Below are positions 1 to 64,000 of a stretch of 64,000 nucleotides of DNA, piece by piece. The number at the start of each line of letters is the position of its first letter. Positions within the stretch are counted from its first letter, which is position 1. Source of the stretch: Luteibacter aegosomatissinici (GTDB lineage: Bacteria; Pseudomonadota; Gammaproteobacteria; Xanthomonadales; Rhodanobacteraceae); the NCBI RefSeq assembly GCF_023078495.1, contig NZ_CP095742.1:3658001-3722000 (forward strand), in the 5' to 3' direction. Made by a program: the position numbers and the translations under genes. Under the pieces are notes generated by a model that saw only the letters and a list, made by a program, of their open reading frames with translations, searched no databases and was not told where the DNA came from.

Positions 1-181
1 GGATGACCGCGGCCTGCGCCCGGGTTCGATGTTTGCGGATATCGAGCTGATTGGCATCCCGCACCGCGTGGTGGTGAGCGGCCGTGGCCTGGAGGCGGGT
101 ACGTTCGAGTACCGCGCCCGTACGGATGCGGAGGCGCGCAACGTGACCCGCGAGGAATTGCTGGCCGTTCTGAACGGCTGA
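1..181 (+). CDS. proS: Prolyl-tRNA synthetase, C-terminal end (partial)
   Basis: The window opens inside this gene; the first base belongs to a cut codon and 59 residues follow before TGA. The fragment reads [25 protein letters not shown], matching the conserved end of the anticodon-binding domain of class II bacterial ProS (DDR...RPG.MFAD.ELIGIPH), which charges tRNA-Pro in the cytoplasm. Only the C-terminal end is visible, so catalytic and editing domains cannot be checked. A strong intrinsic terminator follows within 25 bases, so this is the end of its transcript. Confidence 0.9.
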
Positions 182-203
182 GCTAGTCCTCCGCACGAAA
201 CAG

Positions 204-236
204 AAAAGGCCGCGAGCGATCGCGGCCTTTTCTTTT
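204..236 (+). terminator. Intrinsic terminator after proS
   Basis: An 11-base stem (AAAAGGCCGCG / CGCGGCCTTTT) with a 6-base loop is followed by a T-rich stretch 23 bases after the proS stop codon. This is a standard Rho-independent terminator on the plus strand. Confidence 0.9.
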
Positions 237-489
237 CGCCCTGCCCTGCAAAGCGGGGGGCCATCCCTATCGAGAGCGCCTCGATACACGTTCCGAAGGC
301 GTGATTCTCACCCGGCTTTGGGAAAATACTCACTATTAATGACAGTGATTACCCCATTGGCTTGTAGGGTTTTTCTGATATTAGGAAAAAGATAATCAAA
401 CGGCTCCCATAATCCATTTCATTGCGCCACAATGCCATGCAATGGCCATTACCTAATGGCCCGTCGATACCACCACTCGGGAGGATGCC
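237..489 (+). other. AT-rich intergenic and promoter region of the H-NS-type gene
   Basis: The 308 bases between proS and the H-NS-type gene contain no credible gene. After the terminator, bases 320-420 are much richer in A+T than the rest of the window, including GATAAT at 391-396. That fits a promoter and perhaps self-binding by the H-NS-type product, since H-NS proteins prefer AT-rich DNA and often repress themselves. I could not assign a convincing -35/-10 pair. A perfect inverted repeat at 444-461 lies between this tract and the start codon. Confidence 0.5.
444..461. repeat. Perfect 8-2-8 palindrome upstream of the H-NS-type gene
   Basis: GGCCATTA-CC-TAATGGCC is an exact inverted repeat ending 28 bases before the ATG at 490. 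It may be an operator or a hairpin in the leader RNA. There is no run of T after it, so it is not a terminator. Confidence 0.5.
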
Positions 490-813
490 ATGGCCGTCGA
501 TATCAAAAACCTTAGCCAGACCCAGCTTGCGGACCTGATTGCCAAGGCGCAATCGCGCCAGAACGAGCTGCAGAAGGAAAAAGTCACGCGGCTGCGCGAG
601 AAAGTCTTTGCACTCATCAAGGAAGAAGGCCTCACCTTCGATGACGTCTTTGGTAAAGCCGCCCCGAAATCCAGGCGCGCCGGTGCTACGGTCGCCGCCA
701 AATACCGCAACCCGTCCGATCCCGAACAGACCTGGTCCGGCCGCGGCAAGCGCCCGCGCTGGTTTAACGATGCGCTAAAGGCCGGCACGAAAGAAAAAGA
801 CATGCTGGCCTGA
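490..813 (+). CDS. H-NS family nucleoid-associated protein
   Basis: 107-residue DNA-binding protein of the H-NS histone-like family, expected to bind AT-rich DNA, bridge it and silence transcription. Residues about 5-45 form a charged helical stretch that fits the N-terminal oligomerisation region. The C-terminal DNA-binding domain contains the family signature KYRNPSDPEQTWSGRGKRPRWF, with the GRG minor-groove hook followed by the PRW motif. The start is fixed by GGGAGG five bases before ATG 490. It is a single gene with its own AT-rich promoter region. Family assignment is firm; which paralogue it is cannot be told. Confidence 0.93.
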   Translation: MAVDIKNLSQTQLADLIAKAQSRQNELQKEKVTRLREKVFALIKEEGLTFDDVFGKAAPKSRRAGATVAAKYRNPSDPEQTWSGRGKRPRWFNDALKAGTKEKDMLA

Positions 814-834
814 AGAACGCAGGCAGTTCACAAA

Positions 835-859
835 TAAGGCCCCACCCTGCGGGGCCTTA
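835..859 (+). terminator. Hairpin after the H-NS-type gene
   Basis: TAAGGCCCC pairs with GGGGCCTTA around a 7-base loop, 22 bases after the stop codon. The stem is GC-rich but no U-run follows, so it is either a weak terminator or only a transcript-end stabiliser. Confidence 0.55.
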
Positions 860-905
860 ATGTGTGCCGTATCATGGGTGGTATCCCAACTCGCTGGATA
901 CCACC

Positions 906-1286
906 ATGCCTCTCGTCCGTATCGATGTACGCCGTGGCAAGGATGCCGCCTACCGCACCGCACTGGGCCACGCCGTCCATGATGCCCTGGTCGCCATCGG
1001 CGCCCCCCACGATGACCGCTTCCAGGTCATCGCCGAGCACGATCCCGAAGGCCTGGTCTACGACCCCCAATACCTCGGCATCCAGCGCACCGACGATGTC
1101 GTGTTCATCCAGATCACCTTCAACGACACGCGCACGCTCGAGCAGAAGAAGCAGCTGTACAAGGCCATCACCGAAAACCTTGGCAAGGCGCCGGGCGTGA
1201 AGCCGGGTGACGTGTTCATCAACCTTGTTGAGGTAAAGAAGGAAAACTGGTCGTTTGGCAATGGAGTGGCGCAGTACGCGCCATGA
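906..1286 (+). CDS. Tautomerase family protein (4-oxalocrotonate tautomerase-like)
   Basis: 126 residues beginning MPLVRIDVRRG. The proline directly after the initiator Met is the catalytic base in the tautomerase superfamily, which places the start at 906; an upstream in-frame ATG at 864 would bury the proline. Length and the pattern AVHDALVAIGAPHDDRFQVI...FIQITFNDTRTLEQKKQLY fit the longer tautomerase group (Tautomerase_2 type), a small cytosolic enzyme that moves protons between keto and enol forms. The substrate cannot be told. No clear Shine-Dalgarno sequence is seen, and it converges with the minus-strand exporter gene next to it. Confidence 0.85.
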   Translation: MPLVRIDVRRGKDAAYRTALGHAVHDALVAIGAPHDDRFQVIAEHDPEGLVYDPQYLGIQRTDDVVFIQITFNDTRTLEQKKQLYKAITENLGKAPGVKPGDVFINLVEVKKENWSFGNGVAQYAP

Positions 1287-1298
1287 GCTGGCGCGCCC

Positions 1299-2582
1299 CT
1301 AAAGAGAGCGGCGCGGGGCCACGATCAGGTCGCCGAAGAGCAGGCCGGCTACGAGCGATACCAGCAGGGTAACGCCCAGCAGGCCCGTATCCATGCCGAG
1401 CGACGTATCGTGATCCAGAAGGTACGACACGCTGCGGAAGCTCACCGAGCCCGGCACCAGCAGGATGATGCCGGGTTCGCGCACGACCGCGCCCGGCTGT
1501 TGCGCATAGCGGGCATAGACATTGCTGAGCGAGCCAAGCAGCACGCCACCGATGAACACGCCGAACGGCGCGCCGGGAATCGAGCCGGAGATCTGGCCGC
1601 CCCAACGCGTGGCGAGGTATCCAAGCACCACGGACCCCATGACCACCAGCCAGTCGCGCCGGGCGGCACGGAACAGGATGGCGAACGAAAATGCGCCCAG
1701 GACCAGCGATGGCCAATCCGCCCACGAGGGTAGCGGCGGCAACGCGTAGTCGTGCGGCACGATACCCAGCGCTTCGCAAAGCTGGGTCGCGGCCACCGTA
1801 CCGAAGGTGAGCTTGAGCAAGGTCGCCACCGCACCGCCCATGCGCGCGACGCCGGCCACCAGGTGCTGGCTGGAGATCTCGCGGACGGCAGTGGTCAGTG
1901 CCATGCCCGGCAGCAACACGATAAGGCTGCCGAGGATGACCGACTTCAGCGCCAGCGGCACGACATAGGCCGCGACCACCGTGGCGATGATGGTGGCGAC
2001 CATCGCGCTGATGGCTTCGCTGGCAGCGGCAAGACGCGGGCGGCTGCCGGATGCCACGGTGATGCAGCCAATGATCACGCCGATGATCCCCGCGGTGATC
2101 AGATCGGGCCAGGCGCTGTGCAGGAGGAGCGCCACGACACTGGCGGCGCAGAGACCGTAGCTGGCGATCACGCCCAGTTCCGCCCGGAACGTTTCCGGCG
2201 CCCCCAGCTTGCGCAGGAGGTGGAAGCCTTCGCGCAGGTCCATCTGGCCGTCGATCACTGCATCCGCGATACGGTCGGCCTCCACGAGGCGTGCGAGGTT
2301 CACGTCTCCCGGTGGCAAGCGCATCACCTGGGTGACCTGGGCCACGCTCTCTTCGCCCTGGCCCAGGTCGGCAAACGAGACGATGATCGCCGTGGGGCTG
2401 GACCACACCTCCGCCGAAAGGCCCACCCGCTGCGCCGATTTGGCGATGGCGGTTTCCAGTCGGGGTGCCGTCGTACCGTACTGGTGCAGGCGTCGCGCCA
2501 GCTCGGTCAGGAAGGCGATACGGGTATTGATCGCCGTGGTGGCGAAGCTTACCGGTACCGTCAGCGGTACAACCTCAGCCAA
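1299..2582 (-). CDS. Threonine/serine exporter family protein (ThrE type)
   Basis: 427-residue inner-membrane protein of the ThrE family, which exports threonine and serine in Corynebacterium. The N-terminal 120 residues are soluble (TRIAFLTELARRLHQYGTTAPRLE, then SPTAIIVSF), followed by about ten hydrophobic segments and the conserved ending LLVPGSVSFRSVSYLL. This is the fused arrangement in which the YjjP-like and YjjB-like halves form one chain. The start codon is TTG; no ATG or GTG fits in this region, and the TTG overlaps the end of nfeD by eight bases, so translation is probably coupled. Substrate is inferred from the family only. Confidence 0.85.
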   Translation of the reverse strand: MAEVVPLTVPVSFATTAINTRIAFLTELARRLHQYGTTAPRLETAIAKSAQRVGLSAEVWSSPTAIIVSFADLGQGEESVAQVTQVMRLPPGDVNLARLVEADRIADAVIDGQMDLREGFHLLRKLGAPETFRAELGVIASYGLCAASVVALLLHSAWPDLITAGIIGVIIGCITVASGSRPRLAAASEAISAMVATIIATVVAAYVVPLALKSVILGSLIVLLPGMALTTAVREISSQHLVAGVARMGGAVATLLKLTFGTVAATQLCEALGIVPHDYALPPLPSWADWPSLVLGAFSFAILFRAARRDWLVVMGSVVLGYLATRWGGQISGSIPGAPFGVFIGGVLLGSLSNVYARYAQQPGAVVREPGIILLVPGSVSFRSVSYLLDHDTSLGMDTGLLGVTLLVSLVAGLLFGDLIVAPRRSL

Positions 2583-3012
2583 CGTCCACCGCCTTCACGC
2601 GCAGGGTGGTGCCATCGATGCCCGTCACTTCCACGGTGGCGCCTACCGGCAGGTCGGGGCCGTTCACCAGCCACATGCCATCGCCCACGCGCGCCTTGCC
2701 CCGGCCATTGATAATGGCGTCGCACAGCGTGAAGCGCTGGCCGATAAGCTGCTCGCCGCGGCGGTTAAGGCGCTCGTTTCCCGAGGGCACGCGTGCGATG
2801 CGGGGCCGCACGAACTTCCAGTAGGCAAAGCACGAAACAAACGTGAACAGGGCGAACAGCACGGCCTGAGCGAGCGGCCCGAGATCGGGCACCGCAAACA
2901 GCACGATACCCATGGCTGCCGCGGCGATGCCGATCCACAGCATGAAGTAACCGGGCATGATCACTTCGCCGCCGATCAGCAGCAGCGCCACGATCCACCA
3001 GATGTAATGCAT
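2575..3012 (-). CDS. NfeD family membrane protein
   Basis: 145-residue protein with two or three N-terminal membrane segments (MHYIWWIVALLLIGGEVIMPGYF and following) and a C-terminal OB-fold-like domain (GQRFTLCDAIINGRGKARVGDGMWLVNG), the short NfeD architecture. NfeD proteins pair with SPFH/stomatin proteins, and such a gene lies just upstream. Two in-frame ATGs exist; I chose 3012 because GGGGAGGT lies four bases before it, whereas ATG 3027 has no good ribosome-binding site. It overlaps the exporter gene downstream by eight bases. Confidence 0.88.
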   Translation of the reverse strand: MHYIWWIVALLLIGGEVIMPGYFMLWIGIAAAAMGIVLFAVPDLGPLAQAVLFALFTFVSCFAYWKFVRPRIARVPSGNERLNRRGEQLIGQRFTLCDAIINGRGKARVGDGMWLVNGPDLPVGATVEVTGIDGTTLRVKAVDVG

Positions 3013-3032
3013 GGCGACCTCCCCCATGGTGA

Positions 3033-3998
3033 TCAGCGTGCCAGCGGCGGCGTGCGCGGCGGCTGCGGGGCCGGCTGCACCTGCGCGCGCTGGCTGGTGA
3101 GCGAGTCCTTCGCCAGTTCGGCGATGCCCGCCAGCGAGCCAAGGATACCCACCGATTCCATCGGCAGCAGCAAGGTCTTCTGGTTCGGGCTCTTGGCCAT
3201 TTCCACCAGCGAATCCACGTATTTGGTGGCGATGAAGTAGTTCAGCGCATTCACATCGCCGCCGGCGATGGCCTGCGAGACCATGGTCGTGGCCTTGGCT
3301 TCCGCCTCGGCCAGGCGCTCGCGGGCTTCGGCCTCGCGGAACGCGGCTTCCTTCTTACCCTCGGCTTCGAGGATGGCTGATTGCTTTTCACCATCGGCCT
3401 TGAGGATGGCGGCCTGGCGGAAGCCCTCGGCATCGAGGATGTTCGCGCGCTTCTCACGCTCGGCCTTCATCTGCCGCGCCATCGCATCGACCAGGTCGCG
3501 CGGCGGCGAAATATCCTTGATTTCGATACGGGTGACCTTGACGCCCCACGGGTGCGTGGCTTCATCGATCACCGTAAGCAGCTTGGCGTTGATGGCATCG
3601 CGCTGGCTCAGGCTTTCGTCCAGGTCCATGGAGCCCAGCACGGTACGGATGTTGGTCATGATCAGCGCGAGGGCGGCAGCTTCGAGGTTGGCCACCTCGT
3701 AGGCGGCCTTGGCCGCATCCAGCACCTGGTAGAACACCACGCCATCCACGCGGACCACGGCGTTGTCCTTGGTGATGACATCCTGTGAGGGGACATCGAG
3801 CACCTGCTCCATCATGTTCATCTTGCGGCCGATGTTGTAGACGAACGGGATAAGGAAATGCAGGCCGGGCGTCAGCGTGCCCGTGTATTTGCCGAACATC
3901 TCCACGGTCCATTCGTAGCCCTGCGGCACGATGCGAATAAGCTTGGCCAGGACGATGACCGCGACCACGATCACGACCAGTGCGACGATGCTTCCCAT
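3033..3998 (-). CDS. SPFH/Band 7 (stomatin/QmcA-like) membrane protein
   Basis: 321 residues: one N-terminal membrane anchor (about residues 4-22), an SPFH domain ([31 protein letters not shown] to about residue 190), a charged Glu/Ala-rich coiled coil (about 195-260), then a variable tail rich in Pro and Gln. This is the stomatin/QmcA layout, thought to form ring-like assemblies in membrane microdomains. It is the first gene of an SPFH-nfeD-thrE cluster with 20 bases to nfeD, the usual SPFH-NfeD partnership. The exact cellular role is unknown. Confidence 0.9.
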
Positions 3999-4049
3999 GG
4001 TGCCCTACTCCCTTCGGCGTTGATTGACCGGGAGTATAGGCGAAGCGAA

Positions 4050-5441
4050 TCAGTGCGGGCCGGCGGGCAGCACCAGGGTCACGCGCAGGCCGCCGCCATC
4101 GCGATTGGCGAGCGCGATACGGCCGCCATGGGCTTCCGAAATTTCGCGTGCCAGCGCCAGGCCAAGGCCCGTACCCGAGCGTTTGGTGGAATAGAACGGA
4201 AGGAGCGCCTGGGCCAGCACGGTTTCGCTCATGCCGGGACCGCGATCGGACACATCGATCAGGCAATCGCGGCCGACCACGTGCACACCCACCGACACCT
4301 CGTTCTCGTCGCCACCGGCTTCGTGGGCGTTCTTGATCAGGTTGATCAGTACCTGTTCGATCTGGGTGGGGTCGAACCAGCCGGGTTGCTTCGGCGGCGG
4401 TGCACTGAGCTGGAAGCGGGCATGCAGCCCCAGGGCCTCCAGGAACGGCTCCCACGCGATCTCACGGGCTTGCGGTGCGGGCAGCTTGGCGAAGCTGGCA
4501 TAGCCTGAGATGAACCCGTGCAGGTGCTTCGCGCGGTCGCCGATGGATGCGAAGACACCCGGCAAGCGTGCAAGGTCACCGCGACGGGCCAGCTCGGCGC
4601 CCGAGTGCGACAACGAAGAAATCGGCGCCAGCGAATTGTTGAGTTCGTGGCTGATGACGCGGATGACCCGCTTCCAGGTATGTACTTCTTGCCGCGAGAG
4701 CTCCCGCGTCATGCGCCGGTAAAGCTGCAGCCGATGCGGGCGTCCCTGCAAACGGAAGCCACGCTGGGACAGGTGGAAGGTCTCCTCGCTACCCTCCATC
4801 TCCACCGTGAACAAGGCATCTTCACCGGCGGCGGCCGCAGCGCGCAGGTTCTCCGGCATGGCCTCGAGCACGGTGGCGAAATCGAGTCCCGCCAGCGTCC
4901 GCCCCTCGTTGAACAAATGGCGGGCGGCGATGTTTGCGTAGGTCACCTTGCCCGAACCATCGGTGAGGACCAACGCCACCGGGGTGTTCTGCACCACGGT
5001 ATCGAGCAGCAGCTCACGCTGGGCCAGGTTCTGCCGTTGCTCACGCAGGATGGTGCCCAACTGGTTGTGCATGCGGATGAGATCGCCCAGCTCGTCCATG
5101 CGGTCGGTGCCGATGGACATGCTGTAGTCGCCATCGCGGTAACTCGCGACGGCACTTTCCAACGCTCGCATGAGCCGGCGGATGGGCTCGACCAGCACAT
5201 GTGCCATCCATGCCGAAAGCGGCACGAGCAGCAGCAGGCAAATGATCAGTGCCGTGCGGGTATCGACTGGCGCCGAAGGCCCCGGGACCACCGCGTGCCC
5301 GGGGTTCCTGGACAGCTCATCGAGCCAGGCCACGGCCTGTGGGAACGGCCAGATGGCGACGCCGGCAAATACCAGCGCGCCAATGATCGCCGACATACCG
5401 ACGACGATGGCCATCCGACCTTCGAGCGAGAAGCGCCTCAT
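4050..5441 (-). CDS. Sensor histidine kinase (NtrY-like) paired with the sigma-54 regulator
   Basis: 463-residue membrane kinase. Two membrane segments (about 12-32 and 64-84) flank a short periplasmic loop of only about 30 residues, then a HAMP linker (85-140), a PAS-like domain (about 145-235), the H-box RVISHELNNSLAPI with the phosphorylated His at 265, an N-box IEQVLINLIKNAHEA, and the ATP-lid glycines DRGPGM and GTGLGLALAREI. HELNN is typical of NtrB/NtrY-type kinases that act on NtrC-type regulators, which fits the gene 13 bases upstream. The small loop suggests it senses a membrane-located signal. It is the last gene of the efflux operon. Confidence 0.92.
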   Translation of the reverse strand: MRRFSLEGRMAIVVGMSAIIGALVFAGVAIWPFPQAVAWLDELSRNPGHAVVPGPSAPVDTRTALIICLLLLVPLSAWMAHVLVEPIRRLMRALESAVASYRDGDYSMSIGTDRMDELGDLIRMHNQLGTILREQRQNLAQRELLLDTVVQNTPVALVLTDGSGKVTYANIAARHLFNEGRTLAGLDFATVLEAMPENLRAAAAAGEDALFTVEMEGSEETFHLSQRGFRLQGRPHRLQLYRRMTRELSRQEVHTWKRVIRVISHELNNSLAPISSLSHSGAELARRGDLARLPGVFASIGDRAKHLHGFISGYASFAKLPAPQAREIAWEPFLEALGLHARFQLSAPPPKQPGWFDPTQIEQVLINLIKNAHEAGGDENEVSVGVHVVGRDCLIDVSDRGPGMSETVLAQALLPFYSTKRSGTGLGLALAREISEAHGGRIALANRDGGGLRVTLVLPAGPH

Positions 5442-5454
5442 GGGTGAGAACGTA

Positions 5455-6789
5455 TCAGACCGCCAACCCGTAGCGCTCCATCCGCCGGTACAGCGCCTGG
5501 CGCGAAAGGCCCAGGCTGCTGGCGGCGCGACTGATCACGCCACCGGCCGTGGCCAGCGCCGCCTCCACGGACTCACGGCTGGGTTCATCCAGGTTACGGT
5601 TGGTGGCCGCCGTGGGCATGGGCAGGTTGAGGTGCGAGGGTTCGATACGGCTGCCCGCGGCCAGCAGGGCCGCACGCGCCATGGCGTTCTTCAGTTCGCG
5701 CACGTTGCCTGGCCACGCGTGGGCCAGCAATGCTTCGCGCGCATCTTCGCTCAGCTCGGCCTTGCCCTCCAGGAAGAACTCGGCGAGCGGCAGGATATCG
5801 TCCGTGCGCTCCGCCAACGGCGGCAGGTTCACATCGATGACGTTGAGGCGATAGTAGAGGTCTTCGCGGAACGTGCCTGCGGCGATCATCGCTTTCAGGT
5901 CCGCGTTGGTCGCGCTGACCACACGCACTTTCACCTGGCGGGTGCGGCCTGAGCCGAGCCGTTCGAACTGCCCGGTCTCGAGCGCACGCAGCAGCTTCAT
6001 CTGGCCTGGCAGTGGCAGGTTACCGATCTCGTCGAGGAACAGCGTGCCGCCGTCGGCCAGTTCAAAACGGCCCTCACGTGCCTTGTTGGCCCCCGTATAG
6101 GCGCCGGCATCCGCGCCGAACAGTTCGGCTTCGATCAGCTCGCCCGGCAACGCGCCGCAATTCACCGCCACGAAGGGACCACGGCGCACGGGTGAATTCG
6201 CGTGCACGATGGCCGCGATGCGCTCCTTGCCTGCGCCATTGGGACCTGTGATGAGCACCGGCACGTCGGAGCGCGCCACCTGGCAGGCGAGCTCGACCGT
6301 ACGGCTCATGGCTTCGGAGGCGAAAACCAGCCCATCCAGATCGTATTTGCTCTCGAGAGCCTCGCGACGGCGGCGGCGCTCATTGCGCGCCCGGGTCACC
6401 TCGCGGGTGGTTTCGGAGAGCTCCAGGAGGTTTTCAACGGTGGCGAGCAGCTTGGTGTCGTCCCAGGGCTTGGCGAGATAGTCCGCCGCCCCCGCCTTCA
6501 CCAGTTCAACGGCCGCTTCGAGATGGGTCCATGCGGTGAGCAGGATCACCGGCAGATCGGTGTGGCGCCCCCGGATGGCCTTGAACAGCGCCGCACCTTC
6601 CTCACCCGAGGTGGTGTCGGCAGTGAAGTTCATGTCCTGGATGACCACATCGACGCGCTCGCGCGCCAGCGTGGCCAGGCCTTCGTCGGGCGTGAGCGCC
6701 ACCAGGGGGCGGATATCGCGCAGGCTCAGGGCGAGCGAAAGCGCCTCGCCGACTGCGGGGTTATCGTCAATGATCAGTACGCAGCGCAT
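5455..6789 (-). CDS. Sigma-54-dependent response regulator, NtrC type, of the efflux operon
   Basis: 444 residues: receiver domain (phospho-acceptor Asp 52 in VVIQDMNF), AAA+ domain with Walker A GPNGAGKE (182-189), sigma-54 contact loop GAYTGA (229-234, the usual GAFTGA with Tyr), Walker B GGTLFLDEIG, and a C-terminal Fis-type helix-turn-helix (GGVISRAASSLGLSRQALYRRM). It should bind palindromic DNA and open sigma-54 promoters; one such promoter with palindromes heads this same operon. Start chosen at ATG 6789 (AGGGA four bases before it); ATG 6804 is also possible. A 60-base gap separates it from the last permease. Confidence 0.93.
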   Translation of the reverse strand: MRCVLIIDDNPAVGEALSLALSLRDIRPLVALTPDEGLATLARERVDVVIQDMNFTADTTSGEEGAALFKAIRGRHTDLPVILLTAWTHLEAAVELVKAGAADYLAKPWDDTKLLATVENLLELSETTREVTRARNERRRRREALESKYDLDGLVFASEAMSRTVELACQVARSDVPVLITGPNGAGKERIAAIVHANSPVRRGPFVAVNCGALPGELIEAELFGADAGAYTGANKAREGRFELADGGTLFLDEIGNLPLPGQMKLLRALETGQFERLGSGRTRQVKVRVVSATNADLKAMIAAGTFREDLYYRLNVIDVNLPPLAERTDDILPLAEFFLEGKAELSEDAREALLAHAWPGNVRELKNAMARAALLAAGSRIEPSHLNLPMPTAATNRNLDEPSRESVEAALATAGGVISRAASSLGLSRQALYRRMERYGLAV

Positions 6790-6849
6790 TTTGTCCCTTG
6801 CCATGGTGTCATGGATGCAGCTCCTCCCCAAAAGGTTGCAATGCCCATT

Positions 6850-8064
6850 CTAGCCACGGGTGGCCTCCACGGGGGGAACCGCCGCTGCCCGAAGGGCCGG
6901 GGCCAGTACGGCGGCCTGCCCCAAGAGCCATAGCGTCAGCGCCGCCACCGGCAGGTATCCCCACGGCAGGCGGGGGACCTCGTAGTGCAGCATGAGCATG
7001 ATGTTCATGGCGTAGGCCAGCACCATGCCCAAAGCGATCCCCATGGTCGCGAGGAGGAAGTTCTCGGTCTGGAAGTAACGCAGGACATCGCCGCGCGTCG
7101 CACCCAGCGCACGGCGCACTCCGATCTGCCGACGGCGTTGCGCGACCCAGAAGCTTGCCAGTCCGACAATGCCCAACGCCGTGATCGCCAACAGCACAAG
7201 GCAAGCACCCGTGAGCATTGCCGCCAGGGCGCGGTCGCTCGCGAAGAAGTCACTGCGAATCTCTGCGAAGGTCGTCTTTTCCGTGACCACGCGCCGTGGA
7301 TCCACCTTCTTCAATGCGGCAGCGGCGGCCGCCAGCACCTCACCCGCCCGTCCTGGGGCGGTGCGGATGACATAGCCCGCGCCGTAGGTCGGGACCATGC
7401 GGAAGGGGGTCAGTATCGCCTCGCCAATCGTCTGCCGGTTGCCTTCGGCACTGGCCAGCCAGCGCACGACACCCACGACACGATAGCCCTCGTCGCCCAT
7501 GTAGATGACCTGGCCCACGGCGCTCTTTCCCGGGAACAGCCGGCGTGCCGCCGGCTCGGTCAGCATCAGGACGTGCGGGGAAGCCACCCTTTTGGTCGCG
7601 ACATCATCAATCCACGCGTACTCGTCCGGGCGGATCCAACGGCCCTCCTGCAGCTTGGCTCCCAGCAGTTGGCCCGCGTTCTCGCCGTAATACTGCGCCA
7701 TGTCGGCGCGGGGCACCTTTTCACTGAGGTCAAGGCGGATGCCGGTCGTCCACGAGCGCCCGCTAAAAGGCAGCGAATTGATCGTCGAGGCTGCCTCAAC
7801 ACCGGGCAACGCACGCAGCGTCGCAAGGTCCGTCTCGGCCCGTGAGTGAATATCGACGCCCTTCCCCGGCACCGAAAGGCGAATGGCCGCGATACGGTCT
7901 TCATCGATACCGCTAGGCGTGTGCATCCAATGGAGCCGATCCGATACAAGAAACACCGCATTGCACACGATCGCGCACGTCAGGGCTATCTGCAGCACCA
8001 GCAAGGTCGATGTGATGCGATGACGCCGCAGCGCCGAAAGAATGGGTGCGATATCCAGGCGCAT
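6850..8064 (-). CDS. ABC transporter permease, type B, third pair
   Basis: 404-residue MacB/FtsX-type permease: an N-terminal membrane helix (LVLQIALTCAIVCNAVFLV), a large periplasmic domain, and three C-terminal helices with the cytoplasmic coupling segment VAQRRRQIGVRRALGATRGDVLRYFQTEN. There is no ATPase domain; energy must come from the separate ATPase at 14485-15201. It begins MRLDIAPILSALRRHR like the type B genes at 9366 and 11915, and much of the C-terminal half matches the 9366 protein almost residue for residue, showing recent duplication. It starts one base after the stop of its type A partner. Confidence 0.9.
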   Translation of the reverse strand: MRLDIAPILSALRRHRITSTLLVLQIALTCAIVCNAVFLVSDRLHWMHTPSGIDEDRIAAIRLSVPGKGVDIHSRAETDLATLRALPGVEAASTINSLPFSGRSWTTGIRLDLSEKVPRADMAQYYGENAGQLLGAKLQEGRWIRPDEYAWIDDVATKRVASPHVLMLTEPAARRLFPGKSAVGQVIYMGDEGYRVVGVVRWLASAEGNRQTIGEAILTPFRMVPTYGAGYVIRTAPGRAGEVLAAAAAALKKVDPRRVVTEKTTFAEIRSDFFASDRALAAMLTGACLVLLAITALGIVGLASFWVAQRRRQIGVRRALGATRGDVLRYFQTENFLLATMGIALGMVLAYAMNIMLMLHYEVPRLPWGYLPVAALTLWLLGQAAVLAPALRAAAVPPVEATRG

Positions 8065-8065
8065 G

Positions 8066-9376
8066 TCACTGGCTCTTCAAGTGCAGGCCAGGCGGCACCT
8101 GGCAGGCGCGCCACGCGGGAAACAGGCCGGCGAGCGACGCCGCCACCACCGATAGCACGAATGTCGTCAGCAGCATCGATATATCCATGTGGGCAAGCTG
8201 CGCACTGCGATTGGGGTTGAGGCGGACGAGCCCAAGCCCGGCCCAGGCGAGGCCGAGCCCTACGACACCGCCAGCGAGCCCGACGATCGCCGCCTCGACC
8301 AGCAGTTGGGCAAATATGTGCCGGCGCGATGCGCCGAGAGCCCGGCGCACACCCAACTCGCCTGCGCGGCGCAGGAATTTCGCGAGCATGAGGCCCACTG
8401 TGTTCACGAGGCAAACGACGAAGAACGCGGAGGCAAGCCAGAACTGCAGGCGAACATCGCCAGGCACGACCTGCTTCTCATCGAGCAGCCCCTTTACGCT
8501 GGTCAGTTCAGCGGGCTTCAACAATTCGAAGCGGCCCGATGCATGTTGGACATGAACATAATCATTGAGGTAGGCAAGGTAGGCCTTCACCGCATCGGCG
8601 CTATCCAACTGGACCCAGAACTGCAGCCAGGCACACGGGGCCGATTCCATCAGCGCCTCTTCCGTGCTGCCGGTGCTCCAGCACTGGATGCCACCGGCAC
8701 GCGGCAGCTGCGTGGCACGCGCCGTGGTCAAGGGCAGGTAAATATCCTCGGGGCTGGCGTACGCTCCGGTGTTCAGGTCGTAGAAGTGCGGCACGGGACG
8801 CCAGGGTGCGAGCACGCCAATGATGCGCAGCGACGTGTCGTTAACCTGGATTGAGCGGCCCACGCTATTAGCACCGCCGAACAGCCGCGCGTTTAGCGCA
8901 TCGCTGATGACCGCCACGTGGGCTCGACCTTCATCGTCCGCGGCCGACCAGCCCTGGCCAAACTGGAAGGGCGCACCGAACATGGGAAAGAAATCTGCCG
9001 AAGTGAACCTGGCGGGCATGATGAAGGGATCCACGCCGGGATCGCCCGGCCGGATGGTTGCCTCGCCACCCACCATCAGCGCCTGATGCGTGGCGCGCGC
9101 GGCGTGCAACAACGCCATCCCGTCGGTCCAGGTGAGCTGATCGGGGCGAAGCACTTCGTTCGATGCATCCGAGGCGCGTGGCTCGATGCGAGGCATATAG
9201 ATGCTGCCGCTGCGGCCAGGCAAGGGATCGCCATCCAGCACGTGAAGGGCCGTCAACGTCGTCATGCACGCGCCGATGCCCAAGGCTATCGCGACGACCA
9301 TCAAGGCGGTAAGCACCGGATTGCGGCGCAGGCTGCGCACCGCCATTTCCAGGTAGTACGAGAACTCAGTTCCCAC
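8066..9376 (-). CDS. ABC transporter permease, type A, third pair
   Basis: 436-residue MacB/FtsX-type permease without ATPase domain. The start (YYLEMAVRSLRRNPVLTALMVVAIALGIGACMTT) matches the other two type A proteins of this operon, and the C-terminal end has the conserved FLRRAGELGVRRALGASRRHIFAQLL coupling region. Alignment with its paralogues places the start at GTG 9376, which overlaps the end of the preceding gene by 11 bases; a more upstream ATG only adds antisense-like residues. It pairs with the type B gene one base downstream. Confidence 0.88.
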   Translation of the reverse strand: MGTEFSYYLEMAVRSLRRNPVLTALMVVAIALGIGACMTTLTALHVLDGDPLPGRSGSIYMPRIEPRASDASNEVLRPDQLTWTDGMALLHAARATHQALMVGGEATIRPGDPGVDPFIMPARFTSADFFPMFGAPFQFGQGWSAADDEGRAHVAVISDALNARLFGGANSVGRSIQVNDTSLRIIGVLAPWRPVPHFYDLNTGAYASPEDIYLPLTTARATQLPRAGGIQCWSTGSTEEALMESAPCAWLQFWVQLDSADAVKAYLAYLNDYVHVQHASGRFELLKPAELTSVKGLLDEKQVVPGDVRLQFWLASAFFVVCLVNTVGLMLAKFLRRAGELGVRRALGASRRHIFAQLLVEAAIVGLAGGVVGLGLAWAGLGLVRLNPNRSAQLAHMDISMLLTTFVLSVVAASLAGLFPAWRACQVPPGLHLKSQ

Positions 9377-10586
9377 GGGTGGCCTCGACGGGCGGAACAC
9401 GCGATGCACGCCGCGCGGGAGCATAAACGGCGGCCTGGCCAAGCAACCACAAGGCTATCGCGCCGAGCGGCAGGTAGGCAGCAGGTAACCGCGGCGATTC
9501 ATAGCGCAGCATCAGCACGATGTTGATGCCGTAAGCAAGCACCATCCCGAGTGCGATACCCATCGTGGCCAGCAGGAAGTTCTCGGTCTGGAAATAACGA
9601 AGGACGTCCTGACGGGTGGCACCGAGTGCGCGGCGCACACCGATCTGGCGACGCCGTTGCGACACCCAGAAACTACCCAGGCCCACGATGCCCAGCGCCG
9701 TCACGATGAGCAACGCGACGCAGACACCCACCAGGAGGCCTGCCATCGCGCGGTCACTGGCGAAATAGGCCGCGCGTACTTCGCTGTAGTGGCGCTTGCG
9801 CTGGATCACGCGGTTCGGGTCCATCTCGCGCAGCATCGTACTTGCGGCCTTGAGTACCGCATCACCCTGCCCCGGCTGTACGCGCATGACATAGGTCGCG
9901 CCGATGCCCTCACTCATGCGGACGGGAAGGAGCATGCTTCCGTAGGTGAGTGAGCGGTCCATCACGTTGGGTCGGGCCACATCGCGAACCACGCCGATCA
10001 CGCGCATGGGCTCGCCGCCGTAGTACAGCGTCTTCCCCAGCGCACTGCCGTGGAACAAGCGGTCTTCCATGAACTTCGTGATGATGACCACGTGGGGAAT
10101 CACCACATCCTTGCGACCGCTGGTGATGTCATCGAGCCAGGCATACTCATCCGGGGTGAAATCCCGCCCCTCGAGCAACTGGATGCCCAGCGAATTGATG
10201 AGGCCTTCCCCGTAGAACGCGGTGACGTGCATGACGGGTGCAACCACGTCCTTATCCAGCTTTATCCCATCGTTCCAGGACTCGAACCCGAAGGGCAATT
10301 CGTTGGCCAGGCTGGCATAACGCACACCCGGCAACTGCCGCAGTGCCTGCAGCGTTTCATCCACCCTGCCATGCATGGCGGGCGTGGAGCCAATGTTCAC
10401 CGGCCGCACCTCAACCACATGAGCTTCATCGATACCGCTGGGCGTGTTCATCCAGTCCAGGCGCTGGCGCACCAGGAAGACGGCATTGCACACAATGGCG
10501 CAGGTCAGCGCGATCTCAAGCACCAGGAGGATCGCCGTCACCTTGTGGCGCTTCAGTGTCGAGAGGATCGGTCGGATATCGAGCAT
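9366..10586 (-). CDS. ABC transporter permease, type B, second pair
   Basis: 406 residues, starting MLDIRPILSTLKRHKVTAIL. Same layout as the other type B permeases: an anchor helix, a periplasmic MacB-like domain and three C-terminal helices with VSQRRRQIGVRRALGATRQDVLRYFQTEN. The ATG shares one base with the stop of the type A gene before it (TGATG), so translation is likely coupled. A longer open frame reaches upstream to 11009 but that part only reads through the neighbour in the wrong frame. It is closest to the type B gene at 6850. Confidence 0.9.
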   Translation of the reverse strand: MLDIRPILSTLKRHKVTAILLVLEIALTCAIVCNAVFLVRQRLDWMNTPSGIDEAHVVEVRPVNIGSTPAMHGRVDETLQALRQLPGVRYASLANELPFGFESWNDGIKLDKDVVAPVMHVTAFYGEGLINSLGIQLLEGRDFTPDEYAWLDDITSGRKDVVIPHVVIITKFMEDRLFHGSALGKTLYYGGEPMRVIGVVRDVARPNVMDRSLTYGSMLLPVRMSEGIGATYVMRVQPGQGDAVLKAASTMLREMDPNRVIQRKRHYSEVRAAYFASDRAMAGLLVGVCVALLIVTALGIVGLGSFWVSQRRRQIGVRRALGATRQDVLRYFQTENFLLATMGIALGMVLAYGINIVLMLRYESPRLPAAYLPLGAIALWLLGQAAVYAPARRASRVPPVEATRGN

Positions 10587-11893
10587 CACGGACTCTTCAA
10601 CTGCAGGGCGGGGGTAACCTGGCAAGCACGCCACGCCGGCAGCAGGCCGGCGATCAGCGTGGCGCCAATGGCAATCGCAAACGTTGCGGCAAGCATCGGC
10701 ATGTCCAGGTGGGCGAGCGAGGCGTAGGCATCCGGCTGCTGGCGCACGAGCCACAAACCGCCCAGCGCCATCAGCAAGCCCGCGATGCCGCCCGTCAGGC
10801 CGATCATGCCGGCCTCGATGAGTAACTGCGCGAACACATTGGCGCGCGACGCGCCTAGTGCGCGCCGAACGCCGATCTCCGAGGAACGACGAAGAAATTT
10901 GGCGAGCATGAGACCCACCGTGTTCACCAGGCAAACCGCGAAAAATCCCAGCGCGAGCCAGACCTGGAGATGCACATCGCTGGGCACCACGTGGTTGTAG
11001 TCGAGCCATTCAAGCACGTCGCGCAGGCGGACATTCGGCGGCAAGTGGAAACGTCCTACTGCGACCTGGTCTTGCGAGTAATGGGTCATGAACGCCTTGT
11101 AATCGGCGACCCGGGCCGGATCATCGATCTCGACCCACAACTGGAGCCAGGTGCAATTGGCCGTCTCCAGTGCATCTTCCGTCACCTTGCCACCCTGCCC
11201 CCAACAATCACGTGAGCCGTTGCGCGGGCCTTTGAGGTCACGTGACGTGGTGAGCGGAATGAACAGCTCTTCCGCATCGGCGTAACTGTCGTTCAGATCG
11301 TAGAAGCGCGGGTGCGCTCGCCATGGGTCGATAACACCGACCACCTGAAGGTCCATGCCGTTGTAGCGTACGGTCTTGCCGGTGCTGTCTTCGCCATGGA
11401 ACAGCCGTTCGTTCAACGTCGTACTGATGACCGCGATTCGCGAACGCGCCTCGTCTTCCTTCTCCGACCACGCGTGCCCGTAACGCATGGGCACCTCGAA
11501 CATCGGGAAGAAATCCGCGGTGGTGTAACGGGCCCGTGCGAAGAAGGGCTCGAGGTTCGAGCCAGGCAGCTGTACCGGTGCGATACCGCCGGTCATCAGC
11601 GCCTGGCGGTTGGCTCGCCTGGCCTTGAGCAAGTACATGCCATCCTGCCAGGAGATCTGGTCCGGCGGCTCGCCCTTCGTGTAAAAGCCGTTGTCGGTGT
11701 CACGCGGCTCCAGCTGGGGGTAATACAGCCTGTGGCTCTTGCTCGGGATGGGATCGCCCGACACGACGTGCAGCACCGTCAGGGTGGTCATGCACGCACC
11801 GATCCCCATGGCCACGGCAAGCACCATCAGGGCGGTGAGGGCCTTGCTTCGCTTGAGGCTACGCAAGGCCAGCTCGAGGTAATAACCAAACAT
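10586..11893 (-). CDS. ABC transporter permease, type A, second pair
   Basis: 435 residues beginning MFGYYLELALRSLKRSKALTALMV, followed by a periplasmic MacB-type domain and a C-terminal FtsX domain with FLRRSSEIGVRRALGASRANVFAQLL. ATG 11893 is preceded by GGGAG at five bases; a GTG one codon upstream is less likely. It has no nucleotide-binding domain. Its end overlaps the start of its type B partner. The periplasmic part differs clearly from the other type A proteins, while the membrane parts are well conserved. Confidence 0.9.
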   Translation of the reverse strand: MFGYYLELALRSLKRSKALTALMVLAVAMGIGACMTTLTVLHVVSGDPIPSKSHRLYYPQLEPRDTDNGFYTKGEPPDQISWQDGMYLLKARRANRQALMTGGIAPVQLPGSNLEPFFARARYTTADFFPMFEVPMRYGHAWSEKEDEARSRIAVISTTLNERLFHGEDSTGKTVRYNGMDLQVVGVIDPWRAHPRFYDLNDSYADAEELFIPLTTSRDLKGPRNGSRDCWGQGGKVTEDALETANCTWLQLWVEIDDPARVADYKAFMTHYSQDQVAVGRFHLPPNVRLRDVLEWLDYNHVVPSDVHLQVWLALGFFAVCLVNTVGLMLAKFLRRSSEIGVRRALGASRANVFAQLLIEAGMIGLTGGIAGLLMALGGLWLVRQQPDAYASLAHLDMPMLAATFAIAIGATLIAGLLPAWRACQVTPALQLKSP

Positions 11894-11914
11894 CACAACT
11901 CCCAGGGGTGGTGA

Positions 11915-13135
11915 TCAGACGCTTCGCGTCGCTTCCACGGGTGACACCCTCGATGCACGCAGGGCCGGTGCGAACACCGCCGCCTGGCCGAGCGCGAGCA
12001 ACAGCACGATGCCAACACCGACATAGGTGAACGACACGCGCGGCATCTCGAAGTACTTCAACATCCACTGGCTGAGGCCGAGCGCGAGCACGGTGCCGAC
12101 GGCGACACCCCCCAGCGCGATCAGGAAGTTCTCGGTCATGAAGTAGCTGAGGATGTCGGCGCGGCGTGCACCCAGCGCGCGGCGCACCCCGATCTGCTTG
12201 CGACGCTGGCCCACCCAGAAGCTCGACAGGCCCACGATGCCTGCCGCGGTGATCGCGAGCAGGACGCCGCACACCACCGTCATCAGGATCGCCATGCCGT
12301 GGTCGGCCTCGTACGCGCTGGCACGGACCGTCTCGAACGTACGGATCCCGTACTTTTCAGGCAGGACGCGCATCCGGCTCACGGCATACAGCGCGCCGGG
12401 GATCGCCTTGAACACGGCATCCTGCTGGCCAGGCTTGGTGCGCACCATGAAATGCTGGTAACCGCTGTCAAAGCGAACCGGCATCAAGGTCACGTTATCC
12501 ATGTGGTCGAAGTCGGTCCAGGGCACCGTCAGCTTTTCCATGATGCCGATGATGGTGGACGGCTTGCCCTTCGAGTAATAGATGGTCTTGCCCAACGCAT
12601 CGCCCTTGGGGAAAAGCTTGTCGGCGATCGCCTTGGTGATGATGACCTGCGGCGGGGCCGGCGTGGTCTGCGGTCCCACCGTAACCACCTCGGACGGGTT
12701 GAAGTTACGTCCCGCGATCAGCTTGACGCCCAGGGTTTGCAGAGCCTGCTCGTCGACGAAGTACAGCGCGCTGGGCAGGCTGTCCTTGGTTTTGTCCGGG
12801 TCGACCTGGATGCCGGTGGACCAGCCCCCGCGACGCAGCGGGTAGGCATTCGTCACGTAGGCCGATTCGACGCCTGGAATGTTGCGCAATGCAGCCACGT
12901 CGGTCTTCATCTGCGGGATGAAGCTATCGGGCTTGCCCACGTAACGGTTCTGCACCGCGATGAGGTTCTGCTCGTTGATACCCGTCGGGCGGTTGGCGCG
13001 ATCAATGCGCTGGTGGACGATGAACAGCGCGTTGCACACGATGGCAAGCGTGAGCGCGATCTGTACCGCGATGAGGATAGTGCCGGACTTGTGCCGGCGA
13101 AGTGCGGCCAGGATGGGTTTGATCTGGAGGTTCAT
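11915..13135 (-). CDS. ABC transporter permease, type B, first pair
   Basis: 406 residues beginning MNLQIKPILAALRRHKSGTILIAVQIALTLAIV, a type B MacB/FtsX permease with the C-terminal segment VGQRRKQIGVRRALGARRADILSYFMTEN. It is the most divergent of the three type B proteins, particularly in the periplasmic domain, which suggests this first pair is the ancestral or a separately adapted copy. Twelve bases separate it from its type A partner upstream and 21 from the next pair downstream. Confidence 0.9.
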   Translation of the reverse strand: MNLQIKPILAALRRHKSGTILIAVQIALTLAIVCNALFIVHQRIDRANRPTGINEQNLIAVQNRYVGKPDSFIPQMKTDVAALRNIPGVESAYVTNAYPLRRGGWSTGIQVDPDKTKDSLPSALYFVDEQALQTLGVKLIAGRNFNPSEVVTVGPQTTPAPPQVIITKAIADKLFPKGDALGKTIYYSKGKPSTIIGIMEKLTVPWTDFDHMDNVTLMPVRFDSGYQHFMVRTKPGQQDAVFKAIPGALYAVSRMRVLPEKYGIRTFETVRASAYEADHGMAILMTVVCGVLLAITAAGIVGLSSFWVGQRRKQIGVRRALGARRADILSYFMTENFLIALGGVAVGTVLALGLSQWMLKYFEMPRVSFTYVGVGIVLLLALGQAAVFAPALRASRVSPVEATRSV

Positions 13136-13147
13136 GCCTGCACGCCC

Positions 13148-14455
13148 TCAGTTGGACTTCAGCTGCCACGCCGGCTGCACCTGTGCGGCGCGCCACGTGG
13201 GGTAGAAAGCGGCGATCACGGAAGCCGCGATGGCGGTCAGCAAGGTGAGCGCCACCAGCATGGGATCGATCGTCGCCAGCCTTGAAATGTTCTCGGGGAA
13301 CACGAGCCGGGTGCCGAGGATGCCAAGCCCGGTCAGCACCAGGCCGAGTACGCCACCGGCGATACCGATGGAACCGGCTTCGACAAGGAACTGGGCGTAG
13401 ATATCGCGACGCGATGCACCCAGTGCCCGGCGCACACCGATCTCGGGGGCACGGCGCAGGAACTTCGCAAGCAGCAGCCCCACGGTGTTCACCAGGCAGA
13501 TGATCAGGAAGCCCAGCGACACGACCAGCGAGATGGTCGATTCCTTCGGCACCACCTTCTGCACGTCCAGCCAGTCGGTGACGTTGCGCACCTTCACGTT
13601 GGGCGCCCAGTTCCAGCGACCCGCACGCTGCTGCTCTGCCGCATAGCCGTTGAGGTAGTTGCGGTAGGCGTCGACCTCCGCCGGCGAATCCATCTCGCTC
13701 CACAGCGCGAGCCACACGCACTCGGAGCGCAGGTAGCCGTCCCAGCCCTGCTCGGGTTCCTTCACGCAGTTGTTGTTGCCGTTGGTGGGTAGCTGCAGGT
13801 CGATGGCACGGGTGAACGGCATGTACACGGCGGCGCCTTCGTCGAAACCGCCCGTGTTGGGCACATTGAAGAACACGGGCTGCGGCGACCAGTCATCCAT
13901 GACGCCGACGATGCGAAACAGCCGCCCGTCGAGGTTGATCTGCTTGCCAACGCTCTGCCCGCCGTTGAACACCTTGTCATTCAGGGCCCGGGTGATCACC
14001 ACGACGCTCGAATGCTTCTCGTCGTCATCGCGGGTCCATGGGCCGCCCTGGATGAAGGGCATGTCGAACATGCCGAACATGTCCGCCCCGTTGGCATAAG
14101 CGCCTTCACGCATGGGCAGGCGCGACGCGTCCTCGGGGATGACCGACACGTTCACGGGGTAGACGATCGCCTGGCGGGACGTCTTGTGCGCACGGAGGAT
14201 GGCCGTGGCGTCGATATAGGTCAACGCATCCGGTGGCTCGCCATTTTCGATGTTCTCCGGCCCGAAGGCATCCAGCTGGGTGTTGAACAGCACGCTGGAT
14301 TTCTGCGGGATCGGATCGCGCGAGGTCGCACGGAAGACCGAGTATGTCGTCATGGATGCGGCCACGCCGAAGCCGATGGCCATCACCATCAGGGCGGTAA
14401 GCATCGGGTTCTTGCGCAGGCTGCGCAGGCCCAGCTGGAGGTAATAGGCGAACAT
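13148..14455 (-). CDS. ABC transporter permease, type A, first pair
   Basis: 435 residues beginning MFAYYLQLGLRSLRKNPMLTALMVMAIGFGVAASMTTYSV, with a periplasmic MacB-like domain and C-terminal FtsX helices including FLRRAPEIGVRRALGASRRDIYAQFL. I chose ATG 14455 because GAAGGTGG lies a few bases before it; the longer frame needs a GTG inside that site. It follows the ATPase gene by 29 bases. Together, adaptor, ATPase and this A-B pair form a complete MacAB-type exporter with the ATPase on a separate chain. Confidence 0.9.
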   Translation of the reverse strand: MFAYYLQLGLRSLRKNPMLTALMVMAIGFGVAASMTTYSVFRATSRDPIPQKSSVLFNTQLDAFGPENIENGEPPDALTYIDATAILRAHKTSRQAIVYPVNVSVIPEDASRLPMREGAYANGADMFGMFDMPFIQGGPWTRDDDEKHSSVVVITRALNDKVFNGGQSVGKQINLDGRLFRIVGVMDDWSPQPVFFNVPNTGGFDEGAAVYMPFTRAIDLQLPTNGNNNCVKEPEQGWDGYLRSECVWLALWSEMDSPAEVDAYRNYLNGYAAEQQRAGRWNWAPNVKVRNVTDWLDVQKVVPKESTISLVVSLGFLIICLVNTVGLLLAKFLRRAPEIGVRRALGASRRDIYAQFLVEAGSIGIAGGVLGLVLTGLGILGTRLVFPENISRLATIDPMLVALTLLTAIAASVIAAFYPTWRAAQVQPAWQLKSN

Positions 14456-14484
14456 GGGTGCCACCTTCGGCGCGGGGCCAGGGA

Positions 14485-15201
14485 TCAGGAGCGGGCGGTA
14501 TGGGCGTGGCCGTGCGCGTGGAAGCGCGGCTCTTCGGACAGGTCAACCACCTGGCCATCGATCACGTGTACGTTGCGCTGCGCACGGGCGGCCAGTTCCG
14601 GATCGTGGGTGACCATGACGATGGTGGCACCCTCGCGATGGATCTCCTCGAGCAGTTCCATCACGCCACGGGCCATCTGCGTATCCAGGTTACCGGTGGG
14701 TTCGTCGGCCAGCAGCAGGCGAGGTGAACCAGCCAGTGCGCGGGCGATGGCGACGCGCTGCTGCTGGCCGCCGGAGAGTTCCGCCGGGTAATGGCGGGCG
14801 CGGGCGGCCAGGCCTACGCGCTCGAGCGCGTCCATGATCCGCTGCTTGCGTTCGGCCGCCTTCATGCCGCGATAGCGCAGCGGCACTTCCACGTTATCGA
14901 ACACGTTCAGGTCGGGGATCAGGTTGAACGCCTGGAAGATGAAGCCGATCTTCTCGTTACGGATCTTCGAGCGCGCGTTGTCGTTGAGCTGGCTCACCTC
15001 GATGCCGTCGAGGTGGTATTCGCCACCGGTGAAGGTCTCGAGCAAGCCGGCGATGGTGAGGAACGTGGTCTTGCCCGAACCGGACGGCCCGGTGACGGCG
15101 ACGAATTCGCCCTCCTTCACATCGATATTGAAATCGCGCAACGCGTAGGTCTCGACAACTTCCGTGCGGTAGACCTTGGCAAGGTGGTTCATCTTCAACA
15201 T
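14485..15201 (-). CDS. ABC transporter ATP-binding protein (LolD/MacB type)
   Basis: 238-residue nucleotide-binding subunit that powers the neighbouring permeases from the cytoplasm. Visible motifs: Walker A GPSGSGKTT, Q-loop in IFQAFNLIPDLNVFDNVEVPL, signature LSGGQQQR, Walker B LLLADEPTGNLD, and the switch His in VMVTHDPELA. The spacing is that of the MacB/LolD/FtsE group. Start ATG 15201 (MLKMNHLAKVYRT) has GAGGGA six bases before it; the open frame extends 21 codons further without support. It is the only ATPase in the operon, so it probably serves all six permeases. Confidence 0.93.
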   Translation of the reverse strand: MLKMNHLAKVYRTEVVETYALRDFNIDVKEGEFVAVTGPSGSGKTTFLTIAGLLETFTGGEYHLDGIEVSQLNDNARSKIRNEKIGFIFQAFNLIPDLNVFDNVEVPLRYRGMKAAERKQRIMDALERVGLAARARHYPAELSGGQQQRVAIARALAGSPRLLLADEPTGNLDTQMARGVMELLEEIHREGATIVMVTHDPELAARAQRNVHVIDGQVVDLSEEPRFHAHGHAHTARS

Positions 15202-15232
15202 GGCATATCCCTCGTTGGAAAAGGTTGGGCGG

Positions 15233-16504
15233 TCAGCGGGCGATGGCGACGTGCTTGGCGTCACCGAAGGTGTCGGCGCCGGAGATGACGATCTTGTCGC
15301 CTTCCTTCAGGCCGTCCAGGATTTCGACCTTGTCGATGCTGCTGGCACCGACACGGATGTCACGACGATCGGCCATGCCGTCATTGACGACGTAGGCATA
15401 GCGGCCTGCACTTTCATCGACGAACGAGCCGCGCTGCACGGTAAGCACATTGGCGCGGCTATCGAGCAGGATGCGCACCGAAAGGCGCTGGCTCTGGCGC
15501 AGCTGCTGCGGGGACTGGCCATCGAAGCGCAGCCGTGCAGCGACTTCACCGTTCACCACTTCGGGTGAGATGGCGCTGACCTTGCCCTTCCATTCCTTGC
15601 CGTTACCGGTGATTTCGCCCGGCATGCCAATCGCGAGGTCGCGGGCGAAGCTCTCAGGTACTTTCATTTCGACTTCGAGCGCGGTCAGGTCGATCACGCT
15701 CACCAGCTGGGCATCCTTCGCCACCGTGGCGCGCTCGGCGATAAACAGCTGGCCGACCTGGCCATCGACCGGTGACTTCACATTGAGGTCCTCGACCTGG
15801 CGTTGCAGATCCTTGACCAGCAACTCCTGGCGATCGTGTGCGAGCTTCTTGGACTGGATTTCGAAGGTCAGGCTGCTGTTATCGATCGTCATGTCCGACT
15901 GGGCGTGCTTCTGCGTGATCGCCGCCTTGTCGAGCGTGGACTTGGCCTTGTCGACATCAAAGTTCGAGACGGCGCCCTTGTCGAACGCGCCCTGGTACCG
16001 CTTAAGGTCGCGCTCGGCGGCTGTCTGGTCCACGACGGCGTTATCGAATGCCTTTTGCAGCTCCGCGCGCTTCTTCGTGGCGTCCACCTTGGCCCGCAGG
16101 TACTCCACTTCCATCGCATCGGCGGCGGATTGTTCCTGGGCGAGCTTGTTGGTGAGTTCCGGGCTGGTGACGATCGCGAGGACCTGACCCTTCTTCACCA
16201 CGTCGCCGGCGTGTACCTGCATGACCACGGCGCCGCCGTACGGTGCGTAAAGCGTAGGGCTGACTGCGGCGACAACCTTGCCTTCCGCGGCGATGTCGCG
16301 AACGAAGGCGCCGCGGGTCACGGTGCCGAACGACAGGCGCGATGCACTTACCGAGGTATCGGCGGAGAACATCGTGGTGATCTTGGGGATGGAGAAGCCG
16401 AGCGCCACCAACACAGCCAATCCGCCACCGGCGATGAGCAGTTTGCGGTGGCGGTTGGGACGAACCTCGACGAGGCGGTCCTGCGCGGCGGTATCTCGGA
16501 TCAT
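15233..16504 (-). CDS. Periplasmic adaptor (HlyD/MacA-type membrane fusion protein)
   Basis: 423 residues: short cytoplasmic N-terminus, one membrane anchor (about 22-42, LLIAGGGLAVLVALGFSI), biotinyl-lipoyl-like half motifs (YAPYGGAVVMQVHAGDVVKKGQVLAIV and later LNVKSPVDGQVGQLFI), a long coiled-coil hairpin between them, then beta-barrel and membrane-proximal domains. This is the MacA/HlyD layout linking inner-membrane ABC permeases to an outer-membrane channel such as TolC; no TolC gene lies in the window. It is the first gene of the operon, about 24 bases after the predicted sigma-54 transcription start. Confidence 0.92.
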   Translation of the reverse strand: MIRDTAAQDRLVEVRPNRHRKLLIAGGGLAVLVALGFSIPKITTMFSADTSVSASRLSFGTVTRGAFVRDIAAEGKVVAAVSPTLYAPYGGAVVMQVHAGDVVKKGQVLAIVTSPELTNKLAQEQSAADAMEVEYLRAKVDATKKRAELQKAFDNAVVDQTAAERDLKRYQGAFDKGAVSNFDVDKAKSTLDKAAITQKHAQSDMTIDNSSLTFEIQSKKLAHDRQELLVKDLQRQVEDLNVKSPVDGQVGQLFIAERATVAKDAQLVSVIDLTALEVEMKVPESFARDLAIGMPGEITGNGKEWKGKVSAISPEVVNGEVAARLRFDGQSPQQLRQSQRLSVRILLDSRANVLTVQRGSFVDESAGRYAYVVNDGMADRRDIRVGASSIDKVEILDGLKEGDKIVISGADTFGDAKHVAIAR

Positions 16505-16537
16505 GGCTGTTTCCCTGATGAACTTGCTGGTGTCTTC

Positions 16538-16554
16538 AGCAAGCCGCGTGCCAA
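16538..16554 (-). promoter_or_regulatory. Sigma-54 (RpoN) promoter of the efflux operon
   Basis: On the minus strand TTGGCACGCGGCTTGCT matches the -24/-12 consensus TTGGCACG-N4-TTGCW at every fixed position, with the GG and GC elements ten bases apart as required. The transcription start would be near 16527, giving a leader of about 24 bases before the adaptor ATG at 16504. The operon's own NtrC-type regulator with GAYTGA is the natural activator. Confidence 0.9.
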
Positions 16555-16592
16555 CTGGGGAAATAGCTTTATTTCAGAGAGTTAGAAGCGCA

Positions 16593-16633
16593 TGTCCGCA
16601 CAGGAGGGGTGTCCGCGGACAGGTGTCCGGACA
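16593..16633. promoter_or_regulatory. Tandem palindromes, probable activator sites of the sigma-54 promoter
   Basis: Three related sites lie in a row: TGTCCGCACA (16593-16602, imperfect), TGTCCGCGGACA (16610-16621, perfect) and TGTCCGGACA (16624-16633, perfect). Their centres lie about 70-100 bases upstream of the predicted start, the usual place for enhancer sites of NtrC-type activators. Binding by the regulator at 5455-6789 is inferred. Confidence 0.75.
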
Positions 16634-16658
16634 GTGACCACTCGTGCCGTGGTCACTG
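16632..16658. other. 9-bp inverted repeat between the 187-residue gene and the sigma-54 operon
   Basis: CAGTGACCA and TGGTCACTG are exact inverted arms around nine bases. It lies 19 bases after the minus-strand stop at 16677, so it may end that transcript, although no T-run follows. It directly touches the palindrome array, so a regulatory role is equally possible. Confidence 0.5.
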
Positions 16659-16676
16659 TAGGAGCGCGCGACAGGT

Positions 16677-17240
16677 TCAGCCGGTGATGGCTACCGATTC
16701 GGAGACGGCGATATCGCGCGCGACGCCGCGGCCGAGCACGGAAATGGAAACCTCGCGCGCACCCAGGACATCAAAGCCGACGAGGCGGCGACGCTGGAAG
16801 CTGAGGACACGCGCGCGGCAGGCGCGCAGCCATTCGCGATCCGGGGCGCGTCGTTGCGGCGCGTCGATGGGGGTGGCATCGGCGAACAGGCCATCCCACG
16901 CGAGGTAGTCGGTATCGGGCAGGAGATAGATACGTGCGAGCGTATCCCCTTCCCCGCTGACGCAATCCAGCCATTCGCGTGGGCCCTCGGCCGTGATCGC
17001 GCACGTCAGGCCCACATAGTGGGTGGACATGAGGGGGGCCAACTCCGCGTTTTCCACCAGGCAACCGGCCGGCGGGACCACGTTGGCCGGGCAGATGATG
17101 GGGCGCGGGGCGAGGAAAAGGACCCCGCCCAACTGTCCAAGGCCTTCCACCAGCGTTCGCGGGGGAACCGCAAGCCAGCGGGTGGTGGAGCCATTGCGGG
17201 CGCGCTGCTGCACGCCAAAGGATGCGAGCCAACCGAACAT
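16677..17240 (-). CDS. Uncharacterised protein downstream of hemP
   Basis: 187 residues with no signal peptide or clear membrane segment; I do not recognise the family. Visible features are a tryptophan-rich opening (MFGWLASFGVQQ), a hydrophobic stretch GVLFLAPRPIICPANVVPPAG, the segment GPREWLDCVSGEGDTLARIYLLPDTDYLAWDGLF, and an Arg-rich stretch near residues 130-155. GGGAG lies 8-9 bases before the ATG. It sits 93 bases after hemP on the same strand with no visible terminator between, so it is probably co-transcribed and controlled by iron, and may help in heme handling. That role rests only on position. Confidence 0.6.
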   Translation of the reverse strand: MFGWLASFGVQQRARNGSTTRWLAVPPRTLVEGLGQLGGVLFLAPRPIICPANVVPPAGCLVENAELAPLMSTHYVGLTCAITAEGPREWLDCVSGEGDTLARIYLLPDTDYLAWDGLFADATPIDAPQRRAPDREWLRACRARVLSFQRRRLVGFDVLGAREVSISVLGRGVARDIAVSESVAITG

Positions 17241-17333
17241 GAGGCGTCTCCCGGTGACGGCCTGGAAAAAGATGCCTGGCTGGCGGCGAGGGGAGACCCG
17301 CGTGGCTCGGCGTCGGGGAGATGGAACCTGGGA

Positions 17334-17531
17334 TTACTTGGTGAGGATGAGCTTGTCGTTGCGCGTCAGGCGCAGGTGGTACTCGGCGCCCTGGTGCTCG
17401 ATGACGAGCTCGCGAGAACCATCGAGGAGGTTCTTGCTTTCAACACGGCGAGCCGGCGTGGCAACCGCGCGCAGCGGGACGACCTTGTCGCGGCCGGCGG
17501 CTTCGTTCAGGGGAAGGCTTCTCATCAACAT
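17334..17531 (-). CDS. hemP: Hemin uptake protein HemP
   Basis: 65-residue protein with the HemP/HmuP signature near the C-terminus: SKNLLDGSRELVIEHQGAEY followed by LRLTRNDKLILTK. HemP proteins are small and required for, or regulatory in, heme uptake in several proteobacteria, often activating heme-receptor genes in low iron. The start ATG 17531 has GGAG eight bases before it. A good Fur box lies 36-54 bases upstream, so repression by Fur with iron is expected. No heme receptor gene is present in this window. Confidence 0.88.
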   Translation of the reverse strand: MLMRSLPLNEAAGRDKVVPLRAVATPARRVESKNLLDGSRELVIEHQGAEYHLRLTRNDKLILTK

Positions 17532-17566
17532 GGCTTACTCTCCGCAAGTGAGGGTGCGGAGTTGAT

Positions 17567-17585
17567 GATAATGATTCTCAATTAC
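17567..17585 (-). promoter_or_regulatory. Fur box upstream of hemP
   Basis: GATAATGATTCTCAATTAC matches 14 of 19 positions of the Fur consensus GATAATGATAATCATTATC, with the left half-site intact. It sits in a locally AT-rich stretch just upstream of hemP, an iron-regulated type of gene. Confidence 0.75.
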
Positions 17586-17612
17586 GCGTCAAGCCCTATT
17601 TGCAAAACCGTT

Positions 17613-17705
17613 GGAGCCCACCCTGTGGGCGACGTCTTTCGCGGGAGGCCACGAGGGCCTGAGCCCCTGGCGCGAAAAGATGTCGCCCACAGGGTGGGCT
17701 CCTAC
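17613..17705. repeat. Long inverted repeat (two facing copies of a REP-like element)
   Basis: GGAGCCCACCCTGTGGGCGAC at 17613-17633 is repeated in inverse orientation at 17682-17702, and the match continues inward, imperfectly, through CTTTCGCG / CGCGAAAAG. Each arm is itself a small hairpin (CCCACCCTGTGGG). Facing pairs like this are typical of REP/BIME-type elements. It fills the space between hemP and chpC and could end transcription from either side. Confidence 0.8.
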
Positions 17706-17719
17706 AGCTGGGTGCCGGG

Positions 17720-18190
17720 TCAGGCGGCTTCCTGCATCTCTACCAGGGTCGCCTCGATACCTTCCAGGTCCGGGATCACGGCCGTATCGTCGCGCACCAG
17801 CACCCGGGCGCGAACCCCGAACGGCAGGTCGTGGCCGTCGTGGGTGGGCAGCAGCAGCTCGGCGTTAAGGGTGGTCAGGCGGGGGAAGCCATGGGTCAGC
17901 ACGGCGATATAGGGCATATCCGCCCGGTTGCCGATCGCCTTGAGCACCGCCACGCGAGGAGCCTGCGGTGCGGCATCGTCTGGCAAGCGGGCAACGTGAT
18001 CGAAACTGACCAGGGGAATCTGCCAGCCACGCCACTCGATACGGCCAGCGAGCCATTCCGGGGCATCGGCGAGGGCTTCCACACCCGTCAGGGTGATGAC
18101 TTCGGCCACGGCGGCATTGGGCAGCAGCAGGCGTACGCCACCGCTGGGGATCAGGACGCAGCGGATTTCGCGCGGTAACGGCTCGCTCAT
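17720..18190 (-). CDS. chpC: CheW-like protein of the Chp system (ChpC)
   Basis: 156-residue CheW-domain protein (VRLLLPNAAVAEVITLTGVE...WRGWQIPLVSFDHVARLPDD). CheW proteins bridge receptors and the histidine kinase; ChpC is an accessory adaptor in the Pil-Chp system that controls type IV pili in Pseudomonas. It overlaps chpB by four bases and is the last gene of the pilG-chpC cluster, the position of chpC in Pseudomonas aeruginosa. The sequence match to CheW is moderate and the name rests partly on position. Confidence 0.82.
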   Translation of the reverse strand: MSEPLPREIRCVLIPSGGVRLLLPNAAVAEVITLTGVEALADAPEWLAGRIEWRGWQIPLVSFDHVARLPDDAAPQAPRVAVLKAIGNRADMPYIAVLTHGFPRLTTLNAELLLPTHDGHDLPFGVRARVLVRDDTAVIPDLEGIEATLVEMQEAA

Positions 18191-19902
18191 GGGAATTCCT
18201 CGTTCAATTTCCTGGCCAGCGCGGCGACATCGCCTGCGTAGCCGGCCACGCGCTCCTCACGGATACCGGTGACCATGTGTCCGCGCTCGTCTTCGGGCGC
18301 GACCGCCTGGACCCAGACGCGCCCGCCGCCGTCATAGACCGCCTGGGCACCGGCGACCGCATCATTGCCGCGGCCTGCGAACACGATGGCGAGGGCATCG
18401 GCACCGAAGCCACCGGCCAGGGTGCTGAAGATCCCGTCGATCGACGGACCGGCTGCATTGAACGCACTACCGTCGTCGCGCACCGTGACACTGCCGTCGC
18501 GGCGGATCTGGACGTGGGCGCCACGTGGCACGACAAGCACTTCGCCATGATTGGTGGGCACCCCGTCGGTCGCGACCCGGCCGCGGCCCAGCCGCTGCGC
18601 AAACGCGGCGGTGTCGTCGGCGTGATGCGCCACCACGAGTAGGGTTGCCGGCAACCTGCCGGGCATGGCCGCCAGGAACAACCGGATGGCGTCCTCGCTC
18701 TCCACGGTGCCGGCGAGCGCGACCACGCGACGGACTGCCCGCGAGGTCGTCTCCAGGATCATTTCGTGCATGAACTTGCCATCGGTGCTCGGCGCGATGG
18801 CCTCTTCCAGCGACACCAACTCAAGTTTCAGGCCTGCCTCGATCGCAACGCTGCCGTCATCCACGACATCCTGGGCGAGATACTCGGCCGCGCTCATCGT
18901 CTCGATGCCAAACTCGGCAGGATTGGCTGATGGGGCGGATTCCGCCACGATCGTGTCATGGTCCACCAGGTCCCATTCCGGAACCGGCGGCGGCACGTAC
19001 TGCGTGGAGCGTGAGGTGATCTCCAACGCGGGCGAATCATCGTTCGTGGACGATGCCACGGCCGACGGCTCATCCTCGGATGCCAGGCTGAACTGGCTGG
19101 CGTCGAATTCGTGCTCAACCGGCGGCGTCGGGGCCGGCGATTCATCGACCACCTCAAAGCCGGACAGATCGAGCGACGCCAGGTCGGTGAGTTCGAGCGG
19201 TAGCGACGGCAGGTCATCGATGCCATCGGTGCCCTGCACTTCCGCGGCGCCCGTCTCGGCCAGGACGGCCTCGAGTTCTGCGGCCAGGTCCTCCGGACCC
19301 ACGCCGTTCTCCTCATCCGACGCATCGGTGAGCGGCGTGGAGAAGGCGAGTTCGTCATCGCCAAGCGATAGCGGCTCAAGCGAAGCCGGGAATGGTTCGG
19401 CCGCTTCTACGGGCGACGGCGCATCGGGATACCCGTGGACGCCCGTGATCGAAAGCTCATCGGTGATCGGTTCGGCAAGGACTTCTTCGGCCGGTGCGGG
19501 TTCGCTGGCGATCGCGGCGACGCGCGGCTCGATAGCCCGGGCCTCCTCAGGACGCGGTGGATCCAGCGGCGAGCCGCCGACCAGCTTGGCCGCGAGGTGC
19601 CGCGCCCAACGGGCGCGATCCCAACCCGCGAGATCGCGGCTGGCATCGGCATCGTTGAAGACCAGCCGCGGATGGCCACCCTCGACCGTCTCGTAGAGAC
19701 GATCGAGATCGGAATCACTCGGGTCATCCAGGTCGACCACGACCACGTCGGCTGACGACCCCACCAGTTCGGCAGGAGCGAACGCCTTTAGATCCGATTC
19801 GTAGACAATCCGCGCACCCTGCGCGACGAGGGCGTCACGCAGGTGGGCCGACAGGCCCGCGTCATCGAAAAGCAGCGCGACCGACGGCTCGTGTTCAACC
19901 AT
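18187..19902 (-). CDS. chpB: CheB-like protein of the Chp system (ChpB), active-site serine motif altered
   Basis: 571 residues: a degenerate receiver-like N-terminus (about 5-110), a long acidic low-complexity linker (about 110-365), and a C-terminal CheB methylesterase-like domain. In that domain the usual GASTGG, which holds the catalytic serine, reads AGTVES (397-402), while the His (426, in VAHHAD) and Asp (in GRGNDAV) positions are kept. It may therefore be a weak or dead esterase; alignment is by eye. ATG 19902 has CGGAG six bases before it and overlaps the end of chpA by eight bases. Confidence 0.82.
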   Translation of the reverse strand: MVEHEPSVALLFDDAGLSAHLRDALVAQGARIVYESDLKAFAPAELVGSSADVVVVDLDDPSDSDLDRLYETVEGGHPRLVFNDADASRDLAGWDRARWARHLAAKLVGGSPLDPPRPEEARAIEPRVAAIASEPAPAEEVLAEPITDELSITGVHGYPDAPSPVEAAEPFPASLEPLSLGDDELAFSTPLTDASDEENGVGPEDLAAELEAVLAETGAAEVQGTDGIDDLPSLPLELTDLASLDLSGFEVVDESPAPTPPVEHEFDASQFSLASEDEPSAVASSTNDDSPALEITSRSTQYVPPPVPEWDLVDHDTIVAESAPSANPAEFGIETMSAAEYLAQDVVDDGSVAIEAGLKLELVSLEEAIAPSTDGKFMHEMILETTSRAVRRVVALAGTVESEDAIRLFLAAMPGRLPATLLVVAHHADDTAAFAQRLGRGRVATDGVPTNHGEVLVVPRGAHVQIRRDGSVTVRDDGSAFNAAGPSIDGIFSTLAGGFGADALAIVFAGRGNDAVAGAQAVYDGGGRVWVQAVAPEDERGHMVTGIREERVAGYAGDVAALARKLNEEFP

Positions 19903-22900
19903 GGGTGACTCCGAGCACATCGTTGATCTGCACCACCAGGTCGTTCTCCTGGTAGGGCTTGCCGATATAGCGATCGACGCCGATATCGAACGCGCGCTGG
20001 CGGTGCTTATCGCCCGTACGCGACGTGATCATGATGATGGGCACGCCGGCCAGGCGCTCGTCGGCCTTCATGGCGGTGGCGAGCTCGTAACCGTCCATGC
20101 GCGGCATCTCGATATCGAGCAACATCAGGTCGGGCACGCGCTCATTGAGCTTTTCAAGCGCATCCACGCCGTCTTTCGCTGTCATCACTTCGAACTCGTG
20201 GCGCTCCAGGACGCGGCCGGTCACCTTGCGCATCGTGATCGAATCGTCCACCACCATCACCAGCGGCTTGACGCGCACTTCGTCCTGCTTGCGCGGGGCC
20301 TGCGGGATGGCTGCTTCGGCTTCGAACGCCTGGCGGGCCACGCCGTGGCGGACCAGCGGCGCCAGGTCGAGAATCATCAGCACCGAGCCATCACCCATGA
20401 TGGTGGCACCGAGGATACCCGGCACGGAGCTGACCTGCGGGCCGACTGGCTTGACCACGATTTCGCGCGAGCCGAGCACCGCATCCACGCGGATGGCAGC
20501 GCGCAGGTCACCCGAGCGGGCGAGCAGCAGCGGGATGTCACCCTCATCGGGCGATGCGATGACGTGCACGCCAAGCAGCTGCGGCAGGTCGTGGATCGCG
20601 TAATCCTCGCCGGCATACTCGAACTGTGCGTCGACGTCGGCCATGCGATGGGCCAACTCGTTCGGTTCCACCTTGGCCACGCCATGCACCGAGGTCATCG
20701 GGATAGCGAAGTTGGTTTCGCCGATGCGCACGATCAGTGCCTGGGTCACCGCGAGCGTGAACGGCAGGCGCATCACGAAAGTGGTGCCCGTGCCACGCTG
20801 CGATTCAATGGCCAGCGTGCCGCCGAGCTGCTTGATCTCGTTCGCTACGACATCCATGCCGACGCCACGGCCGGCCACCTGCGTGACCTTCTCGGCCGTG
20901 GAGAAGCCCGGAACCTGGGTGAGCTGGAAGATCTGGTCGTCGGAGACGCGGGCATCCGGGCGCAGCAAGCCGCGCTCGATCGCCTTCTCACGGATCGCAT
21001 CACGATCCATGCCGGCGCCGTCATCGGACAAGCGCACGACCACTTCCGTGGCTTCGCGAGCCACCTGGATGCGCACCGTGCCTTCGGCGTTCTTGCCGGC
21101 CGCTTCGCGCGCCTGCGGCGCTTCGATACCGTGGGCCACCGCGTTACGCAGCATGTGCTCGAACGGCGCCTTGATGCGGTCGAGCATGTTGCGGTCCATT
21201 TCGCCGTTGGCACCTTCCACCACCAGCTGGGCACGCTTGCCCACGTCGGAGGCGGCCTGGCGCAGCGTGCGGCGAAGGTTTGGCACCATCGCATCGAACG
21301 GCAACATGCGCGTCTGCATCAGGCCTTCCTGCAGCTCCGCGTTGACCTTCTGCTGCTGCAGCAGCAGCGTTTCGGTCTGGCGGGTCAGGTCGTCCAGCAT
21401 GGTCTGCAGCGACACAAGGTCGGATACGGACTCGGCAAGCGCACGCGAGTACTGCTGGAGCTGCGAGAAGCGGTCGAGTTCGAGCGGGTCGAACGTCGCG
21501 GCCGCGTTGTCGCGATGCTCCTGGTGGTAACGCGCGATGATCTGCGTTTCCGTTTCGATTTCCAGCATGCGCAGCTGGCTGCGCAGGCGGCTTACCGTCT
21601 GCTCGTGCTCGGTCAGGGTCGAACGGAAGCTGGCGGTCTGCTGTTCCAGGCGCGAGCGGTAGATCGACACCTCGCCGGCGTGGTTCACCAGCGTATCGAG
21701 CATGTCGGCGCGGACGCGGATCTGCTCCTGCGACGCGCGCTGGAGCTCTTCCTCTTCCATTTCCGGGAGCAGGTCGGGCAGCACGCGGTCGAGCACCGGG
21801 ATCGGCTCGGGCTGCGGGGCCGGCGGCAACCATGTATCCGGCTGCGTCGCGGCCTCGCGCTCTTCGCGATAGTTCTCGGCCGTCAACGTATCCGGCGCGA
21901 TCGGCGCGCCTGCCAGGCGGGCGAACGGTTCGATATCGGCTTCGCTGAGCGAGATAGGCTGGTGCTTCGCGATCGCCACGATCATGCGATGCAGGCGATC
22001 GAAACCGCTTTCCATCGCTTCGATGGCGGCGCTGTCGCTCTCGCGCTGACCGCCGGCGACGGCATCAAGCAACGCTTCCATGGCGTGGGCGAAGTCACCC
22101 ACGATGGCGAGGCCGGCCATGCGGGCACTGCCCTTCAGCGTGTGCAGGTCGCGCTGCAACGAGGCGACGTGCTCACCCTGCTGCGGTTCGACGCGCCATG
22201 CGGCGAGCGAGGTATCCGCCTGGTCGAGGATCTCCCGGCCTTCCTCCACGAACACTTCGAGGAGATCCGGGTCGATATCCGCGTAAGGCGAGAGCTCCGG
22301 CACGAGGGCGGGTGCTTCGTCTTCCACCGGCGTGTGCACCGGCTCGGCAACGGGCTCGTGCGACTGGTCTTCGATGGTGACCGGGAGCTCGTCGGCGTAC
22401 GGCTGGCCAGGTTCTTCGGCCTGGTCGACCGTGGTGTCGGCGGTATCCGCTTCGGCTTCGGCTTCGGCTTCGGCTTCGGCTTCGGCTTCGGCTTCGGCTT
22501 CGGCTTCGGCTTCGGCTTCGGCGAAAGCTTCCGCCACCGGCTCTTCGGCCAGGATGCCGTCGTCGGTGTCGAGGACATCGCCATCGTGCGACATCGGCTG
22601 CGGAATCTCATCCGCCGCCGACGCTTCAGTCGCACCCTCATTGACGAGGGCGCGCCAGGCGGCGTCTTCGTTCAGGTCGTACTTCTCGATTGGCTTCACG
22701 TCGACCACAGGCGGCTCGACAGTAAAGCCTTCGAACGATGCGAGCAGTTCGGCCGTCAGGTCGTGCTCGCTGTCGACCAGGTCGATCGGCGCGAGTTCGG
22801 ATGCTGTCGGTTCCGCGGCCTCGAGGCCCTCGGTCACGGGCTCGGCGAACGGCCCGGACGGCTGCTCATCATTCACGGCAGGCGCGGTTGCGGCGTCCAG

Positions 22901-25900
22901 GTCAGCGAGTTCGCCAGCCAACATGGCTTCCAGCTCGGCCTCGAGCGAATCGCCGCTCGCCGCCGCAGGCACCTGCTCATCGTGAGCGTGGCTCGCGGCC
23001 TCGGCGGCATCGGTGGCGAGGTGGGCCTCGGCTTCGCGAACGTCGGCGTCGAAGCGGGCCTCTTCATTGATGAAGGCTTCGAGTTCGGCTTCGTCCAGGG
23101 CAGACAGCGGCTCGACGACCGGCGTTTCGGCCGCCGGCGTTTCAGCAACAGGCGCCTCGGCGACGAACTCGTTGAGGACCGGCTCGTCCACAAAGGACTC
23201 GTCGGCGGCAAGGTCTTCGGCTTCGGCTTCGGCGTCGACGAACGACGGTGCGTCCACGATGAGGTCATCGTGGACCGGCGCGTCAGCCTCGGGGGCGTCC
23301 GCCGCGGCCACGTCGAGGACAGGTTCGTCATCGAGCGGCACCGGATCGGGCTCGTACAGGATATGAGCGACCGTGGCCTCCGGCTGCTCGTCGCGCAGGG
23401 CGATGATCTGCGCCGCCAGGGCGGACACATCCGGCACGCGCGGATCTTCGGTATCGAACAGCTCCATCACGTGGTCGACCAGGTCGGCCGCATCGGTCAG
23501 GGCATCGACGCCTTCCGCGCGCAGCGGTACGCCGCTGGCACGGACACGCTTGATCAAGCCTTCCAGCGGTGCCAGCACCTGGATCAGCACGGGGATATCG
23601 ACCATGCCGATCGCACCGTGCAGGGTGTGCACGGCGCGGAGCAGGCCATCATCCACCGGCAGCTCGCCGTCGCCCGCACGGGCGAGGTTGGCACGAATGG
23701 TATGGAGATACTGCGCCACTTCGGTGCGCAGGATATCGAGCAGCACGGCATCGACCGGCGGAAGTGGCGGTGCCACGTACACCGGCTCCTCGACCGCCGG
23801 GTGCTCCACCGGCGCCGCGTGGCCATAGCCAGCGAACGCGGCGGTCGGCACGGCGGCGATCGTGTCGCGCGGGACGCGACGCTTCACCTTCGTCCGGACC
23901 TTCTGAACAGCGTTGCGCGCCACGTCCTCGACGAACGCCATGTCGCCGAGGGCGAGGCGGTCGGCGGTCTCCATGATCGCGGCAAGCGGTGCGGTGACCT
24001 GGGTATCGCCTTCCAGCGCCGCCTTGAGCTGCGGCAGCGCTTCGACGGCGTGGCCCACCAGCGCCTGCACGCCTTCGTGCGGCGCGATCGTGCCGTCGAG
24101 CACGCGGTTAAGCATGTTCTCGACCTTCCAGGCGAACTCGCCCAGCAGGCGGGCGCCGACGAGGCGGCCGGACCCCTTCAGCGTGTGGAACGAACGGCGG
24201 ATAGGCGTCAGCGCATCCGGTCGTTCCGGATCGGCCAGCCACGCGGCAAGTGCCTTGCGCAGGTTATCGATTTCTTCCTGGGTTTCCTCCAGGAAGATCT
24301 CGCGGATCTCGTCATCGATGCCATCGACGGTGATCTGGAAGCCAGCGAAATCGGATACGCCGGCGTCACCACCGACCTCCTGCTCGATCTCTTCTTCGAT
24401 CTCCACCCAGTCGTCATCGGCCTGTACCGGATCGGCCGCGACAGCTTCAGCAGCCGGCGCTTCCACGGCAACCGGCGGCTCGTCCACCAGATCGAACGAA
24501 TCGGCGAAGCTCGATACCGCGTCGCTGGCATCCTCGCTGCTCGAGGGTACGGCGATGTGCTCGATGGCCTGGGCCTCGATATCGTCGAGTGCCTCGCTAC
24601 CCAGCGCTTCGCCATCCTCGTCGACCGGAACAGGCCAGTAGCCGAGTTCGGCCAGGCTCTGCTGGGTGACATCAAGAATGTGATCCAGGCCGCCGCGGTG
24701 TTCGCGGGCCGCCTCGAGGTAGTACTCCAGCGCCGCCACTGCATCGGCAAGGCGATCCATCTGCGCCCCATTGGGCACACGGCGATCGCCGAGCAGTTCG
24801 CGATGGATGAACAAGCCAATGCCATCGGCCAGCTCGCCCGGGCGCGGGGCGCCAAGCATGCGCATGGCGCCGCCAATCTCGGCCATCAGCTCGGGCGTAC
24901 CGGCCAGCTGGTCGTGGTTCCACTGCGACTCGACGAAGGCGACGATGGCGTCCTTCACCTTCGAGGTGTTCGCGGTGGCCTCACGCATGAGGGCGGTCAG
25001 GATGTGCCGGGCTTCGCTACGCGGCAGCGGCGACGGGCCGCTCTCCGAGATCGGCGTTTCGCCTTCGGCACCCAGGCGCTCGATGTGATCGTCCAGCGAC
25101 GCTTCCACGTAGAGCAGCGCGCCAGCCACATCGAGCAACGATTCTTCATCCGGCGCACGCGCACCGGTGGCGATCTCGCCGAGGATCCGGCGCTGTTCAC
25201 CGACCACGCGGCGCGGCACGCCCAGGGCAAGCATGCCCAGCGTATCGCCCACGCGGTCCAGCACGTCGGCCTGCGGGCCGAGCTGTGCGGGATCACCATC
25301 CGGGCGGCGCAGGAACAGATCGAGCGATTCCTTTACCCGAAGCAGGTCTTCCTTGATCGCGGCCGAAACCGTATCAAGCAAGGCGCGGTTATGGCCCGAC
25401 ATGGAGCCGCGCGCATGTTCGACTTCGGCGGCGCGCGGCAGCAAACCATCCAGGCGATAGGCCTGGCGGAGTTCTTCGATCCGCTCGCTGCCCTGCTTGG
25501 CCTGGGCCACGTAATAGAGCAGCTTGCGGGCGAGTTCATCCGAATCGCCCGTCAGCATGGCTTCTTCGCCGCCATCCACCAGTTCACGGATGGAACGGTC
25601 GACGCGGCCAATCAGCTGCCGCACTTCCTTCTCGTGGGCGCGCAGCACGCCGCGCTCGAGGCCTTCAAGCACTCCAGCGGCGATCCACCACAGGCGGCGG
25701 CCGGCGATCGTGTAGCAGCGCGCGGCAATGCTATCGAGCGTGCCACGCATGCCAAGCAACTGCCGATCACTGCCCTGCCCACGGAACCAGGCAAGCAACT
25801 GCTGCTGGAAGCGCGCGCGCAGTTCAGGCAGTTCGCCACGATGGGCCTCGGCGACCGCGGGATCGGCGGCGCCCGGGGCGCCCAGCGGCAGCGAAGCGTC

Positions 25901-26335
25901 CAGGTTGGGCGTGAACAGTGCCGATTCGTCGAGTGACTGCTCGCCGCGGCTGGCGCGCAGATCGTTCAGCAGCGGCAACAGCACGATGGGAACGTCGCGG
26001 TGGCCGCTCTGCAGGCGCTCGAGGTAATCGGGCATCTGCATCATGCCGCGCATGAGCGCGGCGTAGGCTTCGTCGCGGTTGGCCACGCGGTCACTGATCA
26101 GTGCCGCGACCAGTTGCTCCATTTCGCCCACGACCATGGCCGCGCCATACAACTCCACCATGCGCAGCGTGCCGTGGACCTGGTGCAGGTCCGCGGCACA
26201 GGTGTGCATGACGTAGCTGTCGCGCGAATCCTCGACGTACGACTCGAGTGCCTGGCGTGCCTTGGACAAGGCGTCATCGAGCTCCGCCTTGACCCAGTGC
26301 AGCGTGGTGAAATCGGTATGGTCTTGAAGTCTCAC
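19895..26335 (-). CDS. chpA: Hybrid chemosensory histidine kinase ChpA/PilL
   Basis: 2146-residue cytoplasmic CheA-type kinase of the Pil-Chp system, which controls pilus extension, twitching and surface sensing. Four His-phosphotransfer segments are visible: HQVHG (His 51), FHTLKGSGR (His 717), VHTLHGAIG (His 903) and LHTLKGSAR (His 1398); another near residue 490 lacks the His. Acidic linkers separate them, one holding an Ala-Glu repeat (about 1272-1296). Then follow the ATPase domain (HMLRNAVAHGIEAP, DDGAGMD), a CheW-like domain and a C-terminal receiver (LMLLDIEMPRMDGYEL). The GTG start at 26335 gives MRLQDHTDFTTLHWVKAELDD, the usual N-terminus. Confidence 0.95.
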   Translation of the reverse strand: MRLQDHTDFTTLHWVKAELDDALSKARQALESYVEDSRDSYVMHTCAADLHQVHGTLRMVELYGAAMVVGEMEQLVAALISDRVANRDEAYAALMRGMMQMPDYLERLQSGHRDVPIVLLPLLNDLRASRGEQSLDESALFTPNLDASLPLGAPGAADPAVAEAHRGELPELRARFQQQLLAWFRGQGSDRQLLGMRGTLDSIAARCYTIAGRRLWWIAAGVLEGLERGVLRAHEKEVRQLIGRVDRSIRELVDGGEEAMLTGDSDELARKLLYYVAQAKQGSERIEELRQAYRLDGLLPRAAEVEHARGSMSGHNRALLDTVSAAIKEDLLRVKESLDLFLRRPDGDPAQLGPQADVLDRVGDTLGMLALGVPRRVVGEQRRILGEIATGARAPDEESLLDVAGALLYVEASLDDHIERLGAEGETPISESGPSPLPRSEARHILTALMREATANTSKVKDAIVAFVESQWNHDQLAGTPELMAEIGGAMRMLGAPRPGELADGIGLFIHRELLGDRRVPNGAQMDRLADAVAALEYYLEAAREHRGGLDHILDVTQQSLAELGYWPVPVDEDGEALGSEALDDIEAQAIEHIAVPSSSEDASDAVSSFADSFDLVDEPPVAVEAPAAEAVAADPVQADDDWVEIEEEIEQEVGGDAGVSDFAGFQITVDGIDDEIREIFLEETQEEIDNLRKALAAWLADPERPDALTPIRRSFHTLKGSGRLVGARLLGEFAWKVENMLNRVLDGTIAPHEGVQALVGHAVEALPQLKAALEGDTQVTAPLAAIMETADRLALGDMAFVEDVARNAVQKVRTKVKRRVPRDTIAAVPTAAFAGYGHAAPVEHPAVEEPVYVAPPLPPVDAVLLDILRTEVAQYLHTIRANLARAGDGELPVDDGLLRAVHTLHGAIGMVDIPVLIQVLAPLEGLIKRVRASGVPLRAEGVDALTDAADLVDHVMELFDTEDPRVPDVSALAAQIIALRDEQPEATVAHILYEPDPVPLDDEPVLDVAAADAPEADAPVHDDLIVDAPSFVDAEAEAEDLAADESFVDEPVLNEFVAEAPVAETPAAETPVVEPLSALDEAELEAFINEEARFDADVREAEAHLATDAAEAASHAHDEQVPAAASGDSLEAELEAMLAGELADLDAATAPAVNDEQPSGPFAEPVTEGLEAAEPTASELAPIDLVDSEHDLTAELLASFEGFTVEPPVVDVKPIEKYDLNEDAAWRALVNEGATEASAADEIPQPMSHDGDVLDTDDGILAEEPVAEAFAEAEAEAEAEAEAEAEAEAEAEAEADTADTTVDQAEEPGQPYADELPVTIEDQSHEPVAEPVHTPVEDEAPALVPELSPYADIDPDLLEVFVEEGREILDQADTSLAAWRVEPQQGEHVASLQRDLHTLKGSARMAGLAIVGDFAHAMEALLDAVAGGQRESDSAAIEAMESGFDRLHRMIVAIAKHQPISLSEADIEPFARLAGAPIAPDTLTAENYREEREAATQPDTWLPPAPQPEPIPVLDRVLPDLLPEMEEEELQRASQEQIRVRADMLDTLVNHAGEVSIYRSRLEQQTASFRSTLTEHEQTVSRLRSQLRMLEIETETQIIARYHQEHRDNAAATFDPLELDRFSQLQQYSRALAESVSDLVSLQTMLDDLTRQTETLLLQQQKVNAELQEGLMQTRMLPFDAMVPNLRRTLRQAASDVGKRAQLVVEGANGEMDRNMLDRIKAPFEHMLRNAVAHGIEAPQAREAAGKNAEGTVRIQVAREATEVVVRLSDDGAGMDRDAIREKAIERGLLRPDARVSDDQIFQLTQVPGFSTAEKVTQVAGRGVGMDVVANEIKQLGGTLAIESQRGTGTTFVMRLPFTLAVTQALIVRIGETNFAIPMTSVHGVAKVEPNELAHRMADVDAQFEYAGEDYAIHDLPQLLGVHVIASPDEGDIPLLLARSGDLRAAIRVDAVLGSREIVVKPVGPQVSSVPGILGATIMGDGSVLMILDLAPLVRHGVARQAFEAEAAIPQAPRKQDEVRVKPLVMVVDDSITMRKVTGRVLERHEFEVMTAKDGVDALEKLNERVPDLMLLDIEMPRMDGYELATAMKADERLAGVPIIMITSRTGDKHRQRAFDIGVDRYIGKPYQENDLVVQINDVLGVTHG
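22449..22520. repeat. Twelve perfect copies of a hexanucleotide inside chpA
   Basis: GCTTCG is repeated twelve times without a mismatch (72 bases). On the coding strand this gives alternating Glu and Ala. Length changes by slippage would keep the reading frame and only alter linker length. Confidence 0.95.
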
Positions 26336-26339
26336 TGCA

Positions 26340-28370
26340 TTAGCCCGGCAGCTTGAAGTTCGCGACGGACAGGCGCAAGTCGTTCGCGAGCTGGGCCAGG
26401 TTACCGATCGATTCGGCCGTCTGGCTGGCACCCAGCGACGTCTGCGAAGTGATCTCCTGGATGACGTTCATCGTGGCCGACGTATCGGTTGCGGCCGCCG
26501 ACTGTTCACGGGCCGCCGCGGAGATGTTCTGAATCAGCGCCGAGAGGTCGTTCGACACGCGTTCGATATCGCCCAGTGCCGTACCCGCATCCTCCGCGAG
26601 GCGCGCACCGGCCACCACTTCCGCAGTGGTCTGCTCCATCGAGCTCACCGCTTCGTTGGTATCGGACTGAATCGTCTGCACCAGCGTTTCGATTCGCTTG
26701 GTTGCGCTCGCCGAGCGTTCGGCGAGGCGCTGCACTTCGTCCGCCACCACCGCGAAGCCGCGGCCCGCTTCACCGGCCGATGCGGCCTGGATAGCGGCGT
26801 TAAGCGCGAGGATGTTGGTCTGCTCGGCAATGTCGTTGATCAGTTCCACGATCGAGCCGATTTCCTGCGACGACTCACCCAGCCGCTTGATTCGCTTCGA
26901 CGTTTCCTGGATCTGGTCACGGATCGAATCCATGCCCTGGATCGTTTCGCGCACCACTTCCGCACCGCGCGATGCGATCTGCACCGAGCGCTGGGCCACG
27001 TCCGCCGATTCGGCCGAATCCTTCGACACCGTATCCATGGAGGTGGCGATCTGGTTAATCGCGGAGGTTGCCGAGGTGATCTGCTGCGCCTGCTGCTCGG
27101 CCGCGTCGGCCAGGTGCATGGCGGTGGCCTGGGTTTCCTGGGCTGCCGCGGACACGCGCACGGCGGTCTCGTTAATGGTGGTAACGAGATTGCGCATCTC
27201 GTCCACCGCGGAGTTCATAGCGTCGGCGATGGCGCCGGTGATGTCCTCGGTCACCGTGGCCTTGATGGTCAGGTCGCCTTCGGCGAGCGTGCCCATCTCG
27301 TCCAGCAGCCGCATAATCGCGGTCTGGTTACGCTGGTTCAGGTCGCTGGTGGTCTCCAGGCGGCGGCGCTGGTCGCGCACCAGGCTGAAGACGAGGACCA
27401 GGGCGAAGGCGACCGTGGCGATGGCGCCCAGCAAGCCGGCCCACACGTTCGGGAACAGGCGGGTCAGGGGTAGCTTGGCGATCTGGTCCGCGGATTCGTT
27501 TGCGCGCAGCAGCACGGTCTGCGAATCCAGCGACGCCTGGTTACCTGCGCGCTTAACGTCCTGCAGGTTCGGCGAGGCGGTCACCAGCTGGCCCACCGGG
27601 TCGACCAGGTCGCCCCAGGAGGTCTGCATGTCGGCCAGGATCTTGTGTGCATTGGCGTCGGAGATGGCGCGGACGCCACCATCCGGGTTGCCTTCCAGCA
27701 GGCCCTTGAGCACCGAGCCGTAAAGCTGGGCGTCACGGGACAGGCCATCGGCCGCCGACTGGGCACCGTCACCACCCTGCAGGATCTCCTGCACGCGGCG
27801 GATCATGCGGTCAGCCATGAGCATCCAGCGCGCGATGGTGAAGGTCTGCTCCACCGACGCGTTCTTCTGCTGGACGATGTTGAGCACTTCGTCCGTGCGC
27901 GCGTTCAGCAGCGGCATCTGCTTGGAGAACAAGTCAGCGCGCTCACCCGAGGCGAGCACCAGTTCCTTGTTCGAAAGGATCTTGCCGATATCGGCATCGA
28001 GCTGGTGCCAGGCGTTCGCCAGCGCACCGATGGCGCGGCCCGTGCTGCCGGCTTGCTGGGCGTAGGCCGGCATGCCGGTCTTCTCATCGCCGGCGACCAG
28101 GCGCTGCACGGCGGAGTCGATGGTGTTGCGCGTGGCGGAAAGCTCGCGGAACGAATCGCGGTTTCCGTCCGAGGCCTCGAGCGCGTACTTCGCGGTCTGC
28201 TGCGAAAGCACCTGCACCTGCGTCGTCAGCGCGATCGCTTCGCGGTCTTCGCCGTTCTTGCTGTTCAACAGCCAGAAGTCGACCGATGCCAGGCCAATGG
28301 ATAGCAGCAGGAACACGATAACCATCGTGTAGCCACCTTCACGGCCTGCGCCCCCTGTTGTCGTGCTCAT
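26340..28370 (-). CDS. pilJ: Type IV pilus methyl-accepting chemotaxis protein PilJ
   Basis: 676-residue receptor: a first membrane helix (about 15-37, [20 protein letters not shown]), a periplasmic PilJ-type helical sensor domain, a second helix (about 315-335, [19 protein letters not shown]), a HAMP linker and an MCP signalling domain with the conserved tip [31 protein letters not shown]. It feeds the CheW proteins PilI/ChpC and the kinase ChpA. ATG 28370 is preceded by GAGGTGG; the open frame extends 34 codons further without support. The next gene starts five bases before its stop, leaving no room for pilK. Confidence 0.94.
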
Positions 28371-28541
28371 ACCCACCTCACCCAAACAAAACCTGGTGAC
28401 CGGGACTTCTGGCAGCCCCCGGCAGACGAGTGACCCTGCAACAAGGCCACCCCCTCGTTCCCGTTGCGCCACCGGTTTCCCGGCCGGCGCCTATCCTGTG
28501 CGGGAGGGCCATCCGGCCGTCCCGTCCCCCACACTGGGCGC

Positions 28542-29087
28542 TTAAAGCGCCGCCTGCCGGAAGTCCGGCGCACGAACCAACCGGTTCATGCTGAACAGCC
28601 CGAACGATTGCTCGCCCAGCTGGATGTTTTCCGTCACGAACCGCGCCAGGCGCGGATCCACTTCCTCGCCGCCGGAGCCCCGCTGGTCTTCATCCATGGT
28701 GCGCTGGCCGAACACTTCATCGACCAGCAAGCCCACGGTGCCACCGTGCTGGCGTACCAGCAGCAAACGCGTACGTTCCGACGACGGTGTACGTTCGTCG
28801 AAAAGAAAACGGCCCAGGTCGATCGCCGGGACCAGGTTGCCACGCACATTGGCCACGCCCATCAGCCAGGGCTGGGTGCCCGGGACGTTGGTGAGCGCCG
28901 GCACCGCCAGCAGTTCGTTGATCTCGTCGATGCCGCTCACGAAGGCGCGGCGGCCGACGCGAAAGCCGATGCCACGCCACAGGCCAAGGTTTTCCACCCG
29001 CTCAGGCGTGCCCGCCGAGTGCGCGAGGCAAGCGCGTTCGTAATGGGCGAGCAGTTCAAAGGGCGTCAGTGCCGCGTTCTCGCTCAT
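28542..29087 (-). CDS. pilI: CheW-like adaptor PilI
   Basis: 181-residue CheW-domain protein coupling PilJ to ChpA: core motifs RNLVPAIDLGRFL after PGTQPWLMGVANVRG, and VGLLVDEVFGQRTM. PilI is the main adaptor of the Pil-Chp system. It lies between pilH and pilJ, as in Pseudomonas. A 171-base gap separates it from pilJ, larger than elsewhere in the cluster; I see no gene in it, and it could hold an extra promoter. Confidence 0.92.
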   Translation of the reverse strand: MSENAALTPFELLAHYERACLAHSAGTPERVENLGLWRGIGFRVGRRAFVSGIDEINELLAVPALTNVPGTQPWLMGVANVRGNLVPAIDLGRFLFDERTPSSERTRLLLVRQHGGTVGLLVDEVFGQRTMDEDQRGSGGEEVDPRLARFVTENIQLGEQSFGLFSMNRLVRAPDFRQAAL

Positions 29088-29100
29088 GGCGTGCCCTTCT

Positions 29101-29472
29101 TCAGTTCTGCTTCGGCAAGAGATCGGCGATGGTCGAGAGCAGTTCCTTCTCGTTCACCGGCTTGGTGATGAAAGCCTTGGCGCCCTGGCGCAGGCCCCAC
29201 ACGCGGTCGGTTTCCATCGATTTGGTGGTGATCATCACGACCGGCACGTCCGCCGTGGCCGGGTCGCGGCTGAGCGTGCGCGTGGCCTGGAAGCCGTTCA
29301 TGCCCGGCATGATCACGTCCATGATCACCAGGTCGGGCTTGCTCGCGCGAATGCGGTCGAGGCCAGCTTCGGCGTTATCGACGCTGGAAACGGAAAAACC
29401 CGCCTTCTCGAGCAGCGTGGTGAACACGCGGACGTCGGTGGGCGAGTCGTCAATGATGAGGATATTTGCCAC
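29101..29472 (-). CDS. pilH: Response regulator PilH
   Basis: 123-residue single receiver domain: ILIIDDSPTDVRV holds the acidic pocket, LVIMDVIMPGMNGFQATR the phospho-acceptor Asp, VMITTKS the Thr and ITKPVNE the Lys. PilH is the second output regulator of the Pil-Chp system, thought to favour pilus retraction or act as a phosphate sink. The start codon is GTG with AGGGGA upstream. It lies 13 bases before pilI. Confidence 0.92.
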   Translation of the reverse strand: MANILIIDDSPTDVRVFTTLLEKAGFSVSSVDNAEAGLDRIRASKPDLVIMDVIMPGMNGFQATRTLSRDPATADVPVVMITTKSMETDRVWGLRQGAKAFITKPVNEKELLSTIADLLPKQN

Positions 29473-29504
29473 ACGTCCCCCTGGACGCTTACTTAAAGGG
29501 TCGG

Positions 29505-29906
29505 TCAGCCGGCCGTCGCATAGCGATGGATCGCGCCGAGGAGCTCGTCGCGGGTGAACGGCTTGGTGAGGTACTGCTCGGCGCCCACGATACGGCCACG
29601 CGCCTTGTCGAACAGGCCATCCTTGGAGGAAAGCATGATCACGGGCGTGCCGCGGAACTGGGCGTTATTCTTGATAAGCGCGCACGTCTGATAACCATCG
29701 AGGCGCGGCATCATGATGTCGACGAAGATGATATTGGGCTTCTGGTCGGAGATCTTGGCCAGCGCCTCAAAGCCATCGACGGCGGTAAGCACGTCGCAGC
29801 CTTCCTTCTTCAACAAGGTTTCTGCCGTACGGCGGATGGTTTTGGAGTCATCGATGACCATGACCCGCAGGCCGGCCAGGTCCGTACCGCGTCCGTTGTC
29901 GTTCAC
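29505..29906 (-). CDS. pilG: Response regulator PilG
   Basis: 133-residue single receiver domain (VMVIDDSKTIRRTAETLLKKEGCDV, phospho-acceptor in IIFVDIMMPRLDGYQT, LTKPFTRDEL). PilG drives pilus extension and cAMP signalling in Pseudomonas. I chose GTG 29906 (GGGGG before it), giving the usual length of about 135 residues; an upstream TTG at 29945 adds an atypical tail. It is the first gene of the Pil-Chp cluster and diverges from gshB, so the promoter lies in 29907-30163. Confidence 0.93.
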   Translation of the reverse strand: MNDNGRGTDLAGLRVMVIDDSKTIRRTAETLLKKEGCDVLTAVDGFEALAKISDQKPNIIFVDIMMPRLDGYQTCALIKNNAQFRGTPVIMLSSKDGLFDKARGRIVGAEQYLTKPFTRDELLGAIHRYATAG

Positions 29907-30163
29907 TGCGCCCCCGTCACACGAAAAAACTGCAAGTCCCAACAACAGGATAGCCCGTTCTTACCCGGGTATCCGTGCGCCAGGTCGTAAAGCCCGACAC
30001 CCCCGGTGCCGGTACCCGCTCTTCGGCGGACCTTGCCACGCTGTTTAATGGGTGGCCGGGATTCCGTCAAGATGAATTGTTCCTAAAGGGACAACGCCTT
30101 GTGAAATAGTCGGCAACGCTCCACTAAACTTGACTCCTTTCCTGCTCCCCGAAGGCCGCCTCC
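29907..30163. promoter_or_regulatory. Divergent promoter region of pilG and gshB
   Basis: This 257-base gap separates two outward-facing genes and has no credible ORF. It must hold promoters for the Pil-Chp cluster (minus) and for gshB-tonB (plus). I could not pick -35/-10 elements with confidence. Confidence 0.5.
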
Positions 30164-31105
30164 ATGCCGCTCTCCGTCGCCGTCCTCATGGACCCGATCC
30201 GCGCGATCAAGATCGCCAAGGATTCTACCTTCGCGATGCTGCTGGAGGCCCAGCGCCGCGGTCACGCCCTGTTTTACATGGAAGAAGGCGACCTGGAGCT
30301 CAGGGGGGCGGACGCCTGGGCGCGCCTGCGGCCCCTCACCGTCAAGGATGACCCGAACGGCTGGTTCACCCTGGGCGAGCCCAGCTGGCGCCCGCTGGCC
30401 GAGATGGGCATCGTGCTCGCCCGCAAGGATCCGCCGGTGGATCCGCAGTTCATCTACGACACCATGGTGCTCGAGGCCGCCCAGAAGGCTGGCGTGAAGG
30501 TCGTGAACGACCCGCGCAGCCTGCGGGATTGCAACGAGAAGCTGTTCGCCCTGCAGTTCCCGCAGTGCACCACGCCCACCCTGGTCTCGCGCGACCGCAA
30601 CCAGCTCAAGGCTTTCGTGGCCGAGCATGGCGAGGCCGTGCTGAAGCCGCTCGATGGCATGGGTGGCCGGGGCATCTTCCGGGTGAAGGCGGGCGACAGC
30701 AACCTGAACTCCATGCTGGAAACCCTGCTGGACGGCAACCACCACTTCACGATTGCCCAGAAGTACATCCCCGAGATCACCGCGGGTGACAAGCGCATCC
30801 TGCTGGTCGATGGTGAGCCGGTGCCCTACGCCCTGGCCCGCATCCCCCAGGGGGACGAATTCCGCGGGAACCTGGCCGCCGGCGGGCGTGGCGTCGGCGT
30901 ACCCCTTTCGGAGCGCGATCGCTGGATCGCCGCCCAGGTCGGCCCGGAACTGGTTCGTCGCGGCCTCCGCTTCGTTGGCCTGGATGTGATCGGCGATTAC
31001 CTGACCGAGATCAACGTCACATCTCCGACGTGCATCCGTGAGCTGGATGCCCAGTTCGGCATTAACATCGCCGGGCTGCTGTTCGACGCGATCGAGGCCC
31101 GATGA
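30164..31105 (+). CDS. gshB: Glutathione synthetase
   Basis: 313 residues, normal length for proteobacterial GshB, which joins gamma-glutamylcysteine and glycine using ATP in the cytoplasm. Features: N-terminal SVAVLMDPIRAIKIAKDSTFAMLLEA, the ATP-grasp region VLKPLDGMGGRGIFRV, the QKYIPEITAGDKRILLVDGEPV segment and the end YLTEINVTSPTCIREL. The start follows an A/G-poor leader without a strong ribosome site, but the N-terminus aligns exactly with the family. It overlaps the TonB-like gene by four bases (ATGA). Confidence 0.95.
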   Translation: MPLSVAVLMDPIRAIKIAKDSTFAMLLEAQRRGHALFYMEEGDLELRGADAWARLRPLTVKDDPNGWFTLGEPSWRPLAEMGIVLARKDPPVDPQFIYDTMVLEAAQKAGVKVVNDPRSLRDCNEKLFALQFPQCTTPTLVSRDRNQLKAFVAEHGEAVLKPLDGMGGRGIFRVKAGDSNLNSMLETLLDGNHHFTIAQKYIPEITAGDKRILLVDGEPVPYALARIPQGDEFRGNLAAGGRGVGVPLSERDRWIAAQVGPELVRRGLRFVGLDVIGDYLTEINVTSPTCIRELDAQFGINIAGLLFDAIEAR

Positions 31106-31965
31106 CGACCCGTACCACCGGCGCCGACCTGATCGGCGCGACTTTGCTGTTTTCGCTGCTGCTGCACGGTGTCGTCATCCTCGGCGTCACGTTCCAGGCC
31201 GAAAAGCCCGCCCCCAGCGTCCCGACGTTGGATGTAACGCTCGTGGACGTCGCGAACCAGGAGCAACCCGACAAGGCCGATTTCCTTGCCCAGGCAAACA
31301 ACTCGGGCGGCGGCGACCGAGACAAGGCCTCCCGCCCCTCCGAACGGGTGAGCGGCCCGTTGCCGACCCGCAATACGGGCGCGGCGCCCGAGGTGGAAGA
31401 AGCCCAGGCCCCTGCCCCGCGCGAGGCCACGCCGGACCAGGTACTGACGACCGCAGGCCAGACCGCGTTCCACGTCGATACCACGCAGGAGCAGACCGAG
31501 CAGAAGGAGCGGCCACTGCCCCCCTCGGAAAAAGAGATTCAGCGCAAGCTGGAAATGGCGAAACTGGCCGCCGAGGTCCGTGACGAATCCGAGGCGTACG
31601 CCAAGCGCCCCAAGAAGAAGTTCATCTCGTCGAACACGCGCGAATACGCCTACGCCGCTTACATGAAAGGCTGGGTGAACCGCGTGGAGCGTGTGGGTAA
31701 CCTCAATTACCCGGATGAAGCTCGCCGCCAGGGCGTCTACGGTGAGCTCGTGCTCACGGTGGGCCTCAACCGCGATGGCTCGATCAAGAGCATCGACGTG
31801 ATCAAGAGCTCGGGCCATAAGCTGCTCGACGATGCCGCGCAACGCATCGTTCGCCTCGCCGCACCCTTCCCCGGCCTGCCCAGGGACAGCAAGGAGAAGG
31901 TGGATGAGCTTTACATCACCCGCACGTGGCAGTTCCTGCCGGGTAACGTCCTGCGCAATTATTGA
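31102..31965 (+). CDS. TonB family energy-transducing protein
   Basis: 287 residues: short N-terminus, one membrane helix (about 12-31, IGATLLFSLLLHGVVILGV), a periplasmic stretch rich in Pro, Glu and Gln (about 45-150), and a C-terminal TonB domain (VNRVERVGNLNYPDEARRQGVYGELVLTVGLNRDGSIKSIDVIKSSGHKLLDDAA broken into the usual pattern). It should pass proton-motive force to outer-membrane receptors. There is no exbBD gene beside it. The gshB-tonB coupling is common in this group, so it may not be the main iron-uptake TonB. Confidence 0.88.
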   Translation: MTTRTTGADLIGATLLFSLLLHGVVILGVTFQAEKPAPSVPTLDVTLVDVANQEQPDKADFLAQANNSGGGDRDKASRPSERVSGPLPTRNTGAAPEVEEAQAPAPREATPDQVLTTAGQTAFHVDTTQEQTEQKERPLPPSEKEIQRKLEMAKLAAEVRDESEAYAKRPKKKFISSNTREYAYAAYMKGWVNRVERVGNLNYPDEARRQGVYGELVLTVGLNRDGSIKSIDVIKSSGHKLLDDAAQRIVRLAAPFPGLPRDSKEKVDELYITRTWQFLPGNVLRNY

Positions 31966-32001
31966 TCGGCGTCATCGCACCATTGGCGCTGGCCGCGCGC
32001 T

Positions 32002-32331
32002 TCACGGTTTCGGCAGCAGCTGGTCCGCCTCGCTCACGTAAGCCTTCTCCGCCTTGCGGTCCCAAACGCACAATTCACGCCCTGGCGCGTTCTTCATGTG
32101 CTTCTGCGGGTAACGCCCGGCAAGCACCAGCGCGGTGACGGGCACGCGGTCGTCGTACTTCACCAGCCCACCGACCGGCCTTGCATCCTTCAGCCCGCTG
32201 GCCGCCACGCACGCCTGGGTTACCCGTTGGTCATAGTCCTTCCAGGCAGACGGCGCGGACGCATGCGCCGGGAGCACCGAAACGGCCACCAAAGCGAGCA
32301 CAAAACCCTTAACAAACATCATCTTCGGCAT
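32002..32331 (-). CDS. Secreted protein of unknown function
   Basis: 109 residues with a clear signal peptide (MPKMMFVKGFVLALVAVSVLPAHASA, cleavage after about residue 26). The mature part has two Cys (in TQACVAASG and RELCVWDRK) that could form a disulfide in the periplasm. I do not recognise a family. GGAGG lies six bases before ATG 32331, which selects this start over one 20 codons upstream. It converges with the TonB-like gene and diverges from yqgE. Confidence 0.75.
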   Translation of the reverse strand: MPKMMFVKGFVLALVAVSVLPAHASAPSAWKDYDQRVTQACVAASGLKDARPVGGLVKYDDRVPVTALVLAGRYPQKHMKNAPGRELCVWDRKAEKAYVSEADQLLPKP

Positions 32332-32422
32332 GAGTTGCCTCCGTGTGAACCGGCGCACAAGGTACGCGCCCGGGCATGAACAATTCCGCACGGCCAGCGT
32401 CCGCTGCGGCTACAATGGAGCC

Positions 32423-32989
32423 ATGAGTATCGCCAACACTTTCGCCGGCCAGTTCCTCATCGCGATGCCGTCCCTCGCGGAACCGCCGTTCGCACGTGGC
32501 GTCGCCTTCCTCTGCCAGCATGGCGAAGATGGCGCAGTAGGCCTGCTCATCAACCAGATTTCCGAATACCGCCTGGGCGATGTCCTCGCGCAGATGAAGC
32601 TGCCCTGCGAAGACATCGAGATCGCCGATCACCCGGTGCTCATCGGCGGCCCCGTGCAACAGGAGTGTGGGTTCGTCCTGCACCGGGAGCATGGCCACTG
32701 GGATTCCAGCTACCGCATCAACGACGACTGGTCGGTCACTACGTCGCGCGACATCCTGGTCGCGATGGCGCGGGGCGATGGCCCGCGACGCGCCGTCGTT
32801 ACCCTTGGCTATGCCGGGTGGGAGGCTGGGCAGCTCGAGCAGGAAGTGATGGAGAACGCGTGGCTTACCACGCGTGCCGATGAGCACATCGTGTTCGACA
32901 CGCCCATCGAAGAGCGCTGGTTTGCGGCCACGCGCAAGATGGGAGTGCGTGATCCCTCGCAGCTCGCCGGCTACGCCGGGCACGCCTGA
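32423..32989 (+). CDS. algH: YqgE/AlgH family protein
   Basis: 188 residues of the conserved YqgE/AlgH family: FAGQFLIAMPSLAEPPFARGVAFLCQH at the start, LIGGPVQQECGFVLH in the middle and GYAGWEAGQLEQEVMENAW near the end. In Pseudomonas AlgH affects alginate production, but the biochemical role of the family is unsettled. It is followed by ruvX after three bases, the usual pair in gammaproteobacteria, and then by pyrB. A GGAG lies very close to the ATG. Confidence 0.93.
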   Translation: MSIANTFAGQFLIAMPSLAEPPFARGVAFLCQHGEDGAVGLLINQISEYRLGDVLAQMKLPCEDIEIADHPVLIGGPVQQECGFVLHREHGHWDSSYRINDDWSVTTSRDILVAMARGDGPRRAVVTLGYAGWEAGQLEQEVMENAWLTTRADEHIVFDTPIEERWFAATRKMGVRDPSQLAGYAGHA

Positions 32990-32992
32990 TCC

Positions 32993-33412
32993 ATGAGCTG
33001 TCTGTTTGGTTTCGATGTCGGCACGAAAGTGGTCGGTGTGGCCGTGGGTAACCGGCTGACCGGTACCGCGCGCGCGCTCGCCGCCTTGCCGGTGCGCGAT
33101 GGCACGCCAGACTGGCAGGCACTGGACACGCTCCGCCGTGAATGGCTGCCCAGCGAGCTCGTCGTCGGACTACCGCTCGATAACGACGGCAAGGAGCAAC
33201 CGATGACGCGCACCGCGCGCCGGTTTGCCGAACAAATAGCAGAGCGTTACGGCATCACCGTGGCGTTCGCCGATGAACGCATGAGTTCGCAGGAAGCCGC
33301 CCGGCGTTTCGCGGCCGCGCGCGCTGCAGGCACCCGCAAGCGATCGGATGCAAAATCCATCGATGCCGAGGCCGCCGCGGTCATCCTTGAGTCATACCTG
33401 CTGCAACCGTAA
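32993..33412 (+). CDS. ruvX: RuvX/YqgF family putative pre-16S rRNA nuclease
   Basis: 139-residue RNase H-fold protein: first acidic residue in FGFDVGTKVVGVAVGN, Glu-containing ELVVGLPLDNDGKEQPMT, second acidic in AFADERMSSQEA, and the last in SIDAEAAAVILESYL, with the K(R)SDAKSID segment. These match the YqgF family, once proposed as a Holliday junction resolvase and now linked to 5' maturation of 16S rRNA. It lies three bases after algH, likely in one operon with it and pyrB. Confidence 0.93.
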   Translation: MSCLFGFDVGTKVVGVAVGNRLTGTARALAALPVRDGTPDWQALDTLRREWLPSELVVGLPLDNDGKEQPMTRTARRFAEQIAERYGITVAFADERMSSQEAARRFAAARAAGTRKRSDAKSIDAEAAAVILESYLLQP

Positions 33413-33447
33413 TCGATCGCCATCCACCGTTAAGCCTTGAGGACGTC

Positions 33448-34374
33448 ATGTCAAACCGCCTTCGCCATCTGACCACCCTCGAGAACCTGCCGCGCGAGAC
33501 CATCGAGCGCCTGCTCGACAAGGCCATCAGCCTTCGCGACCAGTGTGCGCACGGCACGCGCAAGTTGGATATCCTGGCCGGCCGCACCGTGCTGAACCTG
33601 TTTTTCGAGCCGTCGACGCGTACCCGCACATCGTTCGAACTGGCCGCCCGCCGCATGGGCGCCGATGTCATCAACTTCGATATCGGCCTCTCCTCCACGA
33701 GCAAGGGCGAGGAGCTGTTCGATACCCTGCACACGCTCGAGGCCATGCACCTGGACGCGATCATCGTCCGCCACAAGGTCTCCGGCACCCCGGAAGAGCT
33801 GGTGAAGCACGCCATGAGTGGCGTCTCCGTGGTCAATGCCGGCGACGGCAATCGCGCGCACCCGACCCAGGGCCTGCTCGATGCGCTGACCATCCGCAAT
33901 CACCATCCGGATTTTCGTAAGCTCAAGGTCGCGATCTGCGGCGATGTACGCCATTCGCGCGTGGCCCGCTCCGATGTGCACGTGCTGACCGCGCTCGGCG
34001 CCAAGGACATCCGTATCGTCGGCCCTGCCCGCCTGCTCCCCGCGGAAGGGGAATTCAAGGGCGTCACCCTTCACGACGATTTCGACGAGGCGATCGAAGG
34101 CGTGGACGCGGTCATCATGTTGCGCCTGCAGAAGGAGCGCATGGAGGCCACGGACCTGCCCGATGAAACGGCCTATTTCGAGCGCTACGGCCTGGATACC
34201 CGGCGCCTTGCCCGCGCCGCCAGGGGTGCCCTGGTCATGCACCCGGGCCCGATCAATCGCGGGATCGAGATCGCGTCGGACGTGGCCGATGGCGCGCAGT
34301 CGCGCATCCTCGAGCAGGTCGGCAACGGGGTCTTCGTGCGCATGGCTGTGCTGTGCGAAGTGATGGGCCGGTGA
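33448..34374 (+). CDS. pyrB: Aspartate carbamoyltransferase catalytic subunit
   Basis: 308 residues, the normal length. It condenses carbamoyl phosphate with aspartate in pyrimidine synthesis. Motifs: FFEPSTRTRTSFE (carbamoyl phosphate binding), GDGNRAHPTQGLLDALTI, the aspartate-binding loop MLRLQKERM and the end VMHPGPINRGIEI. TTGAGGA lies before ATG 33448. No pyrI or dihydroorotase gene follows, so it is probably the class without a PyrI regulatory subunit. It lies 35 bases after ruvX. Confidence 0.95.
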   Translation: MSNRLRHLTTLENLPRETIERLLDKAISLRDQCAHGTRKLDILAGRTVLNLFFEPSTRTRTSFELAARRMGADVINFDIGLSSTSKGEELFDTLHTLEAMHLDAIIVRHKVSGTPEELVKHAMSGVSVVNAGDGNRAHPTQGLLDALTIRNHHPDFRKLKVAICGDVRHSRVARSDVHVLTALGAKDIRIVGPARLLPAEGEFKGVTLHDDFDEAIEGVDAVIMLRLQKERMEATDLPDETAYFERYGLDTRRLARAARGALVMHPGPINRGIEIASDVADGAQSRILEQVGNGVFVRMAVLCEVMGR

Positions 34375-34450
34375 ATAACATGCTGGGACCCGCCGCGCCG
34401 CGCGTTCCGGCATAATGGTGGTTCCAAGGGACCAATCAACGGGATAAAGA

Positions 34451-36199
34451 ATGCGACCGACGAAGCGACTCCTCGCGCTCGGCGTCGCCAGCGTGCTGCT
34501 GGCGGCCTGCGGCCACAAGGACAAGGATGCCCCGCTGGCTTTCGTACCGGCCGATACGCCGTACGTCGTGGCCAGCCTCGATAAGCTGGACGACAGCGCC
34601 TATGAGGCGGTGCTCGCCCAGCTGAACTATGAAGCCCCGGGCCAGGTCGCCCAGCTCAAGTCGTATGCCCAGGAGTTCGATGCCAAGGGCAATGCCGATG
34701 CCGCGCGCCTGCTGCGCGCCGTCGTGGCCGAACTGGACGGCAAGAATGCCGAAACCGTGCTGAAGAACGTCGGCGTCGACCTCAAGACGGGCTCGGCCGT
34801 GTACGGCGTGGGCCTCAGCCCGGTCGCCCGTGCGGCGCTCGCCGATCCGGCGGCATGGGATGCCTTCGTCGGCCGCCTTGAGACCGCCTACGGCAAGAAG
34901 CTGGACACCGCCGATGCCGGTGGCCAGGCCTACCGCCATGTCGCCCTGGGCGATAGCGGCACGCAGCTGATCATCGCCACGGTGGGCAAGAATGCCGTCG
35001 CCGCCCTGCTCCCGGCCGACGCCGCGCAGCCGCTTATCCGCCAGGCACTGGGCGTCGACCGCCCGGAGAAGAACCTGCAGGATGATGGCCGCCTCGCCGA
35101 CCTGGCCAAGGACAAGGGTTATAAGGACTACGTGGTAGGCCAGGTGGATCTCACCCGCCTGCTGCCGCTCGTCGCCGCCGGCAAGGACCCGCTCTTTGCG
35201 AGCTTCCTCAAGCAGCAGTCGAAGAAGACGGGCGAACCGGCACCGCAGATCCCGGCCAGCTGCCAGGAAGAGGCTACCCGCGTCGCGGCTCGCGTACCGT
35301 CCTTCAGCTTCGGCTACACCAAGCTCGATCTTCACCACGTGGAACAGCGCGTGGACGTTGCCCTTGCCAGCGACATCACCAGCGCCTTCTCGGGCCTGAA
35401 GGTGGAACTGCCGGGCCTGGGCAACGATGCCACCGGCCCGTTCGATGCCAGCATCGCACTGCCGGTTGAGCAGATCCGTACGTTCTTCACGACGCAGTCG
35501 GAAGCCGTGGCCGCCAAGCCGTTCGCCTGCCCGGCCTTCGCCAGCCTCAACGATAGCTTCGCGAAGATGGGTTCGACCATGCAGCAGGCGGCGATCCCTC
35601 CGTTCGGCGATATCCGCGGCGTGCGTCTCGTCGTCGATTCGTACAAGCCGGGTGCACCGGGCGCTGCGATCCCGCAGATCACCGGCCGCGTCGTGCTTGC
35701 CACCCGCAACCCGGCGGGCCTGCTGGCGATGAGCCAGGCCGTGCTTGGCGGTGAGTTCAAGCTGGCGGCCGATGGCAAGCCGGTGGCGCTGCCTGCCAAC
35801 CTGACGCAATCGCTGGGTATGCCCGGTTGGGCCGCGATGAACGGCCAGGCTATTGCGATTGGCCTGGGCGATGGCGAAGACAACAAGCTCGATGACGTGC
35901 TGATGGGTAGCACCGGCGATGCGGGCCGCCTCAGCCGCCTGCATCTGAATGGTGACATGTACCGCACGTGGGTCGATGTCATGTCGGATAAGGCGCAGCA
36001 GTACGCATCGGCCATGGCGGAAGCGGCCACGGCGGATGGTGCACCGGATTCGCAGGCCGCGGATACGGCGACGGCACAGCGTTCAAAGGCGCAGTTCGAT
36101 GCGATGAAGGCACAGGCCGCACGCGTCGTGCAGGTGACCGGCGAAGCTCACATGGATGACAAGGGCCTCGTGATCTCCGGCGCCGTCGAATACAAATAA
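34451..36199 (+). CDS. Large lipoprotein of unknown function
   Basis: 582 residues with a lipoprotein signal peptide ending in the lipobox LAAC (Cys 20); the residue after Cys is Gly, which does not favour inner-membrane retention, so the outer membrane is likely. The mature protein is alpha/beta-like with no membrane segments; repeated phrases such as TPYVVASLDKL and QITGRVVLATRNPAGLL suggest two related halves. The four internal Cys-containing places (PASCQEE, FACPAF) may pair. I do not recognise the family with certainty; it recalls DUF3352-type envelope proteins. It is followed by a REP-like repeat and a strong terminator. Confidence 0.8.
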   Translation: MRPTKRLLALGVASVLLAACGHKDKDAPLAFVPADTPYVVASLDKLDDSAYEAVLAQLNYEAPGQVAQLKSYAQEFDAKGNADAARLLRAVVAELDGKNAETVLKNVGVDLKTGSAVYGVGLSPVARAALADPAAWDAFVGRLETAYGKKLDTADAGGQAYRHVALGDSGTQLIIATVGKNAVAALLPADAAQPLIRQALGVDRPEKNLQDDGRLADLAKDKGYKDYVVGQVDLTRLLPLVAAGKDPLFASFLKQQSKKTGEPAPQIPASCQEEATRVAARVPSFSFGYTKLDLHHVEQRVDVALASDITSAFSGLKVELPGLGNDATGPFDASIALPVEQIRTFFTTQSEAVAAKPFACPAFASLNDSFAKMGSTMQQAAIPPFGDIRGVRLVVDSYKPGAPGAAIPQITGRVVLATRNPAGLLAMSQAVLGGEFKLAADGKPVALPANLTQSLGMPGWAAMNGQAIAIGLGDGEDNKLDDVLMGSTGDAGRLSRLHLNGDMYRTWVDVMSDKAQQYASAMAEAATADGAPDSQAADTATAQRSKAQFDAMKAQAARVVQVTGEAHMDDKGLVISGAVEYK

Positions 36200-36204
36200 A
36201 CACG

Positions 36205-36225
36205 GTAGGAGCGTGCTAGCACGCG
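36205..36225 (+). repeat. REP-like palindromic repeat, copy after the lipoprotein gene
   Basis: GTAGGAGCGTGCTAGCACGCG: a fixed head GTAGGAGC followed by a short hairpin (CGTGCTAGCACG). The same design occurs at 47390, 50215 and, in reverse, 61821. Confidence 0.75.
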
Positions 36226-36265
36226 AAAAGCCAACGAAGCGGTAACGCCGCACCCTTGGCGAAGC

Positions 36266-36297
36266 AAAAAAGGCCGCGATACCTCGCGGCCTTTTTT
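36266..36297 (+). terminator. Intrinsic terminator after the lipoprotein gene
   Basis: AAAAAAGGCCGCG pairs with CGCGGCCTTTTTT around a 6-base loop, giving a strong GC stem and U-tract. It could act on both strands. Confidence 0.92.
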
Positions 36298-36487
36298 GTT
36301 GCGCGCGTTGCACGCGCTTTCACTGCCACGACAGGATGTGAAGACGTATTCGGCAAAGCTGAATCAATAGATTGAATGGGCACGAATCGTTCACGGATGC
36401 GCTGGTGATATGGCCACCGCGACAACGGCAGCCACAGCGCGTGGCGCCGGCGTCGTCCCACCACAGATCCGTAAAAAGGAGTTCCCC

Positions 36488-36853
36488 ATGATGAACGCCA
36501 ACATTCGCAAGGCCCTGTTCGCTGCCGCCCTCGTTGCCGGTCTCGGCACGGTCCCGTTTGCCTCGGCGTATGCCCAGGACTCCGCTGCGGCCGCCTCCAA
36601 GGGCGATAACCAGACGGTAGCCGGCAAGGCTGACGATACGTGGATTACCACCAAGGTGAAGAGCGAGTTCGCCGCCAACAAGAGTGTGAGTGCCACCGAT
36701 ATTTCGGTTAGCACCACGGAAGGCGTTGTGACCCTCACCGGCTCGGTCGCCACGGCAAAGGAAAAGAGCCACGCTGAAGCGATCGCCAAGAAGATCAAGG
36801 GCGTGAAGAGCGTGGATGCCAGCGGCCTCACGGTTTCGGCAGCCGCCAAGTAA
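36488..36853 (+). CDS. BON-domain periplasmic protein (OsmY-like)
   Basis: 121 residues: signal peptide (about 1-28, ending SAYAQD) and one BON domain (DDTWITTKVKSEFAANKSVSATDISVSTTEGVVTLTGSVATAKEKSHAEAIAKKIKGVKSV, seen here only in part as DDTWITTKVKSEF and VVTLTGSV). BON domains bind membranes or phospholipids, and OsmY is induced by osmotic stress. GGAG lies six bases before ATG 36488; a second ATG follows directly. It has its own terminator, so it is a single-gene unit. Confidence 0.9.
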   Translation: MMNANIRKALFAAALVAGLGTVPFASAYAQDSAAAASKGDNQTVAGKADDTWITTKVKSEFAANKSVSATDISVSTTEGVVTLTGSVATAKEKSHAEAIAKKIKGVKSVDASGLTVSAAAK

Positions 36854-36883
36854 TACGCGCTGGGTAATACGCCCTGGCGTACG

Positions 36884-36913
36884 AAAAAGGGAGCCCTTCG
36901 GGCTCCCTTTTTT
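36884..36913. terminator. Terminator between the BON gene and pilU
   Basis: GGGAGCCC and GGGCTCCC pair around a 3-base loop, flanked by five A and six T. The symmetry lets it serve both converging genes. Confidence 0.9.
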
Positions 36914-36937
36914 GTTCTCGTTGTAGGAGCGTGTCGC

Positions 36938-38101
36938 CTAGCGGTGCAGCATGCCGCCGAACGTGTTCTTGTCGTTGGCCTTGTCGATCTCAACGCCTTC
37001 CAGGCCCTGCGACAGCGTGTGGGCGTCGCCGCCCTGGGCCAGCTTGATGCGCAGGCGCACTTCGTTGGAGCTGTCGGCATGGCGCAGGGCATCTTCGTAC
37101 GAGATTTCGCCCGCGTGGTAGAGCTCCACCAGGCTCTGGTCGAACGTGCGCATGCCAAGCTGGTTGGAATCGCGCATGAGCTCCTTGAGCTTGTGGATCT
37201 CGCCCTGACGGATGTAGTCCTGCGCGAGCGGCGTACCCAGCAGCACTTCGATCGCCACGCGACGTGCCTTACCGTCGGGCGTGGGAATGAGCTGCTGCGC
37301 CACGATGCCCTTCAGGTTCAGGGACAGATCCATGAACAGCGCGCTGCGACGGTCTTCCGGGAAGAAGTGCAGGATGCGGTCCAGCGCCTGGTTGGCATTG
37401 TTCGCATGCAGCGTGCAAAGGCACAGGTGGCCCGTTTCCGAAAAGTTGATGGCGTGCTCCATCGTCTCACGCGTACGCACTTCGCCGATCATGATGACAT
37501 CTGGCGCCTGGCGCAGCGTGTTCTTCAGCGCGTTTTCCCAGTTATCGGTATCGATACCGAGCTCGCGCTGGGTGATGATGCAGCCTTCATGGCGATGCAC
37601 GTATTCGATCGGGTCCTCGATCGTGATGATGTGACCCGTGGAATTCTGGTTGCGGTAGCCGATCATCGAGGCGAGCGACGTGGATTTACCGGTACCGGTA
37701 CCACCCACGAAGATGATGATGCCGCGCTTGGTCATCGCCAGCTGCTTGATGATCGGCGGCAGGTTCAGCTCTTCCGGCGTGGGAATCTTTGATTCGATAC
37801 GGCGCAGGACCATGCCCACGCAGTTGCGCTGGTAAAAGCACGAGACACGGAAGCGGCCGACGCCCGAGGCGCTGATCGCGAACTGGCACTCGTGGGTTTT
37901 TTCAAATTCCTCGCGCTGGGCCGGCGTCATCACGTTTAGCACCATGTCGCGCGATTGCTGCGCGGAGAGGGGGCTTTGCGTGATGGGCACGATACGGCCC
38001 TGCACCTTCATGGAGGGTGCGACGCCGGCGGTGATGAACAGGTCGGACGCCTGCTTGTGCACCATCAGCTTAAGAAAGGAGGTGAAATCGAACTCGCTCA
38101 T
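36938..38101 (-). CDS. pilU: Type IV pilus retraction accessory ATPase PilU
   Basis: 387-residue hexameric ATPase of the PilT/GspE family, helping PilT pull pili back. Motifs: Walker A GGTGTGKST, Asp box TIEDPIEYVH, Walker B-like DVIMIGEVRTRETMEHAI, and His box HLCLCTLHANNANQALDRI. The N-terminus (MSEFDFTSFLKLMVHKQASDLFITAGVAPSM) and the long tail after residue 345 are PilU features. It follows pilT by 136 bases on the same strand; that gap holds two inverted repeats that could lower pilU expression. Confidence 0.95.
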   Translation of the reverse strand: MSEFDFTSFLKLMVHKQASDLFITAGVAPSMKVQGRIVPITQSPLSAQQSRDMVLNVMTPAQREEFEKTHECQFAISASGVGRFRVSCFYQRNCVGMVLRRIESKIPTPEELNLPPIIKQLAMTKRGIIIFVGGTGTGKSTSLASMIGYRNQNSTGHIITIEDPIEYVHRHEGCIITQRELGIDTDNWENALKNTLRQAPDVIMIGEVRTRETMEHAINFSETGHLCLCTLHANNANQALDRILHFFPEDRRSALFMDLSLNLKGIVAQQLIPTPDGKARRVAIEVLLGTPLAQDYIRQGEIHKLKELMRDSNQLGMRTFDQSLVELYHAGEISYEDALRHADSSNEVRLRIKLAQGGDAHTLSQGLEGVEIDKANDKNTFGGMLHR

Positions 38102-38121
38102 GGCACGGCCCTGGTTAGTCG

Positions 38122-38138
38122 CCCCGGCTTTGCCGGGG
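38122..38138. repeat. Hairpin in the pilT-pilU spacer
   Basis: CCCCGGC-TTT-GCCGGGG is a perfect 7-base stem. A second, looser pair (GTAAACCGT at 38148 and ACGGTTTAC at 38184) lies beside it. Neither has a U-tract on the minus strand. Confidence 0.6.
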
Positions 38139-38237
38139 CTGTGAAGCGTAAACCGTCAGTAACAGCCTACACCCCTTTCTCTTACGGTTTACAGCGGCTA
38201 CGCCGCGACTTTCAGGCCCAACGGGCCGGCTAGCGCG

Positions 38238-39275
38238 TCAGCGGAACCCTTCCTTGTTCTTGGCGTACATGGCGCCTTCCTGGCGGGTGATGAGGCCACG
38301 TTTGACCAGGTCCGCCAGGTTCTGGTCCAGGGTCTGCATGCCGTACTGCTGGCCGGTCTGGATGGCCGAGTACATCTGGGCCACCTTGTCCTCGCGGATC
38401 AGGTTTCGGATGGCCGGAATGCCAACCATGATTTCGTGGGCCGCGATACGGCCGCCACCCACCTTCTTCAGCAGCGACTGCGAAATAACCGCGCGCAGCG
38501 ATTCCGAAAGCATCGAGCGCACCATCGGCTTTTCGCCGGCAGGGAACACGTCGATAATGCGGTCGATGGTCTTGGCGGCCGAGGACGTATGCAGGGTGCC
38601 GAACACGAGATGGCCCGTTTCAGCGGCCGTGAGTGCCAGGCGGATGGTTTCAAGGTCGCGAAGCTCGCCGACCAGGATGTAGTCCGGATCTTCACGGAGC
38701 GCCGAGCGCAGCGCCTCGTTGAAGCCGTGTGTATCGCGGTGCACTTCGCGCTGGTTCACCAGGCACTTCTGCGAGGTGTGCACGAACTCGATCGGGTCCT
38801 CCACGGTGAGGAGGTGGCCGTACTCGTTCTTGTTGATGTGGTCGACCATCGCCGCCAGCGTCGTGGACTTACCCGAACCGGTGGGGCCGGTGACCAGGAT
38901 GAGGCCCTGCGGCTGTTCAATGAGTTCACGGAAGATCTTGGGCGCGCCAAGGTCTTCCAGGGTGAGCACTTCGGACGGAATGGTACGGAACACGCCACCC
39001 GCGCCACGGTTGTGGTTAAAGGCGTTCACACGGAAGCGGGCCAGGCCGGGAATCTCGAACGAGAAATCGACCTCAAGGAATTCCTCATAGTCGCGGCGCT
39101 GCTTGTCCGACATGATGTCGTAGATCAGCGAATGGACCTGCTTGTGCTCCAGCGGCGGGATATTGATGCGCCGAACGTCGCCGTCCACGCGGATCATGGG
39201 CGGGAGGCCTGCGGAAAGATGCAGGTCGGAGGCCTTGTTCTTCACGGAGAAGGCAAGGAGTTCGGCGATATCCAT
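38238..39275 (-). CDS. pilT: Type IV pilus retraction ATPase PilT
   Basis: 345 residues, the normal PilT length. It depolymerises pilin to retract pili and power twitching. Motifs: MDIAELLAFSVKNKASDLHLSAGLPP at the N-terminus, Walker A GPTGSGKST, Asp box TVEDPIEFVH, Walker B-like YILVGELRDLETIRLAL, His box HLVFGTLHTSSAAKTIDRI and the AIRNLIRE motif near the C-terminus that PilT needs for retraction. The open frame runs on to 39836, but only ATG 39275 gives the conserved start. It diverges from proC. Confidence 0.96.
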   Translation of the reverse strand: MDIAELLAFSVKNKASDLHLSAGLPPMIRVDGDVRRINIPPLEHKQVHSLIYDIMSDKQRRDYEEFLEVDFSFEIPGLARFRVNAFNHNRGAGGVFRTIPSEVLTLEDLGAPKIFRELIEQPQGLILVTGPTGSGKSTTLAAMVDHINKNEYGHLLTVEDPIEFVHTSQKCLVNQREVHRDTHGFNEALRSALREDPDYILVGELRDLETIRLALTAAETGHLVFGTLHTSSAAKTIDRIIDVFPAGEKPMVRSMLSESLRAVISQSLLKKVGGGRIAAHEIMVGIPAIRNLIREDKVAQMYSAIQTGQQYGMQTLDQNLADLVKRGLITRQEGAMYAKNKEGFR

Positions 39276-39392
39276 TGGGGTCCCCTTTCTTTGTGGGCCA
39301 AAGGTAACCACCCCCGGGGGTCGGCGCAAGGCGGCACACCGTATATGCTTTACCGGTCTGTGAAAGTCGTCGCGAACGGAGCGAAAGAACCC

Positions 39393-40217
39393 ATGAACCG
39401 GATCGCCTTTATCGGTGGCGGCAATATGGCCACGGCACTGGTCGCGGGGCTGGTCCGCCATGGCGCCCAACCCGGTGGCATTGCCGTGGCGGAACCCCGC
39501 GCCGAGGCCCTGCAGGAGCTGTCGCGCCAGTATGGCGTGGCTACCTATACCGATAATGCAGCCGCGGCCGAGGGCGCCTCCCTGTTGGTCCTTGCCGTTA
39601 AGCCGCAGCTGATGGCCGAGGTATGCCGGGGCCTGCGCACCGTGGTGCAGCAGTACCGGCCCGTAGTGGTCTCCATCGCGGCCGGCATTCGCATCGCCCA
39701 GATCGAGCGCTGGCTGGACGCGGCCCTGCCCGTGGTGCGCTGTATGCCGAATACGCCGGCCATGTTCAGCGCCGGCGCCACCGGGTTGTACGCCAATGCC
39801 CGCGTCAGCGCGCCGCAGCGCGCCGAGGCCCAGCACGTGCTGGATGCCGCCGGGCTGACCGTGTGGGTCCCCGAGGAAGAGCAGCTCGATATCGTCACCG
39901 CCCTCTCCGGCTCGGGCCCGGCGTACTTCTTCCTGATGGTGGAAGCCCTGGAAAACGCTGCCGTGGCCCAGGGCCTCGATCGCGAAACGGCACGGGCCCT
40001 TGCCGCGCAGACCGCACTGGGTGCCGGCCGCATGCTGATGGAAAGCGGCGACGACGCGGCCACCCTGCGCCAGAAAGTCACCTCACCCAAGGGCACCACC
40101 CAGGCGGCGCTGGATAGCTTCCAGGCCGACCACTTCCCTGCCGTCGTCGGGCGTGCGGTCGACGCCGCCCGCCGTCGTGGCGTGGAACTCTCCGAACAGA
40201 TGGAAACGAACTCGTGA
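39393..40217 (+). CDS. proC: Pyrroline-5-carboxylate reductase
   Basis: 274 residues, normal for ProC, which makes proline from pyrroline-5-carboxylate using NAD(P)H. Motifs: RIAFIGGGNMATALVAGL (Rossmann dinucleotide site), LAVKPQ, RCMPNTPAMFSAGAT, and the C-terminal signature SGSGPAYFF...LMESGDDAATLRQKVTSPKGTT. ATG 39393 starts directly at the conserved N-terminus. It overlaps yggT by four bases. In many relatives yggS sits between pilT and proC; here only 117 bases separate them. Confidence 0.95.
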   Translation: MNRIAFIGGGNMATALVAGLVRHGAQPGGIAVAEPRAEALQELSRQYGVATYTDNAAAAEGASLLVLAVKPQLMAEVCRGLRTVVQQYRPVVVSIAAGIRIAQIERWLDAALPVVRCMPNTPAMFSAGATGLYANARVSAPQRAEAQHVLDAAGLTVWVPEEEQLDIVTALSGSGPAYFFLMVEALENAAVAQGLDRETARALAAQTALGAGRMLMESGDDAATLRQKVTSPKGTTQAALDSFQADHFPAVVGRAVDAARRRGVELSEQMETNS

Positions 40218-40789
40218 ATTACCTTACCAACGCGGGCGGCCTGCTGCTCAATGTCATCTTTGGTGCCCTCGTCGCCCTGTTTGTCCTGCGCTTGCTGGCG
40301 GAGGCGAACCGCGCCGACTTCAACAACCCCATCTGCCAGTTCCTCTACCGCCTGACCAACCCCGTCGTGCGGCCGCTGCGCAAGGCCCTGCCGAGCGTGC
40401 GCCGGGTGAACCTGGCGGCCCTGGTGATCGCGCTGGTCATCGAGTGCGTGAAGGTCTTGCTCATCGTGCTGCTGGCTGGCCTGCCCGTGTCGGTGCTGGG
40501 CATCCTGGTGATGGGCCTCGCCGAACTGCTCGATTTCTTCCTGCTCACATGGATCGTGGTGGTGTTTGTCTGGTCGTTGATGAGCATGCTTTCCACCGAC
40601 CGCTACCACCCCGTCGCGCGTTTCGTTACCGCGCTGGCCGAGCCGCTGGTCCGGCCACTGCGTGGGCGCATGACCATCGGCGGCCTGGATTTCTCGCCGA
40701 CGATCGTGTTGCTCGGGCTGTTCCTCGCGCGCATCCTGATTGCCCAGCCGCTGCAGGACCTCGGCGGGCGCCTGCTGGTTGGCATGTAA
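40214..40789 (+). CDS. YggT family membrane protein
   Basis: 191 residues with two YggT repeats, each a pair of membrane helices (LLLNVIFGALVALFVLRLL, ALVIALVIECVKVLLIVLL, ...IVVVFVWSLMSML, FSPTIVLLGLFLARILI), and the loop motif NPICQFLYRLTNPVVRPLRKALPS. YggT proteins are linked to osmotic or ion homeostasis and their role is not settled. The GTG start overlaps the proC stop (GTGA), which argues for coupled translation. Confidence 0.9.
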   Translation: MNYLTNAGGLLLNVIFGALVALFVLRLLAEANRADFNNPICQFLYRLTNPVVRPLRKALPSVRRVNLAALVIALVIECVKVLLIVLLAGLPVSVLGILVMGLAELLDFFLLTWIVVVFVWSLMSMLSTDRYHPVARFVTALAEPLVRPLRGRMTIGGLDFSPTIVLLGLFLARILIAQPLQDLGGRLLVGM

Positions 40790-40792
40790 CGC

Positions 40793-42916
40793 TCAACGCC
40801 CGCCCAGACGGCGGGCATCCGTCACATTAGGCAACGCCGCGAGCCTGCCCAGCAGCATCGAAAGCTGTTCATAGTCGCGGACCCGCAGCGTGAAGCGCAT
40901 ATCCACTTCGCTGGTGCGCGTGTTCACCCGGCTCGACGACGCCACGATGTGCGGGCCGATATTGTTGATGGTCGTGGCGACGTCCTTCTGCAGCCCCTTG
41001 CGGTCGTAGCCACGCAGTTCGATGTCCACCTCGTAGTTCTGCACTTCCACCCTGCCCCAGCTCACCTCGATCACGCGATCGGGGTCCTTACGGGCCAGCC
41101 GCGCCAGCGACGCACAATCGGCACGGTGCACGGATACGCCACGGCCCCGGGTGATGAACCCGCGCACCGGATCCCCGGGAAGCGGCTGGCAGCAACGCGC
41201 CAGGGTGGTAAGCAGGTTACCCACGCCCTCGATGGAGAGCGCACCGCGGTCGTGTTGGGCTCCGCGGGCGGTGACCGGTGCCGACGACTGGGTGAAGGCT
41301 TGTTCTTCGGGCTCCTGCAGGTGCCGCGCGATCTGGCCGAGGGACACTTCGCCCAGCGCTACCGTCACGAACAGTTCGTCGATGCTCTTCAGGCGGAAGT
41401 GCGTGGCCAGTGCGGCAAGGTCCACGTCATCCAGCGCGAGCCGGCGCAGTTCCTTTTCCAGCGTGGCCTTGCCAGCAAGGATGTTGGCTTCGTGGGCCTC
41501 GCGACGGAACCACGCGCGGACCTTTTCCTTCGCCCGCGAGGTCGCCAGGTAACCATGGTGGGCCGACAACCAGTCACGACTAGGCTCGGAGATCTTCGTG
41601 GTCAGGATCTCCACGCGATCGCCGCTGCGCGGCTGCGTGGTGAGCGGCACGATACGGCCGTTGATCTTGGCGCCTCGGCAGCGATGACCGACCTCAGTGT
41701 GAATGTGGTAGGCGAAATCCAGCACCGTGGCGCTGCGTGGCATGTCGATGACTTCGCCCTTGGGCGAAAGCACGTACACGCGATCTTCCATCAGCTCCGT
41801 TTCGAAGCCGGCCGCCAGCTCCGCATCGTCTTCGCCACGCGGCTCAAGCAGCTTGCGCATCCAGGCGATTTTCGCCTCGAATTCGGCATCCGCTCCGCCA
41901 CCTTCCTTGTAGCGCCAGTGCGCCGCGACACCCAGTTCGTTGGCGCGGTGCATCTCGTGGGTACGGATCTGCACTTCAAGCGTTTTGCCTTCCGGGCCGA
42001 TGACCGCGGTATGCAGCGAACGGTAACCGTTGCCCTTGGGGCGGGCGACGTAATCATCGAACTCACCCGGCAGGTGTGGCCACAGGCTGTGGACCAGGCC
42101 CAGCGCGGCATAGCAATCGGCCACGGACCCCACCAGGATGCGCACGGCACGAATATCGTAGAGGTCGGAGAACTCCAGGCCTTTCTTCTTCATCTTCTTC
42201 CAGATCGAGAAGATGTGCTTGGGCCGGCCTGCCAGCTCGGCTTCGATACCCGCGTTACCGAGCACGGTACGCAACTCGGCCAGGCTCTCGGCGATGAAGC
42301 GTTCGCGGTCTGCACGGCGCTCATCGAGCAGGCGCGCGATCCGCCGGTAGGTATCCGGCTCCAGGTAACGGAACGCCAGATCCTCGAGTTCCCACTTGAG
42401 TTGCCAGATACCCAGCCGGTTCGCCAGCGGCGCATGGATATCTGCCGTGAGCTGGGCCAGCTCGCGGCGTTCCGCATCCGGCAGCGACATGGCGGTACGC
42501 ATCGCGGCAAGCTGCCGTGCGAGCAGGACGAATACCACGCGCAAGTCGCGGATGATGGCGAGCAAGAGCCGGCGCAGGCCCTCGGAGCCTGTCGCGGGCC
42601 CACGTTGCGCGTGCAGGTCCCAGACCTTTTCGGCCTCGCCCTGCCCGTCCACCAAACGCCTGAGCGAGGCCGGCCACGTCGCGGCGGCGCCCTCCGTGGC
42701 CCCTGGCATGCCCCGCGACAGGGAGTACCAAAGTGCGGCGGCGCAGGTTTCGTCATCGCAGCCCAGCTGACGCAGCAACTCGATGATGGTTTCCGCTTCG
42801 GCACGCGCGGCGGCGGGCAGCACGCCACATGCCTCGCGCGCGCGCTCGGTGAGCGGCAGCCGCGCGACCGTATCGGTCACGTTCTGCGCGCCTGCGTTGG
42901 CCTGTGAACTCTTCAT
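40793..42916 (-). CDS. relA: GTP pyrophosphokinase RelA, (p)ppGpp synthetase
   Basis: 707 residues: degenerate HD hydrolase region (CDDETCAAALWYSLS in place of the HD..ED motif), active synthetase domain (RPKHIFSIWKKMKKKGLEFSDLYDIRAVRI, VARPKGNGYRSLHTAV, HWRYKEG), TGS domain (VYVLSPKGEVIDMPRSATVLDFAYHIHTEVG), zinc-finger-like region (LARCCQPLPGDPVRGFITRGRG) and a C-terminal ACT domain. The lost hydrolase residues mark RelA rather than SpoT. It responds to uncharged tRNA on ribosomes. ATG 42916 overlaps the hrpA stop by four bases. Confidence 0.93.
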   Translation of the reverse strand: MKSSQANAGAQNVTDTVARLPLTERAREACGVLPAAARAEAETIIELLRQLGCDDETCAAALWYSLSRGMPGATEGAAATWPASLRRLVDGQGEAEKVWDLHAQRGPATGSEGLRRLLLAIIRDLRVVFVLLARQLAAMRTAMSLPDAERRELAQLTADIHAPLANRLGIWQLKWELEDLAFRYLEPDTYRRIARLLDERRADRERFIAESLAELRTVLGNAGIEAELAGRPKHIFSIWKKMKKKGLEFSDLYDIRAVRILVGSVADCYAALGLVHSLWPHLPGEFDDYVARPKGNGYRSLHTAVIGPEGKTLEVQIRTHEMHRANELGVAAHWRYKEGGGADAEFEAKIAWMRKLLEPRGEDDAELAAGFETELMEDRVYVLSPKGEVIDMPRSATVLDFAYHIHTEVGHRCRGAKINGRIVPLTTQPRSGDRVEILTTKISEPSRDWLSAHHGYLATSRAKEKVRAWFRREAHEANILAGKATLEKELRRLALDDVDLAALATHFRLKSIDELFVTVALGEVSLGQIARHLQEPEEQAFTQSSAPVTARGAQHDRGALSIEGVGNLLTTLARCCQPLPGDPVRGFITRGRGVSVHRADCASLARLARKDPDRVIEVSWGRVEVQNYEVDIELRGYDRKGLQKDVATTINNIGPHIVASSSRVNTRTSEVDMRFTLRVRDYEQLSMLLGRLAALPNVTDARRLGGR

Positions 42917-45900
42917 GTGGTGCTTGCCTGTGCGGCTTCGAGTGCCTTGACCAAACGCTTGGCCGAGACCGGCTCGGCAGTTTTCAGTTCCTGGGCGAAA
43001 AGCGACACTCGCCATTCTTCAACGAGCCAGCGTAGTTCCGCCCAGCTCTCCGCATCCAGTGCGGTGCCACCGGCGTTCAGAAGCGCCCGCCAGTACGGCA
43101 ACACCTGCAGCATACGCGACTGGTCGCGCTGCGGGTCCTGGCGGAGGCGCTCGCCGCGCAAGCGCATGGCTTTGAGGTACCGGGGTATATGCGCCAACCG
43201 GCTGGTGGGCAGTTCGCGCAGGAAACCCGGCTGGAGCAAGCCCGCCAACTGCTCGCGCAAGTCGTCGTAGCTCGCCTTGGCAAAGCCCATCAGCGGCGGA
43301 TCCATCCATGACCGCAGCTCAGCCTGGGCCTCGATAATCGGTTCGGCGAGCTTCTGCCGCGCCATGGCTGCGCCAAACAGGCTTCTTCCCAGGTCCGCCT
43401 TCAGGTGCTCGAAATCGGCCAGCGTTCGTACATTGAGCTTCGCACCGGCCAGGAGGTCAGCGAACCCGCCCTCGACGAGGTCGTCGCGCAGGCCATCCAC
43501 GCTCCCGAGCGGGGCGTATTTCAGCGACAGCGGATTGCTGATCGGCAGCTGGCGGCGGGCTCGCTTGAACTCAGGGGCCAAAGCACCGCGTAGCAGCCGT
43601 TCCACGCCGAGCACGTGGGCCTCGGCCGCTTCGTCGGCGCGCTCAAAGACGCGCAAGGCGACCGCCTCGCCCAGGTCCACCAGTGCGGGATACGCCTTGA
43701 GGCCTGCCTCGGAGCGCACTTCAGCGGGAATCGATTCGAAATCCCACGTGAGGATGTCTTCGCGGGTCAGCTCGATGTCGGTCTTGCGGGAGAAGGCCTC
43801 GCGCGCCTTGCCCTCCCACTGGGCACGGATGGCAGCCAGATCGCGGCTTTCCGCAACAGTACGGCCGTTCTCATCGTGCACCCGGTAACGCATCAACAAA
43901 TGCGCGGGGATGTCGGCATCCGCGAACGCCGCTGCGTCGACATCGACGCCCGTGGTTCGCTTGAGGAAAGCGGCAAGCGCCCTGGCCAGCGGTTCGTCGC
44001 GCGGCGTTTCGGCTTCGCTGAATGCGCGGGCGAAATCGGGCGCCGGGACAAAATTGCGCCGGAGTGCCTTTGGCAGACCCCGGATCAGTTCCGCGACCTT
44101 GTCCGCAAGGAGACCGCCGACCAGCCACTCGCCACGTGCGGCCGGCACGGCGTTGAGGAACGCCAGGGGTACGTTGATCGTCACGCCATCGGCCGGGTCG
44201 CCCGGTACGAAGCGATACTCAAGGCGGTAGCGATGCTGGCCCAGGTCCATCGAGGCCGGGAAAGCCTTGGGATCAAGGCCCGCGCCCGCATCCATCACAT
44301 CGGCGAGGGTCCAGCGCAATGCCGCCTGCTCGCCAGGCGATGCCTTGCGGAACCATGCATCCAGCGCGCGCGTATCGGCGATGGACTCAGGCAGCTTGCC
44401 GTCGAAGAACGACGCCAGGTCTTCGTCGGAGCGCAACAGGCCCGCGCGGCGCTGTTTGGCTTCGATATCGTGGGCCTGCTCGAGCACACGCTGGTTCGCA
44501 CGCACGAAGTCGGCGCGGCTATCCAGGTCGATGCGTACCAGCGCTTCGCGCACGAAGATCTCGTGGGCCAGCCGGGGGTCCTGCTTGTAGAACGTGACGG
44601 GCCGCCGCTCGACCAGAACCAGGCCAAACAGCGTGACCTGCTCGTACGCCACGACCGTGCCGCGCTTGCGCGACCAGTGCGCATCGCGCGCGGTCGCGCG
44701 CACCAGGTGGCTGGCCTGCTGTTCGATCCACGCCGGATCGATGCGCGCGTTCATCATGGCCCACACGCGGCCACCGATATCCAGGATTTGCGCGGCGAAG
44801 ATCCATGCGGGCGGCGCTTTCGCGAGCGCCGAGCCGGGAAACACCTGGAACCGTCGTTCACGCGTGCCGCGGAATACACCCTTCTCATCCTTGTGGCCCA
44901 CCTGGGTGGGAAGGCCGGCCAGCAGGCTGCGATGGATCGATTCGAAAAGCGCATCACCCTCGGCCGTCGCCTTTTCAAGGTTCCAGCCCAGTTCGCGCGT
45001 CACCAATACCAGCTGACGGTGCAGCTCGCGCCACTCGCGCATGCGCATGAAGCTAAGAAAATGCCGCGAGCACCAGTCGCGCAGCTTCGAGGAAGTCAGT
45101 TCCTCGGCGGCGGCGAGGTGCGCCTTCCACAGGTTGAGCACACCGATGAAATCGGATTTGGGATCGGCGAACTGCGCGTGCGCGGCATCGGCCTGCCCAC
45201 GAGCTTCGGGCGGCCGCTCGCGCGGATCCTGGATCGAAAGGAACGCCACGATGGTGAGCAGGTCGCCCAGGCTCCCCAGGCGACGAGCCTCCACGAGCAT
45301 GCGTGCCAGCTGCACATCGATGGGCAGGCGCGCCACGGTGCGGCCGATCTCGGTCAACCGGCGGTCGTCGCCAATCGCGCCGATTTCGGCCAGCCGGCGG
45401 TAACCGTCGGCGACAACGCGCGGATCCGGGGCTTCCAGGAAGGGGAAGTCCTCGACCTCGCCCAGGTCCAGCGCCAGCATACGCAGGATGACGTTGGCGA
45501 GCGACGACCGCAGCAGCTCCGGGTCGGTGAATTCCGGGCGCAGGATAAAGTCCTGCTCTTCGTACAGCCGGTAACAGATGCCGGGCCCTACGCGGCCGCA
45601 ACGGCCTTTGCGCTGATTGGCGGCCGCCTGGGAAATCGGCTCGATATGCAGGCGTTCCAGCTGGCCACGCTGGCTGTAGCGCTTCACCCGTGCGGTACCC
45701 GGGTCCACCACGTAGCGAATGCGCGGCACGGTGAGCGAGGTTTCCGCGACATTGGTGGCAAGCACGATGCGCCGCTTGGGACCGGGACGGAACACGCGAT
45801 CCTGCTCGCTCGCCGAAAGCCGGGCATACAGCGCCAAAACCTCGGTCTCCCGATACTGGCGGCGGGACAGCAACAAGTGAGCGTCGCGGATCTCGCGCTC

Positions 45901-46803
45901 GCCAGGCAGGAACACCAGCACATCCCCGCGGGGATCCTCGCGGGTGATCTCGTCCATCACATCGGCAATCTGTTGCGAGAGGTTGCCTTCGCCCTTCTCG
46001 CCCGGCGGCCGGTAGCGGACCTCGACCGGGTAGGTTCTTCCCTCCACGGCCACGACGGGGGCATCACCGAAATGCTCGGCGAAGCGCCCGGTGTCGATCG
46101 TGGCCGAGGTGACGATCACCTTCAGGTCGGGCCGGCGTGCACACAGGCGCTTCAGGTAGCCCAACAGGAAATCGATATTGAGACTGCGCTCGTGGGCCTC
46201 GTCGATGATGATGGTGTCGTAGGCGGACAGCCAGGGGTCACCCTGAGTCTCGGCCAGCAGGATGCCATCGGTCATGAACTTCACCAGGGCCTGGTCGGAC
46301 ACCTTCTCGGTGAAGCGGACCTGGAAACCGACTTTTTCGCCCAGCGGCGTAGCCAGTTCCTCGGCCACGCGGGCCGCCACGGAGCGGGCCGCCAGGCGGC
46401 GCGGTTGGGTACAGCCGATCAGCCCTGCCTCACCCCGGCCTGCGGCAAGGCACAGCTTCGGCAACTGGGTGGTCTTGCCCGAACCGGTTTCGCCCGCGAG
46501 CACCACGACCTGGTTCTCGCGGATGAGCTTGATGATGTCCTCCGCCCGCGCGGCGATGGGCAGCGACGCGTCCACCGTGATCGCGGGCTTGGACGCCGCC
46601 CGGGCGGCCCGGCGTGCCATGGAGGTAGCGATATCCTGGCCCAGCTGATCGATCCGGGCCGCATCGGGTTTGCGCGAGAGCGCCCGCCAGCGCCCCAGCA
46701 GGCGGCCGAAGTCGCGGCTGGCCACGCGCGACAAGGCATCGCGCAGCTCTTTCAGGCGCGGATCAGTGGGCGGGTGGCGCGTAGGGGTCTTGGAAGTACT
46801 CAT
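42913..46803 (-). CDS. hrpA: ATP-dependent RNA helicase HrpA (DEAH box)
   Basis: 1296 residues, the full proteobacterial HrpA length. Walker [20 protein letters not shown] box [40 protein letters not shown] region and [12 protein letters not shown] are all intact, followed by helicase-associated and OB-fold regions and a long C-terminal DUF3418-type domain. HrpA resolves stalled or collided ribosomes in E. coli. It diverges from dps and overlaps relA, so translation of these two stress genes is coupled. Confidence 0.95.
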
Positions 46804-46920
46804 GGGGGTATTAATGATAGCGTGTGCCTATCACCGGGATCGGAACGTTTCATTTCACGGCTACATGCCGGATCGTTAAAATTTCTGCCATACCACCGAA
46901 AAACCACGGAGAGTCGAGAC

Positions 46921-47388
46921 ATGGCCATTGATATCGGCATTGCCAAGAAGGACCGCGAAGCGGTCGCCAAGCATCTTTCCAAACTGCTGGCGGATACCTA
47001 TTCGCTTTACCTGAAGACCCACAGCTTCCACTGGAATATCACGGGGCCGCAGTTCAATAGCCTGCATAACATGTTCGAAGTGCAGTACAACGAGCTGTGG
47101 ACCGCGGCGGACGAGATCGCGGAGCGCATCCGCATCCTCGACGTGTTCGCCCCAGGCTCCTATAGCCAGTTCGGCAAGCTGACCTCGATCAAGGAAGAGT
47201 CCGGCGTGCCCGAATGGAAGGACATGGTGGCCCAGCTGGTCGAAGGCCACGAAATCGCCGCGGCGACCTCCCGCGAGGTGATCAAGGCCGCCGACGAAGC
47301 CGGCGACGAAGGCAGCGCCGACATGGTGACCGGCCGCCTGAAAGAGCACGAAAAGACCGCCTGGATGCTCCGCTCGCTATTAAAATAA
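46921..47388 (+). CDS. dps: Dps family DNA-protection and iron-storage protein
   Basis: 155 residues of the Dps/ferritin-like family, which forms a dodecameric shell that oxidises and stores iron and protects DNA in starvation or peroxide stress. The ferroxidase residues are present in [29 protein letters not shown] and AADEIAERI. The short N-terminus has Lys residues that may bind DNA. GGAGAG lies upstream of ATG 46921. The gap to hrpA is 117 bases and must hold both promoters. A strong terminator follows. Confidence 0.94.
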
Positions 47389-47389
47389 T

Positions 47390-47413
47390 GTAGGACCGTG
47401 CTTGCACGCGATA
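47390..47413 (+). repeat. REP-like palindromic repeat after dps
   Basis: GTAGGACCGTGCTTGCACGCGATA, starting two bases after the dps stop codon; one base differs from the GTAGGAGC head. It runs directly into the dps terminator. Confidence 0.75.
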
Positions 47414-47444
47414 AGGGCCTGGCCGAAAGCCAGGCCCTTTTTTG
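47413..47444 (+). terminator. Intrinsic terminator after dps
   Basis: AGGGCCTGGC pairs with GCCAGGCCCT around a short CGAAA loop, followed by a run of T. Confidence 0.92.
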
Positions 47445-47592
47445 TGCTCCCGCCCACCCCCGTTAACCTCATTTTCACCCACAAACCCTGACCAGCCATT
47501 CAGCCCGGCGTTGAGCCATTCCGCCCTGTTCGTTAAGCTCCCCCGGTTACCTCATTGAAGCCACTTGGGGGCCGATCGGTCCGGGGAATGTT

Positions 47593-50193
47593 TTGAGCGC
47601 TGCCAGCACGACCGACCGAAGCCACCCCATCCTCGTCGCGGTACTCCTCGCGATCGTTGTTGCAGGCCTGAATTACGGCCTCTGGTTCGTTGCCAACCTG
47701 CCCAACGGCCCGGATAACTGGAACGCGCCGGTGCCCGGGTTCGCGTTCACGGCCTACCAGCGCTACCAGAACCCCATGAAGGGGGATGTGTCGACCGATC
47801 CGGAGATCGATAGCGACCTGCGCCTGATCAAGCGCTACTCGCCCCGCATCCGCACCTATTCAATGCTCGAGAACCCGCAGGTGGCCCGCCTTGCCGACAA
47901 GGAAGGGCTGGACCTGATGGCGGGCGCCCAGATCGATACCCGCCTGGAAAACAACGAACGCGAGATCGACGCGCTGATCGCCCAGGCGCACCGCTTCCCG
48001 AAAACGATCACGCGGGTCATCGTGGGTAACGAGGTGCTGTTCCGCGGCGATCTGAAGCCGGAACAGGTCATGGCGTACCTCGACCGCGTGCGCGCCGCCG
48101 TGAAACAACCCGTTTCCGTGGCCGAACCGTTCCACGTGTGGATCCAGAACCCGGAACTGGCCAACCACGTCGACTTCATCACTGTCCATCTGTTCCCGTA
48201 CTGGAACGGCATCACCGCGCGCGCCGGCGTAGGCGATGCCATTGGCAGCTATGAAAGCCTGAAAGCTGCATTCCCGGGCAAGCACATCGTCATCGGTGAA
48301 ATTGGCTGGCCTTCGAACGGCGATCGCTTCAAGGCGGCCGATCCGAGCGTATCGAACGAAGCCATTTTCCTGCGTTCGTTCTTCAACCAGGCCAGGGCGC
48401 ATGGCATCGATGACTACTACGTCCTCGAAGCCATCGACCAGCCGTGGAAAGAAAACCTGGGTGAAGGGCGCACGGGCGCTTATTGGGGCATGTTCAATGC
48501 CGATCGCCAGCTGAAGTTCCCGTTCACCGGCCCGGTAACCGAGGACGTGCACTGGCCGTGGAAGGCGCTGGCCGCCTCCCTGATCGCCTTCGTGCCCATG
48601 CTTTGGTTCGGCATCGCCTTCCGCCGCTTCAAGCTGGCCGGCCTGCTGTTCATGATGGGCCTCATCCAGCTGGCGTGCGGCCTGATCGTCTGGTCGGCCA
48701 CCCTGCCCTTCAACTTCTATCTTGGCCCGTTCGACTGGGCCATGCTGATCCTGCTGTTCCCGGCGCAGGTCGCCATCCTGGGCATCCTGTTGATCAACGG
48801 CTTCGAGTTCACCGAGGTGCTGTGGCGGCGCAAGTGGATTCGCCACGCCGGCATGCTTCCGCCGGACCCCGTGGAGCGGCAGCCGTTCGTCTCCATCCAC
48901 CTGGCGTGCCACAACGAGCCGCCGGAGATGGTGCAGATCACCCTGGATTCGCTCGCGGCCCTCGACTACGAAAACTTCGAAGTCCTCGTGCTGGATAACA
49001 ACACGAAGGACCCGGCGGTGTGGAAGCCGGTCGAAGAATATTGCGAAAAGCTGGGCCCCAAGTTCCGCTTCTTTCACCTCGAACCGTGGCCCGGCTACAA
49101 GGCTGGCGCACTCAATTTCGGCCTGACGGCGACGGACGAGCGCGCGGATGTGGTGGCGGTGATCGATGCCGACTACGTGGTGCGCGAAGACTGGCTTGCC
49201 ACGCTGACCGGGTATTTCCACGACCCGAAGGTGGCCGTGGTGCAGTGCCCGCAGGCGCATCGCGATTTCGAGAAGAACCGCTTCCGCCGCATGACCGCAT
49301 GGGAATACGACGGCTTCTTCCGCATCGGCATGCACCACCGCAACGAGCGCAACGCCATTATCCAGCACGGCACCATGACCATGGTGCGCCGTTCCGCGCT
49401 GGAAGGCACCGGCGGCTGGTCCGAATGGACGATCTGCGAAGATGCCGAGCTTGGCCTGCGCCTGATGCACGCTGGCTACGAGTTGGTGTACGTCGATGAG
49501 CTGATGGGCAAGGGCCTCACGCCCGCGGATTTCAAGGCGTACAAGAGCCAGCGCTACCGCTGGGCCTTTGGTGCCATGCAGATCCTCAAGGGCCGCTGGC
49601 ACTGGATGACGCGCAAGGGGCCGCTGAGTGCGGGCCAGCGCTTCCACTTCCTGACGGGCTGGTTCAGCTGGTTCGCCGATGCCCTTCATTACATCTTCAC
49701 CATGATGGGCTTGCTGTGGACCGCCGGCATGATCGCCGCACCGGATTACTTCAACCTGCCCATGCAGCTGTTCCTGATCCCGGTCATCGGGTTTTTCTTC
49801 GCCAAGGCCATCTTCGGCGTCGTGCTGTATCGCGCGCGCGTCCCGTGCAGCTGGTACGACACCATCATGGCGTCGGTTGCCAGCATGGGGCTTTCGCATG
49901 CCATCGCGCGCGGCATCCTGCACGGCCTGACCCGTGAGAAGACAGCTTTCGTCGTGACGGCGAAGAGCCGGCGCATGGGTGGCAGCAGTTTTGCCGCGTT
50001 CTCGCCCGTGCGTGAGGAAGTCCTCATGGCGGTGGCGTTACTGCTGGCCATCATCGGCATGGCCACGCATTACGGCACGCATTACGTGGAAAGCACGCTG
50101 TGGATGTTCATCCTGGCCGCGCAGTCCATTCCGTATGTGTCCGCCATGGTAGGCGCGTGGATCGCCCACCAGTCCGGCGACGAGGCCGGCTAA
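47593..50193 (+). CDS. ndvB: NdvB-like glucan synthase: GH17 domain fused to a GT2 glycosyltransferase
   Basis: 866 residues: N-terminal membrane anchor (about 12-34), periplasmic GH17 glucanase-like domain (about 40-300) keeping both catalytic Glu (147 in VGNEV, 236 in IGEIGWPSNGD), two or three membrane helices, a cytoplasmic GT2 domain (DxD in AVIDADYV, EDAELGLRL, QRYRWAFGA), then more helices. This matches Pseudomonas NdvB, which makes cyclic beta-1,3-linked glucans tied to osmotic adaptation and biofilm drug tolerance. The start is TTG with CGGGGA upstream; a two-codon ORF (ATG TTT TGA) overlaps it. It has its own transcription unit. Confidence 0.85.
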   Translation: MSAASTTDRSHPILVAVLLAIVVAGLNYGLWFVANLPNGPDNWNAPVPGFAFTAYQRYQNPMKGDVSTDPEIDSDLRLIKRYSPRIRTYSMLENPQVARLADKEGLDLMAGAQIDTRLENNEREIDALIAQAHRFPKTITRVIVGNEVLFRGDLKPEQVMAYLDRVRAAVKQPVSVAEPFHVWIQNPELANHVDFITVHLFPYWNGITARAGVGDAIGSYESLKAAFPGKHIVIGEIGWPSNGDRFKAADPSVSNEAIFLRSFFNQARAHGIDDYYVLEAIDQPWKENLGEGRTGAYWGMFNADRQLKFPFTGPVTEDVHWPWKALAASLIAFVPMLWFGIAFRRFKLAGLLFMMGLIQLACGLIVWSATLPFNFYLGPFDWAMLILLFPAQVAILGILLINGFEFTEVLWRRKWIRHAGMLPPDPVERQPFVSIHLACHNEPPEMVQITLDSLAALDYENFEVLVLDNNTKDPAVWKPVEEYCEKLGPKFRFFHLEPWPGYKAGALNFGLTATDERADVVAVIDADYVVREDWLATLTGYFHDPKVAVVQCPQAHRDFEKNRFRRMTAWEYDGFFRIGMHHRNERNAIIQHGTMTMVRRSALEGTGGWSEWTICEDAELGLRLMHAGYELVYVDELMGKGLTPADFKAYKSQRYRWAFGAMQILKGRWHWMTRKGPLSAGQRFHFLTGWFSWFADALHYIFTMMGLLWTAGMIAAPDYFNLPMQLFLIPVIGFFFAKAIFGVVLYRARVPCSWYDTIMASVASMGLSHAIARGILHGLTREKTAFVVTAKSRRMGGSSFAAFSPVREEVLMAVALLLAIIGMATHYGTHYVESTLWMFILAAQSIPYVSAMVGAWIAHQSGDEAG

Positions 50194-50214
50194 CCCCAGG
50201 CGCGCCCCTACCCC

Positions 50215-50238
50215 GTAGGAGCGCGCTTGCGCGCGATG
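50215..50238 (+). repeat. REP-like palindromic repeat after ndvB
   Basis: GTAGGAGCGCGCTTGCGCGCGATG, the best-formed copy in the window: GTAGGAGC head, GCGCGC-TT-GCGCGC hairpin, GAT tail. It lies 21 bases after the ndvB stop. Confidence 0.85.
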
Positions 50239-50351
50239 CCTTTTCCGCGAAGCCCTTCACGCCGTTCAGCTTTGTAGTCACCTGTCTATCGACCTAGGCG
50301 CCCACGCGCGGTAAGTTACGGCCATACACAGGGGCGCCCGGATGCGTTCCC

Positions 50352-50370
50352 CGGGTAGCGTCGCTACCCG
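50352..50370. repeat. Perfect 9-1-9 inverted repeat upstream of tamA
   Basis: CGGGTAGCG-T-CGCTACCCG ends 32 bases before the tamA ATG. It could be an operator or a leader hairpin; the one-base loop favours a protein-binding site on DNA. Confidence 0.6.
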
Positions 50371-50402
50371 CATGGCCTTGGATCACGACCGGAAGGACGC
50401 AC

Positions 50403-52169
50403 ATGCGCCTAACCAGACGCCATGGACTGCTGCTTCTGCCGTGGTTCCTCTTGCCCGCCGTCGCGCATGCCGGCGTCACCGTCACCGTGGATGGCGTTGA
50501 CGAGAACCTTAAGAACGCCGTGATTGCCGGCGTCGAACTCAGCCAGTACACCGCGCGCGATGTCACTGATGCGCAGATTCGCCGCCTTTACGCCAATGCG
50601 CCCGATCAGGTGCAAACGGCTCTTCGACCCTATGGCTATTACGAGGCGACCGCCACCGGCGAGTTGAAGCAAGTCGGAACCAACTGGCAGGTCACCCTGC
50701 ACGTGGTCCCGGGCACCCCGGTAAAGGTCACATCGGTCAACGTGGCGATCGACGACGAAGCCTCGAAGGTGCCCGCCGTGCGGCGTGCCATGCGCGGGCT
50801 CGATAACCTGAAAGACAAGCCCATGAACGACGGGCAGTACGATGGTGCGCGCGACGCCGTCAGCGGTGCCCTGACGGCCACCGGTTTCCTCGATGCGCGC
50901 CTGGTCACCCATCGCGTGGAAGTGAATCGCGCTGAGCACAGCGCGAAGGTCGACCTGAAGTGGGAGACTGGCAAGCGTTATCGCTATGGCCACGTGAACT
51001 TCAAGAATTCACAGTTCCGCGACGGCTTCCTCGACCGGTACGTACCGTTCAAGAGCGGTGACTACTTCTCGCAGGACCAACTGCTGCAGCTGCAGCAAGC
51101 CCTGAACGGCGCCGACTACTTCGCCGTCGTGAACGTCATTCCCGATACCGACAACGCGAAGAACGGCACGGTGGATGTGAACGTGGACCTGGCACCGGCC
51201 AAGCGCACGGTCTACACCGGGGGCCCGTTCTTCGGCACGGATACCGGACCGGGGCTACGCGGCGGTGTCGAGAAACGCTGGATCAACGATCGCGGACACA
51301 AGTGGAAGAACGAGCTGGTCGTCGCGCAGCGCCTGAAAACGCTCTCGACGCTCTACCAGATCCCCATGCCGGGCCCGAACCAACGCAGCTTCAACTTCGG
51401 CGCGAACTACCGCGACGCTAATACGGTGACCTCGAAGTCACGCACATTGCAACTTGTCGCCAATGAAACGCGGCTCTGGCACGGGTGGACCCGTACCATC
51501 GGTATGAACGTGCTCACGGGCACCTTCACCGTGGGCAAGCGCGGTGGTGAGAGCGACACGGCAGAAGGCCTCGAACATGGCCAGAGCACCCTGCTCTACC
51601 CGGAAATTTCGCTTAGCAAGAAGAAAGGCGATAACCCCACCTTCGTGCGTAGTGGCTGGTCGCTTACGCTGACCGCCCGCAGCACCGTCGGCACGCTCCT
51701 TTCCGATGCGCGCTTCTCAACGATCATGGGCGATGCCAAGTGGATCCAGTCGTTCTGGGGGCGTAACCGCCTGATCCTGCGCGGCACGGCCGGCAAGACC
51801 TGGACCGATGATTTCAGCGACCTGCCGCCACAGTTGCGCTTCTTTGCCGGTGGCGACCGCAGCGTGCGCGGCTACGATTTCGAGAGTATCGGGCCGCGCA
51901 ATGCGTACGGGCGCGTCATTGGTGGCGAAAGCCTGCTGGTGGGCAGTACCGAGGTGGAACACTACTTCACGCGCAACTGGGGCATGGCGGCGTTCGTCGA
52001 TGCCGGTAACGCGTTTACCGGCACGGACTACAACCCCCGCGTCGGTGCGGGCCTGGGCGTGCGCTGGCTCTCACCGGTGGGCATGATCCGCGTCGACGTG
52101 GCGGTGCCGGTCCATGACAAGAACGAACATGGCATCCACCTGCATGTCGTCATTGGGCCAGACTTGTGA
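50403..52169 (+). CDS. tamA: Outer-membrane translocation and assembly protein TamA
   Basis: 588 residues: signal peptide (about 1-23, ending AHA), three POTRA domains (about 24-265; YGYYEATATGEL and FLDARLVTHRVEVN are typical), and a C-terminal 16-strand Omp85 beta-barrel with the conserved FFAGGDRSVRGYDFESIGP motif. TamA works with TamB to insert outer-membrane proteins and move phospholipids. It lies 11 bases before tamB. The initial ATG has GGAAGGA upstream. Confidence 0.93.
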   Translation: MRLTRRHGLLLLPWFLLPAVAHAGVTVTVDGVDENLKNAVIAGVELSQYTARDVTDAQIRRLYANAPDQVQTALRPYGYYEATATGELKQVGTNWQVTLHVVPGTPVKVTSVNVAIDDEASKVPAVRRAMRGLDNLKDKPMNDGQYDGARDAVSGALTATGFLDARLVTHRVEVNRAEHSAKVDLKWETGKRYRYGHVNFKNSQFRDGFLDRYVPFKSGDYFSQDQLLQLQQALNGADYFAVVNVIPDTDNAKNGTVDVNVDLAPAKRTVYTGGPFFGTDTGPGLRGGVEKRWINDRGHKWKNELVVAQRLKTLSTLYQIPMPGPNQRSFNFGANYRDANTVTSKSRTLQLVANETRLWHGWTRTIGMNVLTGTFTVGKRGGESDTAEGLEHGQSTLLYPEISLSKKKGDNPTFVRSGWSLTLTARSTVGTLLSDARFSTIMGDAKWIQSFWGRNRLILRGTAGKTWTDDFSDLPPQLRFFAGGDRSVRGYDFESIGPRNAYGRVIGGESLLVGSTEVEHYFTRNWGMAAFVDAGNAFTGTDYNPRVGAGLGVRWLSPVGMIRVDVAVPVHDKNEHGIHLHVVIGPDL

Positions 52170-52180
52170 GGAGCGCGGGC

Positions 52181-55100
52181 ATGAAATGGTTGATCCGCGT
52201 CGGTGTCGCATTGGCCGCGCTACTGATCGTCGTCGCGCTGGGTGTGTGGTGGCTGGTCGGCACGGCCTCCGGCCTGCGCTTTGCACTGGAGCGGGCGAAG
52301 GTCTTCACTGACAACGCGCTCTCCGTCTCGCAAGCCGAAGGCCGCCTGGCTGGGCCGCTGGATCTCACCGGCGTTCGGTACAACGATGGCAAGGGCATGG
52401 ATATCCGCGTGGCAAAGGCGCACGTGGATTTCTCCTTCGCCGCCCTGCTCCGCAAGAAGGCCCATGTCTATACATTGACCACCGATGGCGTGGACGTGGC
52501 GCTGCCTGCAAGCCAGCCCGACACAGGCGAACCGAGCGAGCCGTTCTCGCTGAATCCGCCGCTGGATATCGTGCTCGACAGCGTGAAGGTCGGGCATGTG
52601 AGGGTGACCCAGGCCGGCCAGCCCATCTTCGAATCGAACACGCTGGACCTCGCGGCGTCGTGGACCAGCAAAGGCATCGCGGTAAGCAAGCTCGCCCTGC
52701 GCGCGCCCGATGGCCAGGCCGACCTCGCAGGCAACCTCGCCGTCGGCAAGGGCTACATGGGCGATGGCAAGGCCTCGTTCCAGTGGAAGGCCGGCGACAT
52801 CGACTATGCGGGCGACCTTGAAGCCCATAGTGACGGTGCGAAAGCACACACCATCATCAAGCTGCGCCTGCCGTTCGTGGCCCAGGTCGATGCGAACCTT
52901 GTGCAGCGTGGCGACTACGCCTGGACGGCATCCATCGATGCCCCCCGGTTCAACCCCAAACCCCTGCTCGGCGACAGCAGCCTCGAAGCCCTGAGCCTCG
53001 CCTTGAAAGGTTCCGGCGACCGTTACAGCGCGAAGCTCACGGGCGATGTTGGCCTGAACGACTACCAGGTGCGCCTGGCACCGATCGATGCCGCCCTCGA
53101 TCACGAATACAAGCGACTTACGCTGAATGAGCTGACCGTCGGCTCACCACAGGTAAAGGGATCGCTTACCGCGAAGGGCACGGTCGAGATCGCCGCGACG
53201 CCACTGACCGCCGACCTCTCCCTACAGTGGAAGGATGTGCTGGTGCCCGAGGATGTCGCGGGCCAGGTATTGGCGAGCTCCGGTAAGCTCACCTTTGAAG
53301 GCGGCGCGGAAAATTATCATGCGCTGGGCGATGTCGATATCGGACCGCCGGATCACCTGGGCAAGTTCACGCTGGACGTGAATGGCAAGCCGGATGTGAT
53401 CGATATCCACACGCTTGAGCTCAAGCAACCCAAGGGCGAGCTTGCGGCAAGCGGCAGCGTGACGCTCAAGCCCGGTATCGCATGGAAGCTGGATGTGCAG
53501 GGCGAGCATTTCGATCCTGGCCAGCTGCTGGCCGAATGGGCAGGCTCCCTAGACATCGATCTTTCCAGCGAGGGCCGGCTCGTCAATGACGAACCGCTGG
53601 GTTCGCTCGAGTTGCACACGCTCGACGGCACTTTGCGCCAGCGCCCGTTGCGCGGTAACGGCAAGCTGGAACTGAAGCCACGCGAGGTGGTGAACGGCAA
53701 ACTCGACCTCGCGTCGGGTGGGAGCACGATCTCGCTCGATGCGAAGGGTGATACGGCGAACGATGCACAGCTGAAGCTGGCTATCAATTCGCTCGGCGAC
53801 TGGCTACCCGATGCGGGCGGCCGCGTACAGGGCACCATCAACGCCAAGGGGAACGTTCCGAAACTGGCGGTCAAGGCCGATATCCGCGGAAGCGCCATCG
53901 TTTATGCCGGGCAGAAGGTCGATGCGCTCACCGTGAATGCGGATATTCCCGATATAAGCGCGCCCGGTGGCAAGCTGGATGTTCTCGCCACCGGGGCTAA
54001 CACCGGCGGCCTCGTCTTTGACCGCATCGCCGTCAACGCCAATGGCACGCAGGATCGCCACCAGCTGTCTGTGGAAGCGCATGGCAAGCCCCTCACCACT
54101 GATCTGAAACTATCGGGGGCGTACAAGGACAACGCGTGGAACGGCACGCTCTCCGCGCTGAACATCACGTTCCAGGGCCTGCCCCAGTTCCGTTTGCAGA
54201 ACGCCAGCCAGCTCGCTTTCAAGGATGGCGCGATGAGCATGAGCGATCTTTGCCTCACGGCGGGCGATCCCCTGCTCTGCGTGGCGGCTAAACAGGATAA
54301 GGCGGGGAACCTCGATGCCAGCTACCGGCTGCGTCGCGTCCCGCTGGCGTTGATCATGACGGCGGCGGAAGCGGGCAGTACACCCATACGCGCCGATGGA
54401 ACGCTTGAAGGTGATGGCAGCATCCGCCGCACCGCGGCCGGCGCGTTGTCCGGGCAAGCCAGCATCACCTCGCCCCATGGCTCGGTGATTTATCCCGACC
54501 GCGGCGACCAGCCGCTGCTCGTTTACAACAATCTGGCGCTCAACGCACAGCTCACGCCGGATAACCAGCGCGTCACGGTGAACGCCACGCTCAACGACGG
54601 CGGCACGCTGGCCGGCAATGTCTCCGTGAGCGGTGCGCAACAGGCGCTCGGCGGGAACGTGGCGCTGCACCTCAAGAACCTGGCCGTCATCGAATTGTTC
54701 ACGACTGAACTCGATGCGGTGAAAGGTGTACTCGATGCCAACTTCAATTTGGGTGGCACCGTGGCATCGCCTGCCGTTACCGGCCAGGCACTCCTCGGGG
54801 GCTTTGCTTCCGAAGTACCGAGTGCCGGCCTGAAGCTCAAGGATGGCCGCATTAGCGTCAATACCACCGATGCCACGAATTACGCCGTGGACGGCACGAT
54901 TCGTTCGGGCGATGGCACGCTTGGCATCAAGGGCACCGCGGCGCTCGGCAAGGGCGCGCAGATACGGATGGGCATCGAGGGTTCGAAGTTCACGGCGGTG
55001 GATATCCCCGCAGCGAAAGCCGTGGTTTCACCGAACCTGACCATCGTGCAGGATGCGAAGGGCATGAACGTCACCGGCAAGGTCGGGATCGACATGGCCG

Positions 55101-55930
55101 ATGTGAATGTCGAGCGCCTGCCGGGTGCCGGCGCCACCAAGGCATCGTCCGATGTGGTCGTGGTCGATGACACGGCGCAGGAAGCCGCAGAGGAGGCTTC
55201 GCCGATCAGCGCTGATATCAGTGTGGATCTCGGCCAGAAGCTGCACCTCGTGGGCTTCGGTATCGATGGCCGCATCACCGGCGTGCTCGATGTGCGCGAA
55301 CGGCCAGGCCGTGCCACGACCGGCCAGGGCCAGGTCACGGTTGACGGTACGTACAAGGCCTATGGCCAGGACCTGAAAATCGAACAGGGCCAGCTGCTGT
55401 TCGCCAGCACCCCCATCGATAACCCGGGCCTCAATATCCGCGCGGCGCGCACGCTCAACCCGAATGCCACGGTCGATGAAGGCCAGAAAGTGGGTCTCTA
55501 CGTTTCCGGTACGGCGCGCCGGCCCATCCTCACGGTGTTCTCGAACCCCGTGATGGAGCAGTCGGACGCCCTTTCCTACCTCGTCACCGGCAAGCCGCTC
55601 TCGCAGGTGAAGGGTGGCGAAGGCAACATGGTGGGCGCAGCGGCACAAGCGCTCGGCTCGGCCGCCGGCGATCTTCTCGCGAAGAGCGTTGGCTCACGTA
55701 TCGGCGTCGACGACATCGGTGTGAGCAACAACGATGCCCTCGGTGGCACGTCCGCGTTCACCGTCGGCAAGTACCTCTCACCACGCCTCTACCTCAGCTA
55801 CGGCGTCGGCCTGTTCGACCCCGGCCAAGTGATCACCCTGCGCTACCTCTTCAGCCACCGCTGGAACTTCGAAGCGCAGAACGCCACCGACTTCAGCCGC
55901 GCGAGCCTTAACTACCGGCTGGAACGCTGA
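52181..55930 (+). CDS. tamB: TamB, inner-membrane partner of TamA
   Basis: 1249 residues: N-terminal membrane helix (about 3-25, IRVGVALAALLIVVALGVWWLVG), a very long periplasmic region of repeated beta strands that forms a hydrophobic groove, and the C-terminal TamB (DUF490) domain ending LSYGVGLFDPGQVITLRYLFSHRWNFEAQN. It spans the periplasm to bring lipids or proteins to TamA. GAGGAG lies seven bases before ATG 52181; the open frame begins five codons earlier without support. Confidence 0.94.
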   Translation: MKWLIRVGVALAALLIVVALGVWWLVGTASGLRFALERAKVFTDNALSVSQAEGRLAGPLDLTGVRYNDGKGMDIRVAKAHVDFSFAALLRKKAHVYTLTTDGVDVALPASQPDTGEPSEPFSLNPPLDIVLDSVKVGHVRVTQAGQPIFESNTLDLAASWTSKGIAVSKLALRAPDGQADLAGNLAVGKGYMGDGKASFQWKAGDIDYAGDLEAHSDGAKAHTIIKLRLPFVAQVDANLVQRGDYAWTASIDAPRFNPKPLLGDSSLEALSLALKGSGDRYSAKLTGDVGLNDYQVRLAPIDAALDHEYKRLTLNELTVGSPQVKGSLTAKGTVEIAATPLTADLSLQWKDVLVPEDVAGQVLASSGKLTFEGGAENYHALGDVDIGPPDHLGKFTLDVNGKPDVIDIHTLELKQPKGELAASGSVTLKPGIAWKLDVQGEHFDPGQLLAEWAGSLDIDLSSEGRLVNDEPLGSLELHTLDGTLRQRPLRGNGKLELKPREVVNGKLDLASGGSTISLDAKGDTANDAQLKLAINSLGDWLPDAGGRVQGTINAKGNVPKLAVKADIRGSAIVYAGQKVDALTVNADIPDISAPGGKLDVLATGANTGGLVFDRIAVNANGTQDRHQLSVEAHGKPLTTDLKLSGAYKDNAWNGTLSALNITFQGLPQFRLQNASQLAFKDGAMSMSDLCLTAGDPLLCVAAKQDKAGNLDASYRLRRVPLALIMTAAEAGSTPIRADGTLEGDGSIRRTAAGALSGQASITSPHGSVIYPDRGDQPLLVYNNLALNAQLTPDNQRVTVNATLNDGGTLAGNVSVSGAQQALGGNVALHLKNLAVIELFTTELDAVKGVLDANFNLGGTVASPAVTGQALLGGFASEVPSAGLKLKDGRISVNTTDATNYAVDGTIRSGDGTLGIKGTAALGKGAQIRMGIEGSKFTAVDIPAAKAVVSPNLTIVQDAKGMNVTGKVGIDMADVNVERLPGAGATKASSDVVVVDDTAQEAAEEASPISADISVDLGQKLHLVGFGIDGRITGVLDVRERPGRATTGQGQVTVDGTYKAYGQDLKIEQGQLLFASTPIDNPGLNIRAARTLNPNATVDEGQKVGLYVSGTARRPILTVFSNPVMEQSDALSYLVTGKPLSQVKGGEGNMVGAAAQALGSAAGDLLAKSVGSRIGVDDIGVSNNDALGGTSAFTVGKYLSPRLYLSYGVGLFDPGQVITLRYLFSHRWNFEAQNATDFSRASLNYRLER

Positions 55931-56043
55931 CGCGCCGCGCGCGTGTCCTTTGTGGCGCGCCTACGTATGAACCGGCACGCGCCTACAGACGGCCAACCGC
56001 AGACAGGGCACGCTTGCACCCTCATACGAAGCGAGGGGCCGCC

Positions 56044-56280
56044 ATGATTGAGTGGATGATCGATGAACTGGACAGGGCCGCTGGCCGCACGATTCAGATT
56101 CCTGCGAGCTGCGAGCCAAGGCGTCTGGCGAGTGCCGCGGGAGTCGGCGCGCTCGTCGGGCTCAGCGGCTTTGCTGGCGGCCCGATTGTTGGAGTCCCTT
56201 CAGTGGCACTCAGCGCTAGCGGCGCAGCGACCTTGGGTTTGATCTATTGCGCCTTCGATTTGCAGGAGAGCAAACAATGA
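56044..56280 (+). CDS. Small hydrophobic protein of unknown function, first of a pair
   Basis: 78 residues. After a charged N-terminus (MIEWMIDELDRAAGR) comes a Gly/Ala-rich hydrophobic region (about 33-70, GVGALVGLSGFAGGPIVGVPSVALSASGAATLGLIY) that could form one or two membrane helices or a glycine-zipper. GAGGGG lies five bases before the ATG. The stop overlaps the start of the next small gene (ATGA), which supports both being real. I do not recognise the family. Glycine-zipper proteins often sit in membranes, but no role can be assigned. Confidence 0.6.
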   Translation: MIEWMIDELDRAAGRTIQIPASCEPRRLASAAGVGALVGLSGFAGGPIVGVPSVALSASGAATLGLIYCAFDLQESKQ

Positions 56281-56564
56281 GTCGTTTCGTAGTTCGAGCG
56301 GTCGCCTCTGCATGGCGTTGGCATATCGCGCTTTTTGTTCCTACGTCGACCAGCTTTCGATACTGGCTTAGGGTGACATTTCTCTGGTTCGTGCCCATTT
56401 GCACGCTCCACCAGCTGTCCATGTCCGCCTTCTTCGACGCGGGTGGTCTCTCACAGCGCATCGTCGTCAGCCGCATTATCCTGGCGGTTGCTGTCGGCGC
56501 AGCGTTCAGCATTATCGGATGGCTTGGCAGCAACACGTTGCGTGCTGCGCGCAAGCTGATTTAA
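56277..56564 (+). CDS. Small membrane protein of unknown function, second of a pair
   Basis: 95 residues with two predicted membrane segments (about 35-55, WLRVTFLWFVPICTL, and about 68-88, ILAVAVGAAFSIIGWLG) and a basic N-terminus and C-terminus. The ATG lies in the overlap with the previous stop, and GGAGAG lies seven bases before it. Base composition is less GC-rich than in tamB or the chemotaxis genes, hinting at a different history. It converges on the DUF2802 gene with 13 bases between the stops. Function unknown. Confidence 0.6.
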   Translation: MSRFVVRAVASAWRWHIALFVPTSTSFRYWLRVTFLWFVPICTLHQLSMSAFFDAGGLSQRIVVSRIILAVAVGAAFSIIGWLGSNTLRAARKLI

Positions 56565-56577
56565 CGCAGGGGGTCGC

Positions 56578-56994
56578 TCAGCGTGCGGAATGCAGGCGGT
56601 GCAGCAGTTCGGCTTCTGTCAGCGAGATGCCGCAGGTATCGGCGATGTCCTGCGGCGAGGCACCCTGGCGGGCAAGGCGCTGGGCGAGTGCAAGCGAGCG
56701 ATCGCTTGCACCGCCCGATTCTGATGCCACGGTAACCGTCGGCTGGCGGCGGACCTGGTCTTCGATATCGCCAAGGCGATTCTCGAGGCGGCGGAGCATG
56801 CTGGCCAATTGATCTGGTTCGATGGCCGGGATAACCGGAACCGGCGTCGGTTCCAGCGTGGTGCTGGGCTCAACGGCGATGGGTACAGGCTTCATGGGCG
56901 CCTGATTCCCAAGACGCCGGAACAAGAACAGCAGGCCGATGAGGTTGATGACGGCGAGTGCGATCAGCACGTAACCAATGATGGCGGCGTTCAT
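56578..56994 (-). CDS. DUF2802 family protein at the end of the flagellar chemotaxis operon
   Basis: 138 residues: one N-terminal membrane helix (about 5-27, IIGYVLIALAVINLIGLLFLF), a Pro-rich linker, a short coiled coil (MLRRLENRLGDIEDQV), and a C-terminal helix-turn-helix-like motif ALAQRLARQGASPQDIADTCGISLTEAELLHRLH typical of DUF2802. This family regularly ends the Pseudomonas-type fliA-che-mot cluster next to cheW, as here. Its role is unknown; a DNA-binding function is not shown. Confidence 0.85.
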   Translation of the reverse strand: MNAAIIGYVLIALAVINLIGLLFLFRRLGNQAPMKPVPIAVEPSTTLEPTPVPVIPAIEPDQLASMLRRLENRLGDIEDQVRRQPTVTVASESGGASDRSLALAQRLARQGASPQDIADTCGISLTEAELLHRLHSAR

Positions 56995-57074
56995 GCGGGT
57001 ATGGGCTCCGGGATAGCGGGGACACGGTAGCGCATCGAACGGTCAGGCACTAGGGATAGCCCGCCGGCGCGCTC

Positions 57075-57524
57075 CTAGGCTCGGCAGAGCCGCGGCACAT
57101 CTACCAGTGCGATAAACCCATCATCCCGTGCGATCACCCCGCTGACCGGGTCGTCGCGGCGGGCGGCGCGGCCTGGCGGTGGGGGTGCCACGTCGGCGGG
57201 ATCGAACTGGAGCATTTCGCCGATCACGTCGATCAGCAGGCCGACCGTCGTGCCAGCGTCGTCGAACACGATAACGCGCTGGGCGTCCACATCATCGGCG
57301 CCTGCGCCCCCATCCAGGCCGAAACGGCGGCGGCCATCGAGTACCGGCACGATCTGGCCACGCAGGTTCACGATGCCGAGCACATCGGTCGGCGAGCCTG
57401 GGACCGGCGTGATGTCGCCGGGGCGGATTACTTCGCGTACCGCCGTCAGCGACACGGCATAACGCTGCCCTTTCAGGGAAAAGCCGAGCCAGGGGCTGCC
57501 GGCCTCGTGTTTCACTTCGTTCAC
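57075..57524 (-). CDS. cheW: CheW adaptor of the flagellar chemotaxis system
   Basis: 149-residue CheW domain: WLGFSLKGQRYAVSLTAVREVIRPGDITPVPGSPTDVLGIVNLRGQIVPVLDGR is almost a textbook CheW start (shown by YAVSLTAVREVI and VNLRGQIVPVLD), and TTVGLLIDVIGEML follows. It links receptors to CheA. The GTG start at 57524 overlaps the previous stop (GTGA). The TAG stop forms the first bases of TAGGAGCGCGC, a partial copy of the dispersed repeat. Confidence 0.93.
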   Translation of the reverse strand: MNEVKHEAGSPWLGFSLKGQRYAVSLTAVREVIRPGDITPVPGSPTDVLGIVNLRGQIVPVLDGRRRFGLDGGAGADDVDAQRVIVFDDAGTTVGLLIDVIGEMLQFDPADVAPPPPGRAARRDDPVSGVIARDDGFIALVDVPRLCRA

Positions 57525-58090
57525 GGGCCAAGCTCCTGTTCCAGCCATGCGATGAGTGCGGTGGTGCCGATGACACCACACCGCGGTTCTTTGGACATGC
57601 CCGCGAGCCACGGGCGGGTCGCGGCGCCATCGCGCCATAGCACGGTCGCGCTATCGATCTCGACTGGCTCGTCGGTGACTTCGCACGCCAGTGCCCAACG
57701 GCGATCCCCCAGCAGCACGAGCGTCGGCGCGTGAGCACCGGCCATGTCAGGCGACAGGATAGCCGCCAGATCAGCCACGCGGGCTTCGCCACTTGGGTGA
57801 CGCCACCGGCCCAGGCAGATGGGGTTCGCGTTGCGCGGCGGCGTTAACGGCGGCATGGGCAACATATGGGTGATATCGGCCATGGGCACGGCGACTTTTA
57901 CGCCAGCGGCGACACACAGCAAATAACGGGGCGATCGAGGCGCTTCACCGGCAACTTCGGCCGCCGGCGCGTTGCGCCAGGTCTCGATCGCAACGACCTG
58001 CACCTGCGCTGGCGAGGCATCGGCCGCGACAGGCGCGGGCGTCAGCAGCTCGGCGAGGTAATCGGCGACGATCTGCTCGGCGTCGTTCAT
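57521..58090 (-). CDS. CheW-domain protein, probable ParP-like partner of ParA
   Basis: 189 residues: an N-terminal extension (about 1-65) and a C-terminal CheW-like domain (RYLLCVAAGVKVAVPMADITHMLP ... GEARVADLAAILSPDMA). It lies between parA and cheW, the place of ParP in Vibrio and Pseudomonas-type clusters, where ParP links the ParA-like ATPase to CheA and keeps chemosensory arrays at the cell pole. The ParP role is inferred from position and the CheW domain. ATG 58090 lies eight bases after the parA stop. Confidence 0.78.
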   Translation of the reverse strand: MNDAEQIVADYLAELLTPAPVAADASPAQVQVVAIETWRNAPAAEVAGEAPRSPRYLLCVAAGVKVAVPMADITHMLPMPPLTPPRNANPICLGRWRHPSGEARVADLAAILSPDMAGAHAPTLVLLGDRRWALACEVTDEPVEIDSATVLWRDGAATRPWLAGMSKEPRCGVIGTTALIAWLEQELGP

Positions 58091-58098
58091 ATTGCCGA

Positions 58099-58890
58099 TC
58101 ACGCGGCCGCGTCCGTGACGGACGGCGCATCGGCTTTTGCCAGGAGCTCCGCTAGCAGCTGGCGGTAAGCCTGGCCGCCACGACGTGCGGCGGGCCACGA
58201 GGCGAGCGGTACACCCGCCGCGCTCGCCTCACGAATCTGTGTATCGGTAGGAATGACCGCCTCGCTGACGATCTCTCCGTACTGCTCACGCAATTGCGCA
58301 AGGCAAGCGCGCGATGCGTGCGTCCGCGCGTCGAACAGCGTGGGCACGATGGTCCGCGGCATGGGCTTGCCACGTGAACGCTCAATCATGGACAGGCTGC
58401 GCAGCATGCGCTCGAGGCCCGCCAGTGCCAGCGCTTCGGTCTGCGTGGGAACCAGCAGGCGATCGCTGGCGGCGAGCGCATTCACCATCAAGACGCCCAA
58501 GGTAGGCGGGCAGTCGAGCAGCACATGATCGAAATCCGGCGCCAGCTCGGCAAGTGCCTGGCTGAGCACGAGGCCCATGCCCGGCTTCGTGCCCAGGTGG
58601 CGATCGAGCGTAATCATGGCCGCCGAGGCCGGCAGGACACTCAGGCGATCCCATTGGGTAGCGTGCACCAGGGTACCGACCGGCAATGGCGTACCACTGA
58701 CGCCGAACAGATCGTAGACGCTGCCGTGGGCACCGCCCTCCACGCCGATATAGCCCGAAAGCGATGCATGCGGATCCATGTCGACCAGCAGCGTGCGCTT
58801 GCCGTCGGCGGCGAGCATGCTGCCCAGCGACATCGCCGTCGTCGTTTTGCCGACGCCGCCCTTCTGGTTTGAAATAGCCCATACGCGCAT
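58099..58890 (-). CDS. ParA-family ATPase for chemosensory array placement (ParC-like)
   Basis: 263 residues with the deviant Walker A KGGVGKTT at the N-terminus (MRVWAISNQKGGVGKTTTAMSLG), DMDPH in motif A', and VLLDCPPTLGVL as Walker B. ParA-type ATPases placed inside flagellar chemotaxis operons (ParC) localise chemosensory clusters rather than plasmids or chromosomes; no parB is present, and the motD and cheW neighbours support this role. It shares one base with the motD stop (TGATG). Confidence 0.9.
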   Translation of the reverse strand: MRVWAISNQKGGVGKTTTAMSLGSMLAADGKRTLLVDMDPHASLSGYIGVEGGAHGSVYDLFGVSGTPLPVGTLVHATQWDRLSVLPASAAMITLDRHLGTKPGMGLVLSQALAELAPDFDHVLLDCPPTLGVLMVNALAASDRLLVPTQTEALALAGLERMLRSLSMIERSRGKPMPRTIVPTLFDARTHASRACLAQLREQYGEIVSEAVIPTDTQIREASAAGVPLASWPAARRGGQAYRQLLAELLAKADAPSVTDAAA

Positions 58891-59777
58891 CAGGGTGCGA
58901 CTCCTTGCCCCGGCACGGGCGAAGGCGCGCCCTTGTCACTCATCACCACGATGACAACGCGGCGATTATGGTTGCGGCCATCGTCCGTCGTATTGGAGGC
59001 TGAAGGGCGGAATTCACCCCAGCCCATGATCCCGACGCGGTGCGGATCCACACCCTGTTCCGTAAGCAGGCGCGCCACGGTGGCCGCACGGGCGGCCGAG
59101 AGCTCCCAGTTCGACGGGAACGTCGCCGTGGCGATCGGCGTGTTGTCGGTATAGCCCTCGACACGCATGCTGTTAGGGAACGGCGCAAGAATGCCCGCCA
59201 GCTTGCGAATGACGTCTTCGGCCGCGGGCTGCAGCTTCGCGACGCCCACGGGAAACAGGATATCGGTGCGCACTTCGATCTCGAGCCAGTCGGGCGTCTG
59301 CCGTACGCTGACCAGGCTCTTGTCGATCAGCGGCTTCATCGCACGCTTCACTTCATCGGAGATCTGGCTGAGGCTGGCCTGCTCAACCTTGCCGACCGTC
59401 GCGTTATCCGCCGGGGCCGTCTGGTGCTTCTCTCCAGGCTGCGCTTCAGCGGCCGCACCCTCGTGACCCGGCAAAGGCAGGTTACGCGGCGGGATGGGCA
59501 CATCGATCTTCGCGATGGGGCTGGCCGTGGGCGAACGGGTTTCGTTCGGCAACGGCACCTGGGTCGCCGGCGTGTTCGCCTGCACCGGCTCGATCACCTT
59601 GCCGGTGCCATTGAATGCTTCATTGATGGACGCCGCCATCACCCGGAACTTCGTTTCGTTCACGGCCGATACGGCGTACATCACCACGAAAAGTGCCAGC
59701 AACAACGTGATCAGGTCACCATAGGGAATGGCCCAACGCTCGTGGTTGATGTGTTCTTCGTGGTGGCGGCGCTTCAC
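58890..59777 (-). CDS. motD: Flagellar stator protein MotD (MotB family)
   Basis: 295 residues: one membrane helix (about 18-40, PYGDLITLLLALFVVMYAVSAVNETKF) preceded by a basic N-terminus with HINHERWAIPYGDL, including the proton-carrying Asp (21), and a C-terminal OmpA-like peptidoglycan-binding domain (MRVEGYTDNTPI, NWELSAARAATVARLL, VGIMGWGEFRP). Together with MotC it forms a proton-driven stator. The GTG start overlaps the motC stop by four bases. Confidence 0.92.
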   Translation of the reverse strand: MKRRHHEEHINHERWAIPYGDLITLLLALFVVMYAVSAVNETKFRVMAASINEAFNGTGKVIEPVQANTPATQVPLPNETRSPTASPIAKIDVPIPPRNLPLPGHEGAAAEAQPGEKHQTAPADNATVGKVEQASLSQISDEVKRAMKPLIDKSLVSVRQTPDWLEIEVRTDILFPVGVAKLQPAAEDVIRKLAGILAPFPNSMRVEGYTDNTPIATATFPSNWELSAARAATVARLLTEQGVDPHRVGIMGWGEFRPSASNTTDDGRNHNRRVVIVVMSDKGAPSPVPGQGVAP

Positions 59778-60514
59778 TGCAGGAACCCTTGCAGCTTGCT
59801 CTCGATGTGCCGCGGGTTATCGCCCTGCGCGATCGAGACGAGGCCTTCCACCAGGATTTCGCGCATTTGCGAGCGCTGGCGGGCGAGGCCCTTCAGGCGC
59901 GCCGCCATGGGCAGCGCGAGCAGGTTAGCCAGGCCAATACCATAGATGGTGGCGACGAACGCCGCGGCAATACCGTGGCCCAGCTTGCTGGGCTCGGCCA
60001 GGTTCTGCATGACGGCCATCAGGCCCATGACGGCACCGATGATGCCCATCGTCGGTGAATAGGCGCCGGCGTTCTCGAACACTTTTGCCGCTTCGATATC
60101 GATGTGTTCGCGGGTGAAGACTTCCACCTCGAGCACGGAGCGCATGGCATCCGGCTCGGTGCCATCCACCAAAAGCTGAAGCCCCTTCTTGATGAAGGGG
60201 TCCTGTTCGCGTTCGATGGCGGGCTCCAGGCCGAGCAGGCCGGTGCGTCGCGAGATTTCGCTCCAGCCGACGATACGGCTGACGAGGTTTTCCGATTCGA
60301 TATCCGGCGGGCGGTACACCCATGGCAGCATGGCCCACGCGCGTTTCAGCACGGTGCCGGGGGTCTGCACGAGCAACGCGGCAAACGTGCCGAGGAAAAC
60401 GATCACGAAGGCGGCCGGGTTCCACAGGGCATCGATGCTCGAGCCCTTCAGGATGGTCCCTACGATGATGACCACGAAAGCCAGGATCGTGCCGACGACG
60501 CTCACGATATCCAT
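59774..60514 (-). CDS. motC: Flagellar stator protein MotC (MotA family)
   Basis: 246 residues with four membrane helices in the MotA arrangement: two at the N-terminus (VGTILAFVVIIVGTIL and AAFVIVFLGTFAALLV) and two after the cytoplasmic loop (YSPTMGIIGAVMGLMAVMQNL and GIAAAFVATIYGIGLANLLALPMA). The loop carries charged residues that contact FliG. It lies one base after cheA. In Pseudomonas, MotCD is the stator set needed for swarming. Confidence 0.92.
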   Translation of the reverse strand: MDIVSVVGTILAFVVIIVGTILKGSSIDALWNPAAFVIVFLGTFAALLVQTPGTVLKRAWAMLPWVYRPPDIESENLVSRIVGWSEISRRTGLLGLEPAIEREQDPFIKKGLQLLVDGTEPDAMRSVLEVEVFTREHIDIEAAKVFENAGAYSPTMGIIGAVMGLMAVMQNLAEPSKLGHGIAAAFVATIYGIGLANLLALPMAARLKGLARQRSQMREILVEGLVSIAQGDNPRHIESKLQGFLQ

Positions 60515-60515
60515 A

Positions 60516-62630
60516 TCAGACAGCCATCCTCAGGCTGGGCAGCACCTGGCCACTGTCATCGGCCAGGCCTGCGAGGTCGAGTACAAGCGAGATGCGCCCG
60601 TCACCGGTGATGGTCGCGCCGGCCACGCCAGGCACTTCCTTCAGGAACGGGCCGAGCGGCTTGGCCATCACGTCTTCACGGCCGAGCACTTCATCCACCA
60701 GGCAGCCCAGCGTTTGATGGCCGATCTGCACGACGACCACATGGCCTCCCCTGCCCTTTACGCCCGCCCAGTTGCCCAGGTCAGCAAGCGGTAGCGCGCG
60801 GTTGCGGTGCGCGGCAACGATGCGGCCATCCAGCTCCTGCACCTGGCCTTCGGAGAGCTCAAAGACCTCGGCGACGTTGGACATGGGCAGGCTCAGCAGG
60901 CGGTTACCCACGCGGATCATGAGCACGCGCAGGATGGCGAGGGTCAACGGGACCGACAGGCGCACCGTGCTGCCATGGCCTACCCGTGAGTCGATCGACA
61001 GCGTACCGCCGAGTTCGACGATCTTGGTCTTGACCACGTCCATGCCGACGCCGCGGCCAGAGATATCCGATACCTGGCTGGCGGTGGAGAAACCCGGGCG
61101 AAACACGATCTCGTAGCATTCACGCTCATCGAGTCGTGCAGCCTGTTCTTCGTCCATCAGGCCCTTCTCGACGGCCTTGCGACGCAGGACCTCGGGATCC
61201 ATGCCCTTGCCATCGTCGGTGACCGTAATGACGATGCGATCGCCATACTGTCCGGCGGCGAGGCGCACCGTGCCAGAACGTGACTTACCAGCCTGCTCGC
61301 GCACATCGGGCATTTCAATGCCGTGGTCCACGGCGTTGCGCAGCAAATGCACGAGCGGATCGGCCAGCGCTTCGACCACGGTGCGGTCGATATCGGTGTC
61401 TTCACCCTCGGTGACGAGTTCGATTTCCTTGCCCAACTGGCGTGCCAGGTCGCGCACGATGCGCGGGAAACGGGAGAACAGCTTGCCGACCGGCTGCATG
61501 CGCATGCGCAGCACGGCGTTCTGCAGGTCTTCGGCCACGCGCTCGAGTTCACCGATGGCGCGCTCCATCGGATCGTTGGTGCCACGCGGCGCTAGGTTCG
61601 TCAGGCGGTTGCGAACCAGGACGAGTTCGCCGGCCGCATCGACCAGGCTGTCGAGGCGGTGTGTGTCGACGCGGACCGTGGTGTCGGCGGCGGCAGTGGG
61701 TTGACGTTTTTCGGTGGCGGGCGCGGGTTTCGGTTTGGTCGCTGTAACGGCTGGTGCTTCGACCGGCGACGTCGCGGCAATCGGAGTGGCTGCGGGCGAC
61801 GTGTGAGCAGGGGCGTCGTTGATCGCGGGCGAGCCCGCTCCTAGAGGGGTTTCGCCATTCGCGGACGGTGCGGCTGCCGATGGGTCAGCGGTGCCGCTGG
61901 GGGCGCCGGTGCCGTAGAGCTGGTCGAGCAACGCTTCGAACTCGTCGTCGCTGATAGTGTTGCTTTCGGGCGCGGGGGCGGCCGCTTCTGCAACCGGCTC
62001 GGCGGGCGCCACGGCATCGGCACCGGGGGCGCCCGTGCCGTACAGCGAATCGAGCAGCGATTCGAATTCGTCGTCGGAGATGGTGCCGGACTCAACCGGT
62101 GCAGGTGCACGTTCGGTGCGCGCTGCGTCGAGCATCGCCTCGAACTCATCTTCGATGGGGTCGTACGCCTTGGCTGGTGCCGATACCGCAGCGGCCTTTG
62201 GCGCGCTGACAGGTACGGCGAGCGCGACCGGCGCCGCCGATGCCGCGCGGCCGGGTACGACCAGGCGATCGAGCAGCGAACGCGGCGCAGGCTCGGCCGG
62301 CACCCCGGCATCGGCCGCACGCATCATGTCGTTCAGCAGATCGAGCGACTCGAGCAAGGCATCCATCAAGGCAGCATTGAGCACGAGCGCGCCATTACGC
62401 GCCTCGTTCAGCAGATCCTCCGCACGGTGGCACAGTTCCACCATGGCGTTCAGGCCAAGGAAGCCCGCACCGCCCTTCACGGTATGGAACGCACGGAACA
62501 CCGCGTTCAGGAGCTCGCTATCCTCCGGCGAGGCCTCGAGATCCACGAGCTGTTCGCCCAGGGTCTCAAGTAGTTCGCGGGCCTCGATCAGGAAGACGTT
62601 GAGCAGCTCGTTGTCCAGCTCCACGCTCAT
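60516..62630 (-). CDS. cheA: Chemotaxis histidine kinase CheA (flagellar)
   Basis: 704 residues: P1 phosphotransfer domain with phospho-His 49 (FRAFHTVKGGAGFLG), a long Pro/Ala-rich linker (about 105-315) in place of a classic P2 domain, P3 dimerisation, P4 ATPase (LVHLLRNAVDHGIEMP, DDGKGMDP, SGRGVGMDVV) and C-terminal CheW-like P5. The linker holds three copies of a short acidic-hydrophobic motif (158-172, 184-198, 226-240) resembling CheY-docking peptides of FliM and CheZ, and one copy of the dispersed repeat translated in frame (about 262-272). ATG 62630 lies seven bases after cheZ. Confidence 0.95.
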   Translation of the reverse strand: MSVELDNELLNVFLIEARELLETLGEQLVDLEASPEDSELLNAVFRAFHTVKGGAGFLGLNAMVELCHRAEDLLNEARNGALVLNAALMDALLESLDLLNDMMRAADAGVPAEPAPRSLLDRLVVPGRAASAAPVALAVPVSAPKAAAVSAPAKAYDPIEDEFEAMLDAARTERAPAPVESGTISDDEFESLLDSLYGTGAPGADAVAPAEPVAEAAAPAPESNTISDDEFEALLDQLYGTGAPSGTADPSAAAPSANGETPLGAGSPAINDAPAHTSPAATPIAATSPVEAPAVTATKPKPAPATEKRQPTAAADTTVRVDTHRLDSLVDAAGELVLVRNRLTNLAPRGTNDPMERAIGELERVAEDLQNAVLRMRMQPVGKLFSRFPRIVRDLARQLGKEIELVTEGEDTDIDRTVVEALADPLVHLLRNAVDHGIEMPDVREQAGKSRSGTVRLAAGQYGDRIVITVTDDGKGMDPEVLRRKAVEKGLMDEEQAARLDERECYEIVFRPGFSTASQVSDISGRGVGMDVVKTKIVELGGTLSIDSRVGHGSTVRLSVPLTLAILRVLMIRVGNRLLSLPMSNVAEVFELSEGQVQELDGRIVAAHRNRALPLADLGNWAGVKGRGGHVVVVQIGHQTLGCLVDEVLGREDVMAKPLGPFLKEVPGVAGATITGDGRISLVLDLAGLADDSGQVLPSLRMAV
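61821..61843 (-). repeat. REP-like palindromic repeat inside the cheA reading frame
   Basis: On the minus strand the sequence runs TAGGAGCGGGCTCGCCCG followed by CGATC: head TAGGAGC, hairpin GCGGGC-TC-GCCCGC and GAT tail, as in the intergenic copies at 36205, 47390 and 50215. It encodes part of the flexible CheA linker. Confidence 0.75.
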
Positions 62631-62637
62631 GGCGGGC

Positions 62638-63279
62638 TCAGAAACCGAATTCGCTGAGCAGGCGATCCACTTCGTCCTGGCTGACCTTGTCGGCGGCGGG
62701 CGCATTGGCACCTGCCAGCGAACCGGTCAGGCGCACCAGCTCCACCAGCGAGTTTTCGACCTTGGCCATGAAGGCCTCGACCTGGGCAACGCGCTGGCCG
62801 GAAAGATCCTGCCAGGACTGCGCTTCCACCATTTCGCCGAAGCCGATATCGCAGTTCTGGGCAAAATCACCCACGCGCACCGCCAGCGACGTGGCATTGG
62901 CGGTGAATGCGGGATCGGCCTGGTCGAGCACGAGAAGCTCGTCGGCCTGCCTGGCGAGCGCCTGTGCCTGCGGGCGAAGTTTCTCACTGAAGTCGAGCGT
63001 GCGATGCGCCGCCTGCGAGCTCATCTCGAGCACATCGCGCAGGTGTTTGCGCGCATCGCTCATGGTGCCAGGCACGCCATCGCTGGAAATATCCGAAGCA
63101 AGGCGGCGGGCGGATTCGTGCAGGTCGCGTGCGAGGTGGCCCAGGGCCAGGAACAAATGCTGTTCGCGGCTGCGCAGCAGGCGATCGAGCGCTTGCTCGA
63201 AGGCCGCGCTGTCGTCGGCATCGAGTAGCTCGCGCAGTTCGGGTGCCACGTCCTGGCCAGCGGAAATCATCGTATTCAT
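62638..63279 (-). CDS. cheZ: Chemotaxis protein CheZ (CheY-P phosphatase)
   Basis: 213-residue helical protein that speeds loss of phosphate from CheY. The catalytic region reads AQSWQDLSGQRV, with the Asp and Gln of the active site, and the C-terminus KVSQDEVDRLLSEFGF is the CheY-binding helix seen at the end of E. coli CheZ. It lies between cheY and cheA with nine and seven bases of spacing. The ATG at 63279 is followed by a second Met three codons later. Confidence 0.93.
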   Translation of the reverse strand: MNTMISAGQDVAPELRELLDADDSAAFEQALDRLLRSREQHLFLALGHLARDLHESARRLASDISSDGVPGTMSDARKHLRDVLEMSSQAAHRTLDFSEKLRPQAQALARQADELLVLDQADPAFTANATSLAVRVGDFAQNCDIGFGEMVEAQSWQDLSGQRVAQVEAFMAKVENSLVELVRLTGSLAGANAPAADKVSQDEVDRLLSEFGF

Positions 63280-63288
63280 GTTAGTCCC

Positions 63289-63690
63289 TTAGCCCGCGGC
63301 CGCGGCGAGGCGTTCAAAGATCTTGTCGAGCTTTTCCTTGAGCGTGACAGCCGTGAACGGCTTCACGACGTAACCATTCACGCCGCTCTGCGCGGCGGCA
63401 ATGATCTGGTCGCGGTTGTTCTCGGCGGTCACCATCAGCACCGGCAGCGATTTCAGGTTGGCGTCCGCGCGGATGGCCCGGAGCAGGTCGATGCCGGTCA
63501 TGTTCGGCATGTTCCAGTCGGTGACCACCAGATCGATCGGCTGCGAGCGCAGCAGTGCCAGCGCCGCGTTACCGTCCTCCGCTTCCTGGATGAGCGTGTT
63601 GGTGAAACCCAGCTCTACCAGCAAGTTACGGACGATTCGCCGCATGGTGGAGAAATCGTCCACCACGAGGATTTTCATGTTCTTGTCCAA
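63289..63690 (-). CDS. cheY: Chemotaxis response regulator CheY
   Basis: 133-residue receiver domain that carries the signal to the flagellar switch. Motifs: [20 protein letters not shown], phospho-acceptor Asp in [17 protein letters not shown], Thr in VLMVTAENN and Lys in [15 protein letters not shown]. The best start is TTG 63690 (GGAG six bases before), giving [12 protein letters not shown] in line with other CheY proteins; ATG 63678 is an alternative. It lies 30 bases after fliA. Confidence 0.94.
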
Positions 63691-63720
63691 AGCGCTCTCC
63701 GCCTTACAGCCGCGTATTTC

Positions 63721-64000
63721 TTAGTGTTTGTCTTTCCAACCCGACATGCGAGCCCGGAGACGGATCAGGGCCTGGCCATGGATCTGGCACACGCGCGATT
63801 CGCTAACTCCCAGCACCGCACCGATTTCCTTCAGGTTGAGTTCTTCATCGTAGTACAGCGACATCACCAGCTTTTCGCGCTCGGGCAGCCCGTCGATCGA
63901 TTCGGCGAGCGCGCTGCGCATGCCGTCCTGCTCGAACAAGCCATCCGGGCCCGAAGCGTCCGGGTCGGCAACGTCGATGGCGGAACCTTCGTCGCCCTCG
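63721..64000 (-). CDS. fliA: Flagellar sigma factor FliA (sigma-28), C-terminal end (partial)
   Basis: The gene runs off the right edge; 92 residues and the stop are visible. They include sigma region 4: LPEREKLVMSLYYDEELNLKEIGAVLGVSESRVCQIHGQALIRLRARM, with the helix-turn-helix that reads the -35 element. The wording YYDEELNLKEIG and the VCQIHGQAL motif are typical of FliA. It heads the chemotaxis-motor block in this orientation, as in Pseudomonas. Confidence 0.93.
   Translation of the reverse strand, partial: EGDEGSAIDVADPDASGPDGLFEQDGMRSALAESIDGLPEREKLVMSLYYDEELNLKEIGAVLGVSESRVCQIHGQALIRLRARMSGWKDKH

Follow-up and report, generated by a model that had tools for sequence, protein, structure and literature searches.

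MacAB-TolC comprises an adaptor, an ATPase, a MacB-fold permease and a TolC family protein. LolCDE has two different 4-TM permeases and a separate ATPase, ADOP proteins are single duplicated chains (TIGR03434), and DarBCD includes the darobactin exporter DarD. Bce-type kinases combine two TM helices with a very short loop, and in BceABS such a kinase is encoded with a type VII ABC permease. Excerpts of a review of MacB (PMC5985334) describe LolCE as a heterodimer, BceB as a single 10-TM permease and PhoPQ control in Salmonella and E. coli; the word ‘sigma’ is absent from that excerpted text. Sigma-54 control of FtsX-type permeases (COG0577) has been suggested by a computed enrichment in gamma-proteobacteria (PMC12316311), whose excerpts mention neither an operon, palindrome or regulator nor TolC or small peptides. 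An earlier note on the DNA studied here had called sigma-54 control less usual for MacAB-like export, a statement qualified by the enrichment already reported for FtsX-type ABC permeases.

The window (the whole stretch of DNA analysed, 64,000 nucleotides) contains what is probably the central operon of a regulon under sigma-54, in which a kinase and an NtrC-type regulator switch on peptide efflux or envelope defence. Its features are as follows.

16593..16633, no strand assigned: putative regulator-site cluster, palindromes read directly and conserved before adaptor genes (TGTCCGGACA at 16624-16633; TGTCCGCGGACA, 12 bp, at 16610-16621; imperfect palindrome TGTGCGGACA at 16593-16602)
16538..16554, minus: predicted sigma-54 -24/-12 promoter TTGGCACGCGGCTTGCT, read directly, kept in closest orthologues
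15233..16504, minus: periplasmic adaptor, HlyD/RND_mfp type, MacA-like (Pfam; NCBIfam RND_mfp over cut-off; PDB MacA 5nik, E 2.8e-12)
14485..15201, minus: ABC ATPase in a gene of its own, LolD/MacB/DarD type (start taken as the ATG at 15201; the ORF reaches 15264)
13148..14455, minus: permease A1, FtsX plus MacB_PCD (Pfam, tree, AlphaFold model)
11915..13135, minus: permease B1
10586..11893, minus: permease A2
9366..10586, minus: permease B2 (its start and the stop of A2 overlap; a longer mechanical ORF was set aside)
8066..9376, minus: permease A3 (GTG start chosen)
6850..8064, minus: permease B3 (fits the ADOP model over its C-terminal half)
6812..6839, minus: putative ECF-like promoter element GCAACC-N15-GCATCCA, directly before the regulator gene
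5455..6804, minus: NtrC-type response regulator, GAYTGA loop, Fis HTH (ATG at 6804 chosen)
4050..5441, minus: sensor histidine kinase, two TM helices, HATPase (PAS-like stretch below the Pfam cut-off)

The genes from adaptor to kinase would form one transcript, as inferred from spacing only. The MacA-type adaptor at the head of the operon, and the NtrC-type regulator (GAYTGA loop, Fis helix-turn-helix) and kinase at its end, had been recognised previously and are borne out here: the adaptor is of HlyD type by Pfam, and the regulator's receiver, AAA+ sigma-54 and Fis HTH domains all score over the Pfam cut-offs. Between adaptor and regulator lie one separate ATPase and six FtsX/MacB-type permeases, which were absent from the earlier note.

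MacAB proteins are the top PDB matches of the adaptor and the permeases (the AlphaFold model of A1, pLDDT 88.3, best matches MacB 5gko, E 1.2e-18). The description of the operon as MacAB-like export stands for the MacA-like adaptor but not for MacAB proper, in that the ATPase is separate from the permeases and the latter occur as A/B pairs, up to five or more. In MacB the ATPase is fused to the permease; plain MacAB identity is ruled out by the separate genes found here and by the missed NCBIfam cut-offs (MacA 51.6 of 342 bits; MacB at most 215 of 966 bits). Two different 4-TM permeases and a separate ATPase recall LolCDE; unlike LolCDE, the system has an adaptor and a TolC, and the LolC, LolE and LolD NCBIfam cut-offs are missed. 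Permease A corresponds to the N-terminal half and B to the C-terminal half of TIGR03434, but in two genes rather than one duplicated chain, and below the cut-off. Among NCBIfam models, DarD fits the ATPase best (256 of 375 bits) and DarC matches the adaptor (79 of 450 bits), both far below their cut-offs. BceAB and BceABS structures are among the fold matches, and a type VII ABC permease encoded with a kinase recalls BceABS, the kinase loop being short in most relatives but longer in the window (lengths below); the 4-TM MacB topology (from the model), the NtrC-type sigma-54 regulator, the adaptor and the TolC set it apart.

The six permeases stand in strict A-B-A-B-A-B order with one adaptor and one ATPase, and the alternation is equally strict across the 39 loci tabulated. 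A and B form separate clades (support for the A|B split, 100) and partners co-evolve (r 0.87, vs 0.30 with shuffled pairing), so the partners probably form heterodimers that use one common ATPase. This adds a permease design in which one ATPase goes with between one and five or more A/B pairs whose members co-evolve.

The predicted sigma-54 promoter at 16538-16554 (minus) has the layout TTGGCACG-N4-TTGC, with GG at -24, GC at -12 and the fixed spacing between them, and rpoN is present in the genome. Re-reading the sequence confirms the RpoN -24/-12 match noted earlier at 16554-16538, and TGGCACRNNNNTTGCW occurs once in the window, vs a mean of 0.04 in 100 shuffles. The loose core TGGC-N7-TTGC, found 7 times in the window with 4.1 expected, is not significant alone and was discarded as evidence. 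The palindrome centres lie ~70-100 bp upstream of a start placed ~12 bp after the -12 element, in agreement with the earlier placement of TGTCCG/CGGACA palindromes ~70-100 bases upstream of the predicted start. In a scan of 2900-17300 for sigma-70 promoters and terminators, matches were no more frequent than in shuffles.

The earlier note had proposed looking for the palindromes upstream of relatives' adaptor genes. The palindromes and the -24/-12 site (together, the switch) are kept before 30 of the 30 closest adaptor orthologues, the window's own included. Across 40 wider adaptor loci, TGGC-N8-TGC precedes the adaptor in 39, the exact palindrome is missing in 18 and any TGTCC-N0-4-GGACA in 14; Xanthomonadaceae-type promoters have CTGC or GTGC at -12, not TTGC. 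The palindrome is absent from 13 of 13 adaptor-less genomes outside the window's own family, and one adaptor-less genome of that family retains the switch, there followed by the final 57 residues of the kinase.

The single operon originally envisaged is not borne out, as many targets share the same switch. Across the 4.99-Mb genome there are 4 copies of the exact 12-bp palindrome and none of the control pattern obtained by reading it backwards; TGGC-N7-TTGC follows each copy at a distance of 47-90 bp. In 14 genomes of the genus, 47 of 51 further palindromes are followed by the sigma-54 core TGGC-N8-TGC, and the stricter TGGCA[CT]-N6-TGC is found at 41 of the 51, vs 61 of 5560 random stretches. 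Of 15 palindromes retrieved from outside the genus, 7 have no sigma-54 core nearby. A scan of GTDB species for the palindrome plus TGGCACG gave at least 119 stretches; in 94 of these 119 listed matches the gene that comes next codes for a pump component (adaptor, ATPase or A-type permease) or for a tiny membrane peptide. The switch is specific enough to serve as a probe for additional regulon members in any of the group's genomes. Among the 12 listed of 27 open-licence PubMed Central papers that print the palindrome letters, none has a bacterial title, and the same text collection yielded no paper on sigma-54 with a MacB/FtsX permease in Xanthomonas, on an rpoN enhancer binding protein with an ABC transporter in Lysobacter, or on a Luteibacter or Dyella small membrane protein with sigma-54.

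The switch is common to a TolC paralogue, an M61-like protein, stand-alone permeases, hydrolases and membrane peptides. The TolC paralogue, under the switch at a separate locus in the genus, lies inside the operon in Roseateles. The M61-like protein, encoded outside the window, has the M61 fold (7xyo, E 2.1e-12 by profile and 7.8e-25 by fold), but HExxH is missing in 21 of 21 homologues. It thus looks inactive as an M61 aminopeptidase, and not every target is a working peptidase.

The regulator loop reads GAYTGA in 25 of 27 relatives, as in the window, with GAFTGA and GAYTSA once each; Y is tolerated at this position of the GAFTGA loop. The GAYTGA regulator and the kinase come after the pump genes in relatives, also in Shewanella corallii and Glaciecola. 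This order supports the earlier interpretation in part; the closed positive-feedback loop that it proposed is weakened by the element at 6812-6839 that we take to be an ECF-like promoter. AACC-N16-CATCC stands ahead of the regulator gene at 12 of 13 loci (the window's own family and one other) and in 0 of 14 Xanthomonadaceae-type loci, with a background of 0.016 per 210 bp. Production of regulator and kinase may therefore not depend solely on the sigma-54 promoter, and the loop may thus have a second input.

In the reading we prefer, the kinase (two membrane helices, short periplasmic loop) would respond to a disturbed membrane or a membrane partner and phosphorylate the regulator, which would bind the TGTCCG/CGGACA palindromes and activate RpoN polymerase at TTGGCACG-N4-NTGC promoters. 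This would switch on a tripartite exporter of adaptor, one ATPase, several heterodimeric A/B permeases and a TolC, together with the targets at other loci (TolC paralogue, additional permeases, hydrolases, tiny membrane peptides and the M61-type protein, which looks inactive), and would also increase the amounts of regulator and kinase. The system probably serves to rid membrane and periplasm of peptides or similar amphiphiles; peptides are suggested as substrate by targets that range from adaptor and TolC to M3 peptidase, DUF885 and M61-like proteins. Such a system would place a peptide-efflux-like regulon, spread over several loci, under a two-component sigma-54 activator of its own. The periplasmic loop of the kinase is ≤ 15 residues in 19 of 22 relatives, which favours this reading; that of the window kinase (~35 residues by hydropathy) is longer than most, which counts against it, as do the wider adaptor loci that lack the palindrome, the palindromes outside the genus that have no sigma-54 core, the 9 full sigma-54 activators of the genome and the missing HExxH.

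Could the exporter instead serve LolCDE-like lipid or lipoprotein upkeep, with the regulon answering general envelope stress? The LolC/LolE/LolF fold of the permeases, the ECF-like element ahead of the regulator gene and a link between sigma-54 and the bacterial exterior (excerpts of PMC3162934) are consistent with such a role, but we regard it as unlikely given the missed Lol cut-offs, an adaptor and TolC that Lol lacks, and periplasmic peptidase-like targets that suit peptides better. It is also conceivable that another activator binds the palindrome, as the genome encodes 9 full sigma-54 activators, or that the palindrome is a general enhancer, with the operon's regulator acting elsewhere. 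Its absence from some adaptor promoters fits this idea, which nevertheless appears very improbable: palindrome and adaptor co-occur, the regulator helix SRQALYRR is retained in most relatives and is unlike those of the other activators with readable ends (5 of 8), and the adaptor-less genome of the same family keeps the switch before its kinase remnant.

The tiny membrane peptides (27-70 residues, a single predicted helix) escape every Pfam model, and admit two further roles. If they were cargo, these precursors would release a C-terminal Cys loop for export by the A/B permeases, in secretion or signalling rather than defence. Sharing the exporter's switch, a conserved N-terminal helix with a variable linker, CxLPxDGVxC at the C-terminus of 111 of 120 homologues, several copies in some genomes and DarD as the ATPase's top (below cut-off) model all favour cargo. 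We nonetheless think it quite unlikely, since the Xanthomonas and Stenotrophomonas adaptors among the matches listed lack a preceding peptide gene, despite pump and switch being present there, the 27-residue form is hardly more than a membrane helix, and no protease or maturation enzyme is fixed alongside. A possible, if somewhat doubtful, alternative to cargo is a role as AcrZ-like subunits or partners of the kinase, in which they would modulate the pump or do the sensing on the kinase's behalf. Their size, single helix, co-regulation and coding conservation (pN/pS 0.43, 0.55 and 0.48 in three sets) and the AcrZ precedent (excerpts of PMC7267776) agree with this, but the conserved Cys loop outside the helix would be superfluous.

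We also tentatively raise the rather unlikely idea that the system is the sigma-54 equivalent, in Gram-negative bacteria, of Bce-type flux sensing. A short-loop kinase without a ligand domain might read the state of the A/B permeases or tiny peptides, making the pump or the self-made Cys-loop peptide the sensor, while multiplied permease pairs might widen the peptide range per ATPase and adaptor. The identity of the sensor and of the exported substrate can now be put to the test. The regulon extends from Luteibacter, apparently the soil-bacterium host of this DNA, to Xanthomonas, Stenotrophomonas, Roseateles, Shewanella and Glaciecola.

The sigma-54 element (16554-16538) and the palindromes (16593-16633) that an earlier note placed before an efflux operon with its own activator and kinase are both present as described, and the genome carries an RpoN gene. 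The strict promoter pattern has a chance expectation of 0.04 per window; the loose core is common. The operon behind this switch is:

16504 to 4050, minus strand: adaptor, one ABC ATPase, six permeases, NtrC-type response regulator and histidine kinase

Adaptor homologues (E 1e-20 or better) occur in 210 of 299 genomes of the order. At 29 of the 30 best adaptor loci, the window's among them, a sigma-54 core accompanies an exact TGTCCGCGGACA; both are there at the thirtieth, which is interrupted by a contig end. Among 40 operon loci sampled more widely, which share four genomes with the 30 best, TGGC-N8-TGC is found in 39, the exact palindrome in 22 and some TGTCC-N0-4-GGACA in 26; there are 0-8 palindrome half-sites per 260 bp, where the background is 0.48. 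One locus of this set, L086, has neither sigma-54 element nor palindrome. In the Xanthomonadaceae-type family the -12 element is CTGC or GTGC. TGGCA[CT]-N6-TGC occurs in 61 of 5560 random 118-bp stretches from the loci studied. Palindrome-promoter distances (100 distinct sequences) cluster at 45-47, 55-57, 64-70, 75-81 and 87-91 bp, groups roughly one helical turn apart, with the clustering inflated by related genomes.

The control sample comprised 35 chosen genomes, 21 with the adaptor and 14 without. The palindrome occurs in 15 of the former versus one of the latter; since three of the 15 hold only copies lacking a sigma-54 core, the fair count is 12 of 21. The sole adaptor-less positive is G090, a member of the window's own family, in which palindrome and core survive at locus L302 and are followed by what is left of the kinase, its final 57 residues (84.7% identity); the remaining operon looks to have been lost in a natural deletion.

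The switch is not confined to the operon. The window's genome has four copies of the exact palindrome, each with a core (TGGC-N7-TTGC) 47-90 bp downstream. One precedes the operon; the other three precede, respectively, a TolC paralogue, an exported M61-like protein of 449 aa and a pair of genes for tiny membrane peptides. Fourteen further genomes of the genus gave 51 palindrome sites, after omission of ten at already-located adaptor genes (own site included). A core (TGGC-N8-TGC) is present at 47, and is missing at L154, L157, L161 and L172. The first genes behind the 47 are 23 small peptides, 10 A-type permeases, 5 TolC paralogues, 4 adaptors, 3 M61-like proteins and 2 others, L150 being a poor match among the sites so classed. 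Single-genome candidates behind the switch at L141, L188 and L199 are a DUF418 fragment, an alpha/beta hydrolase and a DUF4440 protein.

Outside the genus, 8 of the 15 non-adaptor palindromes fetched have a core and 7 have none. The eight precede four small peptides, one permease, one M3 peptidase, one DUF885 protein and the L302 kinase remnant. Scanning one genome per GTDB species for the palindrome plus TGGCACG returned at least 119 stretches. Among the 119 matches listed, the next gene is an adaptor in 64, a small peptide (recognised by an ad hoc sequence rule) in 21, an A-type permease in 7, an ATPase in 1 and something else in 26. One of these 26, L293, is an adaptor start severed by a contig end, and several others lack the -12 element and look like chance matches. 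Hosts among the matches listed include Xanthomonas, Stenotrophomonas, Dyella, Rhodanobacter, Luteibacter, Roseateles, Shewanella and Glaciecola.

The window's operon contains no TolC gene, and the TolC paralogue carries the switch common to the operon; a second TolC, 46% identical to this paralogue, is encoded elsewhere in the genome. TolC lies between ATPase and permease in two Roseateles loci and likewise, judged by coordinates, in genus g9. The M61-like protein has no Pfam match, and is matched to the M61 aminopeptidase 7xyo by profile and by model (pLDDT 87.5); HExxH is found in none of the 21 proteins found of its family. In single genomes the switch also precedes an M3 peptidase, DUF885 and alpha/beta-hydrolase proteins. 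Since the targets form a peptide-handling set, peptides may be the stimulus or the cargo.

Each of the six window permeases has FtsX and MacB_PCD domains, and none has a fused ATPase. They alternate as A and B types, an order kept throughout the 39 tabulated loci (matches below 150 bits omitted, including an extra weak B-like gene in L068), with one to five pairs where the reading extended as far as the regulator and five or more in six operons where it did not. In a tree of 167 permeases the A/B split has a support of 100. Across 83 pairs, the patristic distances of A permeases and those of their B partners have a correlation of 0.87; when partners are re-paired within operons (300 shuffles) it averages 0.30 and reaches at most 0.47. 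In multi-pair operons, 58 of 59 A and 55 of 58 B permeases have their nearest relative in a different genome, window B2 and B3 being among the exceptions; most of the duplications are therefore old. The A1 model (pLDDT 88.3) best matches MacB, then LolC/LolE, YbbAP and BceAB; A matches the N-terminal half of the ADOP duplicated permease and B its C-terminal half. We infer that A/B heterodimers share one ATPase. In gamma-proteobacteria, COG0577 FtsX-type permeases are reported to be enriched for sigma-54 control by a 2025 study that describes this as first evidence (PMC12316311), so on that account such a link is not novel in kind. Searches of open-licence PubMed Central text gave no account of this operon, its palindrome, the peptide family or the paired design.

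The kinase has two membrane helices, separated by at most 15 residues in 19 of 22 relatives, by 21-32 in the other three and by about 35 in the window; such kinases have little space for a ligand domain. A further element stands directly before the regulator gene:

6812-6839, minus strand: GCAACC-N15-GCATCCA

It may be an ECF-type promoter. AACC-N16-CATCC or a close form precedes the regulator at 12 of 13 loci of the window's own family and one other, and at none of 14 Xanthomonadaceae-type loci. The window's genome has 6 copies of the full element: one is the operon's, and another, near-identical to it (G000:C1:3922200), precedes an exported DUF4097/DUF2807 protein. If the ECF-type reading is right, the feedback loop has a second entrance.

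Past the kinase gene, a Band_7/SPFH protein gene (3033-3998, minus) starts about 50 bp on and could be co-transcribed with it. Upstream of the operon, 17720-26431 (minus) is a chemosensory cluster of CheW, CheB-type and 2178-aa protein genes, the last encoding Hpt domains, a CheA-like kinase, CheW and receiver domains.

The tiny membrane peptides come in three forms, of 27, about 64-70 and 43 residues, sharing MKxExxxL and one hydrophobic stretch; with pN/pS of 0.43, 0.55 and 0.48, their genes are therefore coding. Homologues of the 67-residue form number 148, of which 120 are listed; among those listed, none has a Pfam domain, those named are 'hypothetical', and 111 of the 120 have a C-terminal two-cysteine loop, most commonly CALPPDGVVC. 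Genes for the 43-residue form, in several copies per genome, lie behind the same promoter at L135, L137, L138, L160, L162, L176, L177, L178 and L181; the peptides finish with a short tail rich in alanine, for example LIASAR or VAAAR, and in some an AxA-like site precedes it.
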